From the NCBI GenBank assembly GCA_963281255.1, contig OY725493.1, positions 1,053,550 through 1,117,549 of the forward strand: a stretch of DNA of 64,000 bases, in the 5' to 3' direction. This stretch comes from Aphrocallistes beatrix. Lineage: Eukaryota > Porifera > Hexactinellida > Sceptrulophora > Aphrocallistidae. Below the pieces are notes generated by a model. That model did no database searches. It saw only the letters and a program-made list of their open reading frames with translations, and was not told the DNA's origin. The translations under genes and the position numbers were made by a program. Positions 1 through 64,000 of this stretch are shown in pieces. Numbering within the stretch: the stretch's first letter is position 1; the number at the start of each line of letters is the position of its first letter.

Positions 1-295
1 TCTCCTTAATGAAGCCACAGACGTAGAGTTTGTTTACGAATAAAGTGGGAGTGTGCCCGAAATAGAAAATAATTGGAAGGCGAAGCTTGTTAGGAGAGAG
101 AAGGAAGCTAGATGCGTCTTTCAAGCAGGCGAAAAGGTTTTCTTCCAAATCGAATGTCTCTTCGAAATAGGCGCTGATTTGCTCCTTTGTGCAAGTTGCC
201 AGGTCGAGAGGTTTAATGGATTTGAACTCTCTTTCTTTCCCAACACTCCCTGTTTGTGTCCCTAATTTACTTGTCACTTCGAATGTTTTATGCAT
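1..295 (-). CDS. OvoA-like 5-histidylcysteine sulfoxide synthase, N-terminal part (runs off the window)
   Basis: An open frame on the minus strand starts at an ATG at 295 (MHKTFEV...) and stays open to base 1, giving 98 codons. Residues about 45-90 read EETFDLEENLFACLKD, then LRLPIIFYFGHTPTLFVNKL. The LR.P..FY.GHT....NKL pattern is the hallmark of the N-terminal DinB-like domain of OvoA and EgtB iron enzymes. OvoA joins cysteine to histidine on the way to the antioxidant ovothiol, and animals often carry it. The catalytic region lies outside the window, so OvoA is inferred and an EgtB-type relative is possible. It is divergent from SVIP, with about 230 bases between the two starts. No intron is seen in this part. 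Confidence 0.72.
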   Translation of the reverse strand, partial: MHKTFEVTSKLGTQTGSVGKEREFKSIKPLDLATCTKEQISAYFEETFDLEENLFACLKDASSFLLSPNKLRLPIIFYFGHTPTLFVNKLYVCGFIKE

Positions 296-526
296 TGAGT
301 TGGTACGTACGATTTCAACGTAATGTGCTGATATGATGGAACATAGCGCGTAGCTACTCTACTACGATATGTATAAATACAAACGTACTACATAGTGTAG
401 TAAGATATACTGTCCTATGTTAGTTTGTTCTGGTCCTACGCTATAGTCACATGACACCTGTTATTGAATTACATCACAACGGTTAATAATTCTAGTGACA
501 TACCACTAGAGTAAGTGAAGTAGTTT
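296..526. promoter_or_regulatory. Divergent intergenic region between the ovoA-like gene and SVIP
   Basis: About 230 AT-rich bases separate two starts that point away from each other, so the region probably carries both promoters. I see no clear TATA box or other named motif. Confidence 0.35.
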
Positions 527-751
527 ATGGGGTGCATCAAGTCAAAATCTGGCCCTACACAGCCCAAGGATCCGACCGCCAAGAGGGAACTTATGGCCGA
601 AGCCGCTGAGCGCCGGATGAAGCAGCAGGAGAGTCGGGGGATCAAGGACGTGGACAAACTGAAGAGGAAGGAGGAGACAAGGAAGAGACTGGAAGAGAAG
701 GCGTGTACCACCCAGAACCAGTACTCCGCACTCAGGTGGACTGCCAATTGA
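527..751 (+). CDS. SVIP: Small VCP/p97-interacting protein (SVIP)
   Basis: This single-exon ORF of 74 residues matches SVIP in length (human 77 residues) and layout. MGC at the N-terminus supplies Gly2 for myristoylation and Cys3 for palmitoylation, which hold the protein on ER and lysosomal membranes. Residues 21-32 (ELMAEAAERRMK) form the arginine-rich VCP-interacting motif, which binds the N domain of the AAA ATPase p97. The protein ends in LRWTAN, close to the LRWT tail of vertebrate SVIP. SVIP modulates p97 in ER-associated degradation. It lies in a head-to-tail arrangement with NFS1, about 150 bases upstream of it. Confidence 0.93.
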   Translation: MGCIKSKSGPTQPKDPTAKRELMAEAAERRMKQQESRGIKDVDKLKRKEETRKRLEEKACTTQNQYSALRWTAN

Positions 752-897
752 GGGAGAATTTGTGTTATCAAAGTGTTTTGCATTTGGAAGAAATATTCAA
801 TTTTTAAGAGTAAAGAAGTGTATTCATTGTTTGATAATGTTCTATAGCATTACAACCTACGTCGCATATGATCTCTACTTTGCAGGATAGACTTAGA

Positions 898-3337
898 ATG
901 CTACGGCTTTTAGCGTCATTGAAGCATCGGAGCGCTCGTCTCTTCTCCACAGCAGCAGCGAGTAAGAGCCTCCGCCCCTTGTACCTGGACGCTCAGGCCA
1001 CCACCCCTCTAGACCCCCGGGTACTGGACGCGATGCTCCCCTACCAGCTGGGCTACTGGGGCAATCCGCACTCGCGGACGCACGCGTACGGGTGGGAGAG
1101 CGAGGTAGCCGTGGAGAAGGCGAGGGAACAGGTGGCTCGTCTTATCGGGGCGGATCCTAAGGAGATCGTGTTCACGAGTGGAGCCACGGAGTCGAACAAC
1201 ATCGCAATCAAGGGAGTGGCTAGGTAGTGAGTCTTCTAGAAGTGTTCGCTGTTACTTTATACTGAGAAGCTAATTTCAGTCTGGCAGCCCCAATGATAGT
1301 CTCCAGTTTAAAAAACCCGATCATCCCCAACCTCCACTGAAGTAACTACGTATAAATTCTCTAGGCTTTAGAGCAGTGGTTCTCAACCGGGGTGCCGCGG
1401 CACCCTGGAGTGCCATTTGCTTCCTCTAGGGGTGCCGCAGGCCTTACCACACTTACATACTGCTTTATTTTCTTTTCTATTGATACCATTGTCAATGTTG
1501 AATTTGATGATTGTCCTCTGACAATCCTCTGGAATAATTTATTATACAATATTCACAATAATTTCCTAGTTTATTAATTAGTTATTCTATAATAAAGTCG
1601 TAATAATTCAAATCAATCTCCACTTTACTATCATTTGTTCATTGGCCTGCCCCTAAGTCAAATTAAGGGGTGCCGCTGAAAGGTATAAGTTTAGAAAGGG
1701 TGCCGCGAGAAGAAAAAGGTTGAGAAACACTGCTTTAGAGCATGCTCCATTAATATACAGTACCACATTAGTTATTTGTATCGAGCCGCACTTCCGACGC
1801 TTCGTATGTTTAGACGTCTCATTCTCGCTACAGGTTCTACCGCCTCCAGAAGAAGCACGTCATCACGACTCAGATCGAGCACAAGTGCGTGCTGGACTCG
1901 TGTCGGCGTCTGGAGAACGAAGGGTTCCAGGTGACCTACCTCCCTGTCTCCCCCCAGGGTCTCCTCTCCCCCGATGAGCTAGCCGCCGCCATCCGTCCTG
2001 ACACGTCTCTCGTCTCAGTCATGGCAGTGAACAACGAGATCGGCGTGCGGCAGGATGTCCAGAAGATCGGAAGCATCTGCAGACAGAACGGAGTCTACTT
2101 CCACACGGACGCCGCCCAGGCAGTTGGAAAGGTGTGAATGATTATACATATATGTCACAGTTAAATCGTGAAAGCAGTTATTATGTATAATTCCTGAACT
2201 TTTCAGGCATTTTCCATAATAACTGTAGCATATACTATAATGTGATGAATCCATGTATGTGCATACAGATCCCTGTTGATGTGGAGGAGAGCAAGATCGA
2301 CCTGATGTCCATCAGTGGGCACAAGATCTACGGACCCAAGGGCGTGGGAGCTATGTACGTGCGGAGGAGACCTCGAGTGCGCGTGGTGCCTCAGATGAGT
2401 GGGGGCGGACAGGAGAGAGGGATGCGGAGTGGGACGCTTCCTACTCACCTCGTGGTGGGTCTGGGCGCGGCGGCTGAGTTGTGTCGCCTGGAGATGGAGT
2501 ACGACCACGCGCATGTCACGCGTCTCTCTGAGAGGCTGATTAACGGAATCCAATCCCAGCTCCCGGACGTGGTGAGGAATGGGGATACAGACATGAGCTA
2601 CCCAGGATGCGTCAACCTCTCTTTCTCTTATGTCGAAGGTAGGCCACCATAGTGACTCGATTGCACCTCCTGTTCTTGCTAGCATGGTTATGCGTGCACG
2701 AATGAATCAAGCTTGAGTCCCGCCTTAATGCATTGCTAATTTGCCATTAAATAAGACTGGACATAATAGCAGTTTTCTTGTGTGATTATATACTCGAATA
2801 GCAGCCGGGGCGATTATTAAATTTATCCACATTTGTCAACAGAAGAAAATTCATAATTCAGATTTAGGAGAGTTTTAGAAGGAAATAACCGCACGAATGA
2901 TTTAACAAATAGTAGAAGGGAAGAGTTCAACATTAATATTTATTCAAAGGAACAACAAAGAATACTTTTACCACCCTCTTTGGGGGGGGGGGGGGGGGGC
3001 TATTATTCGAGGGGTGCTACTTTTCAAGGTAATACAGTATTTTCCTTTAGGAGAGAGTCTGCTGATGGCGTTGAAGAACATCGCTCTCTCTTCAGGCAGC
3101 GCCTGCACGTCTGCCTCTCTGGAGCCGAGCTACGTGCTGAGAGCGATCGGGGCGGACGAAGACCTCGCGCACTCCTCCATCCGGTTCGGCATCAGCCGGT
3201 TCACCACGGAAGAGGAGGTCGATTACACAGTGCAGAAGTGCGTGGATGAAGCTGGACGGCTGAGGGAGATGTCCCCCCTGTGGGAGATGGTGCAAGAAGG
3301 CGTGGACCTCAAGGCTATAAAGTGGACGCAGCACTAA
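898..3337 (+). CDS. NFS1: Mitochondrial cysteine desulfurase NFS1 (4 exons)
   Basis: Exons are 898-1223, 1834-2131, 2269-2638 and 3051-3337, all with GT-AG borders and matching phase, giving about 426 residues (human 457). An upstream in-frame ATG at 868 would add 10 residues. The start at 898 gives the cleaner mitochondrial presequence, basic and rich in Leu and Ser. NFS1 is the PLP enzyme that takes sulfur from cysteine for Fe-S cluster assembly with ISD11 and ISCU. The PLP lysine lies in [12 protein letters not shown] (about residue 227). The persulfide cysteine lies in [10 protein letters not shown] (about 350). The conserved tail [11 protein letters not shown]...IKWTQH is present. Intron 1 carries a hAT MITE, and intron 3 carries a run of 18 G at about 2982-2999. 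Confidence 0.96.
1374..1732. mobile_element. hAT-type MITE in NFS1 intron 1
   Basis: This 359-bp element has terminal inverted repeats. The left end is CAGTGGTTCTCAACC and the right end reads GGTTGAGAAACACTG, matching at 14 of 15 positions when inverted. A perfect 8-bp target duplication, CTTTAGAG, flanks it at 1366-1373 and 1733-1740. An 8-bp duplication with CAGTG-type ends is the mark of the hAT superfamily. The subterminal GGGTGCCGC motif recurs near both ends. It has no coding capacity, so it is non-autonomous. Confidence 0.9.
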
Positions 3338-3498
3338 CTCACATTACGCTGATGTCAGATATTCTTTGAATGGTAACCTTGTTCATACAAGGTATATCGC
3401 TTGCAATCGCTAGTTAGCATAACTTTCATCTTCGAATTACCCCCAAGAATTTTATAAACTGTTTTGACCGTGTCGAAATATTAAGAGCTATATTTGTA

Positions 3499-3963
3499 GG
3501 GATACAGACAATTCGTGACATTACAATTCGTGACATTACAATTCGTGACATACAATTCGTGACATTGCTATTCGTGACTATTCAACATAGAATTGATGAA
3601 TTCAATATTAGAATGTGAGAATGAATTTCTCTCTCGGGAAGTAATTATTTTAGTTGTCATTGTCTTTCATCTTTAATTAATTAATTAATCAATAAACAAG
3701 TTGAATGAAACCCTTTAATAATATCCCCCGGATGGCTTGGGGAATTTCCTATTTATAGTAAATACCCCAAATGTTAATGGCTTCCCCATTAAAATGGCTT
3801 AAACCAGAAATGACGCAACACATTCCTGTGGCAAGCGAGGGTGTAATCTCTCAACTAATGATTGTTTACACGACTACAAGAATGTCACGAATTGTAATGT
3901 CACGAATTGTATGTCACGAATTGTAATGTCACGAATTGTAATGTCACGAATTGTCTGTATCCC
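3499..3963. mobile_element. Foldback element with GGGATAC termini and 9-bp target duplication
   Basis: This 465-bp element starts GGGATACAGACAATTCGTGA and ends in the inverted form. Both ends carry several copies of a short subterminal unit, ACAATTCGTGAC(ATT), so each arm of about 65 bases is itself tandemly repeated. A perfect 9-bp duplication, ATATTTGTA, flanks it at 3490-3498 and 3964-3972. A second element with the same GGGATAC ends and a different 9-bp duplication lies at 34613-35230. A 9-bp duplication with long inverted arms suggests a Mutator-like (MULE) origin, but no transposase is present. Confidence 0.85.
3726..3870. repeat. Dispersed repeat (CTATTTATAGTAA ... AAATGACGCAACA family)
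   Basis: The stretch contains CTATTTATAGTAA, then AATGGCTTAAACCAGAAATG and ACGCAACA. The same ordered blocks recur at about 30389-30530 and, in shorter form, at about 63290-63350 and 63715-63805. This copy lies inside the GGGATAC element, so one has inserted in the other or they were mobilised together. Confidence 0.6.
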
Positions 3964-3972
3964 ATATTTGTA

Positions 3973-4867
3973 GTATTATTTGATTTGAATTTATTTTATC
4001 TTAATTCTTACAACTGTCTTCATCCGTGCGCACATACGAAATACCAACCAGGTTACCAGGCTAAATCTCATCTCATAGTTCAATATTAGTCATCAATTTT
4101 TTTCAGTGAACTTCTTACCAAAAGTCCATTAGTCTCCGTCTGATCTATTATTTCACCCTTCGAGGATATCTATGATTCTAATGTCCATTTTATTTAATAA
4201 CTTTCTTGTTCTCCAAATATAATCCTTTAATATTTCTTTCTTTCTTTCTATCAAATGTAGCTAATATTAGATTCCTTTTCACACATCTCGCATTCAACTT
4301 TTGTATTTTCAAGTAGAGTTATTTTTAAATATAAGTAATTTAGTTTTCAATGTATGTATATTTAATCGAATCTTGAGCCATGTGGCTTTGAATTATTTAT
4401 TTGGCTAAATTTTGGTTGCTGGTACATCGGGTAAGTCTTACATACTCTACTACTTGTACTGTGCTCCATTGCTCGTGCTGAGCTTATGTATTAGTAGCTC
4501 AGGAAATGATTCCCAGCTGAGCTTAGCAGATATCGAAGGAGACACCTGCTACCTATTCCTGTATTCATAAAATAAGGATAATTTATTCTTCACATTGCGT
4601 CTAAATTATTTTGCCTCTTAACAAAATATTCTGAAATTGTACTGCCCTCTGTTGTGAAGCTATAGAGATTGGGATATATTTTTCTTAGTAGAGGCTTCTT
4701 ACCTTATTTGAACTGAGCACCAGACATCTCTTGCTCTAGTTCTTTGTTAAGCTAGTCCTTACCATTGATAAGCCATTATCCGCGAAGTAATATTCTGTGT
4801 ATTTTGACAGTTCAGTCTAACTTCTGGTGACTCTGAGCCACTGAGGAATCAGAGACGCGTTGCTAAG
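3973..4867. other. AT-rich intergenic region upstream of ZC3H18
   Basis: No convincing ORF, RNA gene or repeat is visible. The last part presumably carries the promoter and 5' untranslated region of the ZC3H18 homologue. Confidence 0.4.
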
Positions 4868-7800
4868 ATGTCTTCTGAGTCACCTATCAATGAGCCACCT
4901 ACCGATGAGCCACCTGCCAATGAGCCACCTGCCGATGAACCACCTGCCAATGAGTCACCTGCCGATGAGCCATCTGCCGATGAGCCACCTGCCAATGAGC
5001 CACCTGTCAATTCCAGTCAGGAGGATGACGCAAACAAGGATCCAGTAGACGTCAGTTTCCACGTTAACGAGACCAGTGCAGCGGAGTTCATGGTAATAAA
5101 ACGGATTTACATACGGGGTTGCTATTAAGCTCAATCTAACTCGGGTCGATGCTGTATGAGTATTTTCTTTCAGGATGGACAGAAGGAGAACAGGAAAGAT
5201 TCAATACTTTCTGATGGTGAGATTTCAGATGACTCGCTTCCACCCCCAGACACTTCACAGGAGCCAACAGCCACTCAGGGAGAGCTGGTATTCGAGGAGG
5301 GCCTGTCCGGCATCACGCTGTCAGTGGACAGACAGGAAGAGGCCCTGCTGACACCTGACAGTCGGGAGGAAGGGGAGCTGGAGTCGGATGGAGAAGTGAT
5401 CTCTGAGAGAGAGGACGTTGAGAAGGAAGAGGGGGAACAGACCGATGAGGATCCTCATCAGAAGGTGCACTCCTTGATTGCGCAATTGTGGATTATTTTA
5501 TTGTTATTCTGTCTCTGTTATAGGCTGTGGCAGAGAAGGATGAGGATAAAGATGACGATGAAGGTACTGCATGAAAGCGGAATATTTCCTATTCTCTTCT
5601 GTGTTTTAATTATATCAATTAATAGATGACACCCCAGCATGTAAATTCTTTCTGCAAGGTAGAGCATAGGATTCAACGGAGACTGTTTGTTTGGATCATA
5701 AATGTGGAATTTGTATTCATTTGTATTGAAATTCAATAAGTATTTCTGATCAAAATATACATCTCGATTCCATGCTAATCGATGTGCTCACTTTCACTCT
5801 ATCTACTTACATTAGGGAACTGCTTGTATGGGTATATGTGTCGATTCCGCCACGACTGCCAAGGTACATAATTACTCACTTCTTCACAAATCAAAATTTT
5901 AATAAAATATTTGAGAAGCAATCCTCTAGAGCTGAAGCCTGATGCTGTGAATGAGGACGGAGAGTTGATTGGGAAAGGTTCGCCTAAGAGTCCGCGTGAA
6001 AAGGGTATAGACTAGATCTAGGTTGTCGAGGGGATTCGAACCCTTGCATTATACACCTTCTGTTTATAGAGTCGGATCAAGTCGCCCTCGCTCCTCCCTT
6101 CCCGCCCCCTATCCCCTTCCCCCCGATGCTGACTCCCGGTATGCCCCCTCCCCTCCTCCCTCCGTTCCCTCCCTTCCCACCCTTTCCCCCCACTCTCATG
6201 CCGCCGTTCTTTCCGAGCCTTCCCGTCCCGCCGCCCGCTACTCCCACCCAGCTGCCTACCCCCACCCCCTCTCCAGCCCCCGAGAAGGAGGGAGATGGCG
6301 CGCAGAAGGCGTCTGGAGATGAGAAGGAGAGTGACGATGTAAGTTGGTGCAGAGTAACATTCAAGATTACTATTATCCTATACGGAGTAGAATATAATTT
6401 GTAAATTTGCAGACTTGCAGTTGTTAATACTGATTATATTTATGTGTGGTGTTTGTAGGATAAGCTACAGGAGCAGCATTGGCTCAAAGGACTCAAGACC
6501 GGGAGAACGGTATTCTGATATCCTCTGTAGACATATGTTGTTGCTTATGTTTTATTGATTGCATTCCATTAGGCTTACACGGTAGCTAACCGTAGGAGGG
6601 AGCTAGCTCTCACGGAGCCGCTGGAGGTGCTTCCGGACTCCAGCCCTGAAGTGAAGCCGAAGAAGCGATGGGCCAAGAGATCCTCGAGGTACTCCAAGCT
6701 GCACTCCCCCGGCTACTCTCCCGAGTACCCCGACGACGACCCTCAGTACAGCGCGTTCGCCACCTTCACCGAAATCCCGGAAAAGGTAGCTATTGTTAAA
6801 CATGAACTAACATTCTGGTCCCGATTCCATTATTCACGTAGGATTTGCATTGAATCAAGTCTGCTTAATATGAAGTCTTTCTGTTATGAACACCTTTTTT
6901 GTTCCCTGTTGCTTCGTAATAAGCGACCCTGACTGTATTGTCTGGCTGTCGTGGCATGTAGTTTGTAACATACCCTTTTTGCAGGTTAAATCGAGATCTC
7001 CCAAGTACACTCTTCCCCACTCGAGAAGGTAACTTGTGAATTTGTCACCTTCCTGGAAGTTGAATTCATGTTTGTAGTCTTAGGCGTACGAAGTACATCG
7101 GTTCTCCTGACTCGGACCATATATGGAGGAACCGGAGGAGACGCTCCAGCGACCACTTCCTGAGTCGGAGTGGGAGTCACAGCAGGAGTGAAAGAGAGGA
7201 CGGGAGCAGGAGTCCTCTCTCGCACCTGACCATCACGAGTAGATCCAGTTCGTGTTCTTCCACCTTTGTCCTCCCTCCCCCCAGACCGGACGTGTCCAAC
7301 TCTCCATTGCGGTTGGAGGCAGAGGAGATGTGAGTTGAAACTTTACGGGACAGGAACCTAGCCTCATTCTACTCTTAATCTCTCCCCAGAGTCCACGTGC
7401 GGTCTCCCTCTCACTCCAGCTCGAGCTCCAGCACCTCCAGCTCCTCTTCCGACTCCAGCAGTGAGGTCTCCTCCGACTCCAGCTCCCTCTCAGATCAGAG
7501 CTCCATCGCCTCCTCACAGCTCGCCTCCCCCGGACACGATCCGGACAACCTGACGGACGGGGCCTCTCCCCTCCCGAAGAAACTCAAAATGGAGAAAGCG
7601 ATCAAAGCCTCGTACGGCTCTGACATCTCGGACGATGAATTCGGGCAAGTTTGGAGACTGGGAAATTGGAAGCTACAAAGTTTTGAAGTGTAATTGCATC
7701 TGTAGAATGTCAGATGAAGAGGGAGGTAGGAAGGACTCTAAGAAGTACAAGGAGCTCTCTAAGGATCGCCCCAGCATTTCATTCTCTCTCGGCAGAACCA

Positions 7801-10061
7801 AACTCAAATCGCATTCTGAGTTCACTGGAAAGAAGTCGAAGAAACTGGCTGTATCCAGCCCCGAAGTAATTCTTGCAGTGAATTCCATTAACTGAGTTCA
7901 TTAATTGATTCGATGTTCTGTTTACACTTTAGATGGAGGATGATAGTATCTCAAACAGAAAGCAAGATCTCCCGAAGAAATACGAAATCATTGAGTAAGT
8001 AGAAGTTCACAAAAATGCTCTCATTGTAGAATTTGTCTCAATTTTGGATTATAATTAATTCAACATTCACTTATTTGTGTTACAGAGCCGCGAAGAAGGA
8101 GGCACGTGAGAAGAAAGAGCAGAAGTTAATGAAAAGGAAAATGAAAATTGCTAAAATGAAGTTTGTTAAACCGAAGGTGTCACAAGACAACGGAGCCAAC
8201 TCGACCAATCCAACTCCAGCTCCTGCTCCCAGTGACGCCTCATTCCAGCACAAGATTAAAGTTGAGAGGGTAGCCCCACCCGAATCCAAGCCTGCACCCC
8301 TCCTCACCCCTCCATCAGACACTCCCGCTATGATGCTTCCTAGCGAACTGAGCCTCGCCAAGGAAATAAGTTTTGAGAAAGGATTGCCGAATCTGAAACC
8401 GGAGAAGAGTGCAGAATCTGATAAAGTTACGCCCACTCTCACCCAGGCTCTCCCTCCGCCCCCACAGGTGCAGATGTTCACCACAGGAAGCAACCGAAGC
8501 ACTTCTGACGGCAGAGCACTGAGTAAGTGTCAGGGATTAGGTTAAACAAGCGCGTGTTATAACAGTGTTATAACATGTGTTATAACAGTGTTATAACATG
8601 TGTTATAACAGTGTTATAACATGTGTTATAACAGTGTTATAACAGTGTTATAACATGTGTTATAACAGTGTTATATAACAGTGTTATAACATGTGTTATA
8701 ACAGTGTTATAACATGTGTTATAACAGTGTTATAACAGTGTTATAACATGTGTTATAACAGTGTTATAACACGTGTTATAACAGTGTTATAACAGTGTTA
8801 TAACAGTGTTATAACATGTGTTATAACAGTGTTATAACAGTGTTATAACAGTGTTATAACAGTGTTATAACAGTGTTATAACATGTGTTATAACAGGTGT
8901 TATAACAGTGTTATAACAGTGTTATAACATGTGTTATAACAGTGTTATAACAGTGTTATAACAGTGTTATAACATGTGTTATAACAGTGTTATAACAGGT
9001 GTTATAACAGTGTTATAACAGGTGTTATAACAGTGTTATAACAGTGTTATAACATGTGTTATAGCAGTGTTATAACAGTGTTATAACACGTGTTATAACA
9101 CGAGATAATTATTAATTATAAAATAATTATATAATAATAATATTATTATTATATAATATAATTTTAGTGGTGTATATAGTAGGAGACCAAACTATCCAGA
9201 ATATCATATATGAACAAATATTTTGTTAGAAATGTTAATTTTTTATTATAATTACAAGTTTCTGTTGGAAGATTATCACGTGTAATTTCAGGCTATAAAC
9301 AGAAGCTCCTGCGTAGTAATCTAGCTGACACGCGGAGAGATGACAGTCATCTGAAGCTGGACGCTGGTCGTAACAACAGAATGGGCAGGAACCACAGGGG
9401 GAGGGGAGGGAAGATGATTGTGAATAAAGATGGGTCCACTACGATGGTGTCTTATCAGAGGGATGGTCCACAGCAGATGGGAGGAGTGCAGCAAGGGACA
9501 GCTGGACCTGGAATGATCCCCAAAGCTTACTCGGGAAATAATGTTAGTTATTCATATAATGAACCGTAACTAGGCCATTGGTCGATCGTGAGAAAAAAGA
9601 TCGCGATCCCGATTTCGATCATTTTTCCGATCGTTTTTGTTACTTGACGCAATTTTTTCGAAACTAAAATTCGAAATACCTATCAAGCTTAGCTATCAGA
9701 GTTTGTAGTAGTCTTTTGGTGCTGGAAGGAGACTCAAATTGGTAACATCATAGCAAAACACTCACTAATGTGAGGATGCAATTGTTTCTGCTTTAACTAA
9801 TCTTGAGTAGAAATACACAGCATCGATCTTCTGCCACTTTTAATCTTTTCCGTCAGGATTATCTGGCGTTTTTACATGATGCGGTTTATTTAGAACACAA
9901 CTGGTCGGACTGACGTTACTGGCACCAAACAGAAATCAGGTACAAGAAAACACGAGTCTCACAGCAAGAAGAAGGACCTCGCAGAGTGGAAAGAGAAATT
10001 AATGAAAGATTTAGAATCCATCAATGCACAGATCAATGAGAAAGCTCAAGATTTAACTTGA
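4868..10061 (+). CDS. ZC3H18: ZC3H18 (NHN1) homologue, CCCH zinc-finger RNA adaptor, 17 exons
   Basis: Exons: 4868-5092, 5174-5464, 5524-5563, 5626-5658, 5816-5863, 5930-6004, 6070-6338, 6459-6509, 6573-6785, 6985-7028, 7084-7329, 7390-7644, 7706-7865, 7933-7994, 8086-8522, 9292-9542, 9933-10061. All phases agree and total 943 codons (human about 953 residues). A CCCH finger is made by joining exons 4 and 5: C-KFFLQGN-C-LYGYM-C-RFR-H. Acidic DGE-rich N-terminal repeats, a proline-rich stretch and an Arg/Ser-rich middle follow the ZC3H18 layout. The last exon encodes a helix, KKDLAEWKEKLMKDLESINA, like the human C-terminal EELLKQL helix. ZC3H18 links the cap-binding/ARS2 complex to NEXT and the nuclear exosome. 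Intron 12 (7645-7705) uses a GC donor (GG|GCAAGT). The start gives repeats of the type NEPPADEPP. Confidence 0.8.
8555..9100. repeat. Palindromic minisatellite (TGTTATAACA units) in a ZC3H18 intron
   Basis: About 550 bases consist of nearly perfect copies of the palindrome TGTTATAACA, overlapping or joined as GTGTTATAACA and ATGTGTTATAACA. It fills intron 15. Each unit is its own reverse complement, so the array can pair within either strand at many registers. Confidence 0.95.
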
Positions 10062-10536
10062 GTATTCTACTCGCTATCCTCATACCTCCACTACTATTTT
10101 CCTACTTTGTTTAATTATTAGAACTTTGATGGATTCAAATTACATTGAGCCCTAAATGATCTTATTAAACTGTAGAAAATAACTTGAGATTAGAGCGAAA
10201 TACTTACAAAAACCATTCCCAGGAAAACTAATTCCTTATTGGATTCCCACATGTGGAATTGAATCTATTCGTACTTAGATCTAAGATAAATCTTGCCGTG
10301 AGAATGGGAAGTCCCATTCCCACTGCTCTATCTGCGATAGACAGAGTTGCACGTACGTATATAGGTACTTGTAACTAGTACAACATGTTATCTAAACTTC
10401 ATTTCAATGCATGCGCACAACTATATGACTTCTCAGTTAACATACTTCGCATCAATCAATTACCTGAGCATTCTTATAATTAAGTAATTTTATATAAAAG
10501 CTTTGAATGAGCAGAGTATCCGAGATGCAGGCTATC
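10062..10536. other. Intergenic region between convergent ZC3H18 and tetraspanin genes
   Basis: The two genes converge here, so the region should hold both 3' ends. I see no further gene. Confidence 0.4.
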
Positions 10537-11352
10537 TTAGTCCGTTTCTTCCTCCTTGATTGGGCCGTACATTTCAGTGCTTGGCTTAGGTCGACACGCG
10601 ATGAGAATGATCGCTAGAACAACCCCGCTAGCCTGGAACACTCCGAATAGGATTAGAATGGCAATAGCTATAGCCGCATTCTGAGTAATGGTTTGAAATA
10701 TTTCAGAGAGACACCCCTTCGTGAATATGTTATTCACATCAGAAGTATCGCAATTTAAGTTTCTCTTTTTGCAGCAAGACTTTGGAATTTTCATGTTCGC
10801 ATTCTCCCAATCCGTGAAGCTTTTCACACCACAGCATTCGAATTCCATTTGCAAATCGTTGAAAATTGTTGCAATCGTAGAGGACTTGTTATATTGAAAT
10901 ATATTTTCTTCCAGGCCGTTCATGATGTTTTCTCTAATCGTCTTTTCTAACACTCCGATCATAACCCCCGCAGTGACCTGCAGGCCTATGAGCAGTGACA
11001 GCATGAGAATGTAGATAACCAGTGGCGGTGTTTTCCGACATATCACAGCCAAAAATCCGACCAATGCAATCAGCAGAATGACAATAGACACTGCCACAAC
11101 GACAATGAGTGGAGTTATCTGTAAGGCGATGCTATTAGCACTGTTATGCAGCACATGTCTGTACCCATCCATCATGATGTAGTAGTGCGTAACGGTGTAG
11201 ATCAGCATCGCTGAGATCCCCACCAGCACCAGGTTGAAGAGGAGGAACACGAATAGAATGATGGCTCTGCCCCAGTTCATCCTCCTGCTGATCTTCATTC
11301 TACCTGCCCGGCCTGGCTTAGCAACCAAAAATTCAGTCTGATTTGAGTACAT
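10537..11352 (-). CDS. Tetraspanin family membrane protein
   Basis: A single-exon ORF of 271 residues has four hydrophobic segments: about 29-52, 80-100, 110-132 and 227-250. The large extracellular loop between segments 3 and 4 carries the tetraspanin signature FECCGVKSFTDW and then KSCC, plus further cysteines, six in all. Tetraspanins organise partner proteins in membrane microdomains. The start at 11352 gives a long N-terminus; Met19 (MKISRRMNWG) is an alternative and closer to the usual short cytosolic tail. I cannot place it in a named tetraspanin subfamily. Confidence 0.92.
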   Translation of the reverse strand: MYSNQTEFLVAKPGRAGRMKISRRMNWGRAIILFVFLLFNLVLVGISAMLIYTVTHYYIMMDGYRHVLHNSANSIALQITPLIVVVAVSIVILLIALVGFLAVICRKTPPLVIYILMLSLLIGLQVTAGVMIGVLEKTIRENIMNGLEENIFQYNKSSTIATIFNDLQMEFECCGVKSFTDWENANMKIPKSCCKKRNLNCDTSDVNNIFTKGCLSEIFQTITQNAAIAIAILILFGVFQASGVVLAIILIACRPKPSTEMYGPIKEEETD

Positions 11353-12128
11353 TAATTACAAACGAATAGTATACTTATATATGTATTAAATTAAATTTAT
11401 ACATTTTATCCCAAAGCATGTATAAATTGCACGCTCGAAGAACTCTTTTTTTATTATTTTTGACACAAATGTGCCTAAAATCCTATAATAATTATCATTC
11501 ACATTGCATTCAATTGTTGCTAATTATAGAATTATTCGAGATATTAATTAAACTTGATGAATTGTAGCCAGGATTACCAAGGTTTCTGGCGTATGCGGCG
11601 CACCTTATACCATAATAAGGAATGCATGGGCTAGCCGCATGAAATAATCAGAGGGATGGCTTAGGCATAATATATCCTCAAAAAGCTGGATGAGACCTTG
11701 GATATACCTATAATTATGGAGTATCATGTATCTTTTATTCCCAAGTTAATAAAACTATTCTTGGTAGCCTTGATATGATGAATTCGTGTATGTTATTTGA
11801 TATTTAGCACAAGATTAACATCCATAAAAATGAAGTCACTTTTAGATTGGATTTTCCAAATATTTCTAAATACATTGGCATTAATTATTCTGAGTAAATA
11901 AGTTGCAGAACACAGACTGAAACGAGTTATATCAAATGCAGTATGTATAGTATGTATGTACATATATATATATATTGTTAGGTACGTATTTGCATCTTGC
12001 TTGTGTCCCTATATAAATAGTAACTTATCTTAATAATAAACCTTGTTTGCAATTCTAGCCTTTGAAAGCTATATAGTCAATACTAATTACTGTAAAGTTG
12101 ATCTGATTATTAGCTTTCGTATGAAACA
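11353..12128. other. AT-rich intergenic region
   Basis: It separates the tetraspanin start from the zinc-repeat/PARP gene start, which point away from each other. A more GC-rich patch at about 11570-11700 stands out but has no frame, clamp or motif that I can name. A short TA run lies at about 11960-11975. Confidence 0.35.
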
Positions 12129-15100
12129 ATGAGAGATAAGTTTGGATTTTTTCGTGGCAAGTGTGGACCAGATTGTTTGTGTATAGAGTATAAGACTACC
12201 CCAGGAGGGTCAGCCAGGTGCACAGAGTGCAATCACACGCCAATTCAACACGAATCCCTTGGCATTGTAGCTGGTTGTAAGGAATGTAGTGAGTGTGAGC
12301 GTTTTGACCATAGTTATGGAGAATATGCATTTTGTGATTACTGTGAGTGTTCCATCCAAAAGCACTCTTCCGTTCCTCCTGAATCTCTACCTCCCAGCTA
12401 TGCCGTATCTACAGCATCCCCAGGTAACACGAGTACGAATATTTATATAACTAAAACTACGTCATTAATTGTCTCAATTTAATGTAGCTGAATCTCCCCA
12501 AAAAGTCGCAACTCCAATAGATAATTCTTATAAGCCACAGCTGCTTTCTATTCCTAACAACACTACTCAAATCCAGCAGCAGCCACAGCATGGGATGGGT
12601 CAGGTTGAGCCGATGGGAGCAAGTCGAATGGATACATTGAGTGAGATGAATCATCAGATATTCACTACGCCAATGGATCAAACGGGACAGATACATCCAA
12701 TGACTACGAACTATATAAACCCAACGAATCCAATGAATCCAATTACTCAAACGAACTATATAGACCCAATGAACTCAATGAACTCAATGAACCCAATGAC
12801 TCCAATGAACCCAATGACTCCAATGAACCCAATGAACCCAATGACTCCAATGAACCCAATGAACCCAATGACTCCAATGACTCCAATGAACCCAATGAAC
12901 CCAATGACTCCAATGACTCCAATGAACCCAATGAACCCAATGACTCCAATGAACTCAATGACTCAAATGAACCCAACGAATTATATGAATCCAATGAGTT
13001 CAATGAATTGTATGGCGAATGCGAAGAAATGCGCGATCCAGGAATGTCAAGAAGTAGCATTCTTCGACCCAACCACAGGAGGCACGCAGGAGTGTTGTTC
13101 TGTTCAGCACGCCATGGAGCATGAGAGAAGGAAGGCGATGGGGAGTGAGTGCAATCTCATATACGTACTGACACTATGCAAATAATCCTTATGAGTGTCC
13201 TATTAGGTAACATTATTAAGGGAGTCACGCACTGCCTGCTGCCGGGCTGTAGCAAGCACGTGTGGCCTTTCATGAACTACTGCAGCAAAACCCACGCAAA
13301 AGCAGGAATGGCTCAAGGCCTTCTCCGTAAGCTGGGATGGATGATCAACCTAGGATAATATTTTTCTACTCGATGGGATTTTGATTTTATCTATTTTGTT
13401 TAGCTCCGGATTCGAATGCGGGAAGTCGTCCACAGAAGGAGCAGTCAGAAGGAGTGTGTGCTCTGCCCGGATGCCAGAGACCTAGGTTGTTCGCTTAACA
13501 TTATTTTTAAAATGGCTTTAGTCCGAATGCAATACTAAGTATAATGGAATCGTTACGAATCTTACATGCATTATTCATTATCACTTACAGTGCCTTGTTG
13601 AACTTTCATTGTTTTATTCCAGTGATAGTGTACAGTGGTACAGTGGTACAGTGGGGACATAATTTTGTCCGTTGTAGAGAGATGTCCGCTTTTCGGAGTG
13701 TCCGTTTTGGAAGACTCCACTGCCATATGAAATTGTTAAAATAGTTTTAAAACAGTTGATGGTACTTGATACTTAAACTTAGGTTTGTGATTATTAGATT
13801 GAAATATACGAATTACTCAATCCTTCTTGAAGATTCCAGATTTAAAATTAGTTTTGTTCTGAAACATTGGCCTCCATTCTGAATAGCAAGGTGACTAAAT
13901 TTAATTAAATATACGTCTGTGTCTATCTATATTCAAACAAAGTGTAAGAGGCTCCACTCTGTTGAATGGAGCTAATATATGTTTTTAACAAACCATACAG
14001 TGTTTTTGTCCAAAATAGTAAACTAAATGTATACATATTTAAAACTATGACCGGACTAAAACATCGTTAATTCAATCCATACCAAACTTCCACTTTATTT
14101 ACTCAGACAAAGCCCCGGCAGCTCTACTTGCTGCGGTAGGGACTTGTAGTCTGCCCGGTCCTTCTTGTAGATCTTGCACTGCTGCAGGTGTCGGGATATC
14201 TCGGTCGAGATCCTCGCGTTACGGTGGTACTGCGGGAGTATACTCACCTTAGAGAAAGACCAACTCAGTCGACCCATTATCCAGCCTTCCTCGCTCTTTC
14301 CCCACTCTCCATTCACCAAACCGTTAGTGTACAATTTCTCGAAGCAGATTTCTCTCATGTGTTTGCTGGTCATGCTCAGATTCCGTAGAGAGAGTCCGTC
14401 TAGATTGTCCAGAATCATGCTCATCATTAAGTAAGGCAGTGAGCTCATTCGGTCGTAGTCCACCTCATAATTCTCCTGAGGTTCCCAGTCCACTACGAGA
14501 CCGCATATTTCCTGGTCAAACCTGAACGCTTGTCCCCTCTTATCGAACTCGATACACTGTGGTTGGTAGTGGCAGCCGTAGCGCCTCATGGGGCAGCTGT
14601 TCCCCTGGAGGTATTGTGGCAGGCTCAGGTGCGATTGTCTATGTTCTAGTGCTTCCTCCCTTCTGATGACGTGTTGACAGGTGACAAGAACCTCTGAGTC
14701 TCCCATCGTTACGTAATAGAACGTAGACCAGCATCCACAGTTACATCCATGGTTCTCTTGAATGCGAGATTCGATCTCATCGCGCTTAGGATTTTGTCCC
14801 AATTCCTTCTCGCAGAGGTTCATCTTGCACCCGAGTCTCCGCATCAGCGCGATGTCGTGGATGAGACAGTTGAAGAGGACCGGATCAGTCTCACTCGGGT
14901 CCAGGTATTTGAGAAGTTTGCCGTGCACTTGGAATAGCCTAAATCGCTGCATGTTACAGATGACCGTGTTAGCTGGGCACCTTTTTAAGTGGTTCGAAGT
15001 TTGCCCTCTCTTGATCCTAAGCGGACACCCGAGACATTTGATCGGGCAGTCCACTTCGGCTTCTGGACAGATCAGCTCCTTATGTTCTCTCTGCTTGCAC

Positions 15101-18100
15101 TCGTGCATCACACACCTACACTCGCACTGAATAACAGGACATGTCTTCTCAAGGCAATTGGCAGAGATGCAGTTATTACAGTGTTTGTTGCAGAAGTCCA
15201 TTGCCATATCTACTAATGAATAAATCCAGCTCTTAAAGCATTAGTACAGAAAGTGATTTTTATGCAAAAATAGTGTGGTGGTAAGATTATAACATGCAAT
15301 TAATGCATATTCAATGTAGGTGTCACAATGTTTTATTGTGAGCAAACTGCGCATACTGGCATATCTTTGTGTGATAAAGTAGAGATCATTTCATAACTTA
15401 AGAGAATACTTTCTCCTGAACATTATTAACAGTCTTAACTGGGACTATTGCTAACTCATGGTCTATTCGCGTTGGTTTTCAGCTCGGGGAGTTGATTGAG
15501 TCGGGTAGAGATGAGCTGGGAGAGCCTGTCCAGGTGGAGGGAAGTCTGCTTCAGCTCATCCATACACTTTCCAGTGATCTGTTGAGATTTGCCCAACTGA
15601 TCCCCGACCTGATCCGCTTTGTGGATTGCTCGCTGGTAAGTTGAGAGAATCGAAGTAGTCAGGTCTCTCCGCAGCTTCTTATTTACTTCACCGAGTTTCT
15701 TCTGCTGACTAGATTCAGAAAGTCTGGTCGTGTCCCCTCCCAGCGTTGCCCTATCCGCCTCTCCCACCCCTTCCATGAGACTGGTGAAGTTGGTACCTAT
15801 TGCAACAGAGCTGCTGACTAAGGAACAATTGTAATAGTTCGCTACGATTCTTACCTTTGACGCGGATGTTGGCTTCAGTATGCATTATTTCGGGGTCGTG
15901 ATATGCGTCTTCATCGTCAGTCTCGGACTCTTCTCCGTCCACTAGTTTCCCTTTCGCTGCCCCCTTCTTGTCCTGTAGCTTGTGGGAGCGCTTGGGAGTT
16001 TCTTCTGGGTCGCTCTCATCATCCTCGCCGCGAACAAGCGCCATAACTGATTTATAATCTACTTGCAAGTAACAAACTAACTTCATCATTCAGCTTCTTT
16101 TCAACACATTTTTGGACAGATTTGTAAAAAAAGTATTTCGTTAAATTTTGCTGTTTTACGGTGATCCTTTGCAAATATTTTGTTGACAATGGTTTAGATT
16201 TAGAACACTCAGTTCCTATGCAATTTAAGTTAATGAGAAACCTTTTTTCAACGATCCTGAATTGATATTTTTATTTTTGTTCATCATTATTGATAATGAA
16301 TCTACGTAATATGTTCTATGAAGATTGGTTTTATTTAACTCTTTTGATTTCACCTAGCTTTGCCTCGATGAGTTGTATGGTTGTAGAACAATACACTAGT
16401 GGCTGTTATGACTGATCCATGGCTAATGCTTAAAACTTTCTAGATACACTTGTCCACATGAACTGCAGCAAGGTGACCACATAATGAGATTGAGAAGAAC
16501 TGGCTTTGGCCGAGAAGGACGCGAGATAGAGCAACATGGGATATATGTTGGTGGTTTTAATGTAGGCGGCTGTTACATTCCAAACGCGGTTGCCACGTGC
16601 TCTCCTGGTCTGAATGAAAACCCAGTGTCTATAGTGACATTGGAAGAGTTTTCTAACAGTCAAAGCGTAACTCTGGTAAACCATCCTCCCGAAATAACTC
16701 AGCCTGCTCAACAGGTCGTAAAGAGTTGTACGGATCATGCCACGGGGCAGGTCTTGTTCGATGGAGCACAAGATGGAGGTTCCAATATAAGTAAAGATTT
16801 CGCGTTGCTTTGCAAGCTTGGAGTTCGTCTATTTGTTCAAGTGCCTAAACTCTATAAAGCAATACGAGCTAGGGATCTCTCATCCCTTAAAGACCCGATG
16901 CTGGGTATATATCCCATAGCTTGGGAATTCTATGAGCACTTTGTGAAGTCAGGACGATGTAAGGTCGCTTTTGCTACTCTAATAAACAAACTACAACAGT
17001 ACAAGAAGTTGATTCAGCATGGAGATTTGAAGAAAATAATGGCTGATATAGTCTCACAAATCTGCCCAACAATAAAAGCTATAACCAACGTAACCAACTA
17101 ATTCGAACTCACAGAACCACAGCTCTTTCATTCCTTTTATTTTGAGTAGATACATGGTGCTGCCTAGTATATACGCGTGGCTAGTTTTATTGTGTGAATC
17201 TTTCTAATGAATTTTGTAATTTACTCTTACTTTGTGTTCGACATACTTCAAGGAGGTCTTACGTTTACCTTTAAATTAATCTTGTTAATCATCAAAAATA
17301 CTTGAATATTTGTTTATTTGTTTTATTTTCTTTGGTATATTTTTGCATCAAAGTGGATATAACATAATCTATGATATTTGTCTTGTTATATCACAGTGAG
17401 GCTGCTCCGTAGAGAAACGCGTATACCAGAAATGTATCCAAGAGTTAATCTAAAGGAAAACCAATTACGTAATACCCATAGCGACTGCTATTCTTGATAC
17501 ATCATTGTCGACTCCTTTACCAGTAATGCAAAATGCCTTCTTCCGAAAATTGCACCGTTAAATACACACCAATATGATTCTAGTTCTCATATGTGATATC
17601 GCGTTCTGAGCTAGCTAACCCACTAGGTATCTTGATGATGGAGAAGAGCATCCTTTCTGCTCCAGGTCCCATGGTACGCAAGCGAAATCTCAGGGAATAT
17701 CCCCCGGTGAGTTCCTCTAAGTCAGCTAGTAATCTAACTGGATAAAGACAGCTGTTTATGTTTACTTCTGATTTGTTGTTCTTTTGCAGAGACTGTTGAG
17801 AAACCAGGAGATCGCTGTGCAATTCCTGGCTGCTGGAAGCCCAAGTTCGTAGATGGCGGAGTGACCCATTACTTCTGCTCCAAGTCTCACAAGAAGAAAG
17901 CTGAGTCGATGGGGTCGAAAAGTAAGTTGAGCTAACTCGGATAATACGCAGCTTATGTTAATAATGTGACTGTATATGTTAGTTGCTGTCGACCCGAATG
18001 CCAAGTGTGATCTGCCGAATTGTAACATGCCCAAAATAATTGATAATGGCCATCAGCAGGATTACTGCAGCAAGACACATGCGGATAAAGATGCGTCTAG

Positions 18101-20826
18101 GAGAGATGGTAAGTTCTGTACCAGTGTCTATTTTATTTGATGATAAGTTAATTTATGCACAAGTAATCAATCGACAATTTTCACCGTTTTACATGTCTGT
18201 CCTTTCAAAGTTATTTGAAGGAATACCATAGGTGTATACGTTTGATTTTGCAATTGTGCAGTTTCAGAGAAGGTCAGCAGAGTCACGTAAGCTCTATTAA
18301 AATTGATTAACTTAAGAGTTATTTCTCCATCTAGTGATAGTTGCTTATGCCATCTAGTTTTCAGGTGATTTGAGGTCCATTCGAATTTGGATGTTAGTAG
18401 AAAATGTCTATTATGCATATGTATTTGCAGCTGATATAAAATAACGCAAAAATCATGTTTGCTCAGGTAGACTATACATGAAATACTTGAACATTATACC
18501 AAACCATATTGAAACTGTGTCCCATTGGCCATAGTAACTCCTGTGTCCGCGCGTGAACATTCTACGATGATGATTGATGACGAGTACAAAAGCGATATCT
18601 CGCTAATGAGTACAATCGAGGCATTTGTCTGAGTAGAATCCTTCTGCTTTACCGACACAGAATTTGATGGTTAATTCTCTCGATTCATTTCATCCTACTG
18701 CAACCACAATTGTTAATCGATTGATTGCTTAATGCTTTGATTAGAAATTATTTCTTTGAATAAGTACACTCACAGCTTATTATGGTCGATTCTCGCGGTA
18801 ATATCAATATGGTTTTGAATTAGTGACACTTGAAAAGTTTTTGGAAAAGTCTCAGTCATGTCCAATGTTACTATCTAGGATTCTAGGTCAAGGGCAATTA
18901 TCTACTGAGGGATCAATACCAACTGATGTGTGTGAATTAGATTGAATTAGATTTGAAGGTCAAACTAATGAATATTTAGCATGTCTTTCAAAAAGAATAG
19001 ATCTAATTTTAAACCCGATTTTGGGATTCTACGTGCAGTTGACTCCGCTTAATCAGAACACATCAGAATTCATTATTTTGTCCCGATTAAGCGGAGTTCC
19101 CGATTAATCAATGAAATTTTATCATAGCTTCTATATTTTGAAAAAAAAATATATTGACAAATTTAGGACTAAGGGATATCCCCGAAATTGCAATAAATCT
19201 ATATTCCAATCTGGTTAGCTACAATTGTACATTACTGAGGATGAGTCTCCTGTCCCGAACCCTGCGAGTGCTGGGCACCGCGGGTGGAGTGTTGGTGAAT
19301 GTGTCAGACGCAGTTCTGGCTCGAGATGATAAACCCGAGAGGAACGATGAAGATGGAAAGAGAAAGAAAGCTTGCAGGGCTTGCACCGACTTCAAGACTT
19401 GGACTAGGAAGTATTCTGGAATCGGGGTTGGAGGGGCGAGCACTGTCATTAGTAGAGATAAAGGGAGAAGTGGGGGTGTAGAGTCTGTGGAAGGATGGCC
19501 GAGGGAGTGTCCGATAGACAGAATAGAGCTTGGTCAGTCGACCTGGAACTTCCTCCACACGATGGCAGCCTACTACCCCGTTCATCCTAGTCCGCAGCAG
19601 GAGAAGGAAATGGACGCCTTCCTCCGCACCTTTTCCTTCGTCTTCCCTTGCGAGGAGTGCTCTGAATATCTGAGGGAGTGGATGGCTGATAATCCCCCTG
19701 CCACCTCGTCCGCTGCCACACTCAGCCAGTGGCTGTGCAGGGCGCACAATGAAGTAAATTTAAGATTAGGAAAACCCGAGTTTAATTGCGGTGACCTGAA
19801 ACAGAGATGGAAGGATGGATGGGAAGATGGGTCTTGTAACTGATATCATTCGTTATGTTTAAGAAATGTTCTGTTCATAATTTGATATTCCCAGTCATAA
19901 TGATTATTAATGACAAATTGTATTTATTTATTTATTTAGATACAAGTTTCTAGCTGAACAATTACATTCTAAATCTGCTCTTTCTATTTGTAGCTACAAT
20001 TCTTACGGACAGAAAAGAAGTAGAAAAATGGTTGAAGACATTTGGTAACTTTAGAGTAACAGATATTAAAGAAAATCCTCATGCAAAACCTGGAGGCGAA
20101 CTCTTTAAGAAGTTTAAAGAGAAGTACAAATCTCTCCCGAAAGCTAACCGCCAAACTGCATTAGCATTTCATGGAACCGCTGCAATTAATATAGACAGCA
20201 TCTGTCAGAACGGATATGATGCTAGTTTGAGGAGTGGACAAGCGCATGGACCTGGAGAATATTTTGCTACAACTCCTGATGTATCGCTGGGCTATTGTAG
20301 AGGTAGTTTATTCAATTTACGGATATGATTAATCTGTTTCGAAGATCCACTGATGATCCGCATTTTAAGCCTATTGGAGAGGCTATCTTACACAATTAAA
20401 ATAACTACTTTTATCTCTAAATCATGTACAGTTGAAACCGTTTTTTTCTTACTATTTCTTGACAGGTTCAAACAATTAAAAAAAATTCGTAAGAAATAAC
20501 CGATGGAATTTCAGAATCTTAATTATGTAAAAAATTCCAAATCTATATTAATAGAATTTTTTACATAATTAAGATTCTGAAATAGTAAAAAAAACGATAA
20601 GTAAGGATAAACCGGAGTGAGAAAACCCGGTTTCGACTGCACTTCTATAATATAGTATTCTCTTCCCTTTTATTTACTGTTTTTACAACTTGTAGGAGGC
20701 AATAAGATGTTGCTGAATGAACTTCTGCTCGGTGTTCAGGGTCAGCACCATACTCGGTCTGGTAACATCATCGTGATGAAAGACCCAGCACATGATCTAC
20801 CCAGATATGTTCTCACCTTCCAATAA
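12129..20826 (+). CDS. Cys/His-repeat protein with C-terminal PARP-like ADP-ribosyltransferase domain
   Basis: Proposed exons: 12129-12423, 12488-13144, 13207-13326, 13404-13485, 17627-17706, 17790-17921, 17983-18108, 18535-18609 (least certain; skipping it keeps phase), 19994-20302, 20696-20826. This totals 669 codons. The N-terminus has two small Cys clusters (RCTECNHTPIQH, FCDYCECSIQKH). A low-complexity PMN/PMT run follows, then five repeats of the form C-x3/4-C...[FY]C-S-x2-H (CLLPGC..NYCSKTH, CAIPGC..YFCSKSH). The C-terminal domain has AFHGT, SGQAHGPGEYFA and LPRYVLTF, matching the NAD-binding His and Tyr of PARP folds. Similar Cys-repeat plus PARP proteins occur in fungi, from memory. 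Repeat 3 is split by a 4.1-kb intron holding three genes; GFER lies in a later intron. The alternative is two genes, ending near 13485 and starting near 17627. Confidence 0.62.
12765..12975 (+). repeat. In-frame 9-bp tandem repeat coding Pro-Met-Asn/Thr
   Basis: Units CCAATGAAC and CCAATGACT alternate about 20 times within exon 2 of the zinc-repeat/PARP gene and code for PMN and PMT tripeptides. The run is low-complexity and probably a flexible linker that varies in length. Confidence 0.9.
14095..15207 (-). CDS. FBXO30/FBXO40-like protein with TRAF-type zinc finger and F-box
   Basis: A single-exon ORF of 370 residues. The first 80 residues carry the TRAF-type cysteine/histidine pattern of FBXO30 and FBXO40 (HCNNCISANC..., CEC RCVMHECKQREHKELICPEA, then GCPLRIKR...HLKRCPANTVIC). 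A second Cys/His patch lies at about 148-215. Residues about 258-300 (SLPYLMMSMILDNLDGLSLR) fit an F-box, the SKP1-binding part of an SCF ubiquitin ligase. It is about half the length of the vertebrate proteins. It lies on the minus strand inside the proposed 4.1-kb intron of the zinc-repeat/PARP gene. Confidence 0.78.
   Translation of the reverse strand: MAMDFCNKHCNNCISANCLEKTCPVIQCECRCVMHECKQREHKELICPEAEVDCPIKCLGCPLRIKRGQTSNHLKRCPANTVICNMQRFRLFQVHGKLLKYLDPSETDPVLFNCLIHDIALMRRLGCKMNLCEKELGQNPKRDEIESRIQENHGCNCGCWSTFYYVTMGDSEVLVTCQHVIRREEALEHRQSHLSLPQYLQGNSCPMRRYGCHYQPQCIEFDKRGQAFRFDQEICGLVVDWEPQENYEVDYDRMSSLPYLMMSMILDNLDGLSLRNLSMTSKHMREICFEKLYTNGLVNGEWGKSEEGWIMGRLSWSFSKVSILPQYHRNARISTEISRHLQQCKIYKKDRADYKSLPQQVELPGLCLSK
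15456..16044 (-). CDS. BLOC1S3-like subunit of BLOC-1 (2 exons)
   Basis: Exons are 15855-16044 and 15456-15796 (minus), joined in phase 1, giving 176 residues. The N-terminal half is acidic with DGEESETDDED, like the ETDSE motifs of BLOC1S3. The C-terminal half is helical (KLGEVNKKLRRDLTTSILST, then QRAIHKADQVGDQLGKSQQI), fitting the LAESNARLDHDV..VYRRAGRDVA..L core of BLOC1S3. BLOC-1 sorts cargo to lysosome-related organelles. The identification is from pattern and length only; another small coiled-coil SNARE-like subunit is possible. An upstream in-frame ATG at 16089 would add 15 residues. It is nested on the minus strand in the host intron. Confidence 0.55.
16444..17101 (+). CDS. LRAT/NC-domain protein with apparent Cys-to-Ser change
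   Basis: The frame is open from a likely acceptor (TTTCTAG) at 16443 to the stop at 17101. The internal ATG at 16484 would cut into the domain, so an upstream exon with the true start is likely but not found. CPHELQQGDHI...EQHGIYVGG matches the LRAT/NC start (L..GDHI...HHGIYVG) with its catalytic His. Later, SNISKDFALLCKLG aligns with the NC motif N-C-E-D/H-F-A-x-x-C-K-T-G of the family. Here the nucleophile cysteine position reads Ser. Family members are thiol acyltransferases or phospholipases, so this copy may lack that activity. The C-terminal 75 residues are helical. It lies inside the proposed host intron, divergent from BLOC1S3-like. Confidence 0.65.
19035..19111. repeat. Short inverted repeat, pogo/Tigger-like MITE remnant
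   Basis: GACTCCGCTTAATC at about 19041 pairs with GATTAAGCGGAGTTC at about 19085, separated by about 30 bases. The ends (CAGTTGACTCCGCTTAATCA) resemble pogo/Tigger termini. It lies in the intron that also holds GFER. Confidence 0.5.
19241..19843 (+). CDS. GFER: FAD-linked sulfhydryl oxidase ALR/ERV1 (GFER)
   Basis: A single-exon ORF of 200 residues from the ATG at 19241 (MSLLSRTLRVLG); the frame extends 29 codons further upstream, but those residues look non-coding. ALR reoxidises MIA40/CHCHD4 in the mitochondrial intermembrane space. The order of motifs is that of animal ALR: KACRACTDFKTW, then CPIDRIELGQSTWNFLHTMA for FAD binding, the redox pair PCEEC, and the tail LGKPEFNCGDL...WKDGWEDGSCN. 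It appears to lie intact, on the same strand, in intron 8 of the zinc-repeat/PARP gene (18610-19993). Confidence 0.95.
   Translation: MSLLSRTLRVLGTAGGVLVNVSDAVLARDDKPERNDEDGKRKKACRACTDFKTWTRKYSGIGVGGASTVISRDKGRSGGVESVEGWPRECPIDRIELGQSTWNFLHTMAAYYPVHPSPQQEKEMDAFLRTFSFVFPCEECSEYLREWMADNPPATSSAATLSQWLCRAHNEVNLRLGKPEFNCGDLKQRWKDGWEDGSCN
20429..20639. mobile_element. MITE with nested perfect hairpin in the last intron of the PARP gene
   Basis: Ends CAGTTGAAACCG and CGGTTTCGACTG are imperfect inverted repeats. Inside, an almost perfect hairpin pairs TTTCAGAATCTTAATTATGT at about 20512 with its complement ending near 20583. No coding capacity is seen. The type is probably pogo/Tigger-like, judging by the CAGT ends. 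Confidence 0.65.
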
Positions 20827-21206
20827 TGCGCAGCGATTGTAAATATTAAATATTTTGAGAATTGATGTTTTTAGATGTGTGAAACTGTGAATTTTCTAGA
20901 GAACATGATAAGAACTCAGCTGAAACCTAGTTTTTTCTTTGATATAATCTAATTACTTTCACTATTAATGATTATCATATGCAGACTTTATATTCAGTGC
21001 TAAGCTATGTACTTTGTACGAGTTGCAACATTCTAAATGCAATTATATTTGGAAACTGTCCAATTAGCCAATTCGCACAAATGATAAAACATATCACGAG
21101 TCTGGAAGCTGATTCCGCAAATGAGGAAGTTCGTCAGTACAGTCGCTGCTATATAAGAGAGACACAGTAGACCGATTCTGAATGAAAATATCCGACTACG
21201 AATAAA
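20827..21206. other. Intergenic region before the annexin-like gene
   Basis: AT-rich, with no gene seen. It should hold the 3' end of the PARP gene and the promoter of the next gene. Confidence 0.35.
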
Positions 21207-23519
21207 ATGGTAGAAATATTGTACCGTCCAGCATTCGGGCCGAGCAATCCTCTCCTGGATTCTCGCATCAGAGGTCTCCCGGACTTTCTATTCGGAGCTC
21301 CTCCGCCATTGGTCTGGGGAAATCCTTTCATGGCCACCCGGGTACTGCCACCCGCACCCACTCCCCCCTCCCCTTCTCCTTCCCCCTCTCCCTCCCCTCT
21401 CTCAAACACCCCAACACCCTTATCGGATGACAAAGCACCTCTCGGTCTCAGTCAGGTGGACGATGACGTCACAAGGATTCGGATGGGGATTATAGGGAGA
21501 GGCAATAAGAAGAAAAGTTTGAACGATGTTCTCATTGACATCCTGCCAAACCGTAGCTACGACCACCGAACCCAGTTCATAGACAGATACAGCGCAATGT
21601 ACAGGGCGAACCTACTCGACGACCTCTCCAAGCAAGTGAAACCGCACAACTTCTTCTTCGCCGTTCGCGCAATGTTAGAGCTCTACCGTCTGACACGCAT
21701 GCACTCTCTCTTCATTGCGATGGAGGGAAAGGCTACGGGACGCTTCCTCTCGCTGGAGGGACTAGGAACTGATGAGAGTGCCTTGGCCGAGATATTATTC
21801 ATGGCTACCAACAGCCAGATTAAATTTTGTCGGATAAATTGGAAGCGTTTCTACCCATCATTCGATTTAGAAAACCAACTCCAAGGAGAAACAAGTGGTA
21901 ACTTTTCGAGGTTATTATTTGCCCTCACTCAAGGAGATCGCGATGAGAGTGGAAATGTAGATTTTGAGCTCGTGAAGGCAGACGTGAGAGAATTACAAGG
22001 AGATGAAGAAAAACGTGCCTCCAAGTTTATTGAAATATTCTCAAGGCGAAGTCACGAGCATTTGAGCCGACTGATTGGGCAGTTTGAAAATTCAACTGGG
22101 GAGGACATGAATAGCTTCATCACCACATCATTGAAGAGTTTTACCGGCCAAATGATTGGAGATGATTTTATAACTTCGTTGAAGATGTTTATTAACGCAG
22201 TGAGGGATGAAGTCAAGTTCTACGCTCAACGTCTCAACCAGTGCGTTGAGTTCCTTACGCTCCGCTCCATCAACCAGTTGCCGATTGACGTGGTGAGCAG
22301 CCGACAGACGATCGTACGCATCTTAATCTTAAGAAGGGAAATAGACCTTGCGGAAATAAAACAAAGATATTCCGAGTTGTCCGGCACACAGCTGGAGACT
22401 AGCATTCTTAACTGCTTCAAAGATACCAAGTTTGCACCGCTATCCCAGCTCTTACTGTCAATCGTGCGTGAATCCGAAGAGCCGCTACTTCCCGAAGTAG
22501 CCCAGCTGGAAAAGATAATCTCTGAAAAGGGGAAAGGGACCCACATCGTTCTGTCCATCCTCTCCAGCTGTGACTACAAGAAGCGGCTTAAGATTGCGCG
22601 CCAGTACAACCTCACCAACCAAGTGAACCTCCTAAGCAAGGCCGAGGAGTTCCTCAAGTCAAAGGAGCTTCTGTTCACTCTCCGAGCTCTGACAGAGACC
22701 CACGAAGTGACCTGTGTACGCTCCTTGTGGATGGCAATGGAAGGGAAGGGAAGTGGAAAACTATTTTCAAAGGAAGTGATTCCTGCTGACGTGCTCGCTG
22801 TCACAGACATTCTATTCCAAGCCTCCAACAAGGATCTCAGCTACTTCAACGAGTTCTACCCCAAGTACTCTACCGGGTACAACCTAATGGACCATGTAAG
22901 GAGGGAGACGGGCAATGGAGCACACAATGGGAACGGACACCTGTCTACACTTCTGCAGAAGATTCTGGAATGCAAACGCGCAGATAACATAGAAAATAAC
23001 ACAGAATTAATTAAAGAGGATGTAGTGAAGCTGCACCAGCTAGCTAATGCCGAACATCCCCATGACATAATTATTGAACTGTTCGCGTATCGGAGTCGGG
23101 AGCATCTGAGAGTTGTGTTCAATGACTTTGAAGGTATCTACGAGGATACGATTGCCAACTACGTGCATACTTGCTTTCGAACTCGTAGTCAGGACGACTT
23201 CCTGCAGGCGCTGGCCAACTTCGTCGGTTCCATTCAGGATCCAGAAATGTACTACGCACAGCGACTCAGCGAATCCTTCAATTTTATCCGTGAAAAGAAT
23301 GGAAATTCTCTGGAATCGATGAGCCAGAGACAATCCGTTCTCAGGATCATTATCGCCCGCGCAGAAATAGATCTGGACAGAATTGCGGATAGGTTCATTG
23401 CGATTTCAAAGGGCAGTGACAGTTTGGAGAAGACAATTCAGGATGTGATTAAAGAAGTGGGGGTAGCGCGCATATTGTTAGATATGCTCAGTTTCAAGCA
23501 GGCGGATCTTTTAGATTAA
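21207..23519 (+). CDS. Divergent eight-repeat annexin-like protein
   Basis: A single-exon ORF of 770 residues. After a proline-rich N-terminus (about 1-90), annexin repeats run through two halves of four, as in annexin A6. Repeat signatures include GLGTDESALAEILF, EIFSRRSHEHLSRLIGQFE, RQTIVRILILRREIDLAEIK, ELFAYRSREHLRVVFNDFE and RQSVLRIIIARAEIDLDRI. Annexins bind acidic phospholipids in the presence of calcium. Most of the GxGT loops that bind calcium are missing; only one clear GLGTDE is seen, in the first half. It may therefore bind membranes weakly or without calcium. A four-repeat gene with a large spacer is the less likely alternative. Confidence 0.78.
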   Translation: MVEILYRPAFGPSNPLLDSRIRGLPDFLFGAPPPLVWGNPFMATRVLPPAPTPPSPSPSPSPSPLSNTPTPLSDDKAPLGLSQVDDDVTRIRMGIIGRGNKKKSLNDVLIDILPNRSYDHRTQFIDRYSAMYRANLLDDLSKQVKPHNFFFAVRAMLELYRLTRMHSLFIAMEGKATGRFLSLEGLGTDESALAEILFMATNSQIKFCRINWKRFYPSFDLENQLQGETSGNFSRLLFALTQGDRDESGNVDFELVKADVRELQGDEEKRASKFIEIFSRRSHEHLSRLIGQFENSTGEDMNSFITTSLKSFTGQMIGDDFITSLKMFINAVRDEVKFYAQRLNQCVEFLTLRSINQLPIDVVSSRQTIVRILILRREIDLAEIKQRYSELSGTQLETSILNCFKDTKFAPLSQLLLSIVRESEEPLLPEVAQLEKIISEKGKGTHIVLSILSSCDYKKRLKIARQYNLTNQVNLLSKAEEFLKSKELLFTLRALTETHEVTCVRSLWMAMEGKGSGKLFSKEVIPADVLAVTDILFQASNKDLSYFNEFYPKYSTGYNLMDHVRRETGNGAHNGNGHLSTLLQKILECKRADNIENNTELIKEDVVKLHQLANAEHPHDIIIELFAYRSREHLRVVFNDFEGIYEDTIANYVHTCFRTRSQDDFLQALANFVGSIQDPEMYYAQRLSESFNFIREKNGNSLESMSQRQSVLRIIIARAEIDLDRIADRFIAISKGSDSLEKTIQDVIKEVGVARILLDMLSFKQADLLD

Positions 23520-23932
23520 TTCCCCATTTAAGTACCTTCCTCCCCCCCCTCCGTCCTCTCATATACCCATTTTATGATTGTCCTAAACTTTGTAAATAGT
23601 AATGTCCTTGAGTTACATAGTTTGTTCAAATATCATTACAATTAAGTATTTTTGTTTCTGTTAATTAACTCATACATATATTTTGAATTATTTTGAGACT
23701 TTTAATCGTGTAAAAGAGTACTTATTATTTCTATCAGTAACGGAAATGTGAGAACTGATAAAAGAAAATTCTATTTAGAACAATAATACAATTTGTCTAA
23801 TTCTACAAGTTTGCAAAAAGTGTCGCAAATACTCTTCGTTGATCTATTTTGGTTCACATACTTGGAATGTTTGCGTTTTATGTCCTAGAGTGTAAGAACT
23901 CATATGTAATACACTTTTGGAGCATTGTGGTT

Positions 23933-23985
23933 CGAATCATGAATAATACTACTTAAGTATATTGAGTAGTAGTATTTATGATTCG
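23933..23985. repeat. Short inverted repeat in the annexin-PSMD4 intergenic region
   Basis: CGAATCATGAATAATACTAC pairs with the inverted arm ending TATTTATGATTCG. The region 23520-24172 otherwise shows no gene. Confidence 0.6.
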
Positions 23986-24172
23986 TACAGTTTATTAATA
24001 ATTTAGTTATTGCAGCCAAATAATGCACTCTAAAATGCTACTTCCACCCAGATGAGAACTAAAAGAACATTTTATGTTCAGCTGAAAATTCAGAAAATGC
24101 TTAGAAATTTGGAAGTAAATAACCTCATTAAAATTAATTATCTATATATCATGACGTGATACGCGTGTAGCA

Positions 24173-25742
24173 ATGGAGTCCTGTGTTATTTGCATGGATA
24201 GCAGTGAGTGGATGCGAAATGGCGACTTCATTCCCACTCGTCTGAGTGCACAGGAAGAAGCTATCGGCATGATATGTCAGTCTAAGCGCAACAAGAACGC
24301 TGAGAACTGTCTAGCTCTCCTCAGCATGGCCTCGACGCAGGTGCTGGTCACCCTCACGCGAGACGTGAACAAGATCATGTCCACCCTCAGGAAGCTACAA
24401 CCCAAGGGGAAGATTGATTTCGTGAAGGGGCTAAAAATCGCGCATCTCTGTCTGAAGCACAGGCAGGGCAGAGACCACGCGATCCGGATAATAGCATTCG
24501 TGGGGAGTCCCGTGGTGGATGAGGAGCCAGAACTGATTAAGCTAGCGAAGCGACTCAGAAAAGAGAAGGTAGGCCTATTGACAACAAAATGAAAAGAGAA
24601 GTGCAAACTTTATTTAATTGCTTAGGTGAATTTGGACATTATCAACTTCGGAGAGGGAGCTGCGAACACGAAGAAGCTCGAGACTCTGATAACCACCGTG
24701 AACGGAAAGGACGGAGAGAACAGTCACCTGGTCACGATCCCCGCAGACACCCGTCTCTCAGACGTCCTCATCTCCTCCCCGATTATGGCCGGGTCGGGAG
24801 GGGGTGGCGGGTCCAGCTACGAGTTCGGAGTGGACCCTAATGAGGACCCGGAGCTGGCGATGGTGCTGAGAGTGTCGATGGAGGAGGAGAGATCACGGAT
24901 CATAAGTCAGCAACAGGTGTGGGTTTATACATAATCGTTTGAATTATTGAATGCGATTTGTGCACAGACCAGTTCAATCATTATTAGCTTGTGATGTCTA
25001 TTGAACTTAGTATCTTTGCTTATTTGCCAGTTCATATTAGTTTCAATTTAAATTTCGTTTATTGAAAGTAATTGAACAGGTGCTCTTTTGTGTCAAAATT
25101 GAATAGGATGTAATTATCAAAAAAATGTGTTTATGCCCAGTCAGTGTACAATGCACATTCCATATCTTTCTGATTCAGTTGAATGGTATGCTTTGAGATG
25201 TCAAGCTAGTCTCTTGTTTTCTGAAAATCTAATTTCGTAAATAACTGAATAAGTTTATTGGTGTTTAGGGTCAGTCGGCCGGCGGTACTGCGAGCGAGAC
25301 GAAGACAGGGGGCGGGGGCGGGTCAGCGCTGAACAGCATGATGGAGGGTCTCGCTAGCTCACAGCCCCCCGACTTCAACGAGCTGACGGAGGAGCAGCAG
25401 CTCCACCTCGCCATGCAGATGTCCCTCCAGCCGATCGACGGCGGCGCGAACGCCGACTCCGGGGATGACATGGACATCATAGACATGGACTACGACGAGC
25501 TCGACGACGACAACATCGATGATGACGATGATCTGGATGGAGACGACCTGGCCGCGGATCCGAACTTCCTCAGTGACGTGATCGGCACACTTCCAGGTGT
25601 AGACGTGAGCAAGGAGGAGCTGGTGAAGGCTATCCAGGAGCAGAACAACCCTAAGGAGGACAAGGAGGACAAGGAGGACAAGGAGGGGGAGGGGGATAAG
25701 GAGGACAAGGAGGGGGAGGGGGAGGGGGACAGTGCTAGCTAG
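24173..25742 (+). CDS. PSMD4: 26S proteasome ubiquitin receptor PSMD4/Rpn10 (3 exons)
   Basis: Exons 24173-24568, 24626-24916 and 25269-25742 join in phase 0 to 386 residues (human 377). The VWA domain fills about 1-190 and opens with the family form [18 protein letters not shown]. Two ubiquitin-interacting motifs follow: [15 protein letters not shown] and [14 protein letters not shown]. Rpn10 docks polyubiquitinated substrates on the 19S regulatory particle and braces lid and base. The C-terminus ends in a lysine/acid run ([11 protein letters not shown]), which is longer and more repetitive than usual. Confidence 0.97.
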
Positions 25743-26206
25743 TGTGTAGATTGGGTACTTAGCAATAGCAGTCGAGTTGTATCGTGTGGTGATTAATTGA
25801 TAATGTTATCCAACTGGAATGGTCTTCAATATTAATAATCAGTTCTTCAGTACACAAGGTTCCGTCATACAAGTACTTGTCAGATCGGAATGGAAGTTAT
25901 GTCGGGTTGCACCAGACTCTAACTACTCAATATTCACAATAAATCCATACTTTTGAAACCGCAGGTCACGTCTCTATCGAAAAATAGCTTCCAACGGTTA
26001 TTAAAACCTCGAAATAGAAGAGGATTTGTAGAACAGGGACTACAGTTAGCATTTTAGTAGATTATTAAACTTCAAATCAACATTCAACCTGGAGGTTTTG
26101 ATAATTCCGTTTCACTAGTCGAAGAGAGCTGGAAACAGCTTCCAAAACATCAGGTATCGTCGATTATTATGACGTGTAATAACTTTATTTATGTATTATG
26201 TTTAAT

Positions 26207-26327
26207 CAGGGGGGGCATCCGGGGCATTTGCCCTGAGTTTGATTCTTTCGACCACCTATGCCAAATCATAGTAAGGGCCCAGGATTTTTTTCCTTGGCCC
26301 GCCTCGGCCCGGGCTTGGAAATTCCTG
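26207..26327. repeat. Partial copy of the GGGCCC-rich hAT-like MITE family
   Basis: It shares GCCAAATCATAGTA, GGATTTTTT, CGCCT and GGGCTTGG...AATTCCTG with the element at 61125-61273. Its ends are degraded and I see no target duplication. It lies in the 25743-26588 spacer, which shows nothing else. Confidence 0.65.
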
Positions 26328-26588
26328 TGACTGTGTAATACGTGTTTGTTCAAAGACGTATTTCTAAACAACTTAGCTCAGTAACATTCACTGCAATCAG
26401 GGTTGGCAATATGCAAATAGTATCAAGTAGTAATGAATAAAACACACAGTTAAGCATATTATTGATACAGAAGTGCATTTAAATTATTTGTGAAACATCT
26501 CCGATATCTGTTTCATTATCATGATACGTTTTAATTGTGTTTGTTATTGGTGTCGTACCAGGTAGATATTAGAAAAAGTTAAAAGAAC

Positions 26589-29500
26589 ATGCAGGTATTC
26601 CCAGGAAAAAGTGACTATAGGGGAAACTTCTTGACACAAATCTTCTTTTTCTGGCTGGATAAACTATTTTTAAGGGATTTAGAAGAAAATTGACACAAAG
26701 TGACCTTCATTCATGTCCAAGCGAACAAAAGTCTCGTGAAATTTATCAGAGATTCAAACTGTATTGGCAAGAAGAATTGGAGAAACCCAATCCTGACATC
26801 AAGATTGCCCTGGTTAAGTCGCTGAAGACTTCCCTCTTCATCGCTTTCTTATTCCTCCTTCTAGAAGGTGTGTTAATTGTAACTCAAACGGTCTTCATTA
26901 CAAATTTCTCTGCCTCCTGTTCAGCAACTGAATCTAAGATTGAAACATCGATTCTATACACTCGCAATCTCTTCCATCACTCTTGTTACCCCAATTCTTC
27001 ACACAATAGGTTACTACCTGGGGGACTGTGCTGCAATGCAAGCTCGCACAATTTGCATTACAGCTATCTATAAGAAAACGCTTCTTGTCCGACAAAATAT
27101 ATTACATCAAGCCTCCACCGTGTCCGTTATAAATCTCGTTTCAAACGACGTGTTTAAATTCGATTCAGCGATTCGCTATTTCAGCCTTTTCTTTGTCTCC
27201 CCAATTGTCGCCATCTTGTCAGTTGTCATTTTCGTAGTCTACATCAACCCTATGGGGCTTCTAGGTATGCTATACATTGTACTACACACGCCTTTGCAAG
27301 TTGGATTGGGATACTTATTTGGGTATTTTAGATATCTCCAATCCACAACTGGAGACAAACGTATCAGAATGATGGACCAGATTATCCGTGGTATGCAGGT
27401 GGTGAAATTCTATGTTTGGGAGAATCCGATGGTTAGATACATCAGCAAAATCCGTCGCAAGGAGATCTTCCTCGCTAGCTTAGCAGGGTGCACTCAGAGC
27501 AGTACATATTCATTTTTCACCACTAGCGTGTTCATCGCCTTATTTCTGATCTACTCTGTCAGTAGAGCCTTGAGCCAACCGCTGATTCCCTCCAAACTGG
27601 CGCTAGCATATCTCCTGTTGAACATAGTCAACAGTTACTGTGTGCGTCTGCTTGGAAATGCCATTTTCGCGAATAGAGAGTGCATTATCGCGCTGAGAAC
27701 AATCCAGAGTATTCTACGAATTCGACTAACAGACCTTTTGTAAAATTAGTCGATTTCTCTGCCTCTTGGAAAGGAACAGAGAAAGTAGATCAAAATGACT
27801 TGGTTCTCAAGTCTCTACGTCTCATCATAGACCGACCGCAACTCGTCGCGGTGGCTGGTCCCATCGGTTCTGGGAAGTCCAGCTTCCTCATGAGCCTGAT
27901 AGGCGAGCTGTCCGGTCTGTCTGGTCAGTTGGAAACAGTCGGTGTAACCTCGTACAGCTCTCAAGTCCCATGGATATTTTCTGGCAGTCTGCGCGAGAAT
28001 ATTTTGTTTGGCAGTCAACTCGATTCAGAACGCTACTGGGAGGTGGTGAATGCTTGCAGCCTAAACGAAGATCTAGACTCGTTTGAAAATGGAGACATGA
28101 CACTGATAGGTGAGAGGGGATATTCGACAATTGCATATTCGACAATTGCATCCATGGCTTCCTCAAGGATAAGATTGTTGTATTAGTGACGCACCGAATC
28201 CATTTCGTGCGCATTGCGGATCTCGTTTTGATGTTGAATGAAGGTAGATGTGTGAGTCAAGGCACTTATCAGGAAGTCATTGATAAAGATGAATTTTCAA
28301 AGACATTTCTCCGAAGGTTAGAAAAAACGGATGAAAATGTTGCTGTGACAAAAAAGAATATTTCCTTTCCATTTAGCGAGAACGCTGATACACTTGTACC
28401 AAGTGAGATGGATAGACCAGATCAAACTGATTCTCAACCCATGTCCAAATCTCTAACTTCTGAAGCCTATACACCAAATTCCATCGGCATCCTCACGTAC
28501 TTGCGTTACTTCTGGGCAGGCGGACTCCTAGCAACTCTTCTCTTAATGGCCATAACAATCCTGAGCAACTTGGCCCTCCTCCTAGGATACTGGTGGATGC
28601 AGTCGATCGCAACCTGCTCCGATGCACAACTCCAGCAAGGAACGAATCGAACAAACACCAGTGAAACTCCCATAGCATGTCCCTGGTACTTCGATTTCCG
28701 TCACAGTGGATCATTGAGCTTGCTCGCGGCGTTCATCTTCTCAGGGTCCGTCTTCATGTTCCTGCGTGGTCTGAATTTCTACTATATCCTACTACAAGCC
28801 AGCCGACGGCTTCACAACAGAATGCTCAGGAGATTGGTGCACACTCCGATGCACTTCTTCGACACGAATCCTAGCGGAAGGATCCTGAACAGGTTCTCTA
28901 AGGACCTCGGGTTCATGGACGAACAGCTGCCAAAAGAATTCTACGAATTCTGGCAATACTCAACCTACAATCTCGCCGCCGCGATCGCAATTTGTGCAGT
29001 ACAGCCCTTCATGGTGGTCCCATTCATCCTAATGGCGGTCTCCACCCTCACCCTGAGGTACTTCTACCTGAGATCCTCCAAGCAGATCAAGCACCTGGAG
29101 AGCATCGCACGCAGTCCTCTCTACTCGCACATCTCACTCACAATGCAGGGCATCTCCACCGTCCGAGCTCTCGGGATGGAAGAGAGGATGGCACAAGACC
29201 TCCACTTCTTCCAGGACGAACACGCCCGTGCCTGGTACCACTATGTGGCGGGGGAGAGATGGTTCGGATTAAGAGTTGACCTCTTTTCTGTGTTAGTAAT
29301 AGTGTCTGGGGTTTTCACTGCTTTCTTCACGAATTGTGTATTCGCACAAGACGATTTGATCGATTTCTCCCTGCCTCTACTCTTTTCGATTGCGATTTTA
29401 TTCCAATTCATGGTCCGCCTGAGCGGACAAGTCGAGATCTACATGGTGTCAGTGGATAGAGTACTTAAGTACGTCAGTCTACCTCAAGAGAAAACGATAA

Positions 29501-30279
29501 TATTTCCCTCCACCCATCCTTGTTCTCATAGCACTGAAGGTAGGATTGAGTATAAGAATATTCTGTTTAAATACTCAGAAGAGCTCCCTTACGTTCTCAA
29601 GAATGTATCATTAACGATATCGGCCGGAGAGAAAATCGGGATAATCGGGAGAACAGGTGCTGGGAAAACTTCACTGTTTAACTCTCTGCTGCGTGTCAAT
29701 GAGCTATCTGGCGGGAGCATTACCGTAGACTACAAGGACATTCAGAGCTTAGACCTGTACGAACATCGCAAGAAAATATCTGTGATCCCACAGGACCCGT
29801 TTCTCTTCTCCGGCACACTCAGGTACAACTTGGATCCTTTCGATCAGTTCAGCACCGCTGAGATTTGGGACGCGCTCGATAAGTCGCATCTGAAGAGCAT
29901 GGTGGAGTCTCTACTTGGACAGCTAGGAGGTGCAGTGGAGGAGGATGGGCATAACTTCTCCGCTGGGGATAAACAGCTTTTGTGTCTAGCCAGGGCCATG
30001 CTGAAGAAGAATAATATCATACTGATAGACGAGGCCACAGCTAACGTGGATCTGCTCACTGACCAGTTAGTTCAGCAGGCAATCCGATCTCACTTCTCGC
30101 ACTGCTCCGTACTGACCATCGCACACCGGATCGAGACCATTATAGACTCAGATAGGATCATTGTGCTGGAGAATGGGCGCATTACTGAAATGGCTACTCC
30201 CTCTGAAATGCTACGGAATAAGGAGAGCTATCTGAGTAGGCTGCTCTCGCAGTTAGATCCCGCACTCGCTCTAATTTGA
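26589..30279 (+). pseudogene. ABCC (MRP-type) ABC transporter, frame-broken, NBD1 core deleted
   Basis: The pieces follow the layout of MRP4-type ABCC exporters: an N-terminus (NFLTQIFFFWLDKLF) from an ATG at 26589, TMD1, NBD1, TMD2 and NBD2. Reading frame changes near 26675, 26925 and 27710, the first in a T run. NBD1 keeps Walker A (GPIGSGKSS) and the Q-loop, but after GERG the LSGGQ signature, Walker B and D-loop are gone. A duplicated 15-mer (ATATTCGACAATTGC, about 28121-28150) sits there instead, and the frame resumes at THRIHFVRIADLVLMLNEG. The second half (28186-30279, 697 codons) is intact, with Walker A GRTGAGKTSL, signature FSAGDKQ and Walker B NIILIDEATANVD. No introns are seen. 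Sequencing errors could explain the one-base shifts but not the deletion. Confidence 0.72.
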
Positions 30280-30388
30280 AAGAATAAGTTCAATACCTAG
30301 TTTTAGTTTTAGTTTTAGTATTAGTAGGATAGCTACATGCTATGTGTAGACATTATTTGCACCACATTCATCAATAATAAATGATGCG

Positions 30389-30530
30389 AACCCTCGGCTG
30401 GCTTGGTGTTTTTTTCTATTTATAGTAAGACCCAAACTTGTTCAAAATGGCTTAAACCGGAAATGACGCAACAAAATACCTCGCAAAGCGCGGGTTTTAA
30501 CAATTCTACAACTAAAGCTTAGAGAAACTG
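30389..30530. repeat. Dispersed repeat, second copy (CTATTTATAGTAA family)
   Basis: It contains CTATTTATAGTAAG, then AAAATGGCTTAAACCGGAAA and TGACGCAACA, as at 3726-3870. It sits in the spacer between the ABCC and NME8-type genes. Confidence 0.6.
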
Positions 30531-30662
30531 AGCTAAAGCATTAGGCATTAGGCACTCCTGGAAACACTTTGTTTCCGCATGATCTGTATTAATTAAACTA
30601 TTTAAAAATTAGTTTAACAATTTAAAACCAGAATATCAGAACAATTGAATTTTAAAATCAAA

Positions 30663-30798
30663 ACAAGCGCGCTTCGCTTGCGCAGCGCGGCGCGGCTGGC
30701 GGACACTGTCTGCCGGAGGAGCCCTTTGGGCGCCTGGGCCCACACTGATTAACTATAAGGTAGATAACATCTCTAAATACGTCTGTCTCACTTACAAT
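30663..30798. repeat. Solo end of the CAAGCGCGCTTCGCTTG element family
   Basis: The sequence ACAAGCGCGCTTCGCTTGCG is followed by GCGGCTGGCGGACACTG, a GGGCGCC block and ATCGATAATAG. It matches the left arm at 33574 and the inverted right arm ending at 35832. No matching opposite end is seen, so this is a solo or truncated copy. Confidence 0.75.
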
Positions 30799-30961
30799 CG
30801 ATAATAGTACTTATATGGAACATAATAAGTTCTGTTTTAAAATAATTATAAATAATTTTATCACATGGTAGCTAAAGAATTGATTTTCTAAATCAGACCT
30901 AAACTATTTGCTTGCGTAGTGCTTACACACATTCCATTCCAGTTCCGTTCTACGAGTAGAG

Positions 30962-32773
30962 ATGCCCCCTAAGCAGATCCAGGTGCAGATCCACATCCAC
31001 ACGGAGGAGGAGTGGAGGACACAGATGGAGAAGCAAGGTCTGCACTTGGTAGACGCGTATGTGGAGTGGTCTGGGCCGTGTAAGTCCGTGACTAGCCTCT
31101 TCAAGAAGATCAAAATGGAGTGTGGAGACTCTCTCCTTCATTTCGAAACAGCTCCATCCGAGCAGATCGCTCAACTGGAGCCGTACAGAGGCAGATGTCA
31201 ACCCGCCTTCCTCTTATTCGCCGGCGGATGTCTGGTGGGGGCCGTGCACGGGTGTAACGGGCCTAAGCTAGAGCAGGTGATAAAGCGAGAGCTGGAGAAG
31301 GAAAAGAAGATTCTAGAAAGCGGACTGGACCGGATTCCGTTTGAAGATTCAGAAATGTTGCAGTTAAAGCAGCTGGAGGCGAACTTGGGCTGCGAACCTA
31401 AGCCAGAGGAAACGGCGAAGGAGGAAATCGTCCCTGTCCGTAAAGAGTTCACCATCTGCATAATAAAGCCGGATGTAGTGGCTGCGGGTAAAGTGGACGA
31501 GGTGATCTCTCTGATTCGCGCGCGGTTTATCGATATATTAGCTCAGAAGCAGGAGACGCTGAGTGAAGAGGTGGTGAGGGAGTTGTACTCACATCTGTTA
31601 GAGGAGAGCTTCTTTCCGGACCTGCTCAGTTTCATGACAGGGGGACCCTCTGTCATCCTCCTGCTCTCCAAGATGGGACTCACGGGACACGGGATCGTGG
31701 ACGAGTTCAGAGAAGTGATAGGCCCGTTTGACACAGAGCAAGCCAAGGCAGAGTTCCCCCAGTCCCTACGCGCTCTCTACGGAACCTCCAGCATTCTCAA
31801 CGCAGTGCACAGCAGCGCTAGCGTGGAGCTAGCCGCGAGAGAGCTGGCCTTCTTCTTCCCGCAGTCCGCGGTCCCCTACGTCCGCGGAACGGTCCCCGAG
31901 GAGAGGACTCTCGCTCTGATCCGTCCGGACGCCCTGGCCCAGCACAAAGACGCGCTGCTGGAGAAGATCAGAGAGGCGGGGTTCGAGATAAGTTTCGCGA
32001 GAGAGGTGGAGTTGAGTCGGGAGCAGGTGGAAGGATTCTTCGCCGATCAGAGAGAGGAGGAAGGGTTCGAAAAGCTCGTGACTGACATGAGCTCTGTGCC
32101 GGTACTAGCGCTGTGTCTCTCCGGGAAGGACGTGGTGCAGAGGTGGGTGCAGTTGATCCAACCGCTGGTACCTGAGAGTGCGGAGACGGAGGGCACAGAG
32201 ACTGATACCGGTCGCCGGCCCAGTATCCTGGGCATGATCAGTGACCTCCTGCCCGAGTCCCCGGCGGTACCGGTGTACGGGTCTTCTTCCGCACAGAATG
32301 CCCTCTCAGACATGGACACTGTCTTCCCGGAACAAGAGACCATCGCCGTCATCAAACCTAACGCATTTCCACACAAAGACACGATCATAGATAAGATTCA
32401 GGATTTGGGGTTCAGTGTGAAGGCTCAGAAAGAACAGGTGTTCAATCAAGAGCTTTTCGAGGCATTCTACAAGCAGCACGAGGGACAGGAGTTCTATGAG
32501 AACTTGAAAGAGTTCATGACATCCGGTCCATCCATGGTGCTTCTTCTCTCAGACAGGAATGCGATCTCCAAGTGGAGAGAAGCGATGGGACCGATCGAGC
32601 CGACTGAGGGCCTCAGGGGGGTGTTTGGACGCGACGCAGTGGCGAACGGACTCCACGGGACTTCAAACGACGAGAAAGTAGAAGAATTCGCGAAATTATT
32701 TTTCAGTGAAAGCAACCAGGTCACTTCTGAAATGGAAAATAAGGAAGATGACCAAGAGACCACAGAGCCCTGA
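30962..32773 (+). CDS. NME8/TXNDC3-type thioredoxin + triple NDP-kinase protein
   Basis: A single-exon ORF of 603 residues (human NME8 588). A thioredoxin domain (about 1-115) is followed by three nucleoside diphosphate kinase domains (about 160-300, 315-445, 460-590). NME8-type proteins are parts of cilia and sperm axonemes, in the outer dynein arm. The thioredoxin site reads WSGPC, so the first Cys is Ser and dithiol chemistry is unlikely. Kinase domains 1 and 3 keep the phospho-His (LNAVHSSAS, NGLHGTSN). Domain 2 reads QNALSDMDT and lacks it. NME9-like proteins have only one or two kinase domains, so NME8-type fits better. Confidence 0.87.
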   Translation: MPPKQIQVQIHIHTEEEWRTQMEKQGLHLVDAYVEWSGPCKSVTSLFKKIKMECGDSLLHFETAPSEQIAQLEPYRGRCQPAFLLFAGGCLVGAVHGCNGPKLEQVIKRELEKEKKILESGLDRIPFEDSEMLQLKQLEANLGCEPKPEETAKEEIVPVRKEFTICIIKPDVVAAGKVDEVISLIRARFIDILAQKQETLSEEVVRELYSHLLEESFFPDLLSFMTGGPSVILLLSKMGLTGHGIVDEFREVIGPFDTEQAKAEFPQSLRALYGTSSILNAVHSSASVELAARELAFFFPQSAVPYVRGTVPEERTLALIRPDALAQHKDALLEKIREAGFEISFAREVELSREQVEGFFADQREEEGFEKLVTDMSSVPVLALCLSGKDVVQRWVQLIQPLVPESAETEGTETDTGRRPSILGMISDLLPESPAVPVYGSSSAQNALSDMDTVFPEQETIAVIKPNAFPHKDTIIDKIQDLGFSVKAQKEQVFNQELFEAFYKQHEGQEFYENLKEFMTSGPSMVLLLSDRNAISKWREAMGPIEPTEGLRGVFGRDAVANGLHGTSNDEKVEEFAKLFFSESNQVTSEMENKEDDQETTEP

Positions 32774-32951
32774 AGCAACACTAATAAAAAAGTATATACT
32801 CATTACGCATTTTATTTTTATAACTAATATATGAAGCATTTATCCTCTCTAACATTACATAATGAGATTATAGAGTATATCGTTCATTAACATTGTATTA
32901 GTAGCTATAAAATTCTTATGAAGATTCAGGGGGGAGTTAATTAACTAAAAG

Positions 32952-35900
32952 CTATCTGCTGTATGTTATAAGGTAGCTGGGATATGCCAGTCCGTTGGAG
33001 TAGAGGATGTATATCTGAGATCCACATGTCGTTCCTGCTATAGAGTGATAGCCTGCTGCTGGTCCCTGTATAGAGCCATCAGGTTTCTTAGTCTCTGCAT
33101 ACCCTACAAATACCTGAGCTAGGAACATGCAGTACTCGCCATTTCCTAAATCATAAGCATACCCATCGGAATAAGAGGAGTTAACTGCGAAATATAGCCC
33201 ACTCCCCCACAGCCCTTTCCGAGCGTAATCCATACAGAAACCCACATCGTGTTTGTAGATTCTTTGCGGTTCTGTACCACGCGTGCCGTGAAACAGCGGT
33301 CTAATCATGAGACAGTTTTCTCCGTGTTGACTCACTTGCTGCTTGACATTCCCGCTGAAAGAAGCCCAGCATTTTTTGTTCTTCACCTTCTCTATCGAGA
33401 TTATCTTCGCTCGTGGCATTGTGGCGAAAAAACTTCGCGCTACTGTGAAGAATTCTTCTGTGTCTGTATCCAGTTTAGCAATGTCGAAGTCTTGCACCAT
33501 TGGGACTAAATAACACAGAAATATGGGTGAACACAATTAAGATAGTACGTGAAAATTTCAGGCATTATACATAACAAGCGCGCTTCGCTTGCTTGCACTG
33601 CGCGGCTGGCGGACACTTTGTGTCCGCCGGAGATGCCTTTTGAGCGCCTAGGCTCTGATTAATTTTAGGTAGATACATCTCAAAATACTCCTTTCTTACT
33701 GTTATAATCGATATCACTCGAAAAATCACAAAATTTGTCAATTTTTAAATGTTTGAAGCGTAATGATGACATCACAACAGAGTGATGAGTCATCATCTTT
33801 TGATGATAGTTGAGATCTTTTGATGACATATGTGAGATATATTAATATACACATTCTATTAAAATTTCAGCCTTCTATCACCTAAAATGACTGAGTTATA
33901 GTCGAAAAACTGAAATTTATAATTCTAAAAAAGGACGAGTGTTATCTTAGCAGCGGATTAAGTCACACTTAATCGCTTATAACTCGAAAAGTATTCGTCC
34001 TAGATCAAAAATAATTATACCAGTGGAAAGAAGAGAGTTGGTGTATTTCATTTTTAAGTTTAAAATTTTAAATTTTCACAAAATGAGTTAGCAGTGACAC
34101 ATCAAATTTAGGTCTCAGTTTTTGGTTAACCCGAGCACGTCCAGGAATGTTGAATTGAAAGTGAAAGTTAATTGAAAGTAAACTGAAAATGAAAGTGAAA
34201 GCTGGGTCATTTCTATTTATACCTTTGACCCCAAGTAATCCTCGGGTTAATATCTCATGAAATATTTGTGATAAAAACTTTTCCTTTAACCTTCGCCTGG
34301 CTACGTCTCAAAAGTATAAATATAGAAAACCCCACTTTCATTTTCACTTTCAATGTACTTTCATTTTCACTTTCAACATTCCTAGCCAACCGAGGGTTAA
34401 TTAAACTACGTTTATTTCAGCCTTGGTGTATTTTGTATTTCAAATTTCAAATTAAAATATTAATTTTTGAATGAATTATTAATATTTGAATTTTACATTA
34501 TAATAATGTGTATGTGATGTCACCGGGATTGAATCTATAAAAAAAAACACCCACAGACGGGATGGAAGTGTGCTTCCAAATCTCATAAGTTACCTTAAGC
34601 CACCTTTATTATGGGATACCGACATTTGGTTACACGACAATCCGTTACACGACATTTGGTTACAGACAATTCGTTACATGACAATTCGCTACTGTGACAT
34701 TACGTTACACGACCATTCGTTACACGACATTTCGCTACTAATTTGATTGGTCAATTCTAAACACTTCAAAGTTATTGTTTAAAATCATAGAAAAATTGTT
34801 GAGACAGGCTAAATTCATTGCAGGAGCTCAGCCACCTAAACGTGTAAAGACACAAGCAAACGAATTAGCGCTGAAGAATCTCATCGCTAGTTATTTCTAT
34901 CGCCCTAGGATTGAGTTCCTAAGAGGGGTTGCACATCATTTCGGGATGGATGCTAACTAGATGATTGATGCTAACTAGATGATTGATGCTAACTAGATGA
35001 TTGATGCTAACTAGATGATTGATGTTAACTAGAAGTTTTTGTGTTATTTTTATGATTACTTTACAATATTCTGTGTACTGAAGTATGATTTTAAACAATA
35101 ACTTTGAAGTGTTTAGAATTGACCAATCAAATTAGTAGCGAAATGTCGTGTAACGTAATGTCACAGTAGCGAATTGTCTGTAACCAAATGTCGTGTAACG
35201 GATTGTCGTGTAACCAAATGTCGGTATCCCCTTTATTATACTTAAATAATAAATTCCAGTCCATGTCGTTAAAAGTTATTTTATGATCGAATTGATTGAT
35301 CGTAGCATATAACACACTTTAATTCTTGTTAACAATCAAATTGTAGACTGAAAATAGCAGTATTCAATCATTTATATGAAATAGAATCGTGTGAATGGCA
35401 TTATAAATGAAATACACCAACTCTCTTCTTTCCACTGGTATAATTATTTTTGATCTAGGACGAATACTTTTCGAGTTATAAGCGATTAAGTGTGACTTCG
35501 AATCCGCTGCTAAGATAACACTCGTTAAAAAAAGGTGACAATGACGCCATAATTCCATGATGAGTCGACATTTTGGTCGAGGTCAGAACTTAGTGGAGCC
35601 TTTGCTAAAAGACTCCTCATGCCAAAAATCAGCTTTTTTCAGCTTTTAAATTTAAAAATTGACAAATTTGGTGATTTTTCGTGCGATATCGATTATAAGA
35701 GTAGGACAGACGTATTTAGATATGTTATCTTCTTTATAATTAATCAATGTGACCCCAGGCGCCCAAAGGGCGCCTCCGGTGGACACAAAGTGTCTGCCAG
35801 CCGCGCAGCGCAAGCAAGCGAAGCGCGCTTGTATATATATAAATACAAATTAATCGAGTTTTAATAGTAAGGATGTACTATACTTACACAACAGCCTTTC

Positions 35901-38900
35901 GTTGAGTGAGAGACAGGTCTGATCTATGAATCCTGCATCTCCTTCCTCCAGCATCAAGGATTCCAGACTCGGGTCTCTGTCTTTGGTCCCTTCTTTGAGC
36001 CTATGCAGAATGTTCCTAACCGCTTTGGTTGCGTTTCGTGCCATGTCGAGTGTGAAATGTTCCCTCGGAGTGTAGAAGCCTATTCCTGAAGTCATGCAGG
36101 GGAGGCGTGTCGGCTCATCGAAGTTCATCAGTGGAATTATCAATTCCCGTAGCTTCTCATAAGTCTTTTCTGGTAAACAATTCTTCGTTTGTTCAACGAG
36201 AATGCTCAGATTCCTTTCAAAGTAGAGATCGAAATCACATCCTCCACACAAGTGCAGGGTAGCGATGAGTGACTTCATGGTAGCCTCGAAGCAGAGAAAA
36301 CAGGATTGCGGGGGAAATACGGTAGATTCCTCGGCTGACTTCTTGCTCAGCCGCATGGCAGCTCTCAGATCGCACTGAGCAGTTGTTATCCAGAGCTTAG
36401 CTGCTCCTATGTCCGGTCGATTCTTGCCAACTCCCGGCCGAGGGGTAAGTGGTTGCACTGGTATGTGCTGAGTCAGATTGAGTAGTGTCACTGGGCCTGG
36501 AGGGATATGATAGGTAGGCGCGGGAGTTGGATTGACTGTGGGAGGTAACGCTGGGTTGATGGTGGGAGGAGGTATAGGAACTGGAGGTGTGTAGGCTTGA
36601 GGTACTGTAATTTGATCCAAAAATGGACATTGGTTGATGTCCATTTGGTCTAATACCGTCATGATGTCGTTTAGTCCTGAAGAAAAGCAAATCTGGAGTA
36701 CATTTATAGTTCTGGAATAAATGTTTGCTAAGAAAGAGTTGATTTCTCGCGCAACGAATGTCGGCAAGATGACCAGGGTAGAGAGACTTATGTCGATGTA
36801 GAGTATCTTATTAGTGCGATCAATGAAACAGCGGAGAGCTTGAGCAATGTCGTGACAGATTTGTGTTCGTTCATCCTTCAGCTCAATGTGGATCTGTTTT
36901 ACAGCTTTTGCTGTCAAACTTTTGATTGCGTCCAGAACGAGTACGTACCCTTCAGTTGAAGGATAGTCGTCCGGATTCTCGCTGTAGTAAATCTTCCCGT
37001 CTTTGATTTTGAGATACAAAATGTTTTTATTCGTCTCGTGATAATACAACCTCATTAAGCATCTGTGGAACAATGGGGATTGGAGGGTCTCTGTGTAATG
37101 GTTAGATTGCCCATGTCCTGTTACTACGTGCTGCAAGGTGGTTGCTGATAGGCTGGGGGTGAATATCTCACTAAGATTCTTTATCTGTAACTGCACTGGT
37201 GGAATTCCAGAGCCGTTCTGGTCTGGTGGAAGAGTTTTGAGAATGTTTATTCCAAAACTATCCTTTCTGATTATGGCCAGTAGAGACGTGTTATCTGCAT
37301 ACAAGACGTCCTTGCAAGGACGGAGTGTGAGCTTGTCATCGTCAGTCAGTACGTAGGTATGCTCGGGGTCTAACAGCTCTGTCGGCGGAATTATTCTCAA
37401 CACCTTTATTAATGCGGAGAATGCTTTCTGAGCCGATTCTTTCAAAGATGTAGTGTCCAATGGACTACTTGCATCCGCGGATTCGTATATAAGCTTTAAA
37501 ACTTCCGCGAAATGTTGATAAGTTGGACTTGTTTGAACTCCGATTTGTTCTAGGAATGCAGTGTACTTTAAAAGGGTAGTGGGAACTTTCAGTAAATAAG
37601 GAGGGATCTCTTCTTCGATATTAAATACTAAATTCATCGGATCGAGCAACGTTCCTTGATTGAAGATACAAGTAAAAGTTATCATTTCTGGATCAAACTC
37701 TGTTTCTTGCTGCAAAAATGCATACGAGTCGTAAAAAAGTTGTTGATGTTCCACCATATCTTGGCTTGATAGGTCTCGACATTGCTGCGATAACTTTTCT
37801 AAATGTTTTACCACTGAACTCAACTTTGGCTTGGAAATAATTCTGAGATGTCCCTTGAGGTAATCAGGAATGTCAGATATGATGCTAGGGAATATATAAC
37901 ACATCATCCCACATGCTGACATGTTCTCGTGAGGTAGAGCTGAACGGAAATCTCCTAATTTCTCCTTAAATTCTAAAGTGCTTCCAGTAATATTTAGGAT
38001 CTTCTTCATCGGAATAAAAGGAATCTCAGCTATGGCATTTAAAAGTAGAATATTAGTGGGCTGAGAGCATAATGCCAATTGGGATCCAACAAAATCGACG
38101 AATATTTTTAGGAATGCTTCAATTTTCACTTTATCATCTAATTTCACGTCTGCAATAAGAACAGCACAATCTTTCAGGATTGGCAACGTTACCCCTTGAT
38201 TGAATCCGATTTCATTAAGCACTCCAATAAGCACAGGGTCTTCACCCCATTCATTAGCGAGTAGATATTCGCTCAGACATAGTCTGAACAGCTCAACGGA
38301 AGGAGAGTAAAGTTTATCAGCAGTTACCCGTTCTTCTAAAGAATTAGCTTTGCAAATAAAAGCTACACTTTTTAGTTGATTGATTAGTTTCGCTCGCGTT
38401 GCTCGATCAACTTTAGAGATTGAAAGAAGATATTTTTTCTGTTTTTTAACGGTCAATTTATCTAAACGAGGAATTATGTATTCAGAAACGAACGTTCCTG
38501 TATCAACTAGTTGTAACCCCATCATCTCACAGACACGCTTAATTAGCTCGACGGGGTTTCCTTTCTCAGGATCTCCAGAGAAAACGCCAATACCTTCAGC
38601 TTCCAATGCATTGAGCTCTTCTTTAGCAATCTTGAAGTTGTGCTCATTAACGTAGCACACTTCGAAGCTAGAAATAGATTTCAACTTTCCATTGTTGGTT
38701 AAAAATATTCTCAGTTCGGATAATACTGCAGCATCTTCCGCACTTATCTCAATAAGGACAGAAAGTAATTTCTTCAGATGTCCTGCATCTTTAACGATCA
38801 ATTCCGCTTTGGGCGAATGACTGTTTCTTAAACAGCCCATAATGTCGAAGACTGTACTCTTATCTGTTTTTGAAATAGAATGTGTGTTCAAAAATGTTAC

Positions 38901-41900
38901 TATTAGTTTCTGGATGTCAGGAAGAACTTGGTCTTTAAAATATTCGAGATTTAAGAATGGGCAATCAAGGGATTTAAAAGCGTTATGCAAACTCCTATCG
39001 TTGTTATATAACTCCTCGCTAGCTATACTGCTTAGAGCACTAATCGAATACTTGTAGAAGGATTTTGAATTCTCAACTTCTCCTCGATGGCACACTGGTA
39101 CTAGGATAAAATCCCCGAACAACTCCATGATCTGATCAATACCTTTGCATTCCTTGATTGCGAACTGCCAGAATAGCAGGCAGCTATCTTTAGTGAAGGA
39201 CTCATCCACTTCTAAATTCTCAGCTAAGAAGTTAGCGTCGAGTGGTTTTAAGAAACTGAGCTCTTCAAGAATCTTAACTAATCTTATAGGGAACTCCGTA
39301 TGGATGAAATGCGAAGAACACTGGGGCAAGAGGGTAGAATATCTTGACAGAAATGTGTCGTCGTGTGGCATAAAACTCGACAGAATCTGGTCAGAATCGA
39401 TCTTTAACGGAAGTCCAGTAATGGTTTTTAACTGTTCCCTGTTTCCTTCCAATAAAACATACTTGAGTAGTAAAACAACTTCTTCGTAGTGAAGCACTGA
39501 ATTTTGCAGTTCGCATGGGAATTCTGAATCTCGAACTAATGAGTCCTTATTGCAAACCAGAAATTCCGCAAGGTGAATTGGTTCTAGCGTCTGGTACTCT
39601 AGATCTAGAGACTTTAAGTTGGTGGATATGGTATCGGGAGCACAGGTAAGAGGATACCGAATCTTGTTTAGAATTGAATATAGTTTGTCTAGCTGTTCAT
39701 TACCAGGAAATATTTTGAAGATTCCTTGATTTTCACCCACAAATGGGTGCAAACTCTCACAATCCATGTCATTATTAGCTAGTATGCATACTCCAGACTG
39801 ATGCAGCAAGTTGTACACTCCTCTACTGATCATCTGCATGAAGGAAGCATTGCTGTTGCTTTCTGGAAAACTGATCTTTGGAAATAAAGAATAAAACCAT
39901 TTGTAATATACTTCTGCTTTAACGTTAGTATCAAGTAGGGATATGTCACTCAGATCTGTTAGCAGTTTGCAAAAAAGAGGCACGAGTACGTTTTCAATCA
40001 CAGCCACATGCCAATCGTATTGCCACGAGCTTTCACTAAACTTTAAAAATTGCCTGTGTGGGTCGACAATAAGAGGTGCGTTGATGTGTATCGGGAAATT
40101 GAATGAAGTTCCAATGGGGAGGTAGCAGAATATATATGAAAGAAAACGCTTTGTTCCTTTCGAGATCTTTGAAATGTCCAGAGCAAGGTTGCCGAACATC
40201 TTTCTGAGTTTCTCCGTCTCAATCTTATCCTTAAACTTTTCGTGATCAGGAAAGCTTTCAACGGGCCCCTCGTGGTTATAGCAGAGCCATTCATTTTCTT
40301 CTTCCTTTAGTTTGATCTTTTCGTTACCGGACTCCTCTCTCTGGTGTGAAGTATCTGGAGACCTCACCTCGTTAGTTGGTCTGCTCGGATTAGGCTTAGA
40401 TATGATCCAAGTTTTCGAGGACAATTTTTTCAAAGTCACTGAAACGTCTCTGAGGTATTGATTCGGACCGAATGAACGAATTGTTTGTGGAATGTTCGAA
40501 TGTACACAAGACTCACTTCTTAAAGACAGCTTAGGAAACACCTTTCCATCTTTATCAATAGACAGTACATCAATTCTCTTAATATGCTTCAAAAATATCA
40601 AAATTCTTCGTGCGTGATTCAGAAAATCGTAGAGTATATTTTCGGTGGCTATTATTATATCAGATTTTTTGGCTGTTAGTGGTAAACGGAAGAGAGAATA
40701 AGAACTTTTATTTCTCAAGTTGGTTAGCGTGTGACGGAACTCCTCATTTTGAGTTATTGGAGCGATGTCGTAAGGTTCCAGTTGATCTTTAAACACTCCT
40801 CTCTTGTCATCTCGAATTATTATCTTCTTCCCTGGCAACTGGTATTTATTTGGGATATTCAAGTATTCCCTATAGGGATCAAATATGCAAAGAGTAGAGG
40901 AGTCAACGCCCGCTGTAGAGGTGAGAAGGCAGGGAGAGCGAGTAAGGTGGTACACCGAATTGAAACCGATTCCGAATCGCCCGATGGTTTGCAGACTCCT
41001 CTTACCGCCAATGCCCACCTTTTGTATGCCTTCGATATCCCTCTCAGTAAATGGCTGGTTGTTATAGACGAGGAGAGAAGGTGTGGACTGCAAGCTCTGC
41101 CATCGTTTATGTGTGTCAGATGGGAAGCAAAGGTGTTTAGAAGGGTACTTCTTAAAGTCAAGAATAAAAGCTATTTCTGTAGCCTTCGCGTCCTCAGCAT
41201 TTTGAAGAAGCTCATTGAGAATGGTGACGTCACAGTTTATTTGAGATTTAATATTTTCAATACGATCTTTAATATCTTCGTTTGGTCCGAAATCCTCCAT
41301 TTCGATTCCATCGATTGATTCATCTTCAAAATATGTGCTTCGCTTGCTCTTCGCACCTAAGCGATGAGACACGATAGGGGGAATTGAGTGGTGTACAAGA
41401 TCCTGTCGATCCTCTTCCAAGAATGAGCTCTCCATCCATTCAATATCGTTTCGAAACAAATCATGGGCTGGATGGAGACATTTGTCTTCGGAGATTAGTG
41501 TAGCATCCTCAGGCTGAGTTTCTGTTCTATCATTAACGTAATGCTCCCCAATTATCTCGTTGATCAGTCTTACAGCTAATGTGAAATCGTTCTCATCTAG
41601 AACTTCTCCTTCATAACCAATTCTCATAGTATTAAGAATCTCAAGTGCCTCTTTATAGTCCAAACTCTGATTCATGCCCATGAATTTGAAAAAGTAGCTA
41701 ACATTGCACTTCGAATCGTTCGGAATCATATCTGGGTAAGGGAATGATATCAGGTACTTGCTATTAAACCTGAGGAAGTCTGACGTCATCCTCACCATCG
41801 AGATGGGGTAGAATTCCTTATAGGGAGGGTGCCAAATCCAAGGTTTGTTCTGGAGAGAGTCTTTTATATGTTTTTGCTTTTCCTCGATTGGAAAATCTTT

Positions 41901-44900
41901 CTTTTCAGAAACGAATTTTTCTAAATCTGGTTTTGGGAAACAATAATCAGCTAGCCATCTGAAAACTTTTTTAATCCTATCATCGAATTCTTTATCTGAA
42001 TCCTCATAGTCCTTAATCTCGTCTTGCTTGCTACTCATCACCTCTAACAGTTCTAGTAGCATCTCAGGATCTTCCACGCGACTCTCAATTTTCAGTGATA
42101 TCAATGCCTGTGTAAGTCCGTTGACATCTTTTTCTACAGCGAAATATTTGTGCGTGATAACATGACGGCAGTAGTAAGAGAAACACTGTTGAGGAGCCAC
42201 CAGTCTCTCCTCTGCACATCCCAGATGAGTAAATAGAGGATCTCTCCAGACGGGTATAAAAGGAAGTGATCTGATCGAATCTGGTATTTCGCTTGTCAAA
42301 TCATTTAAATATTTGAGTAGAACCATTGCATGTTTTTTTCCTTCTTCTGCATTTTCACTGTAGATTATCTGTGCAACCTCGCAACGATCAATCAGATCTT
42401 CCTCTGGGAGATGTTCCTTCAAAACTCCTAGCCTCACCAGAAGATATTGAGTTGAAGAGAACAATTCGTTGAAATCTTTGTGTGGGAGCCGTTTATCGTC
42501 AGGATAGTAGATAGAGGAGAATCTTGATTCTGGGTGGATGACTTCACAGGGCTTCCTAAGCACTGGGTTGATATCTCCGCATGGAATGAATTCCAGCTGG
42601 CATAATGGTGACTTCTCAGTACCAGCTCCGCGAAGGAAATTTTCGTTGGATCCTAACAAATTGGTAACAACTAATTTCAAATCCTCCAAGCTCTCATTCT
42701 TGATCTCCTCTAGGCTAGGGAATATCAGCTCAACACATAATCTTTTAAAGTCATAAGTGTTAGTAGCATCTTTGAATAATGTTTTGAAAAAAGGTTTGGA
42801 GATTAAGTTCGATGGCATATCAACAAGATACACGCCCTCCTGAGCTGCAAGTTTGTGTATGAAATCAATGAACTCTTTGGAAATTGAGTGTACATTTAAG
42901 AAAGATGACTCTTGAAATGTAAGCCATTTTCTAGGATGAAGAGTACATGGGAAAAGAGGGGCGTTTGAATTGAGTATTTTTTTCGCAGTTCTCTCGGGAT
43001 ACTTAGTCCAAGGTTCAGATTCAGAACTTGACAACGGCCAAAAAGAATAATACTTTTCTAATTGTTTATCCGTGAGAGATCCATCACTGGTGTCAGATGT
43101 AATTTCACTCGAGATTTTCATTAGTAAGGTAATGAGAGCGTTCGGGAGTGCATCATTGATGAGGGAGATGTTCCACTGAGTAAGATGGCCATTGCTGTCT
43201 GTAACGTGCAGTTCTGTGCGGTATGCGTTTAAATGGAAGTATCCATTAATATGCATATTGTAAGGGGACTTCTGTGGGATGGGGAGGAAGCAGAATAGCT
43301 TGTACTCTTCTTTCTTGCTCCTCTGTGCCTGACTCCCTTCAAGATCTACTAATAGCACTCGTCTGGGTATAGCTACTGATGAAATTGGGAGTACGGATGC
43401 CTCTCTCAGTTCTTTAAACTCTCTGATCACTTCAACGCACTCTCCAGTGCCTGATGCATGGGCCAGGATGTACTCCTCGCGACTCTTCTCACCGCTTAAA
43501 TCTTTCTCTATTTCTATGACTTCAATAGCTGTTACATGATCACCCTGATTTAATTGCTCGAAGTGTTCCTTGTGTTCGATTAAAAATGAACTGGAATAAG
43601 GCTTGTTTTTAAAGGTCTTATTCACTTTACAAATTTGTTTAATTTCTCCTCCTACTTCTCGGCGTTCATAAACCTCAATGTTTTCAACGTGTTGTAGGAA
43701 AAATATTACTTGTTCGATCATAGCCAAAAAGGACTTCTGTAAATTTTCTATTTTAGTTGCGGAATCAAATATTCCAGCTGGATTTATTTGTGTTTCATAC
43801 TTCGAAGTGCGAAATGGGAATCGAAATAAAGTTCCATCATACGGGTGACTGCTAAACACGTTGCAATCGAATATATTATAGACGGAGAATTGGTCAGAAT
43901 AGCACTCCTGTAGAATCGCTCCATTCTCTGTGTAGTCAATTGAAAGACCAGGTTCATCTGAGAAATAGTGAGGATCAAGGATGTGGATAAAATTCCTACT
44001 CACAAAGCTAGGAATATCAGTCAGATGGTAGACCGTGTTAAAACCCAGCCCGAAACGGCCAATCTTGGTAGTATCGTCTTTCTTTGTCTCTCCAGCAATT
44101 TCTAAGATATTTTTGAAATCGTCGTTTGAAAAGGTTTTGTCATTATACACATAGAGACTTGGTCCTTGGCACAATTCCATTTTCTCATTTATGAGACTTT
44201 CGCTGTTGTGACAAGAATAATCAAACAGAAATTTCACTGTCTTCGCTTTTGCGTCATCGCTATTCTGCAATAGCTCCTTGAAAACTTCTTCGGTAGCCTC
44301 GTATCTGTTCACAATGTCCTTGAGACGTTTGACTAAAGACTCTCGCTGTCCTTTACTGGCGTATTTGAACTTAAACTTGCTACTAACTACCTTTATGCTG
44401 GAGCTTAGGCTGATCGCCCCCAGCTTAGAAGCGGTAGGGTTGGGGATTTGAGGATGAACGAAAAAGTATGGCTCTCCATTGATTTTAACTTCTCTCTGGT
44501 AATCCCCTTTCTCCTTCCACTTCAGATCATAAAACACACATTTTGAAGATTTGTGAATAAAACCGTCCTCTCCGAGTAGGAAAGCATCATATATATCCTG
44601 AAACTTGGCGAACTCTTCTATGATTTTGATTGCAATCGCTTCATCAGAAGAATCGAGACAAGTTTGTTCAGTTCCACACTTGAGAGATAATTCTGACAAT
44701 ACTCCGTAGCACTGGTCTTGAGTTAGAGTTTTATTAATCTTAATTTCAGAAAAGAATCTTTTCAGTTTCGTGTCCTTTATACTGTAAAACTGTTGTAGCG
44801 TGTGTATGTAAGGTGAGAAAGACCTATCTTGGCTAATAATTACATTTTCTGTGCTAACAAAGCCAAATTCTGGAACATACATACACTCTTTGATTATTGT

Positions 44901-47900
44901 TTCCGTGATGTGCTCTCCCTCATTGTCCATTCTTCGTGCCAATTCTTTGTAAATATTAACCATTTTAGTTAACAGATCTTCTGGAGATTTTCGTAAACTT
45001 TCATAGCTATCTTTAGATGCGATTATTTCATCGAGTATGGCATCCGTTTCAATAGCGCCTATGCTCGTTGGAGAAATGTTCAGTATCCGCAGTGCTTTTT
45101 CATGTTGGCATGTGTCTTCAGATAATATTGGTTGCTGTAACCCCAAAAAATATCTCAGTGAATACAGAGTGGCTTGTTTCGGAGGTGTTAGAGTGGGTTG
45201 CTGTGCGATGACCATTGGATAGACTGCAGCAGAGAGTGTAGGCAGGAAAGGTTGGGATGATAGATTGGATCTTAATTCTTCAATTTCTTGATTTGAGAAG
45301 GCACTCTGATTCAAATAAACAAGTAATTTATTAGCGAGCTCAAAATCAACTTCTTCAGTGATCTTGTTAACTCGCTCTAGCAGATCTTTGAGTGGCAGTT
45401 TGTCATAGACTAATTTGAAGGTTCTCTTCAAGACAGCATAGCAGCTAGAGTCAGGGTTGAACAGAGGTTCATGACAGAAAGAGGCCGGAAATCTGTTTTC
45501 TCCAGGTTCATACATATCAGACAACATTCTATTATTTGGATCAATAACCATTGAAGGTATCCTCATCACATCGCTACAGGGAATACATGGGGTCGTGGAA
45601 ATTAGATCGAAGAGACCGTCAACATTAGAATAAGAAGTGATGAGACCGGGTAGTAGCTCCACCAGTAAACTATGGGACATGTTGGACAGTGAATTAAAGA
45701 AAATTTCAACAAATTTGGTGGTGTCCATTATCCTCTGTGCATTTGCGTTTTGTAACAAGAGATGTATAAGTCCGCTGGATTTGTACAGCTCTGAGGGTAT
45801 AAAAGCAAGCTTGTAGCCCAATCCGATCAAAAACTCCTTAATAGATTGTAGATATTTGTCACTATAGAAGCGTGAATCAATATTACTCTGCAAATCTAAC
45901 TCGTTTAAAACGATTATTTCACTGAAGCTGCTCCAGTGAGATCCATCTGATGCAGTGATAGGAAATACACATGAACTCTCCTCCATTACTTCTTCTGTTA
46001 TTTGTGTACAAAAAGATGCCCAAATCGGGTCAACGCACATTTCTTTCCCAAATACATTATATAGTAGCTGGCAGTAGACGTCTATATCTTCAGATTTGTT
46101 CCGAAACCTTTCTGCCAGGTTAGTAAATAATGTAACAACCGAATTTGTTAGGTTTAACGAAATCATAATGGAATTCCAATTGGTTTTGTAATCTTTTGCT
46201 TGATTGTAATGGAGACTCATTTTGTCGTTGGACAATTCAAACATTCCATGACAATGATACGGCAATTGTAAAGGGATTTGGAGAGGATGGTAGGAGAATA
46301 GTCCGGACTTGTTACACTGCAAATCTAGTTTTGCTGTCTTCTCTAGATTAAAGGCGACTGCAGTAAATGGAGCATGGATAGGAACCTGTTGGTCTCTCAT
46401 AGTTCTGATAATATCAACGAAATCTCTGCCTCCGGTGGAGTAGCACATCAACCAGCGTTTCTGACCCGGGTTACTTGAAGATGTGATACTGCATTCAGGA
46501 GTAGCCTTTTCATAGTCTGTAGCTTTCCCCTGAAGACTCTCTTCTAAATTCTTTCTGCTTCTGCTAATGAAAGATTGACTCACTCCATTTGATATCTCTT
46601 TCCTTACCCAGAACGTTCGCTTCATACAATCACCTGCATTCGTGAATATATTAGCATTTAGTTTATACATCTCAATGAGAACTAAGTTCTGAGTGAATAG
46701 GAGCATGTCTTCAATATTTTTCATGAATTCTGTCTGCAACAATTCAATCGCATCTTCCTGGTTATAAGATGCAACAGAGAGCAGAGACTTCAAGTCTCTC
46801 GGACGGAGAGGAATGCGGAATAGAGTCGATTGGTAGAATTCATTCTCCAGCATTTTACAGCCGAATATATTTTGATACGGTTCGAGCTGGTCCTTGTAAC
46901 ATTTGACGAATTTCTCCCTGCAGAAGTTGATCGTACAAGCAGTATTCTGCTTGTCTGTCTGCTTAACGTACTCGCCATGTGGATCGAGGATGCAGAGTCT
47001 GTCTCCACTGACAAAGCTCGGAAGGTCTGTCACACGAAACACCGAACAAAATCCAACACCATTCCTCCCTATTTTCGTCACATCATCAGCTTTTCCGTAT
47101 CCCCCAACAGATAGGATATTTTCGAAGTCGCCATTGTCCATAGTCTTGTTGTTGTAGAACCATATTGCAGGGCCTTGCCAATGGTGCAGATTATGCGAAA
47201 GCAAAGAGGCCTTTTCAGCGTCCGTATGACTCGGATGCGAACGGAAATCAAACAAAATTTTCATTTCACTTGCGCCAGCGTCATCGCTGTTCTGAATCAT
47301 TTCTCTGAGAAGTCCTAATTCGTCAGTGTAACCTTCCATGATACTTTTGATCCTGTGGATGACGGGCGTGCGTACATCAGCTGACTGATACTCAGTATTC
47401 GTCACTACGCGATCATAGAAATTAGTAATGCCTAGGCTATAGGCTGTCTCTCTAGTGATGCCCTCGTGTGTGAAAATGAATGAATACTCTGAGCACATTT
47501 GAGTACGATTCAACCATTTTTCATCTGTGAATACCAGCAGTTCGTGGTCTGAAACATACAATATGTCGTCATGTCCTGGTACGTAGATGGTATAGCCGTT
47601 AAGATTATTACTGGCTATCGCTGCTAAAATATTCAGTACAATCTTCATGTCTGACTGAGTCACTGGCTGTCCATGAGATTTGGTGTATATGTCGCTTAGA
47701 ATAGTACAGTACTGATCCACCGTTGGTATAGATGGCATACCCATTGCGTTGAATAGATTGATGCATTTGTAGTTCAGATCAGAGCACGAGTAAACATAAG
47801 GTCGCATATCGAATTGCGTTGTTTCAGCTAGGAGGGATACTGCAACGAATTCTCTCCTCTCTTCGATCAGAACAAAACAAGGGTTCAGATCTTCAAAGGG

Positions 47901-50900
47901 CATTGCTAATGGATCCAAATGTTCGTATATAGTCGATACTGTCTTGTAGAGAGAGGCATCTGAGAATAGAGAATCATTGCATGGTTGCTGGGCATATGAT
48001 ATTATATGGTTCAGTTGCTTGATGACCACGTCAGAAGGAATATGAACTTGAAATCCCATACATTTCAGAATTTTCAGACAATTCTCTTCATTTTCCGGTG
48101 CAAGGATGTGCGGTATTAAGATGAAACTGCTAGCATAAGCGAGTAGAGGCAGTTGTTCAGGTGTGCAGGGGATTACTTGGGACGCCAGGGACGGAGAAGA
48201 GAATGCTGTACTCGCTGTGAATTGTAATTCAAGTGGGAAATATTTAGAAATGTTAGTTTGTGGGATAACGAATTTTTGACTAAATTCTTTCCAGAAATTA
48301 TTCTGATCCTGCAGCTCGCATTGAATGAAATAGTGGGAAATAAGCTGCAAGAGAGCTTTGAAACTTACCAACCATTCTGTGTGAGTTTGATGCGACTGAA
48401 GATTCGAGACAGCAGACTTGCAAACCTCTTTGAGAAGTCGTGAGTTTAGGTCAGTATGAGTCTTGAATTGAAAAAATTTCTTCATTTTCTCGACATGGTC
48501 ATCGTATATACCATTTGGGAAGAATCCTTCGTTGCTCCTCATTATGAGATGCTTCAATACGGGATCAGCTGGATCAAGCATTGAGGCAGGTTTGAAAAGT
48601 TTTATTTGTCCCATTTTGTCATGCGGGGTACTGGAGTCAACCAACCATTTTGTCTCCTTCAAACACTCCAAGAGTTCTCCCTGAGCTAGCTGGAGGTTGG
48701 GGAGTCTGTCCAGAATCCAAAATGCAATTAAATTACGATTTTGGGGAGATTGGTAGAGTTCGGATGATACCATATAAGGAACGAGGTCTTTCTGGATGAA
48801 TAACTCTTCAGAGACACTGCTGACATGCAGTTTCTGATATAGTATCACAAGCTGACTGTCAAAAGGAGTCAGGATGTAGCTAGGATAAGAGATGTTCTCC
48901 AGTATCGTCCGAGGAGGCAGAATTGGGGACTTTTGGTCGACTAAGGTACTTAAACTCAACCAATCTTGTCTAAAGTTACGGAAGATTGGAAGACGCTTAA
49001 GTCTATCTGTGTCACCCTCTCCTTCAAGCGGGAGAGTGATCAGGAGTTCAACTAAATCTTTGCGAGTGTTTGAACCAGTTTCAGATAGCAGAGCGATAAA
49101 TTGCGCAAATATGGATTCGTTCTTAAACAGGTCAATCAAACAATGCGGGACAGGTCGTAATACGAATTCATCGAAACACTGAATGAATGAGTTACGATGG
49201 CACAGTGTACAGCCGACACGAGACAATACATCCTCTATAGCTGTTGGTTCGCGAGATTTATCGAACTCTATGTACGGAAATCTTTGAGATCTGATGGCTA
49301 ACAGTTGTATAGGGATGGAGCTGAGTGGAGTAGCAGGTAAGAGGGGGAAATCTCCTACAGCCGCTAGAAGCACCTGGTTACAGCCAATAAAGTCCCATAG
49401 AGACTTGATCCAGCTGGTTTGAGGCTGATTGTTACTGCCAGGGGTCCAGCTGAGTGGGGACATTGAGGAGTTAAACGATTTGTTAAAAAATCGAGATAAC
49501 AAATCGGTGAAGACTCGATCGTCTATGTTAGTGATGTCTTGAATGTTAAGTTCAGTTTCTCTTGCGATTTGAACGAGTTTGGAGTGAATGTTTTCTGGGA
49601 GAGAGGGATCGACAAATAAATGCTCTAAACCCGGAAAGATGGACATGAATGTAGGCGTAATCTCACTAATAAAAAAGGTCTTGTCTTTAGTAGCGATGAA
49701 AGGTTGGGGTTCCCAGGCATGATTTGCTAGAATAATGAGAGGGATTCCGGCCAGCTGTGTAGCAATTCGTTGATTCCCTGCGCTGGTATCTAGATCCGAC
49801 AGGATTATCTCCAGCAGAAGGATCGCATTTTGTCTGTTCGATATGAATTCGAGTAATGAACGCTCTGTGGAATTAGCTATTAAGATATGTCTAATTCCAA
49901 TCGGTGATATCATTCGTGGTTCCACAATCTCCTTCAAAAACTGATATCTGGCAATAATATCTGCAATGGCAGGAGGGAGCTCCACTATGGGTTGCGACAA
50001 AGCCAATAGCAATTTGATGCAGCAATTCTCATTCTCGTTATCCCACAGTTCGCTTGCTGCATCGGGTATTGCGCTAGGTGGATAGAGACCTTCGTTAAGA
50101 GGTATCCACTTGGAAACCTGCGAGTACATTAGCTTCTCATTTAACAGCATTCTCAGACCTTCCCGTTGTATTGTAGCGAACAGAGAATCATCCCGTTCAT
50201 GGAGGTTAATACCCGCCCATAGCTTGTAGTGGTATTTCTCCGGCTGAGGATGCTCCATGCATTGCACTGTCAGACGAAGGAAAGTAGCGTAGAGAACAGA
50301 ACCGAGCATTTCTGTTTGGAATTTGTTCCACTCTGCGTCAAGACTTCTGTCGTAGCTCGACGGCCATTTGAGCGATCTGCGATTATCATCAAGTGCGAAA
50401 TACCCGTGTAAGTGAAAGGGGAATAGGGAATCTTTGGGGATGGGAAGAAAGCAATAGTACTTTCCACTATTCGTACTGAGAGTAGCGTCTGGTTGTATTG
50501 GAAGTGATATTTGTATCTTGGATTGTATAAATTGCAATATACTTTGGAAGTTATCTCCATCCCAATTGAAACTCCACGTGTGCTCTCCACCAATGCTGGA
50601 ACAGTCGTTTGCACATATGGGCATTGCTATTCCAAACCAGGGAATGTATTTCAACGTGTTACGAGTGTAGAACTTGTAAAATGGATTTTCAGTGCTCGAT
50701 GAAGAGCGGGCACCGAAACCTAGTAGATTAAGAACAATCCACACACTCTGGTGCTCGTTCGTGTTTATAGGGTACAGTGTGATGAAGAGTCCTGTCGTGT
50801 CATAGAAACGCTTCTTTTCTGCAAACAAGGTTATCTCTTTCCTATGCTTATAGAGACTGCTTCTGAATGTCTCTGACACTCCGACAGAGTGTAGCAGACT

Positions 50901-52439
50901 TACTTTATTCTCTCGCTTCTCGAATATTTTAATTGAATTAATGTACTTGAGAAACGGCAGAATATGCTCACCTTCTTCCATCAACGGAGCAAAGAGAACC
51001 GCTTTGATTTCCTCTGGGGTGTGCGTCTCGTTGCTAATGGTAGACGTGTAGCTTCCTGTCTTCAGAGGAAATCTGAAGATGGTACCGTCATAGTTGGCTG
51101 TTCCTTCATACCCGAAGTAGTGCTTGGTGAAGCAGCTGTGATGACTGGAATACTTGTCTTTAGTGAAGAAAGTAGAGAGAGGGTAGCGACGCCCTGCCTC
51201 TGAGACATTCTGGGGGTCTAAGTAGCTGATATCTTCGTGGCTGAGGATCCAGGGACAATCCATAGAATTCATTTTAAATACGTATATATTCCGAGCTGTA
51301 TTCACTCCATGTTACACATTAAAACATTAGTTCTTCACCTGTGATGTGGTACATAGAGATGAAGCCAAGTCCAAACCTCCCAACCTTGAGGAAGTCTTCC
51401 TTCTTATTACTACGTCCTGTCTCTTCGATTCCCTGCCAATCCTTGGCGCTGAAGGAGGCGTTGTTCCAGGAGTAGAGCGCGGGGCCCTGGTACTTGGCTA
51501 GGCTTGCATCGATTAGGCCTGATTCCTCTGCTGAGTGAGAATCATAGTCCAGCATAAACTTAACTTCATCTGCCTCAGCGTCATCCGCGTTTTGGATGAT
51601 TTCCTATGCAAACACGAAATAATTTTAGAAATATTTCATAAATTCAAACTATATATCGATTCTCTTGCCCAAGATTCAGGACTTAAGATCAATCAAGGGG
51701 AGATCAGATATTTGAAGTGCAGAAACCGCCAATATTCGAAAAAAAGCTTAAAATATATGCATGCCAACTGTCCCGCTGATTTCACAAATGTCCTACAATT
51801 TTACTGTCTAGTATTGTCCGGGATGGCCGTACATTTTTTGGGAGGACGTCCGCGGTACGCCGCCGACAATAGGCAGAACATCCTGGGACGATCCGGGGCA
51901 TACTGTATCTAGTGGAAGAGTACGAATCTCGGTCATACCTTGAGTATCTGATTGCCAAAAGGATATTTCTCAAGAATCCCTTGGATCTGCTCAATCACTG
52001 TCATCTGTTTATGCCCATAGTGCTCTCCATCTAAGAATCAGAATATAATTCAATGTGTTGACTTGGTATTTGTTACAAAGATCATCCCTCATTTGGGGGC
52101 AGCTTGCTAGTGAGAGTATTTCTTTATTCACCATTGCTACTTGACTGTGCAAGACTAATGATCACTTCGGTTATCGTATATACATACTTAGTTATTACTT
52201 AGTTATAAACTTTCATAAAATTCGCCTTTTTGATTGAATAGAATACAGAAGAGCCGCTATCAGTGGGGTCTCTATAAATGGGAACCTCTATATGTGGGGC
52301 CATTTTGTCCCATCTTTATTCGTTTCCATATAAATGAACCTCTATACGTGGGGAAATGGGGAAATTATTTTTCCATTCAAATGAAGGGTTATTAATTGAA
52401 CTTTTGCTACTTTGACTTACCTACTGGAGCTGTTGCCAT
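32952..52439 (-). CDS. Giant sacsin-like protein with four ATPase modules, HEPN domain and C-terminal PARP domain
   Basis: Five exons (minus): 52421-52439, 51939-52030, 51339-51603, 35888-51295 (15.4 kb) and 32952-33505. All junctions are GT-AG with matching phase and total 5,446 codons. Four HSP90-like ATPase modules open with KEIIQNADDAEADEVKFML (about residue 37), EMIQNSDDAGASEMKILF (about 1460), ELLQNSDDAKAKTVKFLF (about 2460) and ELLQNAEDAKATEIAFIL (about 3480), each with a GRFGLGF-type glycine motif. Human sacsin has three, plus ubiquitin-like and J domains, neither seen here. A HEPN domain lies at about 5085-5225 (GAAKLWITTAQCDLRAAM). The last exon restores a PARP domain from its first residues (FPMVQDFDIAKLD) through LFHGT, GLWGSGLYFAVNSSYS and AYPSYLITY, with H-Y-I character typical of mono-ADP-ribosylation. 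The last intron is filled with transposons. The long frame also has an in-line stop at 35850 if that intron is retained. Confidence 0.8.
34122..34402. mobile_element. Foldback insertion inside the left arm of the large element
   Basis: Ends GGTTAACCCGAG and CCGAGGGTTAA are followed inward by GGAATGTTGAA and its inverse, then GAAAGTGAAAG-type runs facing TTTCATTTTCACTTTCA-type runs. The right arm of the large element has no counterpart, which marks this as a separate insertion. Confidence 0.7.
34613..35230. mobile_element. Second GGGATAC element with 9-bp target duplication (nested)
   Basis: It begins GGGATACCGACATTTGGTTA and ends in the inverse. Both arms carry repeated units of the type ACACGACATTTGGTT or ACACGACAATCCGTT, and long inner inverted arms (for example TTTGATTGGTCAATTCTAAA near 34742). 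A perfect 9-bp duplication, CTTTATTAT, lies at 34604-34612 and 35231-35239. The 34775-34960 frame inside is short and unlike known proteins. It belongs to the same structural class as 3499-3963. Confidence 0.85.
34945..35030. repeat. 18-bp tandem repeat inside the nested element
   Basis: About five copies of ATGATTGATGCTAACTAG, with the last unit diverged by one base. The repeat lies between the inverted arms. Confidence 0.9.
52255..52355. repeat. Degenerate pogo/Tigger-like repeat in sacsin intron 1
   Basis: GGTCTCTATAAATGGGAACC, GAACCTCTATACGTGGGG and related blocks recur in the same orientation in about 100 bases. They resemble the subterminal repeats of pogo/Tigger elements, but clear paired ends are missing. 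Confidence 0.4.
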
Positions 52440-52660
52440 ATTTTATATGAAGTAAACCAATAACAATCAAATCTAATCGATAAATGTTGAAAAGCTAAGT
52501 ACTATACACGCATACCTCTCAACTTCCTATTATATTATTTTATAGAATGTGCAGTTATGTGTAAATGTGTATGCATATGCATAACATCTTATCATGTTAC
52601 CTACACTGCATGAGTTGCTTTTGTTTCGATTGTTCATGCGTATATACGTATATATATATA

Positions 52661-52831
52661 CAGTAGAACTCGGTTAGTACGTACTCGGGATAAGACGTAC
52701 TTCGGCTTAGTACGTACTCATTTCTCTGAACCAGAATTCATTTATTATATAGATTCCTATGTAATATCAACTCGGTTAGTACGTACTTTTTTCCGCTTCC
52801 CAGAGGGGTACGTACTAACCGAGTTCTACTG
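52661..52831. mobile_element. pogo/Tigger-like MITE (CAGTAGAACTCGG ends, TA target)
   Basis: This 171-bp element has inverted ends CAGTAGAACTCGGTTAGTAC and GTACTAACCGAGTTCTACTG and a TA duplication on both sides. Internal GTACGTACT blocks recur. It lies between the divergent starts of the sacsin-PARP and TDP-43 genes. The 52440-53018 spacer shows nothing else. Confidence 0.85.
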
Positions 52832-53018
52832 TATATATATATATATATATATTCACGTAATTCGTCACTCCCAAAGATAAAAATGAATTCAACGAAACAC
52901 AATACAAATTTTTTATTAAATAAAAGAATAATATTGTTCTAGATATAGACTTTTGGAATATTTATACGCAATTACTGTATAAATATGCTTGTATAGCTTT
53001 ACACTAGATAGATTGGAG

Positions 53019-54254
53019 ATGTCAGAATTCATCAAGGTCTCAATGAACTACCAGGATGACCATCAGGATGTGATTGAGCTCCCTCTTGAAGAGGACTCGA
53101 CCCTCCTCCTCTCCACCCTGCAGGCTCAGTTCCCTCACGTCACCGGTCTCAAATACGCCAACCCTGAGTCCGGGGCGTGGAGGGGGGTGCGGCTAGTGGA
53201 CGGGGTACTCAGCCCATCTTCATTCGGTTGGGGGGACATCACATACGTCGCTGTTTTCCCAGATTCCGCCGGTTCGGGTGGAAATGCGGGGGATAGCAAC
53301 AAGCGCAAGTTGGAGACCCACTCGCAGGAACCAGGACTGGACAGGGCGCCCAAGAACCCCAGACATGGGATGGGGAGGACCAGTAGGGATGCGAGCCCTT
53401 TCTCCGAGATCCCGAATTCTCCTTTCGATCTGATCGTTCTCGGAATCTCGTACAAAGCATCAGAAGAAGACATGCGAGAGTATTTCGAGCATTTCGGAGA
53501 GTTAGAGCTCTGTGAGCTGAAGAGAAACTCCAAGACTCACGAATCCCGTGGGTTCGGTTTCATCCGGTTCTTGAATGCGGGAGATCGCGAATCAGTCCTG
53601 GCACAGGCTGAGCACAATCTTCTCGGGAGAAAGATCGAGGTGAAAGTTCCCCGGAAAACGGAGGACCTGCCTCGTAAGGTGTTTGTAGGACAGCTGCCCT
53701 ACGAACCGGACCGTTCCGAGCTGGCCACCCAGTTCGAAAAGTACGGTAAAATCACAGATGTCTACGTCCCGAAGCCGTTCAGGGGGTTCGGTTTCATCAC
53801 TTTCCAGACCGGAGAGGAGGCTCAGCGGGCCCAGGAGGGCGGGGCTGAGCTGAGCGGGATCGTTCTGAATGTCACCTCCGCGAATCCCAAACCCAGCCAG
53901 GAGCGGATCCAGCGCTGGAAGCTCGACAGGGAACAGCCGGAGGAGCTGTTCGTGGCCGGGGCCGGGGCCGGAACTGGGTTGGGGTATGCCCAGGAGAATT
54001 CTCGGATCATCTACCGCGCGGGCTATCCATTCGAGTTCAACTTACAGCCCAAACTCCCCAGCTCCGTGCTGCGCTACGGCTCACACCCGCACCGCTCCAG
54101 CGCCACACCTAGCTACACGTACACCCCCTCCCCCTCCGCGTACCCCCCAGCACCCCCCCAGCCCTCCCCATTCGCACAGACGGCCTACTATCCGGGGAAG
54201 GAGCCTGGGAAGTACGCTGCTATGGAAGGTTCCCCGAATGACTATTACTATTAG
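53019..54254 (+). CDS. TARDBP: TDP-43 (TARDBP) homologue
   Basis: A single-exon ORF of 411 residues from the ATG at 53019; an upstream in-frame ATG at 52989 adds ten poor residues. The N-terminal oligomerisation domain opens MSEFIKVSMNYQDD and has GVRLVDGVLSP...GWGDITYV, as in TDP-43. RRM1 (about 142-215) has LIVLGISYKASEEDMREYF and GFGFIRF. RRM2 (about 222-295) has RKVFVGQLPYEPDRSEL, DVYVPKPFRGFGFITF and IVLNVTSANPK. TDP-43 binds UG-rich RNA and controls splicing and RNA stability. The C-terminus is short and rich in Pro, Tyr and Ser, ending NDYYY, and lacks the glycine-rich prion-like domain of vertebrates. The 3' flank at 54255-55306 shows only a hairpin. Confidence 0.93.
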   Translation: MSEFIKVSMNYQDDHQDVIELPLEEDSTLLLSTLQAQFPHVTGLKYANPESGAWRGVRLVDGVLSPSSFGWGDITYVAVFPDSAGSGGNAGDSNKRKLETHSQEPGLDRAPKNPRHGMGRTSRDASPFSEIPNSPFDLIVLGISYKASEEDMREYFEHFGELELCELKRNSKTHESRGFGFIRFLNAGDRESVLAQAEHNLLGRKIEVKVPRKTEDLPRKVFVGQLPYEPDRSELATQFEKYGKITDVYVPKPFRGFGFITFQTGEEAQRAQEGGAELSGIVLNVTSANPKPSQERIQRWKLDREQPEELFVAGAGAGTGLGYAQENSRIIYRAGYPFEFNLQPKLPSSVLRYGSHPHRSSATPSYTYTPSPSAYPPAPPQPSPFAQTAYYPGKEPGKYAAMEGSPNDYYY

Positions 54255-54487
54255 TGTCAGCGTCTGGTGTCAAGTCCGATGTCTTGCCTGACCTGTCCCG
54301 TCCCGTCTTGTCCTGTCCTGTCAGTCAAGTGTCAGGTGTCAGCTCAAGGCATCAGCTGTCTGCAGGTTCTACGTAAACGTGTGTGTGTCTATCTGTGACG
54401 TATATTGTCTGGTGTTCTTACGTCTGAATTTAGTGTATTTATAGTTTGCAACTGCTCAACGACGTATTATCCTCGTAAGAATGTGTG

Positions 54488-54577
54488 AACAGGTAAACCT
54501 CCGAAATGCGACACTTTTGGGAGCAGCGCTTGCGCCGGATCTTCGGAGGTTGTCGCGTTTAGAAGCTTACCTGTAGT
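54488..54577. repeat. GC-rich hairpin downstream of TDP-43
   Basis: Outer arms ACAGGTAA...TGCGACA and TGTCGCG...TTACCTGT pair imperfectly, and an inner stem CCTCCGAA / TTCGGAGG also forms. The predicted fold has two nested stems in an otherwise AT-rich spacer. It could be a MITE or part of a transcript; nothing shows which. Confidence 0.5.
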
Positions 54578-55306
54578 TAAATTTAAGCAAATTCGACCGA
54601 AATTAGCCAATAACTATAAAGTTAGGTGGAAATAACAGAAATATCAGTCAGCGAGTGAATGCCCGCCCGTATTATAGAAATATTTATTTCTTGGTATGCA
54701 TCAATTTTAATAACCAGAAAATAGTATGATCCTAAATTCCTAGACGCATTACGGTTCCTTTAGTCGTCAATTGAATATTGTTACCTTCCCTGGCACGAAA
54801 CCTTTTCATTCCTTCGATAACTTGGTCTACCTAAATCAACGAGTTTTCATTCACCTAATTTTGGTGTAAGTATCAAATTTTCATTTATCCATTGTTTATT
54901 CCGGTAATTAATATTGAGATATAATTTGCTCCTTTATTTGTGTATCTATATACTACAAGTCTTCTAGGGGAATGAGAGGTACAATTTAATAGACAAGTGT
55001 AGTGTATAGTGATCTCCATAGAAGGACACACAAATATTATTTTTAATTGTTCACTTGTAGGATCGTCAATCGTACATAATAGTATTTCCTATTGTACCGC
55101 TATTTACCTTGTTATTGTTGATTTTATCTCTCAAATAATTTCATTTTCTCTCCCATTGAGGATCTTAACAAGTGTCCACTCTGAGTCTATTAATTCTAGA
55201 AATAGTAATTCCTTAACATCAATGCATTCTGCTTTATGAATTATGAATTAAACATAACTTCTCACATTTCTCCATTGTATAAATACGCAGAGTATTATCG
55301 TGTGGG

Positions 55307-58300
55307 ATGACGGAACATTTGCATGCGATTGTGATCCACGGGTCTAGAACAGGACTGGGCATCCGTGTAGCAGGTCCCTCTACCCCCGACAGCTCGTACG
55401 GAGTCTTCATCAAGAGCGTGACGGAAGGATCTCTAGCAGACATGGACGGTCAGTTGAAGGCCGGGGACAAGTTGGTACAGGTGGGGGACACGAGTCTGGG
55501 CGGGATGACTCAGAGACAGGCAATTGATATTCTGAAGCAACAGGCGCAGACGGATTGTATGAACTTCACCATCGACAGAAGTCAGGAGGTAATTGCGGTT
55601 TGACTTAAATATGTTTGTTTCCACATATTTACAGATGCTCTATTGCAGGCGTACGAAGAGTTCAACAGCCTGATGTCTCACATGCAGAATGAGCTGAGTT
55701 CTACTTCTACTTCTAGCATCGTAGGGCCCGTGTCTGGGGAAGGGGAGGAAACGGAAGAAAGGAGTGAGGATTCCCCTGCACTAGCTCCTCCCCCGGAAAC
55801 CTTCAAGGAAGTAATCACCACCCAAACCATTACGATACCCAAGATGACTTCTCTTGGAATCGTGCCAATAGGTCTAGTTACTGCATAAATTATAATTGAT
55901 AGTAGTACAGATCAAAAAGTGCAATGTCGTGTTTTAGTTGGCAACCGCAAACCATGTGAAAAATACTTCGCACCTGCACTATACTGCAAGACATATGGTT
56001 TGAGGATGTGGTCCATTTGAGGTCACATTCTTTCCTACACATTATTTGCTTTGAAAAGGTTTTCAAAGAATTTAGTCTTTACAGATTGTTCTTTAATCGG
56101 CTGAATAGGAATAATTAATTAACATACGGACTTGTAATTCTTAGTTGATATCCTACCATTCACTTTCCTAATCATCCTGATTGATCCAAATGAACAACAC
56201 TCTGTCCACATAAATCAATGGCATTTACGAAGCAGTTCGATTCGCACCCTCCTCCTACTGCTACGCTAGAGGGGGCAGAGAAGGAGGAGTCTCTCCTCCT
56301 CACTGGGCAGGCGGGACAGGTCGAGAACATCCTCAACGAGATAAGAGCCCTGTCCAAGTGGGTCGATGCTCACAACCCATCCGAACTGATCCAAGCGATC
56401 GGTCTGATACAGTCCAGACTGTGTTCCATTCCCCCCAGCACCACGGCTGGGATCCCCTCGCATGAGAAGGAGATGGTATCCATCCACCTCTGTGACATCA
56501 TTACGCACCTAACCAACAGCTACAAGCACGAGCCTACCGCCACCTCAGTCATCTGCGGACTGCTGGTCACTCTGATGGAGAGGAAGCTCTTCGTGACAGG
56601 AGGGTTCGTGAAGATGCTCGAGCAGATGGTGGCCAGTGCTAACACCGCCAACGCCCCCGGACTGTTCAGCATGGCAGAGCAGGTGTTGCTGGCGTGGGAA
56701 AGCGAGGAGAACCGCGCCGCACTGCTATCTCCGCTCCTGTCCCGCCTCTGGACGGCTGGATTCGAGGAGTTGCACTCGCCTAACCCGAAGAGACGCCTCG
56801 CTGCCCTCAGGATTCTCTGGCACGTCGCGCTCGAGCCGGGCGCCAGCCAGAGCGAGATCCAGTCCATCCTCACCGAGTTCTCGCAGGACCCGGACAGCCG
56901 CGTCCGCACCACCGCCCTCCAGGGGTTCCTCCGGCTCCTGGAGACCTCCCCCGACATAGACCAAGCGCGCCTCCTCTCCATCTACAACAGCACCGTGCCT
57001 CTGCTGGTCGACGATTTCGAGGAGGTTCGAAACCCGGCGGTGCGGCTGATACAGACCGTTTCGCTCAGGTGTCCGACAGCTGTGCGAGGCACGCGTGCCA
57101 GGGAGCAGAAGGTGCTGACCCTGCTGGATGACGCGTTTATGCGCCTCTGCTACGCGATCAATGACATCCGAGAGCCGGTGAAGCTGTCCGCTCTCGAGTG
57201 CCTGGCCTCCTTCACTGGAGTGAGTGAGGACATCCTGCTGCATAGCCTGGACAAGACATTCTCGAACTCCATGCACACCGTGGCGGACACACTCAACATA
57301 CACGGATTCGTCTCTGCATTCGTTCAGGCGCTAGATGATGAGTGCGCGGAGGTCCGTCTGTGTGCTCTTAAAACTGTCAGCCAAATCGCGAAAAATAACG
57401 CGAAATTCGCTATCTTTGCTCTCGACCTGATTGTAGACATGTTCAGCGATGAGATCCAGTCGGTGCGTTTGGAGGCTATTCGCTGCCTGGGTTCCTTCTC
57501 AACCAACGTGTCTCTACGGGACGAGCAGCTAGACGTGGTTATCTACAACTTGGAGGAGAGTTCTCAGTTTATCCGCGAGGCAATCCACTTACTTCTCGGC
57601 GTCTGCGCCCTCCCCACTGGCTCTGCTATCCTCTCAGTTGTGAACTCTCTCCTTGTCAACCTGACCAAGTACCCATTGGACATGTACTCCATCTGGCGCA
57701 GCATGAAGGGTATCGGAACACACAACGGCCATGCCGTGTGCTCCCAGGTACAGGAGCTGCTGCGTGCCCACCCCTTCTTCATCTCCCCAGAGCCTGACTC
57801 AGAAGACCCCGCCTACGTCAGCATCCTCATCCTCGTGTTCAATGCCCTCTCTTCCTGCCCCACCGTGCTCCCCATCCTGCCCACACACGTGTACAGACAC
57901 TACCCGTACCTCCGAGACGCACTGCCCCAGCTCGTCCCGCAGATACGCATCGCCGTGTACGACCCCTCCTCCGCCACCAGGGAGCGAGGGGACCTCTCCC
58001 TCTCTTTCGTGAAACAGTTCGAGTATGTGCTGCACAACATTGAGAATGCGAACCCTCTCCTGCTGAGAACGCACGCCAAAGACTTCTTCTCTCTCACACA
58101 GACCGTATCCGGACTCTCCCCTGTGGCCGCCTACGCGTCCTTCTCCCTGTACTCGCTCAGTCTGCTCACGGACTGCATCCAGCTGCTGTCAGAACAGGTG
58201 TCCGACACGCATTCCATCCAGAACAAAGCGCTGCTAGCCCTCAAGTACATCTACAGACTGCAGAGCTTGTTCTCAGGGCTCAGCGAGCGGGAAGTTGAGA

Positions 58301-61300
58301 CATTCCATCAGTGGGGGGAGGTAGCATGGGGCGCCCTGGCCAGGGTGGAACAGCTCAGTTCTGCGAAGAGACTCTGCATGGAACCCATATCCGTTGAGCT
58401 GTCTAAGCTAGAGACACCTCCCTCGCACTCACTACGCATCACCACTGTTAAGATATTCGAGCCGAAATCTAACGAATCTGAAACGCCACTGAAGTACGCG
58501 TCAGGTCTGGCGTTCTCTCTGGTCGTGAACGCCGTGGTGACCAACTGCACGGACATACACTGCATCGCCGTTACAGTCCGTATGCCGGATGAAAAACTGA
58601 TCATCCATCAGCCGAGAGAGGAAGAGTTCAGCAAACTCGGAGATCAGGACTACCGCTTGCTTACTAGCATCGTGTTAGACGGGAAAAAGTGGTCCAGTCA
58701 GGGACAGATCGAACTGAATGTCGTCTACAAGTATGTGGAGAGTGAAGGAACGACTGAGTTCAGTTTATCAGATTTGGAGGCGGATGTTGTGAATGTATCA
58801 CCAATGGACACTTTTGTGAAGAGAGACTCACTGGCTCATTGCTGCATTGTATTGTCCCATCCTGTTTCCCTCTATATTAAGTCTAAATAGTGGGAAAGGG
58901 AATGTTTTATTTTCAAAATTTTTCTATTAAATTGACTACTTTTTATTAGTTTAACATCTATACCCTATCCTCTCAATTAAAGGGGACTGAACTTCTGTTG
59001 AGAAAATAAGATTTGCTCACTTTACATGATTTAATGTTTTAAAGGGAAACCTAGACAGTATTGAGACAGAATTATGAAGATTTAAATGCTTCTGAATTGA
59101 GCTTGTATATTCTTAGGAGGCGAAGATAGTGAAGACGGGCCACTTGTTCGAATCGCAGAGATCGAAGAGGGCGGTGATGCCTTCAACGACGGGAGGCTGA
59201 TGGTGGGAGATGTGATACTATCCATTAACAACCACTCCTTCCATCCCATCGCTCTCATCAAGGTGCGACAGCTGCTCACGCGAATGAAGATCAGCAGGAG
59301 AACAAAGGAGTACATGGTTACCTTCCAGAGACAGAGGTATGCATACCTTTGTAAAATTAATGACTAATATTGCAAACAGGTTTGCACCAAGAAAGCATTT
59401 TTGCCAACAAATAGTATATAGCATAAGTTGGCACATTTTTGGACTCGGTTATCATGATTATACGTAGATAAATAAATTATACATGCAACATATGGCAATG
59501 TTGGTATTCAGTCTTGTTTGAAGAGGAATGTATTCTCAAACTCGTCGTCTTTCTTGACAATGCTTAAGAACTCTTGGAAATCGATATTTCCATCTTCGCT
59601 AATATCAAACATGTCAAATACTGCATTGAGTTCGTCTTGGTTCACCTCTTCCCCCATAGCCCTCATCACGCACTGGAGATCAGTCTTGTTGATCAATCCA
59701 TCGCCATCCTTATCGAATCCTTCAAATATTTCAGTCATGAATTTGTTAGTTGTCACTTCTTTTGAACCTTCGGAGACTAGTTTTATAAAATCAGTACAGT
59801 TAAGCTGGCCTCTTGAGTCTGAATCGAACTTTTTAACAACTCTGTCAATTTCAATCAGAGTAACCTGGTCGTAGACTTCAGTTATGAGTTTGTGTATGTC
59901 CTCACAGCTGATCAGTCCGTTATTGTCTGAGTCTAGCTTATCGAACACTGGATTCAGTTTTGAGAGGAGCTTCTCATGTTTCTTAACTCGTTTCCAACCT
60001 GAAAGAGACAATTAATGCATATTTAGTAAAATGTGTGTTAAACAAGTTGGCCTGTGCCAAGAACAGAACGGATTTGAATTCTTTTAATATAAATAAAGAT
60101 TCTTATTCATTGCATTTGCAATAATTATCAGGAATACTAGGATTCTAGTCTATGTGTGAAATTCTTTTAGTCTACAAGCTGACCCTGACCCATTGCCAGA
60201 AGGCGAAATTCAAGAAGTGGTAGATGCTCCCGAATCAGAAAGAAAGAGATCCGACTCTGAGGAACAAACATCAGGTGGAGGTAAGTTGATAAATTGCTGA
60301 ATATATTATTCTAACTTAATAAATACTTAATTAATTGATTTCTTAATTGGAAATTAATTAAGCGTAGTCTACGTTGATACTTCATTTTCGTTTCATGCAA
60401 ATCCAATTTCAATGTTTTAAAATTGATCGCTCTAATGTACGTATATACTTGTATATACAGTAGGACGTCAGTTTTCCGAACTTCAGTTATCCGAACACTT
60501 CAGTTATCCGAACCCCTTGGTTGACCAAACTAAAATATAATAAATGTATAAATGATGCATCCTGAGTTGATAATTGAAATTATTACACTTTCATCATTTT
60601 ATATACTATTGATGATACCTACATAAGCTAATAAGTTTTTTATCCATATTCATCATTATGATTACTTAGTACTACTGACCAACTTTTCTATATAATCACA
60701 TAACAACTTCAGTTATCCGAACATTTCAGTTATCCGAACCCCCGCGGTCCCAACCCGTTCGGATAACTGACGTCCTACTGTACTTGTATATGCAGTAGAA
60801 CTGAGAGAGATACTATAAGCGTACTTTCCGATAAGACGTAGTACCAAATCATTCCTAACATGAGAGAAAATTATTTATTTCTATCAGTTAGTACGTACTC
60901 TACAAGAACATATTTATGATGGACATTTGAATTGAATGTTTCAAGAAGCTCTTTTTGAGTGATTATCTATATTTAGTTGTTACCGTCTATCTATATGCTA
61001 AATTTTGGGGTGTTTTAGAAAGTAAATAACATATTATTCCGTTAGTACGTACTTGAAGAGGACATAGCTGCTCACTACAATAAGTCCTACTTTGGTTAGT
61101 GTGTACTCAAATTCGTTCTATGAGCAGGGGCGGTCCCAGGGGGGAGAGGGCAACCCGGATCTGCCCCGGATTTCATCGGACCGACCTAAGCCAAATCATA
61201 GTATGGCCCCCGGATTTTTTAAAATTTAGCCCCGCCTCACCCTGGGCTTGGTAAATTCCTGCGATCGCCCCTGCCTATGAGTACACTTATCCGAGTTCTG

Positions 61301-64000
61301 CTTGGTAAGATATCGGTTAATATTTGAAGCATAAAATTACATACAAGCACAGCATGAATGAATAACTCAGAGTTAACTATCCATTACCTACTCTACTTGT
61401 AGAAGCACTTTCCACTAACTTTCCTTCCATGATAATTATGAAATATTCAATTTTTAAAACCAGCCGCCTTAATTAATTTATATTGCAATTGGAGAATAAG
61501 TTTGACCAATATTTTGACTCGACACCTCCTCAATTGATCCATCTTTTGAAAGAAATTGTGAATCTGACACCATTTACTTCACAGCCTGAATTGTTTGAGA
61601 AATATTATATTATGCCAAATGAAAACAAATATCAATTTTATTGTTCTCAAGGGTTGGATACAAATAGGAGCTCAAAGCTTCGCAGCAGTGATTCTAAACA
61701 CAAATATGGGAGAGAAAAGAAGAAGGGGATACAGCGGAAAATCTCACTCGATCCTCACTGTAAGGTCAAACTATCGAAATTGGAGAGAGCGCTCAACTAT
61801 CTTGGTGAGTCCTAATCTGATTTGTTTTCACATTTTAGACTTGTGATAAGAATTATTCATTACATCCGATCCATACTTCCAATTAGTCCCTATTAAAGTT
61901 GTTTCGAATGGTCTCAGTTTCTTATTCAATTAAATTTTGAAACCTTGACCAATTACCTTCCGCAGCCATTCAATCAATCAATTATCCCATCGACCAGCCA
62001 ATTATCCTACCAACTAACCGATGAAATTAAAAGTAACAGTCCTACCTAATCTATAAATAAGTAGCAAAGTACCCCCAAAGTTGAATTATATCATTAAATC
62101 TTATCTCTTCGTCGGGATGTCTTCAATCCAAAGTAATCCTACTGAATGCCAAGCGCCGGTTGTGGTCTCTAGATGCGGGAAAGCCATTAGTAACGAGGTT
62201 AGGCGCCAACTAATCGAAGCGCACGAGTCTGGTGTTAGCTACCATGAGATGACGAGGCTATTCGGCATCAAGAGAGACACTGCGTATAGGATTTGTAGTG
62301 GTAGGAAGTACACGACGAAAGCTCGGGGGGGCTCTCGAGGCAAGAAGATTGATGGGGAATGTATCAGCTTACTCATACGCACTATCGAGGCTCGTTCAGA
62401 CGCTACTCTCAACGAGTTGCGAGATGTGCTGATCAATGAGAGAGGTCTAACCGCGTCAATTTCAACCATCGCGCGATGCCTGGAGGACTCCTTGATTAGA
62501 ATTGGGAAGAGTGAGATCCTACCAACTGAGAGTTCAGAGCACAATGCACTGTTCCTTCAGTCCCAGCTCGAAGTAGGCGCCAAGATTTGCTATGTAGACG
62601 CATGTGTGTTCGGTCTCTATAGCGCCCGGATCCGGGGGCGATCTGCCCATGGTTCGCCCGCTGCCAGAGTGGCTGGTGGTCAGAGGGTTCCACAGGTGAT
62701 GCTGCTCTGTGCCATGTGTCCAGGGGTTGGGCTTATTCACAGTAAAGCCCTCATAGGCCCAGCAGAACAAACTCAGGTCGATGAGTTTATCGGAGACTTG
62801 TTTCACCTCAGCTTTGGAGAAAGTTTTCTATCACAAGGTGCGTCCGGGAAGAGATATATTCTTCTCAGAAATTCTCCCAACCCCTGCGGAATCAAGGATA
62901 GACTGGCCGGACAGATTCCACGAGATTTAGAGTTTGTTCGACTTCCTACTTTCGGCGTTAATCTGAGTCCAATGGAAACTTATTTTCAAAGTTTGCAGTC
63001 TTATTTAAAGCTGCATCTAAGCTTTCATGGTCCAATCACCCCGACAGAAGGACAGACAAAGGTCCAAGCAAAAAGGTTGCTGCTTTTTAAACTATGCCAG
63101 AACGCCATGAGAGAGCTAACACCTGCTTCCTGCTTCCATTCACTTAACACTGTTATTTGTGTAATCCCAGTTAAATTAGAAAATATACCTTAGCTGTTGC
63201 TCCATTAATGTCATTATAATTATCCTGATTTATTCTATTCTCAATATTTTAATGATAGAACATTAAAACCCGAATTAACCTGTCCCGCCCAAAATGAGTT
63301 AGCAAAATTCTTGTCCTAATTGGGGAGGGGACTATCATAATAATAGTAAGTGAGGTGGTTTGAGTATTCTTATTCTGATATAGCAAAAGCTCCCGTGGGC
63401 GGAATATTCCTACATTAATTAGTTACAGGATCAGTCCATTGAAATAATTATTGGTGCCATACGCCATTTGGGGAGGCGGTCCTTCCTTTATCAGTTGCTT
63501 TACGTCCTCCGATTTCTTATCATCCCAGAACTCCCGGCTAGGTTACACTCCAACTGAAGAACAAAGGAGAGAGCTCCACTCCAAGATAGATATAGATGAA
63601 GATGGATACGTGGTGTATCTTGATTTTGTCAACGAGGCCAAGAAACTGTTTGCGATACAGATAGATGAAAGACAATTCAGTTCAGGTAAACCTGCGGTTA
63701 GCATACTTCTATATTAAATTCTATTTATAGTAAAGACACAATGTTATGCCTCCCCGCCCAAAATGACCTAACCGGAAATGAGTTAGCAAATCCTTAGTCC
63801 ATTTTTGGGATTTATTAATGAATTTTTCATATTGACTGACGAACGAAATTTAATTAATGTCTATTTAGGGAAGCAAGGATATCTTCAAGAAATTAATTTA
63901 TGGGATTTATAGCACAATACAAGTATAAAACTATAAGAATAAATTGGACTGTGAGAATGTTGGGGGGTGACATTGTTGTAAAGTTATTTTTCTGAACTAG
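55307..64000 (+). CDS. STXBP4 (Synip)-like protein with an extra N-terminal PDZ domain, partial
   Basis: Exons: 55307-55588, 55649-55871, 59117-59336, 60171-60280, about 61553-61804 (acceptor uncertain) and 63542-63685; the rest is beyond the window. Phases agree. The first exon encodes a PDZ domain (TGLGIRVAG...VFIKSVTEGSLADMDGQLKA). Exons 2-3 encode a second (SLGIVPIGGEDSEDGPLVRI, then GGDAFNDGRLMVGDVILSIN), close to the sole PDZ of vertebrate STXBP4. Exons 5-6 read RKISLDPHCKV, KLERALNYLGYTPTEEQ and FVNEAKKLFAIQIDE, matching the STXBP4 segment after its PDZ. STXBP4 binds syntaxin 4 and regulates vesicle fusion in insulin response. Introns hold INTS4, an EF-hand gene, MITEs and a transposase. 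Read-through after 55871 would end the protein at 55888. Confidence 0.75.
56218..58890 (+). CDS. INTS4: Integrator complex subunit 4 (INTS4), intronless
   Basis: A single ORF of 890 residues (human 963). HEAT repeats fill the first two thirds, with family segments DPDSRVRTTALQGFLRLLE, FAIFALDLIVDMFSDEI, RLEAIRCLGSFSTNVSLRDE, NSLLVNLTKYPLDMYSIWRS and HYPYLRDALPQLVPQIR. The C-terminal beta domain (about 740-890) has LKYASGLAFSLVVNAVV, and the end is PVSLYIKSK. INTS4 forms the Integrator cleavage module with INTS9 and INTS11 and processes snRNA and other 3' ends. It lies whole and on the same strand in intron 2 of the STXBP4-like gene. The human gene has many introns and this one has none. Confidence 0.94.
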   Translation: MAFTKQFDSHPPPTATLEGAEKEESLLLTGQAGQVENILNEIRALSKWVDAHNPSELIQAIGLIQSRLCSIPPSTTAGIPSHEKEMVSIHLCDIITHLTNSYKHEPTATSVICGLLVTLMERKLFVTGGFVKMLEQMVASANTANAPGLFSMAEQVLLAWESEENRAALLSPLLSRLWTAGFEELHSPNPKRRLAALRILWHVALEPGASQSEIQSILTEFSQDPDSRVRTTALQGFLRLLETSPDIDQARLLSIYNSTVPLLVDDFEEVRNPAVRLIQTVSLRCPTAVRGTRAREQKVLTLLDDAFMRLCYAINDIREPVKLSALECLASFTGVSEDILLHSLDKTFSNSMHTVADTLNIHGFVSAFVQALDDECAEVRLCALKTVSQIAKNNAKFAIFALDLIVDMFSDEIQSVRLEAIRCLGSFSTNVSLRDEQLDVVIYNLEESSQFIREAIHLLLGVCALPTGSAILSVVNSLLVNLTKYPLDMYSIWRSMKGIGTHNGHAVCSQVQELLRAHPFFISPEPDSEDPAYVSILILVFNALSSCPTVLPILPTHVYRHYPYLRDALPQLVPQIRIAVYDPSSATRERGDLSLSFVKQFEYVLHNIENANPLLLRTHAKDFFSLTQTVSGLSPVAAYASFSLYSLSLLTDCIQLLSEQVSDTHSIQNKALLALKYIYRLQSLFSGLSEREVETFHQWGEVAWGALARVEQLSSAKRLCMEPISVELSKLETPPSHSLRITTVKIFEPKSNESETPLKYASGLAFSLVVNAVVTNCTDIHCIAVTVRMPDEKLIIHQPREEEFSKLGDQDYRLLTSIVLDGKKWSSQGQIELNVVYKYVESEGTTEFSLSDLEADVVNVSPMDTFVKRDSLAHCCIVLSHPVSLYIKSK
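59508..60011 (-). CDS. Four EF-hand calcium-binding protein (calmodulin/centrin-like)
   Basis: An ORF of 167 residues with four EF-hands: DKLDSDNNGLISCEDI, KKFDSDSRGQLNCTDF, EGFDKDGDGLINKTDL and DMFDISEDGNIDFQEF. Loops 1, 3 and 4 keep most calcium ligands; loop 2 (DSDSRGQLNCTD) is weaker. The sequence before Gly5 reads TGTCTCTTTCAG, so the ATG at 60011 may lie in an intron and the true start may be further upstream. Calmodulin and centrin are equally plausible relatives; the length is near centrin. It lies antisense in intron 3 of the STXBP4-like gene. Confidence 0.83.
   Translation of the reverse strand: MSLSGWKRVKKHEKLLSKLNPVFDKLDSDNNGLISCEDIHKLITEVYDQVTLIEIDRVVKKFDSDSRGQLNCTDFIKLVSEGSKEVTTNKFMTEIFEGFDKDGDGLINKTDLQCVMRAMGEEVNQDELNAVFDMFDISEDGNIDFQEFLSIVKKDDEFENTFLFKQD
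60458..60780. mobile_element. pogo/Tigger-like MITE (CAGTAGGACGTCAGTT ends)
   Basis: This 323-bp element has inverted ends CAGTAGGACGTCAGTTTTCC and GGATAACTGACGTCCTACTG with TA on both sides. The block CTTCAGTTATCCGAAC repeats near both ends. It lies in intron 4 of the STXBP4-like gene. Confidence 0.88.
60793..61303. mobile_element. Second pogo/Tigger-like element, split by a hAT MITE
   Basis: It begins CAGTAGAACTGAGAGA and ends CCGAGTTCTGCTT, a diverged pair of the ends at 52661-52831, with shared blocks such as TTAGTACGTACT inside. The hAT-like element at 61125-61273 interrupts it near its right end. Confidence 0.65.
61125..61273. mobile_element. hAT-like MITE (149 bp) nested in a pogo-like element
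   Basis: Ends CAGGGGCGGTC and GATCGCCCCTG are inverted repeats. The flanks TCTATGAG (61117-61124) and CCTATGAG (61274-61281) match at 7 of 8 bases, which fits a hAT 8-bp duplication. The interior is GC-rich and matches 26207-26327. Confidence 0.82.
62117..63193 (+). CDS. Tc1/mariner-like transposase, full-length frame, second catalytic Asp replaced
   Basis: The ORF from 62081 is 370 residues; the ATG at 62117 (MSSIQSNP) is a likely start, giving about 358. An N-terminal paired-like helix-turn-helix region (about 20-75) has GVSYHEMTRLFGIKRDTAYR. The DDE region has YVDACVFGLYSARIRGRSAH for the first Asp, ILLRNSPNP where the family has LLDNAP.H, and LPTFGVNLSPMETYFQSLQS for the third acid residue. 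The second Asp is thus replaced, by Arg or Asn depending on alignment, and the enzyme is probably inactive. No terminal inverted repeats were found around it. It lies in intron 5 of the STXBP4-like gene. Confidence 0.82.
   Translation: MSSIQSNPTECQAPVVVSRCGKAISNEVRRQLIEAHESGVSYHEMTRLFGIKRDTAYRICSGRKYTTKARGGSRGKKIDGECISLLIRTIEARSDATLNELRDVLINERGLTASISTIARCLEDSLIRIGKSEILPTESSEHNALFLQSQLEVGAKICYVDACVFGLYSARIRGRSAHGSPAARVAGGQRVPQVMLLCAMCPGVGLIHSKALIGPAEQTQVDEFIGDLFHLSFGESFLSQGASGKRYILLRNSPNPCGIKDRLAGQIPRDLEFVRLPTFGVNLSPMETYFQSLQSYLKLHLSFHGPITPTEGQTKVQAKRLLLFKLCQNAMRELTPASCFHSLNTVICVIPVKLENIP
63280..63360. repeat. Dispersed repeat, short copy
   Basis: CCCGCCCAAAATGAGTTAGC is followed by AAATTCTTGTCC. 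It is related to the block at about 63750-63805 and to the 3726 and 30389 copies. Confidence 0.5.
63715..63810. repeat. Dispersed repeat, copy near the window end
   Basis: CTATTTATAGTAAAGAC, CCCGCCCAAAATGACCTAAC and CGGAAATGAGTTAGCAAATC occur in the order seen in the other copies. The remaining bases to 64000 are intron of the STXBP4-like gene, with no exon seen. Confidence 0.55.

Follow-up and report, generated by a model that had tools for sequence, protein, structure and literature searches.

Does the giant sacsin-like reading frame at this locus end as a gene of its own shortly after its HEPN domain, or does it continue into the PARP catalytic domain that is encoded about 2.4 kb downstream on the same strand? 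We addressed this in a window of 64,000 nucleotides from the glass sponge Aphrocallistes beatrix (contig OY725493.1; the window is the whole stretch of DNA analysed, and positions refer to it). Based on splice signals and translation, a minus-strand gene with five exons is predicted from 52439 to 32952, with a product of 5,445 residues in which four sacsin-type Hsp90-like (SACS) modules are followed by a sacsin-type HEPN domain and a PARP catalytic domain (Table 1). As judged from sequence, this architecture is very likely real, since seven copies of it are present in this genome and another glass sponge has it too, and it apparently represents an undescribed type of animal protein.

Gene structure and the sacsin array

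Table 1. Features of the predicted gene, in window positions and in order of transcription.
Feature	Start	End	Strand	Details
Exon 1	52421	52439	-	19 nt, ATG start; splice signals and translation
Exon 2	51939	52030	-	92 nt; YGHKQMTVIEQIQGILEKYPFGNQILK, present in P0006 too
Exon 3	51339	51603	-	265 nt, initial part of SACS module 1; PF25794 at 51340-51615
Exon 4	35888	51295	-	15,408 nt; remainder of SACS module 1, SACS modules 2-4, sacsin-type spacers, HEPN
SACS module 1, second part	50904	51263	-	PF25794, 47.9 bits
SACS module 2	46650	47366	-	PF25794, 233 bits
SACS module 3	43644	44342	-	PF25794, 236 bits; HATPase_c_3 match too
SACS module 4	40542	41279	-	PF25794, 166 bits
Sacsin-type HEPN domain	35988	36434	-	no Rx4-6H
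Intron 4	33506	35887	-	phase 1, 2,382 nt, GTAAGTAT...TTATTTAG
Inverted-repeat element	33574	35832		outer arms 91 nt, 87% complementary, nested inverted repeats; fills most of intron 4
Exon 5	32952	33505	-	554 nt with stop; PARP catalytic domain, H-Y-L triad

The preliminary description had read the long frame as a chaperone-type ATPase array, and the PF25794 profile matches bear this out with four SACS modules. Their GHKL sites contain what we take to be the N-box (residues 41, 1460, 2469 and 3490 of the joined protein) and the glycine-rich motif [GK][RK][FN]G[LIV]GF (residues 112, where it reads GRFGLGF, 1535, 2538 and 3564); these repeated modules and the C-terminal sacsin-type HEPN domain place the protein in the sacsin-like family. 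Both are shared with animal sacsin (SACS), whereas the window protein differs in having four modules, a PARP domain beyond the HEPN domain, no DnaJ match before the HEPN domain at E<=0.1 (exon-4 frame, scanned in three pieces) and no HPD motif anywhere in the joined protein. At the N-terminus, the predicted translation enters SACS module 1 directly, and no ubiquitin-like domain (PF00240) is listed for P0006, the likely ortholog by alignment and PARP tree.

P0006 is a protein of 5,363 aa from Oopsacas minuta (Hexactinellida) with PF25794 and PF00644, which aligns with the window protein over its entire length (1-5445 to 1-5363, 52%) and has the same join, reading LSLNEMFFFPM where the window reads LSLNERLLFPM. 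The exon 1 product is similar to its N-terminus, but the start of exon 4 lies 12 residues before the Oopsacas join, within a conserved stretch, which counts against the gene model there. According to PMC10280926, the Oopsacas models were predicted with Braker/Augustus and RNA-seq mapping, which is no proof of the P0006 junction; the P0006 model is also imperfect at the HEPN domain, as it misses 16 aligned HEPN positions which are filled in its relatives.

The predicted join between the HEPN and PARP domains

In the sequence, the same-phase join which had been proposed across the gap was confirmed, with a predicted phase-1 intron 4 between 35888 and 33505 on the minus strand. The outer arms of the inverted repeat in this intron probably delimit one single element, and a 101-nt probe from the element end gave 40 matches at 96-100%, including that in the window, marking the element as high-copy.

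A sacsin C-terminal part followed by a PARP of the same type was found at six further loci in the genome, giving seven copies in total, and as the same order is present at all six, a chance neighbour was rejected. All seven loci have a GTAAGT donor leaving one base (phase 1) after the HEPN domain, with a conserved [AIV][AS]RxF motif beginning at residue 22 from the split codon. The intron lengths, with acceptors as picked, are 60 (C12:4.65M), 370, 425, 522, 1,597, 2,374 and 2,382 nt, the acceptors at five of the seven loci (C3:6.49M included) having been chosen among at least two AGs, partly by phase and position. Four sacsin-like loci lack the HEPN domain, and no PARP was found in the genomic stretches examined for these either.

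A gap of 2.4 kb could also separate two genes, with a sacsin-HEPN gene ending at 35850 and a PARP exon that has its own promoter or whose 33505 acceptor receives a trans-spliced leader. In line with this, the third codon from the join is an ATG in the window, an ATG also precedes the PARP core at C12:1.70M, in-frame ATGs are located upstream of the PARP and inside the intron at C1:0.56M and C3:6.49M, and PMC10282587 reports leader trans-splicing for 4% of the long reads of the glass sponge Aphrocallistes vastus. However, at five of the seven loci the stretch from the join to the conserved PARP core contains no ATG, the gap consists mostly of the high-copy element, and the five AATAAA/ATTAAA words in the window intron are not in excess of single-base shuffles (mean 5.8). 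In addition, the 60-nt gap at C12:4.65M leaves almost no room, the GTAAGT donor is kept at all seven loci although a terminal exon would have no use for a donor in phase, and in the database proteins P0008 and P0009, which are close to each other, the HEPN domain runs into the PARP in one unbroken frame, through the apparent intron. On these last three grounds separate genes and trans-splicing were rejected, and we consider two genes extremely improbable. The initial proposal of a single 5,445-residue protein is upheld by the Oopsacas ortholog, the six further loci and the conserved donor, and the join is presumably used in RNA of the source species.

Joining may nevertheless be optional, in that intron retention or polyadenylation within the element would also yield a PARP-less sacsin-HEPN protein ending in CKYSTSLLLKLD, and PARP inclusion would thus be regulated. 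The long intron was created by element insertion and has an in-frame stop at most 38 nt past the donor, both of which would suit such regulation, but donor and acceptor are intact, and the 60-nt intron of one paralog together with the in-frame relatives favours constitutive joining there; we regard optional joining as rather unlikely.

A second Oopsacas protein, P0085 (4,433 aa), has the order SACS, HEPN, PARP as in the window. Against the fusion, P0007 and the three orthologs that come next in closeness, P0003-P0005, are frames which stop shortly past the donor, with no PARP seen. In a PARP tree of 19 rows (11 sacsin-linked PARPs, seven other PARP loci of the genome and P0121, with the remaining PARP matches omitted), one branch (97/97) sets all 11 sacsin-linked PARPs apart. 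The PARP of the window pairs with P0006 (94/94) and that of C12:1.70M with P0085 (98/95), which implies a fusion older than the divergence from Oopsacas.

The suggested search of other proteomes for co-occurring domains was answered in part: PF00644 is precomputed in three of the 120 proteins listed from 2,176 sacsin-like matches, two of them from Oopsacas, while the third, from Polarella, has no listed HEPN domain. Candidate sacsin-like proteins were limited to 0.55-1.75 times the query length. A search of giant proteins for the PARP region identified P0006, P0008 and P0009 (3/57 candidates) but missed P0085, and is thus weakly informative on other lineages.

Properties of the PARP and HEPN domains

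The PARP of exon 5 matches PF00644 at 62.2 bits (curated cut-off 26.7), and its best matches among solved structures are human PARP14 and PARP15 (PARP14 3goy, E 4e-16). Alignment to 3goy and to macro-PARPs gives H-Y-L for what we take to be the catalytic triad, and by this triad the domain is assigned to the PARP14/15-type mono-ADP-ribosyltransferases, with activity predicted. The structure matches and the triad are shared with the PARP14/PARP15-type macro-PARPs, but the window protein has no Macro or WWE match in the exon-4 or PARP frames; the two macro-WWE-PARP genes scanned in the same genome stand apart as genes of their own. With L instead of E as the third triad residue the domain might be an inactive passenger, yet H-Y-L is also found in four aligned macro-PARPs of this genome, the sacsin-linked PARPs have H-Y-L in 10/11 and H-Y-I in 1/11 (H-Y being kept in all 11), and conservation relative to P0006 is higher in the PARP (68% of 175 residues) than in the whole protein (51-52%). 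We consider an inactive domain very improbable.

For the HEPN domain, the single-sequence match was weak and a Pfam HEPN search of the genome gave 0 matches, which initially argued against the call, but this was settled by profile comparison and fold. Foldseek on the HEPN model returned nothing at E<=0.001 (best 3.3e-3), and AlphaFold gave a low-quality model (mean pLDDT 53) for the HEPN-PARP tail from Oopsacas, which was not used. There was no match to the Rx4-6H RNase motif from the HEPN domain to the join, and the domain is therefore probably not an RNase effector. The HEPN domain of human sacsin is reportedly a dimer.

Proposed function and known systems

Taken as a whole, we consider it fairly probable that this is one gene for one protein, with the following working. 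The gene would be a member of a glass-sponge sacsin-HEPN-PARP family, in which the PARP was probably acquired once, from a macro-PARP-like source, and then retained through gene duplication. The ATP-binding sacsin modules would hold or sense a client, which might be misfolded, foreign or cytoskeletal. Two chains would be paired by the HEPN domain, and the PARP would then modify the client, its neighbours or its own protein with single ADP-ribose units. We put forward this mechanism, a sacsin-type chaperone or sensor with mono-ADP-ribosylation as effector, tentatively; both catalysis and client sensing are presumed in it, and the output might be quality control or defence. If true, one polypeptide ties an Hsp90-like chaperone array to ADP-ribosylation and is maintained in seven diverged copies, making it testable, in an early lineage of animals, how PARP signalling is connected to protein quality control. 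It would also be a natural experiment on the poorly understood sacsin HEPN tail, as the HEPN domain travels with an enzyme here and the HEPN-less sacsin-like loci showed no PARP.

An active fusion could instead serve an ordinary, sacsin-like role in proteostasis or the cytoskeleton, with ADP-ribosylation marking clients and no part in immunity. The sacsin modules make up most of the protein, and in PMC3710099 sacsin is regarded as a chaperone under unfolded-protein stress; on the other hand, seven diverged copies would seem to exceed the need of one housekeeping gene, and PMC8195603 describes conflict-related architectures that contain both HEPN and PARP. Such a role is possible, if short of probable. 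More speculative, and in our view unlikely, is a set of giant sensors specific to the glass sponges, in which the sacsin array would serve to recognise proteins that are foreign or damaged, with HEPN pairing as the switch and the mono-ADP-ribosyltransferase as the effector; these would form a class of chaperone-ART immune receptors not known in other animals.

Sacsin-DEATH fusions in the sponge Amphimedon and TRADD-N/HEPN/Macro/PARP proteins in cnidarians, as given in the accessible text of PMC3710099 and PMC8195603, likewise combine sacsin or HEPN with conflict-related partners in early animals, but the sacsin-HEPN-PARP order was not found in that text. The word 'sacsin' is absent from the main text of the Oopsacas genome paper (PMC10280926), and no description of a sacsin-PARP fusion was found in the accessible literature searched (subscription papers and preprints not covered). 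The earlier statement that no gene with this order had been described thus holds for that literature, but two Oopsacas models of the same family and order, P0006 and P0085, are already in NCBI/UniRef, under the database names 'Sacsin-like' and 'Poly [ADP-ribose] polymerase' only. It is further qualified by the model P0121 from the dinoflagellate Polarella glacialis, which also joins SACS to a C-terminal PARP as in the window, but has no HEPN domain in its precomputed domain list and a very distant, long-branched PARP that falls outside the sacsin-linked group; this pairing is probably independent of the glass-sponge fusion.

Predicted splice junction between the HEPN and PARP exons

The minus strand of the window contains an open frame of 5,153 codons (35850-51311) with SACS modules (PF25794) and, after a proline-rich linker, a HEPN domain at its end, while a second minus-strand frame of 194 codons, 2.4 kb beyond the first, contains a PARP catalytic domain (PF00644, 62.2 bits). 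With three small 5' exons the full coding sequence measures 16,338 nt, and our recount returned the same 5,446 codons, stop included, as the preliminary description. Intron 3 (51296-51338) would measure only 43 nt, and exon 4 starts 12 residues (ARNIYVFKMNSM) ahead of the join in the Oopsacas minuta protein, within a conserved GHKL stretch; no AG nearer to the Oopsacas join position was found at the exon 4 start.

Exons of the predicted gene and repeat arms within its fourth intron
Feature	Position	Strand	Remark
Exon 1	52439-52421	minus	
Exon 2	52030-51939	minus	
Exon 3	51603-51339	minus	
Exon 4	51295-35888	minus	
Exon 5	33505-32952	minus	
Outer inverted-repeat arms	33574-33664 and 35742-35832		nested inverted repeats between

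The 100.5-Mb assembly (28 contigs) was searched with the PARP frame, which identified six further loci (41-49% identity); with the sacsin C-terminus as query, a sacsin end was located just upstream of the PARP at each of these. Scanning six loci from HEPN to the stop gave a single donor word at each, a phase 1 GTAAGT; at the seventh, C12:4.65M, the donor was read directly from its sequence and the intron then measured. The scan gave one candidate acceptor in the window, and at C12:4.65M the AG was taken by eye, while the other five loci offered more than one AG, from which the acceptor was picked on phase and location (that of C3:6.49M located separately, after the first scans), so that the acceptor agreement is partly selected and the donor agreement is not. 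With the chosen acceptors the seven introns measure 60, 370, 425, 522, 1,597, 2,374 and 2,382 nt, and a conserved [AIV][AS]RxF motif begins at residue 22, counted from the split codon, in all seven. The PARP match at C3:6.24M has one TAA, in a match that begins ahead of the join; past the join its frame is open for 190 residues.

The PARP exon could instead be a separate gene, for example with a trans-spliced leader added at the acceptor. Predicted trans-spliced leaders are mentioned for 4% of long reads from Aphrocallistes vastus (PMC10282587), and by analogy glass sponges may use such leaders, so the acceptor by itself is weak evidence. A separate gene is nevertheless unlikely, as the conserved in-phase donor would be superfluous if the HEPN exon were the last, and an intron of 60 nt hardly has room for the end of one gene plus a new start. 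Five of the seven loci lack an ATG from the join to the conserved PARP core, although two of these (C1:0.56M and C3:6.49M) have in-frame ATGs farther upstream, within the intron. The 2.4-kb gap in the window is explained by nested inverted-repeat elements that fill most of intron 4. Their outer end has many genomic copies: a 101-base probe from it gave at least 40 matches at 96-100%, window copy included, with 40 candidates scored out of 3,168. The introns of two paralogs (C3:6.49M and C11:3.35M) contain related sequence as well.

Related proteins and origin of the predicted fusion

The best full-length named relative, with 52% identity end to end, is P0006, a protein of Oopsacas minuta (class Hexactinellida); named sacsins of other animals, among the matches listed, have approximately 28-36% identity to the compared SACS region of Oopsacas. 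Both comparisons point to a glass sponge as the source of the window. P0006 carries SACS and PARP on a single chain, its 5' end agrees with window exons 1-3, and the join is at the same position (LSLNEMFFFPM vs LSLNERLLFPM in the window). In its HEPN domain 16 aligned positions are missing that the other seven alignment rows fill apart from single-residue gaps, possibly owing to a falsely called intron. In the database proteins P0008 and P0009 an unbroken single frame spans HEPN and PARP, and appears to read through what corresponds to the intron; the two are close kin in the PARP tree and thus hardly count as more than one observation. Their close relative P0007 ends within the same stretch without a PARP, and the frames of P0003-P0005 stop soon after the donor. 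The splice of sacsin-HEPN to PARP proposed in the preliminary description is supported by the P0006 join, the six further loci and the in-frame P0008/P0009.

The closest solved structures to the window PARP are PARP14 (4e-16) and then PARP15 (1.4e-14). The catalytic triad is H-Y-L in 10 of the 11 sacsin-linked PARPs and H-Y-I in the other, and such a triad predicts mono- over poly-ADP-ribosylation. Outside this group, the closest PARPs in the genome (34-36% identity) are on contigs C11 and C9, and the two scanned for domains are both macro-WWE-PARPs. In a tree of 19 rows the 11 sacsin-linked PARPs fall together on the same side of one branch (97/97), with several long branches making deeper placements unsure. 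The window PARP pairs with P0006 (94/94, slightly below the tool's star), and P0085, a second Oopsacas protein, is the partner of C12:1.70M (98/95). From these two ortholog pairs it follows that the fusion had probably arisen, and been duplicated at least once, before the split from Oopsacas.

Occurrence, gene family and predicted role

No description of a sacsin-HEPN-PARP architecture was found in the literature covered (subscription papers and preprints fell outside), consistent with the earlier statement that no described gene of this exact order was known, but public databases already hold two Oopsacas models of this order, under sacsin or PARP names ('Sacsin-like', 'Poly [ADP-ribose] polymerase'). 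The architecture is thus conserved, multi-copy and apparently undescribed. Among the sacsin-like protein matches listed (120 of 2,176), a PARP domain is annotated in these two proteins and in P0121 of the dinoflagellate Polarella glacialis (6,802 aa, partial), where SACS modules are followed by a distantly related PARP at the C-terminus, a pairing which probably arose independently. One protein search for further fusions missed the known member P0085, and the fusion may therefore occur more widely.

Within the genome, 47 SACS matches were grouped into at least 11 loci. HEPN and PARP are both present at seven of the 11, while the other four (C20:1.55M, C8:2.94M, C8:2.97M and C7:1.86M) stop short of HEPN. 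When three HEPN-bearing tails were compared by tblastn with approximately 4.6-6.3 kb downstream of these four, neither domain was detected; HEPN and PARP thus go together among these 11 loci. The frame shifts close to the gene end at C8:2.97M, a copy which may be interrupted. Compared by eye, the C20:1.55M gene and the database protein P0040 share the same 60-residue tail, so P0040 would belong to the source species itself or to one very close to it.

The domain architecture is present with intact motifs. For activity, clients and biological role we infer, as the best-supported reading, a sacsin-type part that would act as chaperone or sensor, with a mono-ADP-ribosyltransferase built into the same protein and HEPN serving as a putative pairing or nucleotide-binding module, not as an RNase. 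Both ordinary protein quality control and defence are possible roles; PMC8195603 gives precedents of conflict-related architectures that contain HEPN and PARP, and sacsin-DEATH fusions offer a sponge precedent (PMC3710099).

Elsewhere in the window, a plus-strand single frame (30920-32773) encodes a protein with thioredoxin and nucleoside diphosphate kinase domains, the latter matched as three stretches, and converges with the PARP exon at its 3' end. Another, separate PARP catalytic exon (19954-20328, plus strand; PF00644, 35.9 bits) directly follows an Erv1/Alr frame at 19142-19843.
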